From contig JAFXXD010000026.1 in the NCBI GenBank assembly GCA_017542475.1, forward strand, positions 1 to 36,239: a DNA stretch of 36,239 nucleotides, given 5' to 3'. The position numbers were made by a program, and so were the translations under genes. Below, in pieces: positions 1 to 36,239 of the stretch (its first letter is position 1; every line of letters starts with the position of its first letter). The DNA comes from Ruminococcus sp. Lineage in GTDB: Bacteria > Bacillota > Clostridia > Oscillospirales > Ruminococcaceae. The notes beneath the pieces are model-generated. The model made no database searches and was not told where the DNA came from. It saw only the letters and a list, made by a program, of their open reading frames with translations.

Positions 1-2
1 AA

Positions 3-530
3 AGCTACTGCTACGATAACAGTACCCAAACTTGCGAAAACTACGGTAGACTTTATACGTGGAACGCTGCAAAGAAGGCTTGCCCGGATGGATGGAGCTT
101 GCCGATGGGCGATGATCTCAACTATCAGGACTTCAATCTGAACGGCTTTAGAGTCGTTGACGGCGGTTACTATGTCGATGGCGAACGCTATATCGACCTT
201 GGTAACCGTGCATTCTTTTGGCTTGGCGATGAAAAGGGCGGTGACCGCGCTGATGCCATGAGCTTCAGAGGACAGAATCTCGAAACGTTTGCGTTCCAGG
301 GCCGTAAGGCGAATGGTTATTCTGTGCGTTGCATCCAGAATTGGGAAGCGGCATGCAAGGACCGTTTAGGCGGCGTGATGGACAAGACCGGAAAGACTTA
401 TAGGACGCTCAAGATTGGCGACCAGGTGTGGATGGCTGAAGACTTGATTCTCGATCGCTTGGACGAAATGGAAGCCAGAAGCCTTGGTCGTGCTTGCCCG
501 AGTGGCTGGCATGTCCCGGAACAGGCATAG
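3..530 (+). CDS. FISUMP-domain protein fragment, Fibrobacter type, open at both ends
   Basis: The reading frame is open from the window edge; frame 3 gives a run starting SYCYDNSTQTCENYGRLYTW, then ACPDGWSLP and VRCIQN. These are the hallmark pieces of the Fibrobacter succinogenes major paralogous domain (FISUMP): paired cysteines, YGRLYTW, a CPxGW motif and a closing VRC. A second domain then begins with GKTYRTLKIGDQVWMAEDL and reaches CPSGWHVP before it stops abruptly at 528-530. The domain occurs in large families of secreted or surface proteins in Fibrobacter; its function is not established. There is no start codon or signal peptide here because the 5' part lies outside the window. The last few residues and the stop codon come from the neighbouring foreign sequence, so the stop is not the natural end. 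Assignment to the domain is confident; the join is discussed as a chimera. Confidence 0.85.
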   Translation, partial: SYCYDNSTQTCENYGRLYTWNAAKKACPDGWSLPMGDDLNYQDFNLNGFRVVDGGYYVDGERYIDLGNRAFFWLGDEKGGDRADAMSFRGQNLETFAFQGRKANGYSVRCIQNWEAACKDRLGGVMDKTGKTYRTLKIGDQVWMAEDLILDRLDEMEARSLGRACPSGWHVPEQA

Positions 531-1214
531 AGCGGCTATCATCTCCTTGACGGGGATATCGCCTGTGCCCATAATGCGGTACTCGACCTTGCCGTCCGCA
601 CCCATTATAGAGTCCTTGACCTGTATGTACTTGATGAACTCGCCGAGATTAGCGACTGTAGTCTCGGGAGATTCGCCATTGTAGCGATAGGGGTGGTGCA
701 TATCCCACAGAGCGGCGACCTTGCGGCTCCCGACGCTTCTGAGGAGGCTTGCAAGACGTGCAGAATCGCTGTACACGCCGTTTGTCTCGACGAGGAGAGT
801 AACGTTGTTCTGCTCGGCAACAGGAACGAGCTGTCTGAGGCAGTCAGCAACATACTCGTCATCGACCTCTCCTCCCGGAGCAGGCTCGAGGTCGCCGAGA
901 ACTCTTATATATGAAGCGCCAAGCTTGCCCGCAAGCTCGGCATATGCTGTGATTTCTTCCTTAACGGCGTCGGATTTATCCTTGAATTTAAGGCAGGCGC
1001 CCGAGGTAAGGCAAGGAATTTCAAGTCCCAGTGATCTTAGTTTTTCGATTGTCTTAGGTAGGTTCTCTTCCTTAAAAGGCTGAGCGTTCACGGAGAATAT
1101 TTCATTTCCGAGTCCGCGGATCTCGATTCCGTCAAATCCGAAATCCTTAGCCATTGAGTAGATGTCAGTCCATGAGAAGTCGGGACAAGCAAGTGTCGAA
1201 AAGCTGATTTTCAC
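528..1214 (-). pseudogene. sugar phosphate isomerase/epimerase, 3' end cut off at the chimeric joint
   Basis: The N-terminal ~228 residues are a xylose-isomerase-like TIM barrel (AP endonuclease 2 family). MKISFSTLACPDFSW opens strand 1, FGFDGIEIRG follows, then LLVETNGVYSD with a metal-ligand-type Glu, ALWDMHHPYR with Asp-His, and VKDSI...GTGDIPVKEMIAAL. Such proteins isomerise or epimerise sugars or related polyols using a divalent metal; the substrate cannot be read from sequence. The start is GTG at 1214-1212 with AAAGGA about 10 bases upstream. After MIAAL, where the family continues with a Gly-Tyr-rich turn and a final Glu-containing strand, the frame runs into the reverse complement of the Fibrobacter-type fragment and only stops at 366. 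The last ~45 residues, normally carrying a metal-binding Glu, are therefore missing. The native gene is probably intact in the source genome. Confidence 0.8.
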
Positions 1215-1250
1215 TTTACATCATTCCTTTGAATAAAAATTTACCCCTAA

Positions 1251-1279
1251 ATTATATCACGTTAAATCGGCAAAGTCAA
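1251..1279 (-). promoter_or_regulatory. sigma-A-type promoter of the isomerase gene
   Basis: On the minus strand TTGACT (1279-1274) and TATAAT (1256-1251) are separated by 17 bases. The predicted start of transcription is near 1244, about 30 bases before the GTG start codon. Confidence 0.65.
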
Positions 1280-1310
1280 GAGGCGGACCGCATTTTCACT
1301 CGCTTTCCAC

Positions 1311-1344
1311 AAAAAAAGACCCGACATTCGCGCTGAATGTCGGG
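1311..1344 (-). terminator. intrinsic terminator of the GH5 gene
   Basis: CCCGACATTC (1320-1329) pairs perfectly with GAATGTCGGG (1335-1344) around a 5-base loop. On the minus strand the hairpin is followed by a run of seven T. It lies just past the GH5 stop codon. Confidence 0.9.
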
Positions 1345-1352
1345 CTTTATAC

Positions 1353-3224
1353 TTATTCCGTATAGGGAAGCTCAGTAATCTGCTGAGCGTCGTACAGCTG
1401 GATAGCATATGCGTCCTTCGCAGTGATTCCGTCGCCTGTATTGTATACATCGGCATTTTCAAGTCCCTGAGCCTTGAGCCCGTACTTGTCCTTGTTGCCG
1501 AGGTGCTGCAATATCGCAACAGCGTCAGCCACAGTGACCTTTCCGTCAAGGTTTGCGTCGCCGACCTTCTTTTCGCTTTGAGCTGAAGCAGCCGATGTTG
1601 TGACCTTAGCCGTAGTTGTGGTAACAGCCGAAGAAACGGTCGATGTTGTAACAGCTGAAGAAGTCGTTGTCTCTGAAGCTGTTGCAGTAGTAGTTACAGC
1701 AGATGTTGTTGTGGCTGTAGTCGTAGCAGATGTGGTAGTAGTAGTCTCGCGCGAAACAGGAGGTGTCACCGTGCCGTTGTAGTAATCGCTGAGCGAGATA
1801 CCGTTGCCTGCTGTACCGAGCGGTATCTGGTGGTCGAGACCGATGAAAACGCCGCTGTCGGTCTGCCAAAGAGCCTTAGCAACGAATGCGTACTTCTCCT
1901 CGTCCCACTTGCCGAAGTCGTCATAGACAAGTCCGCCAGTATCGCCAGAGTTCTCGTTGAAGCACCAGAACGTATGGTGGATATGCTTATCTATCATATA
2001 GTCACGGAGCTCCTGCATCCAGTGCTTGTTCTCGCCTGTCGGGTCGTGCTCGGAGTCTATGAAGCCTCCCCACTCGCCCATAAGAAGCGGATACTGCTTT
2101 TCTTCGATGAGGTAAGCCCATGTATCGTACCAGTAGTCGTCGAGGAGCGACTGGCGGTCGAAGCTTCTCGAATCGTCGTCCATATAGAACCATTTCTGCT
2201 TCCATACGAGCGGACCGTAGTCGTGCGGCGAGTAAACTATCTGAGACTTGTACTTGCCGATATCAACGGGATTATCCTTAACGCCGCGGAGGTTACCGCC
2301 CCACCATGCGCCGAACACCAGTGAAGGCTCATCGTAGTGAGCGTAGTCAACGCAGGGAGTAGTCCAGTCAGCGCCTTTTTCAAAATCAGGGTAGCACTCG
2401 ATACCCTCAATCATGATGAGGAGGTTCGGGTTCTGCTCGAGGCAAGCCATTGCGCCTTTTTCTGCTGCATATTTCCAGTTGTTGGCGTCCTTGGAGTCGT
2501 CCCACTTCGCGAACTGACCCTCCTCGGGCTTGCCGTGGGGCTCGTTCTTGAGGTCGATAGCGATGATAGTATCGTCGTCCTTGTAATACTCCGCGAACCA
2601 CGAGAGAGCGTCGAGCCAGTCCTTCTCGGAGAAGTTGTCGTCATACCACAGCGGCTTCTGATGTCCCATTGAAGCTGAGGTCGCGCTGTGAATGTCTATC
2701 ATTATCTTCATACCGTTTTCGCGGCACCACTCAACAGCCTTGTTCCAGATATCGAAGCTGTACATCAGCTCATACTGACCCTCGCCGTCAACTCCGCCGC
2801 CGACAGTGAGCTCGGGGTTCTCGTAGGGGTTGACCATCATATTAACCTCGCCGACACCGCCGCCCGTATCAGGTCCGTGCTTCTTCCACTGGAGAATTAT
2901 CTGCGTGGACATCGGCACACGGAGCAGGTTGAAGCCGTGGTCGGCTATCTGATTGAGCATACTGTGCATATTCTTCGACCACACGCCGTCGAATACCTGA
3001 CGTCCCGCATTGTAGCCGAACCAGTTACAGCCCGTCATCCATACGGGGTTGCCGTCCATATCGACAACTTCAGCGTTCTCGTTTACGTGAAGCCAGTCGT
3101 CATGGTACTCATCGGGCGCAGCCTGCGAGGATATGCCCGTCGGCACATATGAAACCCCCGAAACGCCCAGGACCACAGCGGACACGACAGCTGCCGCGGC
3201 TCTTCTGAAAAATCTTGTTTTCAT
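1353..3224 (-). CDS. secreted GH5 cellulase with C-terminal dockerin
   Basis: This 623-residue protein is a cellulosomal endoglucanase-type enzyme. Residues 1-35 form a signal peptide: KTRFFRR, a hydrophobic AAAAVVSAVVLGVSG stretch, then an Ala-containing cleavage region. Residues ~40-480 are a glycoside hydrolase family 5 barrel. The acid/base is the Glu of NEPHG (~E228) and the nucleophile the Glu of GEWGG (~E384). The opening MTGCNWFGYNAG and WSKNMHSMLNQI resemble bacterial E1-like endoglucanases. A Thr/Ser/Ala-rich linker (~485-550) precedes a type I dockerin with loops GDANLDGKVTVAD and DVYNTGDGITAKD; the second loop has the extended form seen in ruminococcal dockerins. The enzyme should hydrolyse beta-1,4-glucans while bound to a scaffoldin cohesin encoded elsewhere. 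ATG at 3224 is chosen over the upstream in-frame start at 3248 because GAGAGGG sits 6 bases before it. Exact substrate preference is open. Confidence 0.93.
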   Translation of the reverse strand: MKTRFFRRAAAAVVSAVVLGVSGVSYVPTGISSQAAPDEYHDDWLHVNENAEVVDMDGNPVWMTGCNWFGYNAGRQVFDGVWSKNMHSMLNQIADHGFNLLRVPMSTQIILQWKKHGPDTGGGVGEVNMMVNPYENPELTVGGGVDGEGQYELMYSFDIWNKAVEWCRENGMKIMIDIHSATSASMGHQKPLWYDDNFSEKDWLDALSWFAEYYKDDDTIIAIDLKNEPHGKPEEGQFAKWDDSKDANNWKYAAEKGAMACLEQNPNLLIMIEGIECYPDFEKGADWTTPCVDYAHYDEPSLVFGAWWGGNLRGVKDNPVDIGKYKSQIVYSPHDYGPLVWKQKWFYMDDDSRSFDRQSLLDDYWYDTWAYLIEEKQYPLLMGEWGGFIDSEHDPTGENKHWMQELRDYMIDKHIHHTFWCFNENSGDTGGLVYDDFGKWDEEKYAFVAKALWQTDSGVFIGLDHQIPLGTAGNGISLSDYYNGTVTPPVSRETTTTTSATTTATTTSAVTTTATASETTTSSAVTTSTVSSAVTTTTAKVTTSAASAQSEKKVGDANLDGKVTVADAVAILQHLGNKDKYGLKAQGLENADVYNTGDGITAKDAYAIQLYDAQQITELPYTE

Positions 3225-3241
3225 TCTTTTCCCTCTCTTAC

Positions 3242-3267
3242 TGAACAAATCAACAAAGATTTGTTCA
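3242..3267. promoter_or_regulatory. palindromic operator in the GH5 5' leader
   Basis: TGAACAAATC (3242-3251) and GATTTGTTCA (3258-3267) are perfect reverse complements separated by six bases. The site begins about 8 bases downstream of the predicted transcription start and ends before the ribosome binding site, a position suited to a blocking repressor. The cognate regulator is not identifiable in the window. Confidence 0.7.
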
Positions 3268-3281
3268 CACTATTTTATAAT

Positions 3282-3310
3282 ATTATACATCATAAAGGAA
3301 TAGATGTCAA
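3282..3310 (-). promoter_or_regulatory. perfect-consensus promoter of the GH5 cellulase gene
   Basis: On the minus strand TTGACA (3310-3305), a 17-base spacer and TATAAT (3287-3282) match the housekeeping consensus exactly. Transcription should start near 3275, giving a ~50-base leader that contains the palindromic operator. Confidence 0.85.
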
Positions 3311-3351
3311 CGGCTTTGTACATAAATTATTAATATATACCCATCTTCACG

Positions 3352-3385
3352 ACAAAACAAATGAGCCTCCGTTACGGAAGCTCAT
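3352..3385 (-). terminator. terminator of the two-component operon
   Basis: ATGAGCCTCC (3361-3370) pairs with GGAAGCTCAT (3376-3385) with one mismatch and a 5-base loop. On the minus strand it is followed by TTTGTTTTG. It lies ~150 bases past the histidine kinase stop and upstream of the GH5 promoter, so it would insulate the two units. Confidence 0.65.
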
Positions 3386-3473
3386 CTGCCATGATATAGG
3401 GATTATTGGGGATGTCAAAAATATATTTCGTCGGACACTCAACTGTCATTGATAATATTATATCATACAATTA

Positions 3474-3499
3474 TGAACAAATCAACATTAATGTGTTCC
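3474..3499. promoter_or_regulatory. second, degenerate copy of the GH5 operator
   Basis: TGAACAAATCAAC is repeated exactly from the operator at 3242, and the right arm AATGTGTTCC matches 7 of 10 positions of that operator's right arm. The two copies are 232 bases apart and flank the GH5 promoter, an arrangement compatible with looping repression. Spacing and function are inference. Confidence 0.45.
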
Positions 3500-3537
3500 T
3501 ATGAACTCCAAAATAGCTCAACGGATAAGCTGATTAT

Positions 3538-4995
3538 TTATTCATCTTCAACATCACTTACGTCCCGTGCGCTTATTCTGAACCAGAAAACCGAGCCCTC
3601 GCCGAGCTTGCTGCGCACGCCGTAGTCGTAATTGTGGAGCTTCAGCACAGCCTTTACTATTGATAGCCCCAGTCCCGTACCGACGACCTCACGCTTATGG
3701 TTCTCGGAGCGGTAGTACTTATCGAAAATAAGCCTTATCTTTTCCTCCTCGATACCGTCGCCCGTGTCCTGCACCTCGATAACAATGCCCTCGGGCTTGT
3801 TTATCTGCCGCACATAGACCTGCTTGTCCTCGCCTGTATAGTTTATGGCGTTGTTGATGAGGTTATATATCACCTGCTCTATCTTCACGACGTCGCAGTT
3901 GACGATCTTTTCCTCGTCGGGCTCGAAGTGGATATTGTAGCCCATCTTCTCGGATATGCCCTTGAATCGGCTGATTATCTCGCCGAGCTTCTCGCGTATG
4001 CGGAACTCCGACGGCGAAAGCTTCTGCTTCCCGCTCTCGAGCTTGGACAGATCGAGGATATCGTTTACCATAAGCGAGAGCCTGTCTGTCTCGTTGATGA
4101 TTATTTCGAGGTGCTCGTTGCGCTTGACGGGATTATCGCCCGAGAGATCGCGAATCATTTCCGCATAGGCTTTCAGCATAGTCAGCGGAGTGCGCAGGTC
4201 GTGGGAGACATTGGCTATGAGGTCGCGCTGCATAGTATCTACGCGCGAGATCTCCATTTCCGCATAGGTAAGGGTCTCCGCGAGCTTTTTGACCTCGAGG
4301 TATCCCCTGCCGTCGAACTTTGTATCGAAATTGCCCTTTGCAAGGCTCTCGGCTGCTTCGGTTATGCTGTCTATGGGACGTGCTATCCTCCGCGCCATAT
4401 AGAGCGATATGAAGAATGCGAATATCAGCAGGATGATCGTGATTATCATAAGCTGGCGCTTGATAATGGTGACTGTCGAGCCGACGGGAACAAGCGTCGT
4501 ATTGATGAGCAGGTAGCCTTCGGGATTATCCTCCGAGCCGAGCACGCACCCGTACAGCACAGTCGAGCAGTTGTTGCGCGGATTGTTGACCTTCAGCCAT
4601 ATCGGCTTGTTTCCGTTGTCGGAGATGCGCTTCTGGTACACGTAGATACTGTTCTCGCGACCGTGAATGATACAGCTTACCGAGTATTCCTTCGTGTACA
4701 GCGACCTGCCGAAGCGGTCTGACACCTCGATACAAAGGTCGTTTGCAGAGGCTATCTTCGTGAGCTTATCGCTGAATTCCGAGGAAGTATCGCTGTTATA
4801 CGAAGCTATTATCGCATTCGACGCCTTTTCGACGTCCTTCAGCTTGGTCTGCGAGTAGAACTTCTCGAGGAAGAGTATCTGAAACAGCCAGAGCAGCACG
4901 AAAACGAGTATCGTGAAGCCGAGGAAATACAGCCATATGCTGAATTTCAGCGGTATCCTGCCAAAAACGCTCCGTACCTTTTTAATCAGCTTCAA
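3538..4995 (-). CDS. membrane sensor histidine kinase, ResE/PhoR/VicK type
   Basis: The 485-residue protein has a first membrane helix at ~18-40, an extracytoplasmic sensor region of ~135 residues and a second helix around 180-200 (QLMIITIILLIFAFFISLYM). A HAMP linker follows (RRIARPIDSITEAAESLAKG), then a HisKA domain with phospho-acceptor His in VSHDLRTPLT (~H265). The HATPase domain has an N box (NLINNAINYT), a G1 box (DTGDGI) and a G2 box (GTGLGLSIVKA). It autophosphorylates and passes phosphate to the adjacent OmpR-type regulator, whose 3' end it overlaps by 14 bases, so translation is probably coupled. The only in-frame start fitting that overlap is TTG at 4995-4993; its ribosome binding site is weak. 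The stimulus cannot be read from the sequence. Proximity to the cellulase gene does not prove a link, since a terminator lies between them. Confidence 0.9.
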   Translation of the reverse strand: MKLIKKVRSVFGRIPLKFSIWLYFLGFTILVFVLLWLFQILFLEKFYSQTKLKDVEKASNAIIASYNSDTSSEFSDKLTKIASANDLCIEVSDRFGRSLYTKEYSVSCIIHGRENSIYVYQKRISDNGNKPIWLKVNNPRNNCSTVLYGCVLGSEDNPEGYLLINTTLVPVGSTVTIIKRQLMIITIILLIFAFFISLYMARRIARPIDSITEAAESLAKGNFDTKFDGRGYLEVKKLAETLTYAEMEISRVDTMQRDLIANVSHDLRTPLTMLKAYAEMIRDLSGDNPVKRNEHLEIIINETDRLSLMVNDILDLSKLESGKQKLSPSEFRIREKLGEIISRFKGISEKMGYNIHFEPDEEKIVNCDVVKIEQVIYNLINNAINYTGEDKQVYVRQINKPEGIVIEVQDTGDGIEEEKIRLIFDKYYRSENHKREVVGTGLGLSIVKAVLKLHNYDYGVRSKLGEGSVFWFRISARDVSDVEDE

Positions 4996-5659
4996 ACTTG
5001 TATCCCATTCCTCTCAGAGTGACGATGAACTTTCTGTACTCGCCGAGGCTGTTGCGGAGCATCTTGATATGGGTATCGACGGTTCTGTCGTCGCCGAAGA
5101 AATCGTAGCCCCACACCTCTTCGAGGAGCTGGTCGCGTGAGAGCGCGATATTCTTATTGCGCACAAGGTAGAATAACAGGTCATACTCCTTGGGAGTCAT
5201 CGAAGCCTTTTCGCCGTTTACGTAGACCTCACGTCCCGAGATATCGACCTCGAGCCCCTCAAATACGAACTTGTCCGCCTGATTCGGGTCGGACGACGCC
5301 TTATTGCGCTTGAGCACGACTTTTACGCGAGCCATGAGCTCCTTTGGCGAGAACGGCTTTACAACGTAATCGTCAACGCCTATCTCGAAGCCGAAGAGCT
5401 TGTCGTATTCCTCTCCCCTTGCGGAAAGCATTATCACGGGGATATTCTTGGTCTTGTGTATCTCCTTGCAGGCTGAGTAGCCGTCAAGGCGGGGCATCAT
5501 AACGTCCATTATGATGAGGTCGTAGTCGTTTTCGTGGCAGAGGCTTACAGCCTCCATACCGTTCTCGGCTTCTGTTATCTCGTAGCCCTCGAATTCGGCG
5601 TACTCGCGCACGACCTTACGGATATTCACTTCGTCGTCAACTATCAGTATATGTGGCAT
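4982..5659 (-). CDS. OmpR/PhoB-family response regulator
   Basis: The 225-residue protein has a receiver domain starting PHILIVDDEVNIRKVV with the acidic pair DD(E), the phospho-acceptor Asp in DLIIMDVMMPRLDGY, Ser in IMLSARGE and Lys in VVKPFSPKEL. The C-terminal winged helix includes SMTPKEYDLLFYLVRN, RDQLLEEVWGYDFFGDDRTVDTHI and LRGMGYKFE, typical of Trans_reg_C. It should bind DNA as a dimer when phosphorylated by the downstream kinase. ATG at 5659 is preferred over an in-frame start 45 bases upstream because CGGAGG lies 9 bases before it and MPHILIV is the normal beginning of the fold. The pair resembles PhoP/ResD/VicR regulators; no target site can be named. Confidence 0.93.
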   Translation of the reverse strand: MPHILIVDDEVNIRKVVREYAEFEGYEITEAENGMEAVSLCHENDYDLIIMDVMMPRLDGYSACKEIHKTKNIPVIMLSARGEEYDKLFGFEIGVDDYVVKPFSPKELMARVKVVLKRNKASSDPNQADKFVFEGLEVDISGREVYVNGEKASMTPKEYDLLFYLVRNKNIALSRDQLLEEVWGYDFFGDDRTVDTHIKMLRNSLGEYRKFIVTLRGMGYKFEAD

Positions 5660-5692
5660 AGCTTTGACCTCCGTTTGTTTACATATATATTT

Positions 5693-5721
5693 AGTATAGC
5701 ACATAACCGTGAAAAATGCAA
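5693..5721 (-). promoter_or_regulatory. promoter of the response regulator-kinase operon
   Basis: TTGCAT (5721-5716) and TATACT (5698-5693) on the minus strand are 17 bases apart, ~35 bases upstream of the regulator start codon. Confidence 0.6.
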
Positions 5722-5834
5722 CAGTACAGACATTTTCTTCTGTATTATAAAGCGTAAAAGTGTTTAAACTGTGATATTTTTATGTTAGCGTGATATAATT
5801 TTATAAAAGATGTAGCGTAATAGCAAAATAATGA

Positions 5835-5863
5835 TTGACATTTTAGTATAAATTTGCTATAAT
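5835..5863 (+). promoter_or_regulatory. perfect-consensus promoter of the EAL-protein gene
   Basis: TTGACA (5835-5840), 17 bases, TATAAT (5858-5863). The predicted start near 5870 leaves a leader of ~47 bases. It is divergent from the two-component promoter. Confidence 0.85.
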
Positions 5864-5916
5864 GTATTTAACTGGGATAATGTGCAAACTAAAATTACGG
5901 AAAGGAGTGATAGTCA

Positions 5917-8145
5917 ATGAAGTCAGGCAACCCTCTTGCGGCGGCGATAGTCATCGCGCTTTCGACCGCACTGGTCGTTTTCTACGCGTTTCTGCGCCCC
6001 GAACAGACTCTTGCGATAATCATCATCTATCTCGCGACTATCGTCTTCCTCTCCTTTATAGTATACTTCATCAGCAAGATGTACGGCAAGCTCAAAACAT
6101 CTATCGACGCCGAGGACTTCGCCGAGATAACCGAGTCGCTCAATACCGAGATAATCGTCTGGTGCGACGACTTCTCCTTCGTTGCGATGAACTCGCGTAT
6201 ACGCGAGCTGCTCGGCATTACAGGCAACAAATACGACGAAAAGGAAATGCTCAAAAAGGCGTTTGAGCTTCCCGACCTGACCGATGAGAGCTTCAAAACC
6301 ATCACCGAGACAGGCTCTCACGAGGCACACTTCCTCACTAACGAGGACAAGCTCATAACCATTGCGTGGAGCACGTCCGTCATAAAGAAGCGCAAGAAGA
6401 ACTGCGTATACCTCAGTACAGGCTTCAACCTGACCGAGATAAAGAATATGCAGGTCAACCTCGACAACGCAAACGACTTCTTCAATACTGCGATGGACCT
6501 CGCCGAGATCGGCGTTATAATGACCACAGACCGCAAGAAGTTCATCGTCTCCTCTATCGCTATGGAGGCTCTCGGTCTTACGACGAGCAGTATCGACATC
6601 GGTACGCTGCGCACACAGATACACCCCAATGACCGCATACAGTTCGACAGAGCCGTCAAATCAGGAGAATCCTACAACTCCGAGGTACAGAATGTCGAGC
6701 TGCGCATCAAGTCGCTCAACGGCTCTGCCTACCGCTGGTACTCCTTCCGCTACAAGTCGATACAGTCTACGGGCAATACGCTGAATCTCTTCGGCGGAGC
6801 GCTCCTCGACATCACACAGGAGCACGAGAAGGATATCCTCATTGAGCGTCTCGCTTACATCGACGAGGTAACAGAGATCGCCAACCGCAACAAGCTTATG
6901 GACATAGGTCAGAAGACCTACGAGTGCAGCCAGCTGCTCAATTACTCATACTGGATAATCGTCCTCGATATCGACCGCTTCCACATCATAAACGATACCT
7001 GCGGCTACTCGAACGGCAACTATATACTCAAGAATTTCGCTCATATCCTTTATAAATTCGTTACCCCCGGAGGTCTTGCCGCAAGAATAAGCGGCGACAA
7101 CTTCGCACTCGTCCTCCGCGACTACGGCGACGATGAGCTCCCAATACGCACCGCCAAGACCATACAGGACGAATTCGCTAAGCTCGCAGTCGATGATTTC
7201 GCAGCTATAAATCTGAGCTGCTCGGCAGGCTTCTCGAAGCTCCCCGACGACGGAAACTCCTTCCTCGACGTTATGGAGCACGCGGAGTTCGCACTGAAAT
7301 CGGGCGATGCCAACAACAGCAGCATCTATGGCTATGAGCCGAGTATGCACGACTCCATCATCGGCAACACCGAGCTTGAAAAGTCGCTTGCTCTCGCTAT
7401 CGACCACAACGAGCTCCAGCTCTACTACCAGCCGAAGATAGACCTGAAAACAGGCAAGATAATTGGCGTTGAGGCTCTTATCCGCTGGATAAAGCCCGAC
7501 GGCACCGTAATAAAGCCCGATTCCTTCGTGCCTATCGCCGAGAGCTCACACCTCATCGGCAAGATAAGCGAGTTCGTACTCAACGAGGGCTGCCGTCAGA
7601 ATAAGCTGTGGCAGAAGATGGGCTACCCGAACATCGTAATGTCCATCAACTTCACCTCGACCGACTTCTATCAGAACGACCTCAAGGAAAAAGTTCTCGA
7701 CGCGCTCGCTATGTCGGGACTTGACCCGCAGTGGCTCGAAGTAGAGCTGACCGAGACTCTCGCCCTCAGCGATATCGACTTTGCTGTCGCGCAGATGAAC
7801 AAGCTCCGCGACCTCGGAGTAAAGCTCGCAATGGACGATTTCGGCACCGGCTATTCTTCATTGAGCTACCTTCAGATACTGCCTATCACGCTTCTGAAGC
7901 TCGACCGCTCGTTCATCACAGATATCCAGCACGACAACATCGCGTATGAGATAGTTTCTGCGGTAATACGTATCGCGAAATCCAAGCGTATCGAGACTAT
8001 CGCCGAGGGTATCGAGAACACGGGTCAGGAGGATATCCTCCGACAGGCAGGTTGTGACTACGGTCAGGGCTACCTCTACGGAAAGCCAATGCCCGCAAGC
8101 AAGCTGGAGGAATTCTTCGAGCGCAACGCGGAAGTACACTATTGA
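5917..8145 (+). CDS. membrane c-di-GMP phosphodiesterase: PAS, degenerate GGDEF, intact EAL
   Basis: The 742-residue protein begins with two hydrophobic helices (about 7-25 and 31-53) followed by PAS-like regions; the second (to ~305) contains an HPNDRIQFDRAV segment and YRWYSFRY. The GGDEF-like domain (~315-475) keeps DIDRFHIIND but its signature is SGDNF (392-396), so it should not make c-di-GMP. The EAL domain (~490-735) is complete: EAL (519-521), INFTS, ELTET, DDFGTGYSSL (640 on), LLKLD, AEGIE and GQGYLYGKP. All metal and catalytic positions of active phosphodiesterases are therefore present, so it should hydrolyse c-di-GMP to pGpG, with the GGDEF relic perhaps sensing GTP. The start is ATG 5917 with AAGGAG 9 bases before. 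The phosphofructokinase gene follows after 42 bases without a clear promoter and may be co-transcribed. Confidence 0.93.
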   Translation: MKSGNPLAAAIVIALSTALVVFYAFLRPEQTLAIIIIYLATIVFLSFIVYFISKMYGKLKTSIDAEDFAEITESLNTEIIVWCDDFSFVAMNSRIRELLGITGNKYDEKEMLKKAFELPDLTDESFKTITETGSHEAHFLTNEDKLITIAWSTSVIKKRKKNCVYLSTGFNLTEIKNMQVNLDNANDFFNTAMDLAEIGVIMTTDRKKFIVSSIAMEALGLTTSSIDIGTLRTQIHPNDRIQFDRAVKSGESYNSEVQNVELRIKSLNGSAYRWYSFRYKSIQSTGNTLNLFGGALLDITQEHEKDILIERLAYIDEVTEIANRNKLMDIGQKTYECSQLLNYSYWIIVLDIDRFHIINDTCGYSNGNYILKNFAHILYKFVTPGGLAARISGDNFALVLRDYGDDELPIRTAKTIQDEFAKLAVDDFAAINLSCSAGFSKLPDDGNSFLDVMEHAEFALKSGDANNSSIYGYEPSMHDSIIGNTELEKSLALAIDHNELQLYYQPKIDLKTGKIIGVEALIRWIKPDGTVIKPDSFVPIAESSHLIGKISEFVLNEGCRQNKLWQKMGYPNIVMSINFTSTDFYQNDLKEKVLDALAMSGLDPQWLEVELTETLALSDIDFAVAQMNKLRDLGVKLAMDDFGTGYSSLSYLQILPITLLKLDRSFITDIQHDNIAYEIVSAVIRIAKSKRIETIAEGIENTGQEDILRQAGCDYGQGYLYGKPMPASKLEEFFERNAEVHY

Positions 8146-8187
8146 TATAACGCACTTTCAATAAATTAAAAGACGGAGGTATCAACC

Positions 8188-9270
8188 ATGAAAAGACGAA
8201 TCGGAATTCTCACAAGCGGCGGCGACTGTCCAGGACTCAACGCTACGATACGCGGCGTGGCAAAGGCTTGCTACGAGCGCTTCGGCGAGGACAACGTCGA
8301 GATAGTCGGTATTTCCAACGGCTACTACGGACTTATCAACAATCTCTGCAAGGATATGGCTCCTTCCGCATTTTCGGGAATACTCACTCAGGGCGGAACG
8401 ATATTCGGTACCAAGCGTCAGCCGTTCAAGATGATGCAGGTCATCGGCGAGGACAACGTTGACAAGGTCAAGAATATGAAGGACACCTACAAGAAGCAGA
8501 AGCTCGACTGCCTGCTCACTCTCGGCGGCAACGGCACGCACAAGACCTCGAAGCTTCTCTCTGACGAGGGACTGAACGTCATCGGTCTGCCCAAGACCAT
8601 AGACAACGACATCTACGGCACGGACGTTACATTCGGCTTCCATACGGCAGTTGACATCGCCACCGACGTCATCGACCGACTCCATACTACAGCCGCGAGC
8701 CACAGCCGTATACTTGTATGCGAGATAATGGGCAATAAGGCTGGCTGGCTCACGCTGAATGCGGGTATCGCAGGCGGAGCTGACATCATCATTATCCCTG
8801 AGATCCCCTACGACATCGACAAGGTCTGCGAGGCAGTAATGGCAAGAAGCGCTTCGGGCAAGACCTTCTCTATCCTCGCAGTGGCTGAGGGCGCATTTGA
8901 CGTAACCGAAGCAAAGATGAAGAAAAAGGAGCGTGCGAAGAAGCGTGCCGAGGCTGGGATCATCACGGCTACGGGACGAATTGCCGCTCAGATACAGGAA
9001 AACACAGGCATAGAGGCGAGAGTCTGCGTACCGGGACATATGCTCCGCGGCGGAGCTCCGAGTGCCTATGACCGTATCCTTTCGACGCAGTTCGGCGTAC
9101 ACGCGGCATACCTCATAGCGCAGGAGAAGTACGGCAGAACTGTTGCAAAGATAGGCAACAAGATAACCTCCAACAAGCTTGAGGACATCGCAGGCAAGAC
9201 GAAGTTCGTGAACACGGAAGACCACCTCGTTATCGCAGCACGCGACATCGGAGTATCCTTCGGCGACTGA
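8188..9270 (+). CDS. pfkA: 6-phosphofructokinase, atypical active-site variant
   Basis: This 360-residue enzyme phosphorylates fructose 6-phosphate in glycolysis. The family motifs are GILTSGGDCPGLNA at the nucleotide loop, GGNGTHKTS, LPKTIDND, EIMGNKAGW and PGHMLRGGAPSAYDR. Two positions differ from the well-studied E. coli enzyme. GGDGS reads GGNGT, so the Asp that helps hold magnesium is Asn. The MGR motif reads MGN. The Gly after that Asn favours ATP as donor, while Lys in PKTIDND is the residue of pyrophosphate-dependent and group III enzymes, so the phosphoryl donor is uncertain. It has GGAGG 8-9 bases before ATG. An intrinsic terminator follows 9 bases past the stop. Family identity is certain; donor specificity is not. 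Confidence 0.93.
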   Translation: MKRRIGILTSGGDCPGLNATIRGVAKACYERFGEDNVEIVGISNGYYGLINNLCKDMAPSAFSGILTQGGTIFGTKRQPFKMMQVIGEDNVDKVKNMKDTYKKQKLDCLLTLGGNGTHKTSKLLSDEGLNVIGLPKTIDNDIYGTDVTFGFHTAVDIATDVIDRLHTTAASHSRILVCEIMGNKAGWLTLNAGIAGGADIIIIPEIPYDIDKVCEAVMARSASGKTFSILAVAEGAFDVTEAKMKKKERAKKRAEAGIITATGRIAAQIQENTGIEARVCVPGHMLRGGAPSAYDRILSTQFGVHAAYLIAQEKYGRTVAKIGNKITSNKLEDIAGKTKFVNTEDHLVIAARDIGVSFGD

Positions 9271-9278
9271 TCAATAAT

Positions 9279-9306
9279 AAAGGACAGGGCTTCTCCCCTG
9301 TCCTTT
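9279..9306 (+). terminator. terminator of phosphofructokinase, probably bidirectional
   Basis: AAAGGACAGGG (9279-9289) pairs perfectly with CCCTGTCCTTT (9296-9306), with T-rich sequence on the plus side and TTTATTATTG on the minus side. Confidence 0.85.
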
Positions 9307-9317
9307 TCATTTATACT

Positions 9318-9350
9318 GGAAGAGCCACCCGCATTGCAGGTGGCTCTTCC
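9318..9350 (-). terminator. hairpin behind gdhA
   Basis: GGAAGAGCCACC (9318-9329) and GGTGGCTCTTCC (9339-9350) form a 12-bp perfect stem with a 9-base loop, just past the gdhA stop. The T tract is weak, so it may act together with the hairpin at 9279 or protect the 3' end. Confidence 0.6.
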
Positions 9351-9379
9351 GATATGATACATTTTCTATTCAGACTTGA

Positions 9380-10786
<1,407 letters not shown>

Positions 10787-10795
10787 TCAAAATTA

Positions 10796-10824
10796 ATTAT
10801 ACCACTAATAAAAGGCATTTTCAA
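10796..10824 (-). promoter_or_regulatory. gdhA promoter with extended -10
   Basis: On the minus strand TTGAAA (10824-10819), 17 bases, then TATAAT (10801-10796) preceded by TGG, giving an extended -10 element. The start is expected near 10789, ~40 bases before the gene. Confidence 0.75.
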
Positions 10825-10859
10825 GTACCCATTTCACTTTAAATGGCAAAATCGCCCGA

Positions 10860-10878
10860 TTTGTGCAGACTGTACAAA
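10860..10878. promoter_or_regulatory. candidate regulator site 1 upstream of gdhA
   Basis: TTTGTGCAGACTGTACAAA is a 19-bp dyad with 8 of 9 matching positions in each arm. It lies 36 bases beyond the -35 element, a typical activator position. It does not match the GlnR/TnrA pattern TGTNA-N7-TNACA. Confidence 0.5.
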
Positions 10879-10891
10879 TCAGGTGTGATAT

Positions 10892-10909
10892 TTTGTGCAG
10901 CTCTACAAA
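10892..10909. promoter_or_regulatory. candidate regulator site 2 upstream of gdhA
   Basis: TTTGTGCAGCTCTACAAA repeats the left arm of site 1 exactly (TTTGTGCAG) and has a degenerate right arm. The two sites start 32 bases apart, close to three helical turns, as expected for a protein binding the same DNA face twice. Confidence 0.45.
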
Positions 10910-10986
10910 GACGAAAAATATTTTTCTGATAATCAACGGTTTCCCATTGAAAAAAGCGCTTTTTCCGCCCTCTTATAGAAGCGGCT

Positions 10987-12243
10987 TTATTCAGGCATAG
11001 AGTTGAGGTACTCGCTCGCAAGGTAGAGCGAGCCGCATACTACTGCAACACCGTCGTTTTCGAGAGCAAGCTGTTTCGCTGACTCTACCGCTTCTGCGAG
11101 AGTTGAAGTTTCCGCCTCCGTGTAGAACGAGGCGATATCCTGCAAGGTCTCGGCGGGAACGCTGTTATAAGCAAAACCGTCTACAGCGAAAAACTTGTCC
11201 GACTGGCGTGCTATCATCTTCACGCACTCGGCGTAATCCTTCGAGTCAACCATGCCCATTACAGCGTAGATACGCTTGTTGCGGGTGCTGAGGTACATCA
11301 GCATCAGCGAGAGCATATTCACACCCGCGGGATTGTGTCCGCCATCCACGATGACGGGCGGCTTGCCGTCGATGTACTGCACACGGGCGCGAACCTGCGT
11401 GATCTCGACTGCTCTGATGATGTTGCCGTCGCTTATCTCAAAGCCCTTGCTTCTGAGGTAAATGCAGGCTGTTATAGCCGTCTGAGCGTTGTACTTTTGA
11501 TGAAGCCCTGCCATAGCGGGAGTTAGCTTTATGCCGCGGTACATGAACGGCGCAAACAGTCCGCCGTCAGAGTAGGGCTTGCACGGTTCGAGCGGTATAA
11601 GCTCCGCGCCGACTTTTTCAGCCGTCTCCGCAACGAGAGCTTTAACGCTGTCGGGGTTATCGTCTGCAAGCACCACAGCCGAGCCAGCCTTGATAATTCC
11701 TGCTTTATGGGAAGCTATCTCCTCGACGGTATTTCCGAGCAGAGCCGTGTGGTCGAGCGATATCGACGTTATTACCGACAGCAGCGGAGCGGGTATCACG
11801 TTCGTGCAGTCAAGCAGACCGCCTATGCCTGTTTCAAGCACAACGATGTCGCAATTCTCGCGCTCGAACCACAGGAAGGCTATTGCCATAGTTATCTCGA
11901 ACTGCGAGTAGGGACGGTCGTTTACAGCTCCCCTCACCTGCTCCGCTATCTCGGCGAGCGAATCGTCGTCTATATCGTGACCGTTTATGCGTATGCGGTC
12001 GTTGTAGCGGAGAATGAACGGCGAGGTGAACTGTCCCGTCTTATAGCCTGACATTATCAGCGCATTCGAGATGTATTCGAGCGTCGAGCCCTTGCCGTTC
12101 GTACCTGCGATATGCACGAATTTCAGCCTCTTTTCGGGACTGCCGATACGCTCCATAAGCTCCTGAGCACGCGAGAGGTCGGTGATCCTGCCGCCCGATT
12201 TTGTGTAGCTGTTAATGAATGATATTGCTTCATTGATGTCCAT
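10987..12243 (-). CDS. folC: folylpolyglutamate synthase / dihydrofolate synthase (Mur ligase family)
   Basis: The 418-residue protein adds glutamate to dihydropteroate and/or to folates in the cytoplasm. The Mur-ligase P-loop is HIAGTNGKGSTLEYISNALIMSG, followed by the family motif TGQFTSPFILRYNDRIRING (the Ser-Pro segment after the P-loop), ETGIGGLLDCTN with metal-ligand Glu, SLDHTALLGNT, and later VDGGHNPAGVN, the C-terminal domain signature. ATG 12243 is chosen: GAGG lies 8 bases before it and MDINEAISFINS matches the family start. An open frame continues upstream to 12351 but runs through a palindromic intergenic element and is not credible protein. FolC and FPGS activities cannot be separated from sequence. 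Confidence 0.95.
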   Translation of the reverse strand: MDINEAISFINSYTKSGGRITDLSRAQELMERIGSPEKRLKFVHIAGTNGKGSTLEYISNALIMSGYKTGQFTSPFILRYNDRIRINGHDIDDDSLAEIAEQVRGAVNDRPYSQFEITMAIAFLWFERENCDIVVLETGIGGLLDCTNVIPAPLLSVITSISLDHTALLGNTVEEIASHKAGIIKAGSAVVLADDNPDSVKALVAETAEKVGAELIPLEPCKPYSDGGLFAPFMYRGIKLTPAMAGLHQKYNAQTAITACIYLRSKGFEISDGNIIRAVEITQVRARVQYIDGKPPVIVDGGHNPAGVNMLSLMLMYLSTRNKRIYAVMGMVDSKDYAECVKMIARQSDKFFAVDGFAYNSVPAETLQDIASFYTEAETSTLAEAVESAKQLALENDGVAVVCGSLYLASEYLNSMPE

Positions 12244-12259
12244 AATGTACCTCATAAGA

Positions 12260-12387
12260 AATGCGTAATTCATAATGCGTAATGCGTAATTGATGTGTCG
12301 GCTTGCGCCGACGTATTCAAATATTTTCAAATACGTGTCCGAAGGACACACAACAAATTACGAATTACGAATTAAGCATTACGCATT
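12260..12387. repeat. 128-bp palindromic intergenic element (MITE- or REP-like)
   Basis: The ends are 32-base imperfect inverted repeats (12260-12291 and 12356-12387) made of reiterated AATGCGTAAT / ATTACGAATT units. Between them lie two hairpins: GTCGGC-TTGC-GCCGAC (12297-12312) and GTGTCC-gaa-GGACAC (12335-12349). The right end supplies the stop codon of the Dabb gene. No open frame or transposase is present. It resembles non-autonomous miniature elements or structured intergenic repeats and could act as a transcript end or stability element between Dabb and folC. Confidence 0.75.
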
Positions 12388-12688
12388 AATACTCATAGTC
12401 TATGCAGGCGCGGTCAGTCTTGACTGTGCCGATGAATTTGCCGAATTCAACGTGTGCGGGGTGCACCTGATATGCGTTGAGGTCGTCGATAGTGTCAAAG
12501 TCGCAGAGCAGGGATATCGTGTAGTTGCTTGCGGGAGCATCCTTGGAATTGATGACTATCTCTCCCCTTTTCAGCTCCTTGACGTTCTTGATGACGTTCT
12601 CGAATCTCCTCTGAGCTTCAAGTGCGTTCTCGTATTCCGAGCGCCCGTCAGCATCTTTGAGCTTGAACATTACTATGTGTTTTATCAT
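12386..12688 (-). CDS. Dabb-family stress-responsive alpha/beta barrel protein
   Basis: The 100-residue single-domain protein starts MIKHIVMFKLKD and contains NYTISLLCDFDTIDDLNAYQVHPAHVEF, both typical of the Dabb (PF07876) dimeric alpha-beta barrel, including the conserved His-Pro near the C-terminal third. Members are small dimeric proteins; most bacterial ones have no defined role, so none is assigned. The start overlaps the GNAT stop by ATGA, indicating translational coupling in the valS operon, with GCAGGTG before the start. The stop codon TAA is formed by the edge of the palindromic element, so the last residues (IDYEY) abut an insertion-like sequence and the original C-terminus might have differed slightly. 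Confidence 0.9.
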   Translation of the reverse strand: MIKHIVMFKLKDADGRSEYENALEAQRRFENVIKNVKELKRGEIVINSKDAPASNYTISLLCDFDTIDDLNAYQVHPAHVEFGKFIGTVKTDRACIDYEY

Positions 12689-13221
12689 TGTTTCACCTGC
12701 TTTCTGAGTTCATATCTCTTTGATTTATAAGTCATGCTGCCGTCGAATCGGGAATATTCTCCGTAGCCGACAAATATAAGTCCACACTTTTCCATAACTC
12801 TTGCCGAGGCGATATTTTCAATAGCGCACTCGCCCATGATTACCTCAGGAGAGTATTTCTCCTGTATGAATTTTATCATACACTTAGTTATTTCGGTTGT
12901 ATATCCTTTGCCCCAACAGTCAAAGCGGGTATTGTAGCCGAATGACCACTCTCCCGTATCGGCATGAAGGCGCATACCGCCCGAACCTATGAGCAGACCG
13001 TCACTTTTGCGAACGAATCCCCACTGGTACTCATTTTCAAGAGCTTCCAGAGACATCAGCCATTGCCTTGAATCGTCGGGGGTACGGTGAGTATTATATG
13101 GCATATAAGTGTTGACACGCTCATCGCCTGCCCATCGGAATACTGCTTCTGCGTCCTCAACAGTGAGAGGACGCAGGATAAGCCTTTCTGTTTCTATTGT
13201 CGGTATCTCAAATTTGCTCAT
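12685..13221 (-). CDS. GNAT N-acetyltransferase, RimJ/RimL type
   Basis: The ~178-residue protein has the RimJ/RimL layout: IETERLILRPLTVEDAEAVFRWAGDE at the start, GSGGMRL in the middle and GYNTRFDCWGKGYTTEITKCMIKF, where WGKGYTTE is the acetyl-CoA pyrophosphate loop. NIASARVMEKCGLIFVG is the usual C-terminal helix. It transfers an acetyl group from acetyl-CoA to an amine, commonly a protein N-terminus or a small molecule; the acceptor is unknown. ATG 13221 has AGGCGG upstream; ATG 13233, four codons earlier, overlaps the previous stop and is an equally possible start. It is the third gene behind valS. Confidence 0.88.
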   Translation of the reverse strand: MSKFEIPTIETERLILRPLTVEDAEAVFRWAGDERVNTYMPYNTHRTPDDSRQWLMSLEALENEYQWGFVRKSDGLLIGSGGMRLHADTGEWSFGYNTRFDCWGKGYTTEITKCMIKFIQEKYSPEVIMGECAIENIASARVMEKCGLIFVGYGEYSRFDGSMTYKSKRYELRKQVKQ

Positions 13222-13229
13222 AAGCCGCC

Positions 13230-13580
13230 TCATTTCGTCAGCTCATAGCTCGCGTCTATGAGGTTTAGTATCACTTCAATTTCAAGCGAGCCGTCAAGCG
13301 GCAGGCTTATCCAGTGCTGCTTGTTCATATGATAGGCGGGCAGAGCCTTCCCCTCGCCGAGGAGTATCTCCCTGACTGAAGGCTCGCATTTGACATTGAG
13401 TATGTCAACTATGCCTTCGCCCGTGAGCCCGACCGTTTTCCGCGGTATATCCATAATTATGCCGTACCACCTGCGGTTGCTGCGGTGGCGGATAACGGCT
13501 GTATTAGGCGTTTTCGCCCACAGGTATTCGGGCTCTGTGCCGTACTGCTCGGCGACGTATGAAAATATCCTGTTTCTCAT
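13230..13580 (-). CDS. MmcQ/YjbR family protein
   Basis: The 116-residue protein begins RNRIFSYVAEQYGTEPEYLW and has IRHRSNRRWYGIIMDIPRKTVGL, LNVKCEP and MNKQHWISLPLDGS, the pattern of the MmcQ/YjbR family (CyaY-like fold, often labelled DNA-binding although the role is unproven). It follows valS by 31 bases on the same strand without a promoter and ends within the GNAT start, so it belongs to the valS transcript. The ribosome binding site is poor; a short hairpin TGCGG-acgtc-CCGCA lies in the gap. The start at 13580 matches the family N-terminus. Confidence 0.88.
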   Translation of the reverse strand: MRNRIFSYVAEQYGTEPEYLWAKTPNTAVIRHRSNRRWYGIIMDIPRKTVGLTGEGIVDILNVKCEPSVREILLGEGKALPAYHMNKQHWISLPLDGSLEIEVILNLIDASYELTK

Positions 13581-13611
13581 ATCGAAAGTGTTGCGGGACG
13601 TCCGCAGAACC

Positions 13612-16230
13612 TTATTTGAAGGCAGCCATAGACTGCTCTATCTTAGCCATTTTCTCCTCAGCCTTTGCAAGCTTCGCCTTTTCAGCCTCTATCAGCTGAG
13701 CGGGAGCCTTCGCTACGAAGCCCTGATTGTTGAGCTTATTGCTGAGGAAGTCGATGTCCTTCTGTACCTTTGCCTTCTCCTTCTCGAGACGTGCTATCTC
13801 CTTCTCCTTGTCAACGAGCTCGTCCATAGGAATGAAGATACGGGCAGAATCGGTTACTGCGTTCGCGCAGTTCTCGTGAGCAAGGCTCTCGCCTGCTTCT
13901 ACTGTTGAAGCGGAAGCGAGCTTCTCGAAGAATACGCCGCAGGACTTGAACAGCTCGGGCTTTGCTGTCTCGATGAGGAGCTTTGCCTTTATCGACGGCG
14001 GAACGTTCATTTCAGTGCGGACATTGCGGACTGCCTTTATCGCCGAGATTATCTTCTCGAACGCTTTCTCCTCGGCTGTGAAGTCGATGGAAGCGTCGTA
14101 GGTCGGGTATGTTTCGAGGATTATCATTGACTTCTCGTTGTTGAGAACCTGCCATATCTCCTCAGTGATGAACGGCATAAAAGGATGCAGGAGCTTCAGC
14201 ATACCCTGCATTGCCCATACGAGCACTGCCTGAGCCTTTGCCTTGGCTTCGCCGCCTGCCTGTATACGCGGCTTTGTAAGCTCGATGTACCAGTCGCAGT
14301 AAACGTCCCATATGAAGTCGTATATCTTCTGCGAAGCAACTCCGAGCTCGTACTTGTCAAGGTTCTCGTTGACCTCCTTGGCAAGCTTGTTGAACTTGCT
14401 GACGAGCCACTTGTCCTCGAGCTCAAGCTCCGCGGGAAGTCCCGTGAACTCGAAGTCCTCGGGCAGATTCATCATAATGAAGCGTGAAGCGTTCCAGAGC
14501 TTGTTTGCGAAGTTACGCGCTGCCTTGACCTTCTCGTCAATGTAGCGCATATCATTTCCGGGCGAGTTGCCTGTCGCGAGCATAAAGCGGAGAGCGTCCG
14601 CACCGTACTCGTTGATGACCTCGAGCGGGTCGATACCGTTGCCGAGCGACTTGGACATCTTGCGTCCCTGAGCGTCGCGGACAAGTCCGTGTATGAGGAC
14701 TGTGTCAAAGGGTACCTTGCCCATATTTTCAAGTCCGCTGAACATCATTCTGATTACCCAGAAGAAGATGATGTCGTAGCCGGTTACGAGGGTGTTCGTA
14801 GGATAGAAGTAGTCGAGGTCTGCTGTCTTCTCGGGCCAGCCGAGAGTCGAGAACGGCCACAGAGCCGAGCTGAACCATGTATCGAGAGTATCGGGGTCCT
14901 GACGCATAGGCTTGCCGCACTTCGGGCAGACTGCGCTGTCCTCCTTGGTTACGACCATTTCGCCGCACTCGTCGCAGTAGAATGCGGGTATCTGGTGTCC
15001 CCACCATATCTGACGGGAGATGCACCAGTCGCGGATATTATCGAGCCAGTGGAAGTATATCTTGTCGAAGCGCTCGGGTACGAACTTGGTGTCGCCATTC
15101 TTTACAGCGTCAATTGCGGGCTGAGCAAGGGGCTTCATCTTGACGAACCACTGTGTAGAGACCTTGGGCTCTACTGTAGTTCCACAGCGGTAGCACGTAC
15201 CGACGTTGTGGCTGTAGTCCTCGATCTTTACGAGTGCGCCCTCTGCTTCGAGGTCCTCGACTATCTTCTTGCGTGCTTCGTATCTGTCCATGCCTGCGTA
15301 TGCGGGATAGTCGTCAACAATAGTGGCGTCGTCATTCATTACGTTTATAACGGGAAGCTTGTGGCGGAGTCCTACCTCGAAGTCGTTCGGGTCGTGGGCG
15401 GGAGTTATCTTAACTACGCCTGTTCCGAAATCCATTTCTACATAGTCATCAGCTACGATAGGGATCTCGCGGTGTACGAGCGGGAGGATAACGGTCTTGC
15501 CTACCAAATCCCTGTAGCGCTCGTCAGCGGGATTTACGGCTACAGCGGTATCGCCGAGCAGTGTCTCGGGACGTGTTGTAGCCAGTTCAAGGTAGCCGTC
15601 TGTATCCTTTATCTTGTAGCGCAGGTGCCAGAAGTGACCTGCCTGATCCTCGTATGTAACCTCGGCGTCCGAGAGTGAGGTCTTGCATTTCGGGCACCAG
15701 TTGATGATTCGCTCGCCGCGGTAGATAAGTCCTTTTTCGTAGTATTTTACGAATACTTCCTTGACCGCCTTAGAGCAGCCCTCGTCCATAGTGAAGCGCT
15801 CGCGCGACCAGTCGCAGGACGAACCGAGCTTCTTGAGCTGCTCTACGATGCGTCCGCCGTACTGGCGCTTCCACTCCCATGCACGCTCCATAAAGCCGTC
15901 GCGTCCGAGGTCTTCCTTGGTGATACCTTCCTTGCGCATTGCCTCGACTATCTTAGCCTCTGTTGCAATAGCGGCGTGGTCTGTGCCGGGGAGCCACAGC
16001 GCGGAATAGCCGCTCATTCTCTTCCAGCGGATAAGTATGTCCTGCAATGTCTCGTCGAGAGCGTGTCCCATATGGAGCTGTCCCGTGATGTTCGGGGGCG
16101 GGATTACGATAGTGTAGGGCGTTTTCTTCGGGTCTGCCTCTGCGCGGAAGCAGCCCTTGTCGTTCCACGCGGCATAGATACGGTCCTCAAAGTCCTTGGG
16201 GTCGTAGGTCTTAGCAAGTTCCTTTGCCAT
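13612..16230 (-). CDS. valS: valyl-tRNA synthetase
   Basis: This 872-residue class I synthetase charges tRNA-Val and hydrolyses mischarged Thr-tRNA. The HIGH motif is HMGH in [16 protein letters not shown], and the KMSKS motif appears in [15 protein letters not shown]. The editing domain has [17 protein letters not shown] and the Val-specific threonine pocket; Cys pairs in CYRCG and CDECGEMV...CPKCGKPM suggest zinc sites. The anticodon-binding domain follows, and a coiled coil closes the protein ([20 protein letters not shown] on), as in bacterial ValRS. Length is normal. Transcription starts ~300 bases upstream and passes through a T-box leader, so uncharged tRNA-Val should raise expression of valS and the three small genes behind it. 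Confidence 0.98.
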
Positions 16231-16278
16231 TGTGATTTCTCCTTTTCGTCGATGATGTCGGTCCGTGCAAAATAAAAT

Positions 16279-16537
16279 CGCCCCGAACCTTTTACGGTTC
16301 AGGGCGAACTAATGTCCGTGTTACCACCTGAATTCGGATATCTCTATCCGCACTCTGCGAGGTCGTAAAACCTCTCCCTCTGTAACGTGAGGACACGCCG
16401 CCGACTAATCGCTCGCGCTTTCGCCTGCGGGACTCGGAAGCTACTTCGCCGCACCTCTCATACCACCTTGCACCGAATGGCGGCTCTCTGAGAATCAAGG
16501 AAGCGGGTACTCCTCTTCGTCATCGTCTTTATCATAT
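16279..16537 (-). ncRNA. T-box leader of valS, specifier GUA
   Basis: On the minus strand the leader opens with GAAGAGGAGTACCC, then AGAGAGCCGCC and GGTGCAAGGTGG of stem I. The stretch GCGAAGTAGCTTCCGAG presents GTA (16444-16442), a valine codon, in the specifier position. The T-box core GGTGGTAACACGG (16328-16316) contains UGGU, able to pair with an ACCA tRNA end, matching the usual discriminator A of tRNA-Val. The terminator stem CGCCCTGAACC / GGTTCGGGGCG (16306-16279) with one mismatch ends in ATTTTATTTT. All parts fit a transcriptional T-box that reads through when tRNA-Val is uncharged. Confidence 0.93.
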
Positions 16538-16543
16538 GCTACT

Positions 16544-16572
16544 ATTATACTCATATTCTCACATTTTGTCAA
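16544..16572 (-). promoter_or_regulatory. perfect-consensus promoter of the valS operon
   Basis: TTGACA (16572-16567), 17 bases, TATAAT (16549-16544) on the minus strand; the start near 16537 coincides with the 5' edge of the T-box. Confidence 0.88.
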
Positions 16573-16636
16573 GTACCTTTCATCTCCGAAAAATCAGTTT
16601 CTTAAAGCAAAAATTGCGGAGTTGCTCCCTGCTCTA

Positions 16637-16665
16637 TTGACAAAAATAATCTTATACTTTATAAT
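16637..16665 (+). promoter_or_regulatory. perfect-consensus promoter of the alpha-xylosidase gene
   Basis: TTGACA (16637-16642), 17 bases, TATAAT (16660-16665). It leaves a ~107-base leader before the gene, in which no clear riboswitch was recognised. Confidence 0.85.
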
Positions 16666-16778
16666 TAATGTATGTATTATCAATGTGCTTTTATATAGTT
16701 TTAGCATAGAACTGTATCACAGTTTTTATTGATTACCGACAAATTCGGCGCCCTCTCGCCGCAGACAAGGAGTTTATT

Positions 16779-19094
16779 ATGAAGGTTTCTGACGGATTCT
16801 GGCTAAACCAGCCCGGCTACAGCGTGAACTACGCTACGCAGATGTATACTGTCGAGGCGGACGATACCTCTGTGACTGTTTACGCTTCAAATCAGTGGAT
16901 AGGCAACCGCGGTATGACCCTCGGCGGTCCCGTTCTGACGGTTCGCTTTACGTCCACACTTGAAAACAGTATCAAGGTCACGATAGAGCATTTCAAGGGT
17001 GCGCTGAAAAAATTGCCCTCGTTCGAGCTGTACGAGGACAGCAGCTTTAAGCCTGTTGTGCGGTCGCTCGGTGAGGACGGGTATGAGCTTGTATCAGGAA
17101 AAACAAGCGTTAAGATAGGCGCCGAAAAATCAGGGTGGAACATCTCCTATTGGTACGACGGCAGGCTCCTCACAAAGGAGGGCTGGCGCTCGACCTCTCT
17201 TATCGAGGAGGAGGACTGGCTCCGCAGAAATAAGGATACAGCGCAGTCGGGAACGCGGTTCTTTGCGCAGTCCGACAACGGTGAAAGCACCTACATACGT
17301 GAAATGCTCGGTCTGAGCGTCGGCGAGTACATCTACGGCTTCGGCGAGAAGTTCTCGACCTTCGTCAAGAACGGTCAGACCGTTGACGTATGGAACAATG
17401 ACGGCGGTACGTGCTCCGAGCAGAGCTACAAGTCTATCCCCTTTTACGTTTCATCGCGCGGCTACGGAGTTTTCGTCAACCACCCCGAGTGCGTGAATTT
17501 CGAGGTCGCGAGCGAGACCGTTTCTAAGGTGGCATTCTCGGTACAGGGGCAGCGAATGGAGTATTTCATCTTCGGCGGCGATACCGTTGCGGACGTTATC
17601 TCCCGCTATACCGACCTCACGGGCAAGCCTGCGCTCCCGCCCGCTTATACGTTCGGACTATGGCTCTCGACCTCGTTCACCACGAGCTACGACGAGAAGA
17701 CTGTAAATTCTTTCATCGACGAGATGGAGCGCCGTGATATACCGCTTGAGGTCTTTCACTTCGACTGCTTCTGGATGAAGGAGTTCCAGTGGACAGGCTT
17801 TGAATGGGATAAGGATATGTTCCCCGACCCGAAGGCTATGATAGCTCGTCTGAAGGCGAAGGGGCTGAAGATTTGCGTGTGGATAAACTCCTATGTCAGC
17901 CAGCTCGCGCCTGTTTTCGACGAGTGCGCGGAGAAGGGCTACTTCATCAGGAATAAGGACGGCTCTGTCTTCCAGTGCGATATGTGGCAGCCCGGGCTTG
18001 CGATAATCGACTTTACCAATCCCGAGGCGTGCAGGTGGTTTGCCTCGAAGATAAAGGCTCTCGCGGAAATGGGAGTTGACACGATAAAGACTGATTTCGG
18101 CGAGCGTATCCCCACCGATGTCGTGTACTATGACGGCTCTGACCCGTATAAGATGCACAACTACTACACCTACCTTTACAATAAGACCGTGTTTGAGGCA
18201 CTGCGCGATGTCAAGGGTATGAACAATGCTTGTCTGTTCGCGAGGTCGGCTACCGTTGGCGGGCAGAAATTCCCTGTACACTGGGGCGGCGACTGCTTCT
18301 CCAACTATGAGTCTATGTGGGAGACGCTCCGCGGCGGGCTTTCGCTATGCCTGTCGGGATTCGGATTCTTCTCGCACGATATCTCGGGATTTGAGGCTAC
18401 GGGCTCGCCCGACCTTTACAAGCGCTGGACGGCGTTCGGTCTGCTGTCCACGCACTCGCGCTATCACGGAAACGGCTCGTATCGCGTGCCTTGGAACTTC
18501 GACGAGGAGAGCTGTGATGTTTCGCGGCATTTCGTGAAGCTCAAAGGAAGGCTTATGCCATACTTGTTCGCAAATGCGGTATTTACACATAAAACGGGCG
18601 TCCCGATGATGAGGGCTATGGTCGTCGATTTCGGCTATGACCGCGCCGCTCTGACCGTTGATACGCAGTATATGCTCGGTGACAGTCTGCTCGTTGCTCC
18701 TGTGTTCAGCGAGGACGGTGTCTGCGATTTCTACCTGCCTGTGGGCGGTACGTGGACAGATATCCAGACGGGCGAAGAGCTCGCGGGCGGCAACTGGTAC
18801 ACGAAAAAGTATGACTATTTCGGTCTGCCGCTGTACGCAAAACCGAACTCTATCATAGTGTATGGCGACTTCAAGTGCACCGTCGAATATGACTATGCCG
18901 ACAATATGAGGATAGTCGTGTATGGGCTTGCGGACGGAAGGACCGCTGAGACTCGGGTCTATGACGTAAATCCTGAGCTTGCCGCCGAGATAAAGGCGGA
19001 GCGAAACGGCGATACTATCACCGTGACTGTGACGGGTACGGACAAGCCGTTTACAGCTGAGAGTGCTCAGGGGCTCAATATCGTTATCAAATAA
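16779..19094 (+). CDS. yicI: GH31 alpha-xylosidase, YicI type
   Basis: The 771-residue enzyme is almost the same length as E. coli YicI (772). It removes non-reducing alpha-1,6-xylose from xyloglucan oligosaccharides such as isoprimeverose. The N-terminal beta-sandwich contains the substrate loop GLSVGEYIYGFGEKFSTFVKNG. The barrel has VFHFDCFWMKEFQWTGFEWD, ICVWINSYVSQ, the nucleophile in TIKTDFGERIPTDVVYYDGS (~D439) and the acid/base in FPVHWGGDCFS (~D505). FFSHDISGFE and HSRYHG complete the active site, followed by C-terminal beta domains. There is no signal peptide, so it acts in the cytoplasm on imported oligosaccharides. AAGGAG lies 7 bases before ATG. Together with the cellulase it indicates hemicellulose use; no xyloglucan transporter is present in the window. 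Confidence 0.95.
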   Translation: MKVSDGFWLNQPGYSVNYATQMYTVEADDTSVTVYASNQWIGNRGMTLGGPVLTVRFTSTLENSIKVTIEHFKGALKKLPSFELYEDSSFKPVVRSLGEDGYELVSGKTSVKIGAEKSGWNISYWYDGRLLTKEGWRSTSLIEEEDWLRRNKDTAQSGTRFFAQSDNGESTYIREMLGLSVGEYIYGFGEKFSTFVKNGQTVDVWNNDGGTCSEQSYKSIPFYVSSRGYGVFVNHPECVNFEVASETVSKVAFSVQGQRMEYFIFGGDTVADVISRYTDLTGKPALPPAYTFGLWLSTSFTTSYDEKTVNSFIDEMERRDIPLEVFHFDCFWMKEFQWTGFEWDKDMFPDPKAMIARLKAKGLKICVWINSYVSQLAPVFDECAEKGYFIRNKDGSVFQCDMWQPGLAIIDFTNPEACRWFASKIKALAEMGVDTIKTDFGERIPTDVVYYDGSDPYKMHNYYTYLYNKTVFEALRDVKGMNNACLFARSATVGGQKFPVHWGGDCFSNYESMWETLRGGLSLCLSGFGFFSHDISGFEATGSPDLYKRWTAFGLLSTHSRYHGNGSYRVPWNFDEESCDVSRHFVKLKGRLMPYLFANAVFTHKTGVPMMRAMVVDFGYDRAALTVDTQYMLGDSLLVAPVFSEDGVCDFYLPVGGTWTDIQTGEELAGGNWYTKKYDYFGLPLYAKPNSIIVYGDFKCTVEYDYADNMRIVVYGLADGRTAETRVYDVNPELAAEIKAERNGDTITVTVTGTDKPFTAESAQGLNIVIK

Positions 19095-19100
19095 TGTATG

Positions 19101-19133
19101 GGGACAGTTTGAAGTCAGACGAAAAACTGTCCC
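19101..19133 (+). terminator. hairpin behind the alpha-xylosidase gene
   Basis: GGGACAGTT (19101-19109) pairs with AACTGTCCC (19125-19133); the T tract TATTAT is poor, so read-through into the next gene (25 bases on) is possible. Confidence 0.55.
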
Positions 19134-19157
19134 TATTATAATAGTATAGGAGGAGCT

Positions 19158-19595
19158 ATGATATACACTAAGCTGACTGTCAGAGCTATGCAGCTCGCAT
19201 ATGCTGCTCATCACGGGCAGACCGATATAAGCGGTGTGCCCTATATCTTCCACCCTTTTCACGTTGCGGAGCAGATGACCGACGAGTATGCGGTATGTGC
19301 GGCTCTGCTGCATGATGTTGTCGAGGACACCGATGTGACATTGGCGGAGCTTGTAAAGAAATTTCCGAGAGAGGTCACCGAGGCTGTGAGACTTCTCACT
19401 CACACAGAGGGCGCCGACTACCGCGATTATATACTCGCAATAAAAGAGAATGATATCGCGCGGCGGGTGAAGCTCGCAGACCTTGAGCACAACCTTGACA
19501 GAAGCCGAATCCTTGGGATATGTGACGTTCCCGCAGAGAAACTTGCGCGCTGGGACGAGAAGTATGCGCTCGCGTTGAAGCTGCTGAAGGATTGA
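19158..19595 (+). CDS. HD-domain protein, small alarmone hydrolase-like
   Basis: The 145-residue protein matches the N-terminal hydrolase domain of RelA/SpoT proteins without synthetase or regulatory parts. AYAAHHGQTDISGVPYIFHP starts it, ALLHDVVEDTDVTLAEL carries the HD metal pair and the ED that marks active (p)ppGpp hydrolases, and RRVKLADLEHNLD carries the last metal-binding Asp. Stand-alone versions (MESH1-like) cleave pyrophosphate from (p)ppGpp or remove phosphate from NADPH; either is possible here. AGGAGG precedes ATG 19158. It lies 63 bases behind the alpha-xylosidase gene, perhaps on the same transcript, which would be an unusual pairing of alarmone turnover with xyloglucan use. 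Confidence 0.85.
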   Translation: MIYTKLTVRAMQLAYAAHHGQTDISGVPYIFHPFHVAEQMTDEYAVCAALLHDVVEDTDVTLAELVKKFPREVTEAVRLLTHTEGADYRDYILAIKENDIARRVKLADLEHNLDRSRILGICDVPAEKLARWDEKYALALKLLKD

Positions 19596-19648
19596 ACGTG
19601 TAAAAATTTTCATATATTTTCAGCGGGCGAATCGTAAAAAATGCCATA

Positions 19649-19677
19649 GTGACAAACGACCTTTTGTGTGTTATAAT
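19649..19677 (+). promoter_or_regulatory. promoter of the helicase-loader operon
   Basis: GTGACA (19649-19654), 17 bases, TATAAT (19672-19677), ~43 bases before the DnaD-like gene. Confidence 0.65.
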
Positions 19678-19719
19678 AGAAACTACATCGAAAGTATTTC
19701 CCGCGAGGAGGCGTAACTC

Positions 19720-20697
19720 TTGGAATTCAAGGCAAACTGCGGCGTCTGGGGCACTATGTTCGGCGTTCCCTGCGTCGTTGCGGATAATTTTCTCAAGCTC
19801 GCTACAGGTGAGCAGATAAAGGTGCTCCTGTATCTTCTCAGAGCTTCGGGCAGAAGTGTTTCTGCCGAGGAGATAGCTCTCAATACCGGCGTTACGGCTC
19901 AGCAGGCTGAGGAGGCTGTCCTCTTCTGGCAGCAGGTCAATGTGCTCTCGTCGGATAATACTATAAATGTTCCCAAAAGTATTATGACAGAGGGGGCTCC
20001 GCAGCAGACCAATACCGTTTCTGTCGAGGAGACGCTGCTCGTGAACAGCTCCGCTATGACAAGGCGCAGGGAGAATCTGCGTCCTACAGAGATAACCGAC
20101 ATTATGAAGGACTCCCCTGCTGTTGCGGAACTCTTCAAGGCAGCTGAAAGTATTCTCGGGCACATCAATAACACGATGCAGAACTCGCTCATATGGATGA
20201 CGAACTACCTCGGGCTCAAAGCAGAGGTCATTCTCGTGCTCCTTGTGTACTGCGCGAATATTGAGAAGACAAATGTTGCCTACATAGAGAAAATCGCGGT
20301 GAGCTGGGCTGAGAAGGACATAAATACCCTCAGTGTGGCTCAGGAGGAAATAGAAAGGCTCACAAGCTCCAATGACTATGTCGGCTCTATTATGAAGATG
20401 TTCGAGATGAAAAACAGACCTACTACGAAACAGCTTGACATTATCGAGAAATGGCGTGCGGCGGGCTATGCTAAGGATATGATTCACTACGCCTATGAAA
20501 AGACCCTCGAAAATACCGGTAAGGTATCCTTCGCGTACACGGACAAGGTGCTTGCTTCGTGGAAGGAAAGCGGTTTCCGCAGCAGCGATGATGTGAAGCG
20601 TGCGGAGTCCGACTTCCGCAAGCGGAAGAAGTCGGGTACAGATACAAACGAGACGTTCGATGCGGAAAAATATAACTTTGTGATTAACAATTTCTGA
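19720..20697 (+). CDS. DnaD-like replication initiation / primosome protein
   Basis: The 325-residue protein begins with a winged-helix-like region (residues ~1-75: FGVPCVVADNFLKLATGEQIKVLLYLLRASG, SAEEIALNTGVTAQQAEEAVLFWQ). It contains two DnaD-domain segments: one around 185-260 ending in RPTTKQLDIIEKW, and FAYTDKVLASWKESGF with the conserved W near 285. In Firmicutes DnaD joins DnaA/PriA to DnaB and DnaI and helps load the replicative helicase. The start is TTG at 19720 because GAGGAGG lies 8 bases before it and no ATG fits. It is followed at once by a DnaC/DnaI-like ATPase gene, the usual partner, so the pair likely loads DnaB-type helicase. Confidence 0.88.
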   Translation: MEFKANCGVWGTMFGVPCVVADNFLKLATGEQIKVLLYLLRASGRSVSAEEIALNTGVTAQQAEEAVLFWQQVNVLSSDNTINVPKSIMTEGAPQQTNTVSVEETLLVNSSAMTRRRENLRPTEITDIMKDSPAVAELFKAAESILGHINNTMQNSLIWMTNYLGLKAEVILVLLVYCANIEKTNVAYIEKIAVSWAEKDINTLSVAQEEIERLTSSNDYVGSIMKMFEMKNRPTTKQLDIIEKWRAAGYAKDMIHYAYEKTLENTGKVSFAYTDKVLASWKESGFRSSDDVKRAESDFRKRKKSGTDTNETFDAEKYNFVINNF

Positions 20698-20709
20698 TGA
20701 GGTATGACC

Positions 20710-21693
20710 TTGAAAAACGAGATTTACGAAAAAGCGCAGAAGATACTCTCCGAGAGGCGCAGCAGAGCTATCAGCGAGAACGATATGCGCATACAGGAGA
20801 TCAATTCGAAAATTCCCGAGATAAAAGAGATAAACAACACCATCTTCAATACGGGCAAGGAGCTTATCCGCACCGTTATTGCAGGCGATAAAAATAACAT
20901 CGAAGCTAAGATCGAACAGATAAAGCAGTCGAATCTCGGGGCTCAGGAGCTGTGCGGAAAAATGCTCTTCGCTAATGGCTATCCCGCCGATTACCTCGAT
21001 GTGCAGTTCACCTGCAAAAAGTGCAGCGATACGGGCAGCGACGGCTCGAAGATGTGCGACTGTATGAGGCAGCTCTGCGGAAGGCTTATGGCGGAATCGC
21101 TCAATGAAAGCGCTCAGCTGACGCTCTCATCGTTCGATACCTTCCGTCTCAGCTATTACAGCGGTGACGACTATGCTACTATGGAGCGGATACTCTCTTT
21201 CGCAAAGACATATGCAGTGGAATTCACTCCCTCATCGGGAAGCATACTGATGTTCGGCAGGACAGGACTCGGGAAGACTCACCTCTCCCTCGCTATCGCA
21301 AATGAAGTACTGAAAAAGGGCTACAGCGTGCTGTATGACTCCACTATCAATATCCTCAACAAGATACAAAAGGAGAATTTCAGCTACGATAAGGATACGG
21401 AAATGCTCGACACCGTTATGGATGTGGAGCTGCTTATCCTCGATGACCTCGGCACCGAGTATGAGAACAAGATGTACAACAGTACTATTTATAATATAAT
21501 AAATACGCGCCTCAACCGAGGCAAGCCTACTATTATAAGTACGAATATGAATTTCAGGCAGATCGCCGACCGCTATGACGAGAGGGTCGTTTCGAGGCTG
21601 ACATCTATGTACACCTGCCTTGAATTCCGCGGCGAGGACGTCAGATTACAGCAAAAACATCAGAATACAGTCAAAAAAACGGGCGTATATTGA
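20710..21693 (+). CDS. DnaC/DnaI-like helicase loader ATPase
   Basis: This ~327-residue AAA+ protein has a coiled-coil N-terminal part rich in Glu/Lys/Ile, a zinc-finger-like Cys cluster CKKCSDTGSDGSKMCDC (~108-124) as in DnaI, Walker A GRTGLGKTHLSLAIA (~180), Walker B LLILDDLGTE and sensor motif PTIISTNMNFRQI, then an arginine-containing YDERVVSRL. It would bind ATP, hold the replicative helicase hexamer and deliver it to DNA. TTG at 20710 is taken as start because GAGG sits 7 bases before it; ATG 20704 is two codons upstream but too close to that site. The stop lies inside a perfect 13-bp terminator stem. Confidence 0.9.
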   Translation: MKNEIYEKAQKILSERRSRAISENDMRIQEINSKIPEIKEINNTIFNTGKELIRTVIAGDKNNIEAKIEQIKQSNLGAQELCGKMLFANGYPADYLDVQFTCKKCSDTGSDGSKMCDCMRQLCGRLMAESLNESAQLTLSSFDTFRLSYYSGDDYATMERILSFAKTYAVEFTPSSGSILMFGRTGLGKTHLSLAIANEVLKKGYSVLYDSTINILNKIQKENFSYDKDTEMLDTVMDVELLILDDLGTEYENKMYNSTIYNIINTRLNRGKPTIISTNMNFRQIADRYDERVVSRLTSMYTCLEFRGEDVRLQQKHQNTVKKTGVY

Positions 21694-21705
21694 TACGCCC
21701 GTTTT
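21676..21705. terminator. bidirectional-looking terminator overlapping the end of the loader gene
   Basis: AAAACGGGCGTAT (21676-21688) pairs perfectly with ATACGCCCGTTTT (21693-21705) around ATTG. The stop codon of the loader gene lies within it. The minus-strand side also ends in a T run. Confidence 0.88.
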
Positions 21706-22350
21706 CACGAGCGAAAATGCGTATATAAAAACGATATAAGGCTATATTTCGGGCTGATTGGACAAGCGACGTGATTTTCAACACAAATTCGTTGAATATC
21801 GACCAATGTATGTGCATAATTGCTATTTTCCGACATTGTTAAATATGAATTAGTCAAAAAGGCTATTTTATGAACAAAATATGCCTCTTTTGCTCCTTTG
21901 CATTTTCTTTGCAATTATGAGTAATTGTAAACCCAAAGGTAACACTTCGATAACAAATGACACAATATTGCAAAATACCTTTTGTACAAAGTTTGAGTAG
22001 CTTTTGTAGCAACTTGCACAACTGTATAAGTGCTGTTTTGTTGCAAATGGTAGTTTTAAGCTCGATTTATACAGATCGTTAAACGATATTCAAGCTCTCA
22101 ATGTTACGGATTTGTAATATTTGTTGTTATCCTATTTGATTTGTTCATAGTTTATATAATTAGTATTCATATTATATTCATTTAATATGTGACATTTTGC
22201 CCTGATTCAACATTATATCAGGGCTTATTTTGTGGCTAAAATGGAAAAAAATTCAAAAGTGTTGCTATTTTCAGTCAAATATGGTAGTATTATCACAGTT
22301 CGCAAGTCGGACGAAAATAACGAAATGCTTTTCGAGGAAAGGAAGAGTTT
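21706..22350. other. 645-base AT-rich spacer before the cell-wall hydrolase gene
   Basis: No credible protein gene was found. A 69-codon minus-strand frame (21914-21705) lacks a ribosome binding site and family motifs. Visible structure: TTCAAC/GTTGAA inverted repeat at about 21776-21795, palindrome TTTGTACAAA (21981-21990), a weak promoter-like TTTTGT-17-TATAAG (22002-22030), a nested GCAAC/GTTGC and GCAC/GTGC stem near 22009-22044, ATCGTT-A-AACGAT near 22075, and a terminator-like hairpin at 22199. It may hold a small RNA of ~190 bases or a long attenuated leader. No known riboswitch consensus (c-di-AMP, c-di-GMP) was recognised. Confidence 0.6.
22199..22230 (+). terminator. terminator-like hairpin with no gene before it
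   Basis: GCCCTGAT (22199-22206) pairs with ATCAGGGC (22217-22224), followed by TTATTTT. It sits 120 bases before the cell-wall hydrolase gene, so it either ends an unseen short transcript or acts as an attenuator. Confidence 0.6.
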
Positions 22351-23262
22351 ATGAGAAAAGCTAAAGTTGCAGCGATCATCGTCGGAGGCGTATCCACTTG
22401 CATTTTTGGCGGACTCTTCGGTGTGTATGCAACAGCACCCATCGTGAGTCAAGTCGCTCCGAGCCATGATGTTGAAAACATCTATGAAGTCAAAAGCGAA
22501 GAATTGGCAAATGTAGCTGCAGTAACTTCTATCAGAACAACCGCCACCACAACAAGCAGAAAGTTCAATACGACCACTAAGGCTAACGCCGCTAAGAAAA
22601 ACGTAAATATCGGGTCTGCGACTGCTTCGGTCGCTTCTGTATTCAAGAATACCGAAGAGAAGAACGAGACCCCTGCTCCTGCTCCTGCTCCCGCTGTTGA
22701 GACCTATACAGAGGCTGAGACAGCTCCTACAGAAGCTGAAACTGTAGCAACAGAGCCCGAGACAGAAGCTCCTACTACTGAAGAAGTTGTTTACGTTGAA
22801 CCGACTACAGAGGCTATCACAGAAGCTCCTGCGGAAGAAGAAGTAACCGAGCCTGTCACAGAGGCAGTTACAGAAGCTCCCACTGAGGCTGATGTTGTAG
22901 TTGACGTAACAGTTGACGAAACACCTTCACTCCCCATCACTGACGCTGAATACATCATCTTATGTAACGCAGTTGCTCACGAGGCAGGCTGCAACTGGAT
23001 AGATGAGTACGACAAGGCTAAGGTAGTTGAGGTTATTATGAACCGAGTATACAGCTCGAGATTCCCCAACACCATCGAAGGCGTTCTTACTCAGCCCTAT
23101 CAGTTCAGCGGTTCTTCGAGCTACGTTTACCTCGGTACTTACTCAGCTTATGTTACCGATAGCGTCAAGAATGCAGTAAATCTTTACTTCAATGAGCCCG
23201 AATCGTTCACTCAGGGTTACCTGAGCTTCTACGGTGACGGTATCAGAAATTATTTTTCATAA
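22351..23262 (+). CDS. SleB/CwlJ-family cell-wall hydrolase, secreted or anchored
   Basis: The 303-residue protein has an N-terminal hydrophobic segment (VAAIIVGGVSTCIFGGLFGVYA) as signal or anchor. A low-complexity region (~60-190) rich in Thr, then in repeated Thr-Glu-Ala-Pro-type units, would act as an extended wall-spanning linker. The C-terminal ~110 residues are a Hydrolase_2 (PF07486) domain: EYIILCNAVAHEAGCNW with the catalytic Glu, VVEVIMNRVYSSRFPNTIEGVL and a closing Gln-Phe-Ser motif. Such domains cleave peptidoglycan glycan strands; in spore formers relatives open the cortex, but here no spore gene is adjacent, so general wall remodelling is as likely. AGGAAAGGAAGAG precedes ATG. 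The gene has its own terminator. Confidence 0.88.
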   Translation: MRKAKVAAIIVGGVSTCIFGGLFGVYATAPIVSQVAPSHDVENIYEVKSEELANVAAVTSIRTTATTTSRKFNTTTKANAAKKNVNIGSATASVASVFKNTEEKNETPAPAPAPAVETYTEAETAPTEAETVATEPETEAPTTEEVVYVEPTTEAITEAPAEEEVTEPVTEAVTEAPTEADVVVDVTVDETPSLPITDAEYIILCNAVAHEAGCNWIDEYDKAKVVEVIMNRVYSSRFPNTIEGVLTQPYQFSGSSSYVYLGTYSAYVTDSVKNAVNLYFNEPESFTQGYLSFYGDGIRNYFS

Positions 23263-23302
23263 TCAGCAAATACCTTAAAAAACAAAAACTTGTACAAAAG
23301 TT

Positions 23303-23334
23303 AGGGACTCTCGCACATGAGAGCCCTTTTTTTG
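23303..23334 (+). terminator. terminator of the cell-wall hydrolase gene
   Basis: AGGG-a-CTCTC and GAGAG-CCCT form a stem with one bulged base and a 6-base loop, followed by TTTTTTT. Confidence 0.88.
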
Positions 23335-23384
23335 TCCTCTTGCGGCTGTTTCACGAAGTTTTCATTTTTATCACATATTACCTG

Positions 23385-23413
23385 TTGTTTTTTTCGCGGT
23401 TTTATGTTATAAT
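23385..23413 (+). promoter_or_regulatory. ftsH promoter with extended -10
   Basis: TTGTTT (23385-23390), 17 bases, TATAAT (23408-23413) preceded by TGT (extended -10), ~25 bases before the ftsH ribosome binding site. Confidence 0.7.
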
Positions 23414-23444
23414 TTTGTCATATCATCGAAAAGGAGTTGTTTCA

Positions 23445-25286
23445 ATGAAGGATGATAAGAACTACATAAAACGTATTATAGGCTTTATTGTCTTTTCTCT
23501 CATAGGTGTGCTGATACTTAACGCACTTGTTATGCCCGCTCTGAGCAAGGCTCAGACACGCGCTCAGACCAAGGAGACCAACTATAGCTTCTTCCTCAAT
23601 AAGGTCGATGAAGGAAGTGTCACACAGGTAAAAATTGAAAATAACGAAATACGCTTCGAGGTCGTTGATGAGGAGGGCAACAGACAGCTCTACTCTACAA
23701 GCAAAATGGACGACCCCGACCTCGTTTCACGTCTGCACGAGCACGGCGAGATAATCTTCAATGAAAGCTTCGAGCAGAACAGCCTGCTCGTGAACTTCCT
23801 CGTGAGCTGGGTGCTCCCTATCGTTATACTCATTGTGCTGTGGAATGTGCTCTTCAAGGGTATGGCTAAGCACCTCGGCGGAAACGCTATGTCCTTCGGC
23901 AAGAGCAATGCCAAGATTTACGTAAAGGCTCAGACAGGCAAGACCTTCGACGATGTTGCGGGTCAGGACGAGGCTAAGGAGGCTCTTGAGGAGATCGTCG
24001 ATTTCCTGCACAATCCGAGCAAATATTCCGATATAGGCGCTGACCTGCCCAAGGGTGCGCTCCTTGTGGGACCTCCCGGTACGGGTAAGACTTTGCTTGC
24101 ACAGGCTGTCGCGGGTGAGGCGGAGGTGCCGTTCTTCTCGATCTCGGGCTCGGAGTTCGTGGAGATGTTCGTCGGTATGGGCGCGGCTAAGGTGCGTGAC
24201 CTGTTCAAGCAGGCGACCGAAAAGGCTCCCTGTATCGTTTTCATCGACGAGATAGATACTATCGGTAAGAAGCGTGATGGCAATCTCGGAGGCAATGACG
24301 AGCGCGAGCAGACGCTCAATCAGCTGCTCACCGAGATGGATGGCTTCGACGGCAAAAAGGGCGTTGTTATCCTCGCGGCAACTAACCGTCCCGAGTCGCT
24401 CGACCCTGCCCTGCTCAGACCCGGTCGGTTTGACAGGCGTATTCCAGCGGAGCTGCCTGACCTTGCGGGACGTGAGGCTATATTGCAGGTGCACGCAAAG
24501 AAGGTCAAGATGGAGGAGAACATCGACTTCAACGCCATTGCACGCGCTACGGCGGGCGCTTCGGGTGCGGAGCTCGCCAATATCATCAATGAGGCGGCGC
24601 TCAGAGCCGTCAGAAACGGTAGGAGTCTTGTTAATCAGTCCGACCTTGAGGAGAGCGTGGAGGTCGTTATTGCGGGCTATCAGCGCAAGAATGCGGTCAT
24701 CTCGCAGAAGGAAAAGGAAATTATCGCCTACCACGAAATTGGTCACGCGCTTGTCGCTGCCAAGCAGAAGGACGCCGCTCCCGTTCATAAGATAACCATT
24801 ATCCCGCGTACCAGCGGTGCGCTCGGCTATACCATGCAGGTGGACGAGGGCGAGAAGTTCCTGCTCACCAAGGAGGAGGCTCTTGCACGTATCACGACGC
24901 TCACGGGCGGTCGCTCTGCGGAGGAGCTTATCTTCAACAGCTGTACAAGCGGCGCTTCCAACGATATAGAACAGGCTACCAAGCTCGCGAGGGCTATGGT
25001 GACGCGCTACGGTATGAGCGACAGCTTCGATATGATAGCGCTTGAAACAATTACCAATCAGTACCTCGGCGGCGATACGGCTCTCGCCTGCTCGCCCGAG
25101 ACTGCGGCTCGCATAGACGAGGAGGTCAACTCGATTGTGCGTTCTTCCCACGAGAAGGCTATGGATATCCTGCGCGAGAATATCGACAAGCTCCACGAGC
25201 TTGCGCACTTCCTGCTTGATAAGGAGACTATCACGGGCGAGGAGTTTATGGAGATACTCAACAAGGAAACTGAGCCTGCTGTATAA
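23445..25286 (+). CDS. ftsH: ATP-dependent zinc metalloprotease FtsH
   Basis: The 613-residue membrane protease degrades unassembled membrane proteins and regulators. Helix 1 ([20 protein letters not shown]) and helix 2 (~120-140, [20 protein letters not shown]) flank an extracytoplasmic domain. The AAA module has [14 protein letters not shown], Walker A GPPGTGKT (~209), the pore loop [11 protein letters not shown], Walker [32 protein letters not shown] with the Arg finger. The protease has HEIGH (430-434; the usual form is HEAGH) and a downstream Asp in the [14 protein letters not shown] region as third zinc ligand. The C-terminus is shorter than in E. coli. ATG 23445 is preferred over a frame open from 23340, because AAGGAG lies 8 bases before it and the extra residues overlap the promoter. 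It is monocistronic. Confidence 0.97.
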
Positions 25287-25303
25287 TTATTCGGAGAAAA
25301 ACT

Positions 25304-25334
25304 GAGGGAGCCCCTATCGGGGTCTCCCTCTTTT
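25304..25334. terminator. bidirectional terminator between ftsH and bceB
   Basis: GAGGGAG-CCCC (25304-25314) and GGGG-t-CTCCCTC form a long GC-rich stem with one bulge; TTTT follows on the plus strand and CAGTTTTTC on the minus strand. Confidence 0.85.
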
Positions 25335-25346
25335 AGTATCTGTATA

Positions 25347-27407
25347 TTATCTCTTCTCGCTGATTATGCTCTTGCTGCAGAAGTAGGTCACGAGGAAATA
25401 GCCGCCGTATATGAGCAGCAGCATTGATGCCGTCAAGCCTACCGAGCTCGCAATGCTGTTCGTGCCGAATACCTGCAGGAAGAATATAAGGAATTTCATC
25501 CCGAATACGGAGTGTATCGCCGCAAGTACGAGAGGAAGCAGGAAGAATATTCCTGTCTGACGGAAGAGCGAGCGTGAGATGTCGCTCTCCTCTGCGCCTA
25601 TCTTGCGGAGCATCTCGTATCTTCCGATGCTGTCTACGCTGTCCGAGAGCTCCTTCAGCGCGAGGATAGCTCCGCACGCGATAAGGAACACAAGTCCGAC
25701 GTACAGACCGAGGAAGGCTACTATCGCTCCGAGCCCGACTGCGGCTTCCTTAATTTCAAGCTTTGTCGTCCACCCGTAGCCGCTGATGTTTGAGCTGCCG
25801 TAAACACCTTCCTCGTTGCTGCTGTTCGCTGAAAGAGTGCGCATTGCCGTATCAAAGCCGTCGTGTACTGCCTTTTCGGCTGCTTCCTTGTCGTCAGAGC
25901 TGTAATCTCCGATGAAGTATTCTGTGTCGGGGACTTCGCCGCTTACTACGCTGTCAGGGACAACTATCAAGCCTGCGTTGATGTGCTCGGTCGAGATGTC
26001 GATAAAGCCGTCCTGACAGCTGGCATACTTTGATTTCAGAGTCTGACCGAAGACTGTCCTTTCAGCTCCGACAGACAGCCCCTTGTTGCGGAGATTTATC
26101 ATTGAAGTGTAGTTGCACAGCATTATAAATTCGTCGTCAGCCATACTGAGCTTTTCCCTGCCATAGAGCTCCATAAGCGCGTTGTAGTCACTAAGACGGA
26201 TAAGCTGCTCGGGAGTGTCGTATTGAAGGAAGCTGTACATTGCCTGTGCATCCTCGAATGCGTCGCCGAGTGAGTCGGCGAACAGGAACGCGGGATCGCT
26301 GTAGGTCGTGAAGTTAACGTAGTCTGAGAAATCCGCTGTGATGTCGTAGCCGTTGTCCTTGCAAAGCTCTGTAATATCGTCGTACTCGCTCTCTATACCT
26401 GTATCGTAGCTTATTACGAGCTCGTGGTCTACGGGACAGAGCTCGTTGAGGTTTTTGTTCATCGAATTGCGTATCGAGAACGCCGATGAGAGCGTGCATA
26501 TCGTGATGAACAGCATAAGGCATATGATAGTCATCGAGAATACCATCGTGTTGACCTTGCTGCTGAGCTGTCGGAAGGTGAAGCTGTTAAGTCCGCTGAA
26601 ATATGTGTTCTTCATGCTCATAAGCACACGCAGGAGCATTCCCGATACCGACCAGAATATAAGGAAGGTAGCGGCGCTTCCTGCCGCAAAGATCGCAAGG
26701 GCGCTGTTGCGCTCTATCCTGACCGATCTCCAGCCTACCTGATAGTAGAGGAAGCCCAGCAGTGCCGCCGCAAGTACGAATACTATCACGCAGAGCACGG
26801 GATTCTTCAGCTTTATCTGCTCGGACTTTTTGCCCGACTGCATAAGGTTTATCAGCTTCATTCGTGTGACTACAAAGCTGTTGAACAGCATTACCACGAG
26901 GTACATTACCGCGAAGTAAACTACGGTCTTTACGATAGCTCCGCCCGAAACCGTGAACTTGTAGGAAGCCATATTCGCCTCGAACATATTCGCGACAAGT
27001 GCGCTCGTAAGCTGTGAAAGTCCGATGCCGATGACAAGTCCCACAAAAAGCGAGCCTACGCCTATGATGAGAGTTTCAAGCAGAAGTATCGCCGATATCT
27101 TTCGCTTACTCATTCCGAGTGTCATATACAGCGCAAATTCGCGGTTGCGGCGCTTCATAAGGAAGCGGCTCGCGTATACTATCAGCAGCCCGAGCACTCC
27201 CGCAACAAATACGCTCGTGCCCGAAATAAGCGTTTCAAGAAGGTGTATCATCTCGTACTGAGAATCGGACATTTCAAGCGTTGCCGCCTGTCCGCCGATG
27301 GCGTTGAATACATAGAAAACCGATACGCCGATGATAAGCGTAAAGAAGTATATCGCATAGTCACGCATACTCCTGCGGATATTGCTGAGGGAAAGCTTAA
27401 AGAGCAT
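25347..27407 (-). CDS. bceB: BceB-type ABC transporter permease
   Basis: This 686-residue FtsX-family permease begins [20 protein letters not shown], as BceB proteins do. It has about ten membrane helices: one at the N-terminus, three around 55-145, two near 155-180 and 210-225, a pair near 230-300, then a large (~200-residue) extracytoplasmic domain at ~310-510 before three C-terminal helices. That domain is the hallmark of Bce-type permeases; it senses and handles cell-wall-active peptides such as bacitracin or lantibiotics together with the BceS kinase. RKRNREFALYMTLGMSK-like cytoplasmic loops match FtsX domains. The start overlaps the end of bceA by 11 bases; GGAGGTGAC provides the ribosome binding site. 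The specific drug is not predictable. Confidence 0.92.
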   Translation of the reverse strand: MLFKLSLSNIRRSMRDYAIYFFTLIIGVSVFYVFNAIGGQAATLEMSDSQYEMIHLLETLISGTSVFVAGVLGLLIVYASRFLMKRRNREFALYMTLGMSKRKISAILLLETLIIGVGSLFVGLVIGIGLSQLTSALVANMFEANMASYKFTVSGGAIVKTVVYFAVMYLVVMLFNSFVVTRMKLINLMQSGKKSEQIKLKNPVLCVIVFVLAAALLGFLYYQVGWRSVRIERNSALAIFAAGSAATFLIFWSVSGMLLRVLMSMKNTYFSGLNSFTFRQLSSKVNTMVFSMTIICLMLFITICTLSSAFSIRNSMNKNLNELCPVDHELVISYDTGIESEYDDITELCKDNGYDITADFSDYVNFTTYSDPAFLFADSLGDAFEDAQAMYSFLQYDTPEQLIRLSDYNALMELYGREKLSMADDEFIMLCNYTSMINLRNKGLSVGAERTVFGQTLKSKYASCQDGFIDISTEHINAGLIVVPDSVVSGEVPDTEYFIGDYSSDDKEAAEKAVHDGFDTAMRTLSANSSNEEGVYGSSNISGYGWTTKLEIKEAAVGLGAIVAFLGLYVGLVFLIACGAILALKELSDSVDSIGRYEMLRKIGAEESDISRSLFRQTGIFFLLPLVLAAIHSVFGMKFLIFFLQVFGTNSIASSVGLTASMLLLIYGGYFLVTYFCSKSIISEKR

Positions 27408-28161
27408 CGCTCATGTCACCTCCCAGCAGAGTCACAACGTCGATTATCCTGTCGAAGAACTGCTTGCGGGTGTTGTCTCCGCGGCTGAGCTCGCTGAATA
27501 TTTTGCCGTCCTTGATGAAGATTATGCGGCTCGCGTAGCTTGCCGTGAAGCTGTCGTGCGTGACCATCATTATCGTGGCTCCGCACTCTTTGTTAAGGTA
27601 GCGTAAGCGTTCAAGCAGGAGCTTTGCCGATTTGGAGTCGAGTGCGCCTGTAGGCTCGTCTGCGAGAACGAGCTTCGGATTTGTCACTATCGCACGTGCC
27701 GAGGCCACACGCTGTTTCTGTCCGCCCGACATCTGATACGGGTACTTGCTCAGCACATCTTTGATGTCAAGCTGTTCTGATACCGTCTTTACTGCGACGT
27801 CTGTCTCCTTTGCCGACTTCTTCTGTATCGACAGCGCAAGAGCTATATTCTCGTAGGCTGTCAGTGTGTCGAGGAGGTTGAAGTCCTGAAAGATGAAGCC
27901 GAGATTGTCGCGGCGGAACTTGTTCAGTGCCTTGCCCTTGAGCGCGGTCACGTCTGTGCCTTCAAGGAAGATGTGTCCCGCTGTAACGCGGTCTATGGTG
28001 GATATGCAGTTGAGGAGAGTTGTCTTGCCGCTTCCAGAGGCTCCCATTATAGCGACGAACTCGCCCTTGTCGACCGTGAATGAGATGTCGTCGATAGCCT
28101 TGGTCAGGCTCGACTTGCTCCCGTAGTATTTTTCTATCTGCTGTATTTTGAGTAATTCCAT
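27397..28161 (-). CDS. bceA: BceA-type ABC transporter ATP-binding protein
   Basis: The 254-residue ATPase has Walker [14 protein letters not shown]-loop [18 protein letters not shown], signature [15 protein letters not shown], Walker [16 protein letters not shown] and His switch [15 protein letters not shown]. It matches the MacB/LolD/BceA group, where [10 protein letters not shown] is characteristic. It powers the BceB permease encoded next to it. ATG 28161 has AAGGAG 9 bases upstream; an in-frame start 30 bases earlier lacks one. The 96-base gap to bceS holds a BceR-type palindrome and a -10 element, so the transporter pair probably has its own inducible promoter. Confidence 0.95.
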
Positions 28162-28186
28162 TGTCAACAGCTCCTTTCTGTATACT

Positions 28187-28192
28187 ATCATA
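28187..28192 (-). promoter_or_regulatory. -10 element of the inducible bceAB promoter
   Basis: TATGAT on the minus strand lies ~26 bases before bceA; there is no recognisable -35 at the right distance (GCGACG), which suits an activator-dependent promoter. Confidence 0.45.
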
Positions 28193-28233
28193 CAGCATTT
28201 CCGCGTGCGCGTCGCTGTTTTAATCTTACAGAA

Positions 28234-28251
28234 CCTTACACTTTTGTAAGG
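28234..28251. promoter_or_regulatory. BceR-type binding site upstream of bceA
   Basis: CCTTACACTTTTGTAAGG is a perfect 7-bp dyad with a 4-base spacer and fits the TNACA-N4-TGTAA pattern known for BceR-like regulators. It is centred ~50 bases upstream of the -10 element of bceAB. Confidence 0.75.
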
Positions 28252-28257
28252 TCGGAG

Positions 28258-29253
28258 CTATTCAAATCTGTAGAGCTCATTTCTGCCGAAGATTATGGCT
28301 ATCTCGGTGAATTCTCCCTGTACGGAGCTCGCTTCGACTGCGTGTCCGAGCCTGTCGCAGAGCTTTTTGACGATATAGAGCCCCATACCCGTGGACTTTG
28401 TGTGGGTGCGCCCGTTCTCCCCTGTGAACGATTTTTCGAAGATGTGCGGGAGGTCGCTCACGGGTATGCCTATGCCGTTGTCGCGGAAGTTCAGGACTGT
28501 TCTGTCGGCGAAGTCCTCCCCTGTTACCGTTATCTCTGTGGCTTCGTATTTCAGGCTGTTGCTCATAAGCTGTCCCAGTATGAACGAAAGCCATTTGCCG
28601 TCGGTCATAACTTCGTATTCAAGGTCAGACGTGCTGAGGGATATGCCGCGCTCCTGAAGCTCCCCGCGGTTTCTGACCGCGACATCGCCGAATATTCGTT
28701 TGAGCAGGACGGGCTTGATTATGTAGTCCTTCTCGGCACTTCCGCTGCGTGCATAGTAGAGGACGTTCTCGATGTACTCGTCTATACGTCGGAGCTGCTC
28801 GCTGTAGCGCGTGTTGCCGTCGTTGTGACACATCAGCTGCAAGCCTGCGACGGGAAGCTTTATCTCGTGCACCCACAGCTCGATATACTCGCGGAAATCA
28901 GAGCTCTCGCGGCGGTACTCGGCAATGTGCTCGCACATAGACTTGTCCGCCTCACATATGGTGCTGTAAAGTATACGTCCGTCGAGAAATTCGGGTTCGT
29001 CGAGCATCTCGGACAGCAGGTATTTCTTGTCAAGCTGTGAAAGGTCGGACGTAAGCTTGTCGTAGTAACCTTTTTTGCGCAGAAAAGCCCACAGCTCGGC
29101 AGCGGTCACACCGAGCAGCACAAGTATGCTCACTATGATTATGGCTTCCGCGGGAACTTGAAATGCGATGAGGAATACGAGAACAAGTGCCCACGTTATC
29201 GCGTAAATCAGGTAAGCGGTCAGCCTGTCGCGTATGAATTCTGTCAGTTTCAT
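28258..29253 (-). CDS. bceS: BceS-type intramembrane-sensing histidine kinase
   Basis: The 331-residue kinase has two membrane helices close together (~12-30 and 36-56) with almost no extracytoplasmic loop, the intramembrane-sensing layout of BceS. The H-box reads WVHEIKLPVAGLQL, the form typical of this family. The ATPase domain has LGQLMSNSLKYEATEI (N box), FRDNGIGIPVSDLPHIFEKSFTG and TGMGLYIVKKLCDRLGH. Kinases of this class get their signal from the BceAB transporter rather than from the drug. The start overlaps the bceR stop by ATGA. It is followed by the BceR-type box and bceAB. Confidence 0.92.
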   Translation of the reverse strand: MKLTEFIRDRLTAYLIYAITWALVLVFLIAFQVPAEAIIIVSILVLLGVTAAELWAFLRKKGYYDKLTSDLSQLDKKYLLSEMLDEPEFLDGRILYSTICEADKSMCEHIAEYRRESSDFREYIELWVHEIKLPVAGLQLMCHNDGNTRYSEQLRRIDEYIENVLYYARSGSAEKDYIIKPVLLKRIFGDVAVRNRGELQERGISLSTSDLEYEVMTDGKWLSFILGQLMSNSLKYEATEITVTGEDFADRTVLNFRDNGIGIPVSDLPHIFEKSFTGENGRTHTKSTGMGLYIVKKLCDRLGHAVEASSVQGEFTEIAIIFGRNELYRFE

Positions 29254-29909
29254 TTCAGCACATACCCCTGCTTCTTTCGCGTCTCGATCGCGTCAGGATA
29301 GCCGAGCTCCGCAAGCTTTCCGCGCAGGCGGCTGATATTGACGGACAGCGCGTTGTCGTTCACGAATTCGTCGTTGTCCCACAGAGCTGTCATCAGCTCG
29401 TCACGCGTGACTATCTCCCCTATCCTGTCGAGCAGGAGCTGAAAGATTATCATTTCGTTCTTGGTGAGTATCTGCTCCGAGCTGCCGCGCGTCAGGCTGC
29501 CCTTAACCGTGCTGACCTCGGCGTCGTGGTAGGTCTGCGAAGTACCCGTCTTGGCTGAGCGCTTCAGCACCGCTGAGATACGTAGAAGCAGTATCGTCGG
29601 ATTGTAGGGCTTTGTTATGAAGTCGTCCGCGCCGTAGCTCATAGACAGCACCTCATCAAGCTCTGATGTGCGGCTTGTAAGCATAATTACGGGTGTTGAG
29701 CTCTGCCTGCGGAAGTCCTGAAGCAGTGTCTCGCCGTTGACTTCGGGAAGGTTTATGTCGAGCAGGATAAGGTCGGCGGACGAGCTCTTCATCTGCACGA
29801 CAGCTGAGGCGAAGTCTGTGACACATTCAGTCTCGTAGCCTGCGTTTTTTAGCAGAAGCGCAAGCTCGTCGCGCAAAGCCGAGTCGTCTTCTATAATCAG
29901 TATCTTCAT
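29250..29909 (-). CDS. bceR: BceR-type OmpR-family response regulator
   Basis: The 219-residue regulator starts MKILIIEDDSALRDELALLLKNAGY with acidic pocket EDD, phospho-acceptor Asp in ADLILLDINLPEVNGETLLQD, Thr in IMLTSRTSELDEV, and Lys in FITKPYNPTIL. The DNA-binding half has ILTKNEMIIFQLLLDR, TRDELMTALWDNDEFVNDNALSVNISRLRGKL and RKKQGYVL, which is the form seen in BceR/GraR regulators. Phosphorylated protein should activate bceAB through the dyad at 28234. ATG 29909 has AAGGAG 7 bases upstream; an in-frame alternative 39 bases earlier overlaps the promoter and is rejected. Confidence 0.93.
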   Translation of the reverse strand: MKILIIEDDSALRDELALLLKNAGYETECVTDFASAVVQMKSSSADLILLDINLPEVNGETLLQDFRRQSSTPVIMLTSRTSELDEVLSMSYGADDFITKPYNPTILLLRISAVLKRSAKTGTSQTYHDAEVSTVKGSLTRGSSEQILTKNEMIIFQLLLDRIGEIVTRDELMTALWDNDEFVNDNALSVNISRLRGKLAELGYPDAIETRKKQGYVLK

Positions 29910-29938
29910 ACTTTTTCTCCTTGTATCAATATATGAAT

Positions 29939-29967
29939 AGTTTAACATATACCGACAAATAATTCAA
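29939..29967 (-). promoter_or_regulatory. promoter of bceRS
   Basis: TTGAAT (29967-29962), 17 bases, TAAACT (29944-29939) on the minus strand. No BceR-type dyad is seen here, so the pair is probably expressed constitutively. Confidence 0.5.
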
Positions 29968-30033
29968 GGGGCAGATATGATTTGAAATGTGTTGACTTTT
30001 ATTTATTCAAATAGCTAAAAAACCAATACAAAA

Positions 30034-30043
30034 TTTGTACAAA
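30034..30043. promoter_or_regulatory. palindrome TTTGTACAAA next to the aquaporin promoter
   Basis: A perfect 10-bp palindrome lies 6 bases upstream of the -35 element. The same decamer occurs at 21981 upstream of another promoter-like sequence. A regulator site is possible but unproven. Confidence 0.35.
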
Positions 30044-30049
30044 AAGACG

Positions 30050-30079
30050 TTGACTAAAGTCTTCTTATAATGATATAAT
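30050..30079 (+). promoter_or_regulatory. aquaporin gene promoter
   Basis: TTGACT (30050-30055), 18 bases, TATAAT (30074-30079), ~30 bases before the ribosome binding site AAGGAGG. Confidence 0.7.
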
Positions 30080-30121
30080 TAAAAAGGTTCAGACCTAAAA
30101 AATCATAAGGAGGCAAACATT

Positions 30122-30928
30122 ATGGATTCATTCAGAAAGTATGTGGCTGAGTTCTTCGGCACCTTCGTGCTCGTTTTCCTCGGCTGCGGTACGGCTATGC
30201 TCGTGGGCTGCGACGCTTCAAGCGGCTGCGGCTACCTGCTCACGGCGCTCGCATTCGGTCTCGTTATCGTCGGTATGGCTTACTGTATCGGCAATATCTC
30301 CGGATGTCACATCAACCCCGCTGTTTCGCTCGGTGTGCTCATCACAGGAGGTATGACGGGTGCTGACTTCTGCGGCTACGTTGTTGCTCAGGTACTCGGT
30401 GCTTTTGTAGGCTCGGCTATGCTCGGAGCTATCTTCAACCTCGGCGATATTCAGGATATGACAGGCGGATTTGGCGCGAACGGTCTCGGAAGCCTCACAG
30501 AGGTTCCCGGTCAGATAACTGCAAAGAGCGTCTGTGCGGGTCTGCTCATTGAGGCTATCCTCACGTTCATCTTCGTGCTCACTATCCTCGGCGTAACATC
30601 GAAGAAGTTCAAGCACGGCTCGTTCGGAGGTCTTATCATCGGCTTCACGCTCACACTCGTACATATCTTCGGTATCGGTCTCACAGGTACTTCCGTGAAC
30701 CCCGCAAGAAGCATTGCTCCCGCTGTTTTCGCAGGCGGCGACGCTTTCAAGTACGTTTGGGTGTTCATCGTAGGACCTCTTGCAGGTGCAGCTCTTGCGG
30801 CACTCCTCTACAAGTGGTTCGAGGCTGCTGTACCCGAGCCCAAGGCTGCTGTTGAAGCTGAGAAGGCTGTAAAGGCAGTGAAGACTGCTCCCTCAAAGCC
30901 CAACAATAATAAGAAAAAGAAGAAGTAA
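30122..30928 (+). CDS. aqpZ: aquaporin Z-type water channel with Lys-rich tail
   Basis: The 268-residue MIP channel has six membrane helices and both half-helix motifs, GCHINPAVS (~62-70) and TSVNPARS (~190-197). The selectivity filter matches E. coli AqpZ: Phe in LAFGL, His in LVHIF, Thr in GTSVNP and Arg in NPAR, which favours water over glycerol. After the last helix (FIVGPLAGAALAALLYKWF) there is an extra ~35-residue charged tail with Glu/Ala/Lys repeats ending in NNNKKKKK, absent from AqpZ proper; it should lie in the cytoplasm. The gene stands alone with its own promoter and a strong terminator. It may serve osmotic adaptation. Confidence 0.95.
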   Translation: MDSFRKYVAEFFGTFVLVFLGCGTAMLVGCDASSGCGYLLTALAFGLVIVGMAYCIGNISGCHINPAVSLGVLITGGMTGADFCGYVVAQVLGAFVGSAMLGAIFNLGDIQDMTGGFGANGLGSLTEVPGQITAKSVCAGLLIEAILTFIFVLTILGVTSKKFKHGSFGGLIIGFTLTLVHIFGIGLTGTSVNPARSIAPAVFAGGDAFKYVWVFIVGPLAGAALAALLYKWFEAAVPEPKAAVEAEKAVKAVKTAPSKPNNNKKKKK

Positions 30929-30934
30929 AAAATC

Positions 30935-30968
30935 AGAGGTGCTGTCCGATGGGCAGCACCTCTTTTTT
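30935..30968. terminator. bidirectional terminator between aqpZ and the sensor-GGDEF gene
   Basis: AGAGGTGCTG (30935-30944) pairs with CAGCACCTCT (30954-30963), followed by a T run on the plus strand and GATTTTTTAC on the minus strand. The stop codon of the convergent gene lies in the flank. Confidence 0.9.
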
Positions 30969-32874
30969 AGTCTTTGCGCAGTTTTTTGCGGAGTATCTTG
31001 TTGTCGTACATCCGCTTATCAGCAATATCCATATAGTATAAGAAATCCTTGTCGGGATCGGGGATACCGCAGTACATTCCGATGCTCGCGCCGACCTTGT
31101 ACGGCTTGTCTGAGGCGGCATTGTACCTGTCAAAGAAGTCGTGGATATATGTCGAGTAGGACGCGATTATCTCGTCCGTGTAATCATAGCAGCCGACTAT
31201 TGCATATTCGTCTCCGCCAATACGTGCGCATATCTCGTTGTTGGCACAGCAGGTCGTGAGTCCATTCGCTACGACGATAATGGCATTGTCGCCCTCGACG
31301 TGTCCGTAGTTGTCGTTGATGTGCTTGAGCAGGTCGAGGTCTGCCATAATAACGAGCAGGTTCTTCTCCTCTGACTTTGCACGCTTGAACAGCGCCTCCG
31401 CAAACTTGTTGAAGCCTTCACGGTTGTATACGCCCGTTAGAGTGTCACGCAGCGAGCTCAGTGATATCCGCTGGTTTATCGCTGTGAGCTTAGTCCTTAC
31501 ACGCAGGAACTCAAGCGCGATGTTGATATTCCTGTTCCACAGCGTGAAGACCTTGCTCACTGTGGTGTTGATGTCGAAGAACTTGAATATCGTGTAGCCA
31601 AAGCACCTGTCCATAAAGTGGAGCGGGAGCAGTATATACATCGACGGCTCAGGCGAGATATCGTACATATACTCGGGGATTATGTTCCGCGAATTGAAAT
31701 GACGCTCGCCGTAATCGTATAAAGTGTTGTTGTAGATGAGCTTGGTGTCCATTACCTCCGAATAGCCCCTGCGGAGATAATCGGTCTCGTCGAGATTCTC
31801 AAAGCTGTCCCACTCGTTGCAGAGGTTTATCATAAATATTTCGATGTTGTCAATAATGTAGACATAATGCGAGAGCAGATGAAGCAGGTGGTCGAGGTTT
31901 TCGGACTGCATCAGTCCCTCTGCCATACCGCTGTTGTTGAAGTATAGCTCGTAGCGACCGATATTCTGATTGAAGGCTGTGCGGCGGTCGATGAGATCCT
32001 GCTTCGCCTCGTTGCAGCCGCAGCTACCTGCGAGTACGAGCGAGCTCACGCCGCAGCTGACGAGCTCCGCCTCCTCGCCTGTTATCAGCTTGTGGAGGCT
32101 GAGTACTGCGCGTGCGCCGAGTGTGCTGTTCTCGGGGAATATAGTCGTAAGTGAAGGTATGCTCTCGATAGCCTCGCGTGAGCCGTCGTAGCCCGATATC
32201 ATTATATCCTCAGGTACTCTGATGTTGTGCTTCGCGAGAGCCTGACAGAGGAATATACCCATTGCGTCGTTCGCGCACACGACAGCGTCGGGCTTGGGAC
32301 GCTTTCCGCTTCCTATCTCGTCAGCGAGATCGTCTGCCGCATCCTTCCAGAAGTCGCCGTAAATTATATCGTCGAAGCCGACAGTCAGTCCGTGCTTCTC
32401 CATTGAGCGCTTATAGCCCGCGGCTCGCGTCTCGGACGGCGTCATACCCTGAAAACCTGTCAGACAGATGATATTTTTGCAATTGTGGTAGTCGATAAAG
32501 TGGTCCGTCATCTTCTCGAAGATGTCGGTGTCGTCGGCGTATATGCTCTCGAACGAGCGGTAATCGTTGTCGATAGCTATGGTCGGCACACCGAGCTTCT
32601 CGATGTGCTTCGTCAGCCACAGTATGAGCGAATTGCTCGAAATGTTGCCTGTAAGGAATATGACTCCGTCGATGTTGTCTGAGGTTAGCAGGCGGTATAC
32701 GTTTTCCTCGCCCGCTTCGATAGCAGGCGAGTTGCTGATATTGAAGGCCATAAGCAGCACAATAACATCGTAGCCGAGTGCTTTTGCCTGTGCTTCTATT
32801 CCCGCGCATATCCTGTTCATATAGTCGTTTGCGATATCAGCCGCAAGGACTGCAATCCGCTTCCTCTTTTTCAT
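30967..32874 (-). CDS. cytoplasmic LacI-type ligand-binding domain fused to a GGDEF diguanylate cyclase
   Basis: The 635-residue protein begins KKRKRIAVLAADIANDYMNRI and continues as a LacI/PurR-type sugar-binding domain (Peripla_BP_3, ~1-285). Its pieces are DGVIFLTGNISS, GVPTIAIDND, DAVVCANDAMGIFLCQAL, VPEDIMISGYDG and LTTIFPENSTLGARA. There is neither a DNA-binding helix-turn-helix nor a signal peptide before it, so it should sense a ligand in the cytoplasm without binding DNA. A middle region (~300-465) is of unknown, possibly GAF-like, type. The GGDEF domain (~470-630) has DTLTGVYNREGF, MADLDLLKHINDNYGHVEGD and intact GGDEY (553-557). The RxxD inhibitory site is absent (AxxE). It should make c-di-GMP under ligand control. 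It follows mutS2 by 19 bases, with GGCGGTGAG before ATG, so it sits at the end of a DNA-repair operon. Confidence 0.9.
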   Translation of the reverse strand: MKKRKRIAVLAADIANDYMNRICAGIEAQAKALGYDVIVLLMAFNISNSPAIEAGEENVYRLLTSDNIDGVIFLTGNISSNSLILWLTKHIEKLGVPTIAIDNDYRSFESIYADDTDIFEKMTDHFIDYHNCKNIICLTGFQGMTPSETRAAGYKRSMEKHGLTVGFDDIIYGDFWKDAADDLADEIGSGKRPKPDAVVCANDAMGIFLCQALAKHNIRVPEDIMISGYDGSREAIESIPSLTTIFPENSTLGARAVLSLHKLITGEEAELVSCGVSSLVLAGSCGCNEAKQDLIDRRTAFNQNIGRYELYFNNSGMAEGLMQSENLDHLLHLLSHYVYIIDNIEIFMINLCNEWDSFENLDETDYLRRGYSEVMDTKLIYNNTLYDYGERHFNSRNIIPEYMYDISPEPSMYILLPLHFMDRCFGYTIFKFFDINTTVSKVFTLWNRNINIALEFLRVRTKLTAINQRISLSSLRDTLTGVYNREGFNKFAEALFKRAKSEEKNLLVIMADLDLLKHINDNYGHVEGDNAIIVVANGLTTCCANNEICARIGGDEYAIVGCYDYTDEIIASYSTYIHDFFDRYNAASDKPYKVGASIGMYCGIPDPDKDFLYYMDIADKRMYDNKILRKKLRKD

Positions 32875-32893
32875 ATGCGCTCACCGCCTTTGT

Positions 32894-35290
32894 TTACTTT
32901 AATTCCGCTATAGTAACGCCGTCCTCGCCCTCGCCGTAAACTCCGAGGCGGAAGCTCTTAACGGACGGGTGGTTTTTCAGTCTCTTATGCACGGCGGCGC
33001 GGAGAAGTCCCGTGCCTTTGCCGTGGATTATGGATATGATCGAAATATTGGACATAACTGCCTGATCTATGAACTGGTCGAGCTGGTATATGCCGTCGTC
33101 GCAGGCACAGCCGCGTATGTCGAGCTCCATTTTGCCGCGGCGCTCAGCCGTTACGCCTACCCTGCCGACCTTTCCTCCGCGCTGCTTCTGCACGGGCTTG
33201 TTGCCGACTGTGACCTTCGGTGCTTCCTCAAGCCTCAGGCGGGAAATATTCATCTTCGTCTTCATTACGCCCATCTGAACGAATACGAAGTCGCTGCCGT
33301 CGGGGTCACCCGAAACAATTCCCTTGCGTCCGAGGTCAACGACGTATACCGTGTCTCCCCTTTTCAGCTTGCGAGGGAGCACATAGCCCTCGTTCGGGTC
33401 TTTTCCCGTGACGGGGTTCGCTGTATCGTACATCTTGTTGAAGCTCTGCTTCGAGCGCGACTTCATTCCCGAGACATTCGCGCTGAAATCCTTCTTGTCC
33501 TTCTCCTTGCGGAGCTTTTCGAGCTCGTCAATGAGCTCGTTGGATTCAGCCTTTGTCTGCTCGATTATGGTCATTGCCTGCAAGCGTGCCTTTTCGAGGA
33601 GGTCTGCCTTGCTGTTTTCGAGCTCCTCCTTATCGGCACGAATCTTGGCTTCATGCTCGGCGGCTTTCGCGCGAAGCTTCGCAGCCTGCTCGCGCTCGCG
33701 CTCAAGCTCTATACGTGAGGCTTCAAGCTTGCCGATTATATCCTCAAGGCGGGTATTGGCGTCGCTGACAAGTGACTTAGCATCCTCGATAATATCAGCG
33801 GGCATACCGAGGCTCTCAGATATGGCGAATGCGTTGGATTTGCCCGGGGAACCGATTATAAGCCTGTATGTAGGCTTCAGCGTTTCAATGTTGAACTCGC
33901 ACGATGCGTTCTCGACGTTCGGCGTGTCTATCGCGAAAACCTTGAGTTCCTGATAGTGTGTCGTCACCATCAAGCGTGCGCCGTTTTGAATAAGGCGCTT
34001 GATTATGGATACGGCAAGAGCTGCGCCCTCTACTGGGTCTGTGCCCGAGCCGAGCTCGTCGAGCAGTACGAGCGAGCGCTCGTCCGCTATGCTGAGTATC
34101 TCTATGACCTTGTTCGTGTGAGACGAAAACGTTGACAGGTTCTGCTCGATGCTCTGGCTGTCGCCGATATCAACGAGGATATTTTCAAATACGGATATAC
34201 TGCTGCCGTCCGAGACGGGAATGAGAAGTCCGCACATCGTCATAGCCGAAAGAAGTCCTGCTGTTTTCAGCGCGACAGTCTTACCGCCTGTGTTCGGACC
34301 CGTTATGATAAGCGCCTGATAGTCCTCGCCGAGCGACAGGTCTATCGGTACAGCCTTTTTTCTGTCGAGCAGAGGATGGCGCGCGTTTTTCAGATGTATG
34401 ATGCCGTCGTCGGTTATGACAGGCATGGAGGCGTGCATTTTCGCGGCAAGCTCCGATTTAGCGAAGTAGAGGTTCAGCTCCACGCAGACCTTGTAGTTTT
34501 CGCAGAGGACGTCCGCATAGTCGCCGCACTCGCGGCAGAGCTCACGGATAATGCGCTCTATCTCCTCCTGCTCTTTGCCTTGCAGGATTCGTATGTCGTT
34601 GTTTGCCTCGACTATTGCCATTGGCTCGATGAAAATGGTCTGACCCGTGGCGGAGGTGTCGTGGACAAGACCGCTCACCTGTCCGCGGTATTCGGACTTG
34701 ACGGGCAGAACAAAGCGTCCGTCACGGATAGTGACGTTGCTCTCCTGCAAATACTGCTGCGTGGTCTTGTTCCTGACCATTTTGTCGAGAGTCTCGCGCA
34801 GCTGCATACCCGCCTTGTTTATTTTGCGGCGTATCGCGGCAAGCTCGGGGCTTGCGGCGTCCGCTATCTCGTTCTCGGAGATTATCGAGCGGTCAAGCTT
34901 TTCGAGCAGCCAGTCGTTCGGGGCAAGCTGTGAGAAGAGGTAGCTGAGCTCCGTTTCGACGTTCTCGCAGGAGCGGTACCAGTCGAAGAGGCTCTTTATC
35001 TGCCGAAGCATTGCGGCTATGTCCATAAGGTCGCGGAGTGATATCACAGCGCCCGATTTTGCGCGCTTTGCGGCTGTGGATATATCCTTGAAATTGCTGA
35101 AAGGCGGCAGTCCGAACTGAATCGAGAGCGCTAAAGCCTGATTGGTCTTGGTGTTCTCGTAGCGGACACGCTCCAAGTCTGTATCTGGGCGCACCTCGAG
35201 CGCCATTCGCTTCGTCTCGTCGTTAGAGGCGAGCTCCGCGAGCATTTCAAGTATTTTGTCGAGTTCTAATGTCTTTAAGTATTTATTCAT
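32894..35290 (-). CDS. mutS2: MutS2 endonuclease / ribosome-collision factor
   Basis: The 798-residue protein has the MutS2 core: MNKYLKTLELDKILEMLAELA at the start, DGRFVLPVKSEYRGQVSGLVHD-type clamp sequences, Walker A ITGPNTGGKTVALKTAGLL, Walker B SLVLLDELGSGTDPVEGAALA and TTHYQELKVFA. A long Glu/Lys/Ala-rich coiled coil (~500-625) follows, then a KOW-like segment (LKRGDTVYVVDLGRKGIV) and a C-terminal Smr nuclease domain with LDIRG and HGKGTG. MutS2 suppresses homologous recombination, and in Bacillus it also acts on collided ribosomes. ATG 35290 is chosen: it lies 1 base after the recO stop (TGATATG), implying coupled translation. The frame extends upstream into recO and is not used there. 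Confidence 0.96.
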   Translation of the reverse strand: MNKYLKTLELDKILEMLAELASNDETKRMALEVRPDTDLERVRYENTKTNQALALSIQFGLPPFSNFKDISTAAKRAKSGAVISLRDLMDIAAMLRQIKSLFDWYRSCENVETELSYLFSQLAPNDWLLEKLDRSIISENEIADAASPELAAIRRKINKAGMQLRETLDKMVRNKTTQQYLQESNVTIRDGRFVLPVKSEYRGQVSGLVHDTSATGQTIFIEPMAIVEANNDIRILQGKEQEEIERIIRELCRECGDYADVLCENYKVCVELNLYFAKSELAAKMHASMPVITDDGIIHLKNARHPLLDRKKAVPIDLSLGEDYQALIITGPNTGGKTVALKTAGLLSAMTMCGLLIPVSDGSSISVFENILVDIGDSQSIEQNLSTFSSHTNKVIEILSIADERSLVLLDELGSGTDPVEGAALAVSIIKRLIQNGARLMVTTHYQELKVFAIDTPNVENASCEFNIETLKPTYRLIIGSPGKSNAFAISESLGMPADIIEDAKSLVSDANTRLEDIIGKLEASRIELEREREQAAKLRAKAAEHEAKIRADKEELENSKADLLEKARLQAMTIIEQTKAESNELIDELEKLRKEKDKKDFSANVSGMKSRSKQSFNKMYDTANPVTGKDPNEGYVLPRKLKRGDTVYVVDLGRKGIVSGDPDGSDFVFVQMGVMKTKMNISRLRLEEAPKVTVGNKPVQKQRGGKVGRVGVTAERRGKMELDIRGCACDDGIYQLDQFIDQAVMSNISIISIIHGKGTGLLRAAVHKRLKNHPSVKSFRLGVYGEGEDGVTIAELK

Positions 35291-35291
35291 A

Positions 35292-36041
35292 TCATTGACC
35301 GTTTTGTACTGATCTGTAAAAATCGAGTGTTTTGAAGTTTCTTTCAAGATGTGTCAGGAGGTAGTCCTCCGTGAATGCGGCGAGCTTGTCCCCTGCCCGC
35401 TCGGATACGCGGAAATTGAACAGCCTGTCGAAGTCAGCGAGCACGATATGGCGTATCGCCGACAGCTCGGGCAGACGGAGCTTCATCCATTTGCCGCCGT
35501 CGTCGTCGAAGCAGTCGGAGCAGCAGAAGCCGCCGTCCGCAGCCGAGAAATACAGCTCCTCGGGCTCGAATACGCCGCAGCCCCGACACGCGAGAACGTC
35601 GGGCATATAGCCTATCTCCGACATCAAGCGCAGCTCGAATATGCTTTTCAGCAGCTGCTCGCTCCGAAGTCCCTTTTCAAGACAGTGGAGAGTATTCAGC
35701 GTCAGACGCAGGACGTTGCCGCTGTCCGTGCGCTCGGATATACAGTAGCGCAACACCTCAGAGAAGTAGCTCGCGAGCGAGAGTCCCGTGAGAGAATTGC
35801 GCAGATCGTAAAATATATGTATAGGCTCTGCGCTGTTGAGGCAGAACCTGTCCTTGCGTTTGTCACAGCAGAATCGCGAGTATGCAAACAGCTGTGCAGA
35901 GCTCCCCGATTTGCCGTTTATCTTGCGTGCACCCTTGACGGAAAGCTCTATTATGCCTTTTTCCTTCGTCAGGACGTCAATGAAGCAGTCCTGTTCTCCT
36001 ACGGGACGTTCCTTCAGAACTATCCCCTCTATTATCATCAT
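35292..36041 (-). CDS. recO: DNA repair protein RecO
   Basis: The 249-residue protein begins MMIIEGIVLKERPVGEQDCFIDVLTKEKGII, the OB-fold start of RecO. The C-terminal helical part contains a four-Cys zinc site (CRGCG near 150 and CCSDC near 175), as in Gram-positive-type RecO. With RecR it loads RecA on SSB-coated single-stranded DNA in gap repair. Two ATG codons in a row (36041 and 36038) are possible starts; upstream are AGAGGG and ACAGG. The 5' end overlaps the yqzL-like gene and the 3' end abuts mutS2. Confidence 0.95.
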   Translation of the reverse strand: MMIIEGIVLKERPVGEQDCFIDVLTKEKGIIELSVKGARKINGKSGSSAQLFAYSRFCCDKRKDRFCLNSAEPIHIFYDLRNSLTGLSLASYFSEVLRYCISERTDSGNVLRLTLNTLHCLEKGLRSEQLLKSIFELRLMSEIGYMPDVLACRGCGVFEPEELYFSAADGGFCCSDCFDDDGGKWMKLRLPELSAIRHIVLADFDRLFNFRVSERAGDKLAAFTEDYLLTHLERNFKTLDFYRSVQNGQ

Positions 36042-36129
36042 TGAGCCTGTCCCTCTGCGCAGAATAGAGCAGGTAATCGCTTACTCTGCCCGTTTCTGCA
36101 AATCTGTTCCATAATGTATCCTCTGTCAT
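35977..36129 (-). CDS. yqzL: YqzL-like small protein
   Basis: A 50-codon gene starts MTEDTLWNRFAETGRVSDYL, followed by LYSAQRDRLNDD. Bacillus YqzL is a ~47-residue protein of unknown function with the same pattern (Trp, Phe, Thr-Gly, then Tyr-Leu-Leu) encoded between era and recO, exactly the position here. GGAGG lies 7 bases before ATG 36129. The 3' part overlaps recO by 65 bases in another frame; the shared family region (about residues 1-32) is mostly upstream of the overlap, so the extra C-terminal residues are probably not conserved. Confidence 0.75.
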   Translation of the reverse strand: MTEDTLWNRFAETGRVSDYLLYSAQRDRLNDDNRGDSSEGTSRRRTGLLH

Positions 36130-36183
36130 ACAGACACCTCCGCAAAGCTATTATCTGCTCTGCGGCGGTAAGTATAACAGTAA

Positions 36184-36239
36184 TTATTTGTCTGAAAGTC
36201 CGAAGCTGCGTATAAGAGCCTCGCGGTTGCGCCAGTCCT
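36184..36239 (-). CDS. era: GTPase Era, last 17 residues only
   Basis: The frame entering from the right edge reads DWRNREALIRSFGLSDK then TAA. Era proteins end in the same way (Val-Lys-x-Asp-Trp-Arg, then an Arg-x-x-Gly/Phe-Gly tail), and era normally precedes yqzL and recO in Firmicutes. The KH and GTPase domains lie outside the window. Era binds GTP and the 3' end of 16S rRNA during 30S assembly. Confidence 0.8.
   Translation of the reverse strand, partial: DWRNREALIRSFGLSDK

Follow-up and report, generated by a model that had tools for sequence, protein, structure and literature searches.

Chimeric contigs are a known problem of metagenome assembly and are reported, in the available portion of one study, to be likelier for species of low to intermediate coverage (PMC7881036); local assembly errors of metagenomes are discussed in the accessible part of a second (PMC7111523). 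Our literature search returned nothing on MEGAHIT in connection with inter-species chimeric contigs, nothing on FISUMP in connection with Fibrobacter, and nothing on a TIM-barrel/AMP-binding fusion; a Fibrobacter succinogenes major paralogous domain protein appears in the accessible part of PMC4619616 merely as an entry in a proteome table. The window analyzed here is the entire contig C45 (36239 bases), which belongs to a genome bin of 57 contigs and 2.66 Mb rated 94% complete and 1% contaminated. Near its left end lies a joint that is present in the sequence but is almost certainly a false join arising from library preparation or metagenome assembly, the decisive point being an exact 119-base overlap with another contig, C2, together with an in-frame continuation of the interrupted gene on that contig.

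At this joint, a rightward frame at 3-530 encoding a FISUMP domain and a leftward frame at 366-1214 encoding a TIM barrel are both broken at one place. A three-way alignment of the window, the Fibrobacter locus L239 and contig C2 assigns positions 1-526 to Fibrobacter and the sequence from 529 onward to Clostridia, in agreement with the original prediction that the two genes are cut tail to tail at a single position. Fibrobacter homology stops at 526, after the residues CPSGWHVPEQ and two bases of the following codon, and the TAG stop at 528-530 is a product of the joint. The two bases in between (527-528) read AT in the window, TG in Fibrobacter and CG in C2, thus matching neither source. The Fibrobacter genome G228 agrees with the window at 515 of 526 bases left of the joint versus 21 of 100 just beyond it, while C2 agrees at 119 of 119 bases from 529 versus 24 of 100 bases to the left; since identity drops on both sides, the boundary is not due to chance. 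The three-way comparison revealed no run of bases common to both sources at the joint.

The left piece (1-526, forward strand) is an internal stretch of a Fibrobacter FISUMP/OmpA gene that was wrongly joined here, corresponding to about residues 185-359 of 655, as assigned from its PF09603 match, DNA identity and composition. Frame 3-530 scores above the cut-offs of both PF09603 (9.4e-18; 65.6 bits, cut-off 33.9) and TIGR02145 (1.2e-29; 104.2 bits, cut-off 41.65), which makes the fragment a member of the FISUMP (Fib_succ_major) proteins of Fibrobacter by Pfam as well as NCBIfam and bears out the claim that this is a FISUMP-domain frame. When the protein was compared with genome contigs, 79 loci were kept, the nearest ten of which all come from Fibrobacter metagenome-assembled genomes (MAGs), with 84-93% amino-acid identity; the DNA of these ten loci is 80-86% identical, and every long match ends at 523-526. 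Among 80 genomes of the genus Fibrobacter, 77 gave some match and 17 a long one, and none of the matches listed passes 526. The best of them, G228, shows 98% DNA identity to window 1-526, and its gene continues past the cut as a 655-aa frame with FISUMP and OmpA domains, in which the cut falls at residue 359. The order-4 Markov composition, expressed as log-odds per base, is 0.088 (Fibrobacter-like) for 1-526, above all 35 held-out native windows (mean -0.049, maximum 0.019), versus -0.051 for 529-1214, so that the comparison of composition left and right of the joint proposed with the original prediction separates the two sides. The bin yielded nothing of the rest of the 7-kb Fibrobacter neighborhood, and no second FISUMP domain was found in the genome itself. 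Unlike a FISUMP gene native to its host, the 1-526 fragment belongs to a co-sampled Fibrobacter and not to the Clostridia genome.

On the right side, the first 119 bases of C2 (271109 bases, same assembly; C2:1-119, reverse strand) are identical, base for base, to window 529-647, and the overlap is limited to this length: 119 bases match, 120 do not. This end of C2 is the true continuation of the contig. Reading C45 into C2 yields a single in-frame 842-aa open reading frame (window 529-1214 on the reverse strand, then L009:120-1962 on C2) with PF01261 at residues 22-245, PF00501 at 302-690 and PF13193 at 742-817. Window 529-1214 (reverse strand) therefore holds the native first 229 residues of a TIM-barrel and AMP-binding fusion gene, and same-genus genomes match it from 529 on. 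The leftward frame 366-1214, which matches PF01261, leaves its native course at 529 (residue 229); its remainder, 366-528 on the reverse strand, is a false tail that, as had been recognized, is the antisense of the Fibrobacter fragment, and it is not part of any protein, the native gene taking another course on C2. The earlier description of an isomerase missing its last strands was right about the truncation, which falls at 529, but the whole fused AMP-binding enzyme is lost as well, and the reading of the gene as a stand-alone isomerase fails, as it is the front part of the 842-aa isomerase-ligase fusion.

In relatives the same gene reads straight on past the joint position. In all seven relatives' loci the frame aligns free of stops from residue 1 to 728, as far as the loci reach; one of the seven, L096, is aligned to 723 with 5 gap positions. 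Uninterrupted homologues of both halves, proposed as a check on the joint, exist: the Fibrobacter gene running past the cut in G228 and the Clostridia gene in these seven loci. In four of four relatives (genomes G004, G008, G009 and G038), the parts found on C45 and on C2 are contiguous on one contig, each with the 119-base overlap. Some part of window 1-1214 is matched by 47 of the 59 other same-genus genomes, the remaining 12 having no match at all and being uninformative on the join, and in none of the 59 does a match cross 528/529. Matches to the FISUMP side in these 59 genomes comprise only two 34-base stretches at 170-203.

Beyond the joint, same-genus relatives match window 529-19973 and 19527-36239 in long blocks with short gaps. 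By these matches, the contig from 529 on is native to a cellulosomal Clostridia genome and the foreign part is only 1-528, which upholds the view that the remaining window is Clostridia-like. Right of the joint, too, a few conserved genes have matches in the Fibrobacter genome G228, at 64-79% identity, among them a glutamate-dehydrogenase-type gene at 9390-10600 (73%); such matches reflect ordinary homology. The neighboring native gene (1353-3248, reverse strand) encodes a GH5 cellulase (PF00150) with a dockerin (PDB dockerin matches, residues 554-629), and its dockerin-coding stretch, 1353-1563, is repeated at many places in its own genome and in relatives. Many such copies are expected of a cellulosome producer. 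The GH5-dockerin enzyme and its dockerin matches in the PDB suggest that the genome is that of a cellulosomal bacterium, perhaps a Ruminococcus. A stretch of about 90-110 bases at 10873-10991 occurs in many copies on both strands of same-genus genomes at about 75-88% identity; it is a dispersed repeat adjoining the glutamate-dehydrogenase-type gene and has no Rfam match at gathering score. A T-box leader (RF00230, 111.4 bits) lies at 16297-16532 on the reverse strand, upstream of a valyl-tRNA synthetase-type gene (13612-16230), and is the sole match in an Rfam scan of the window, far from the joint.

The reading that the original prediction favored, two community members falsely joined in assembly, accounts for the sides coming from different organisms (Fibrobacter on the left, same-genus Clostridia on the right), for a true continuation elsewhere in the assembly, and for a join absent from relatives of either side (0 of 59 same-genus genomes; none among the matches listed for 80 Fibrobacter genomes). 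A real recent transfer would instead place Fibrobacter DNA inside the isomerase-ligase gene of some Clostridia cells, with C2 derived from intact sister cells. The contig itself states the join, a match as close as 98% to a Fibrobacter genome would be consistent with transfer in the very recent past, and the side at C45:1 is open, leaving the far end of any insert unseen; nevertheless, an uninterrupted allele with an exact 119-base overlap lies in the same bin, where a transfer would leave no such native allele in the genome. Transferred DNA would have native sequence on both flanks; here the left end of the fragment runs off the contig. At the joint the fragment breaks off within a gene, no mobile element was seen there, and no further piece of the donor neighborhood occurs in the bin. 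With the join also unseen among the relatives searched on either side, such a transfer is very improbable, as the prediction had held in ranking it lower, and its narrower form, in which a minority of the sampled Clostridia cells carried a very recent cross-phylum insertion and the assembler followed this minority path into C45, is just as implausible.

Mis-binning of the whole contig, by which the mixture would reflect binning and not assembly, found no point in its favor, and the long same-genus blocks from 529 to the contig end, with only 1-528 foreign, make it more improbable still. Hardly any weight at all falls to a native Clostridia FISUMP gene that meets, tail to tail, an isomerase gene short by nature: nothing was found in its favor, the fragment agrees at 98% of its bases with a gene of Fibrobacter, the genome contains no other FISUMP match, and the isomerase gene goes on in C2 and in relatives.

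To characterize the assembly in which the false join stands, the outer 400 bases were compared at both ends of all 57 contigs (114 ends); 16 ends, from 8 contigs, were masked as N and left out, leaving 98. Contig pairs with a common same-direction terminus share exactly 141 bases in 14 of 14 cases, and no dovetail longer than 141 bases occurs among the 98 ends. The default k values of MEGAHIT, as given in the available part of PMC9784204, are 21, 29, 39, 59, 79, 99, 119 and 141, of which 119 and 141 are the last two and consecutive. Because forks share 141 bases and this value closes the MEGAHIT list, the assembly resembles a run of MEGAHIT type with a final k of 141. The Clostridia genome carries the intact 842-aa gene across the joint site, and the real continuation was stranded as one end of C2; the 528 bases by which C45 was extended in its place derive, at 1-526, from a Fibrobacter living in the same community. 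The 119 bases shared by C2 and C45 look like the trace of a branch in the k=119 round, and the likeliest trigger would be a small number of chimeric fragments, or else extension by local assembly, at this branch in a multi-k assembler such as MEGAHIT. Either is likelier than a repeat-driven join, of which nothing was seen: the two sources lack a common run of bases at the joint. As the fork overlap elsewhere is 141 and not 119, the exact graph history at this joint is a guess. Something must have supported the join in the assembler, and the library may therefore have contained joined molecules. Speculatively, AT at 527-528 would be consistent with end-to-end joining of two A-tailed fragments, although this dinucleotide is expected 1 time in 16 by chance.

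The gene restored across the C45/C2 overlap combines both domains, a xylose-isomerase-like TIM barrel (PF01261) and an acyl-CoA/aryl-CoA ligase (PF00501, PF13193), in one open frame. Across the family, 119 genomes were searched (118 others and its own); among the matches listed, one frame covers at least query residues 2-831 in 19 others, and parts of both halves in one frame in three more (G143, G141 and G101). The halves are separate genes on one contig in 17 other family genomes among the matches listed, and 14 of the 119 have no match to the fusion protein. In other genera of the family, the TIM barrel and the ligase are separate neighboring genes, whereas here they form one 842-aa protein. 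By sequence, the nearest PDB entries to the ligase part are fatty-acyl-, feruloyl- and malonyl-CoA ligases among the matches listed, and the 60 PDB matches listed, out of 232, for the part on C2 are ligase-type proteins. At all three split loci examined (L244, L245 and L246), a gene with protein-kinase and PASTA domains stands between the halves; together with the fused or split arrangement, this suggests that the two enzymes belong to a common pathway, which a kinase may control. In one fused genome, G181 (L247:4163-8943, reverse strand), the fusion gene is preceded by genes for another AMP-binding enzyme and for an HTH-cupin regulator.

Left uncorrected, the database entry presents a spurious 282-aa isomerase, credits a Clostridia genome with a FISUMP gene that is not its own and gives a misleading hint of transfer. 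It also conceals a genuine gene, the isomerase-ligase fusion, which is found repeatedly in the family. The contig is a clean worked case of a cross-phylum false join in a well-rated bin, detected without reads through contig ends and relatives, the 119-base overlap left at the end of C2 being what makes the misjoin visible. As far as the available portions of PMC7881036 and PMC7111523 describe such cases, the joint shares the features of chimeric contigs between species and of local errors in short-read metagenome assembly: two unrelated genomes meet at an abrupt boundary, genes are cut on both sides, and the real continuation lies on another contig. Within those portions, it does not differ in kind from the chimeric contigs already described.
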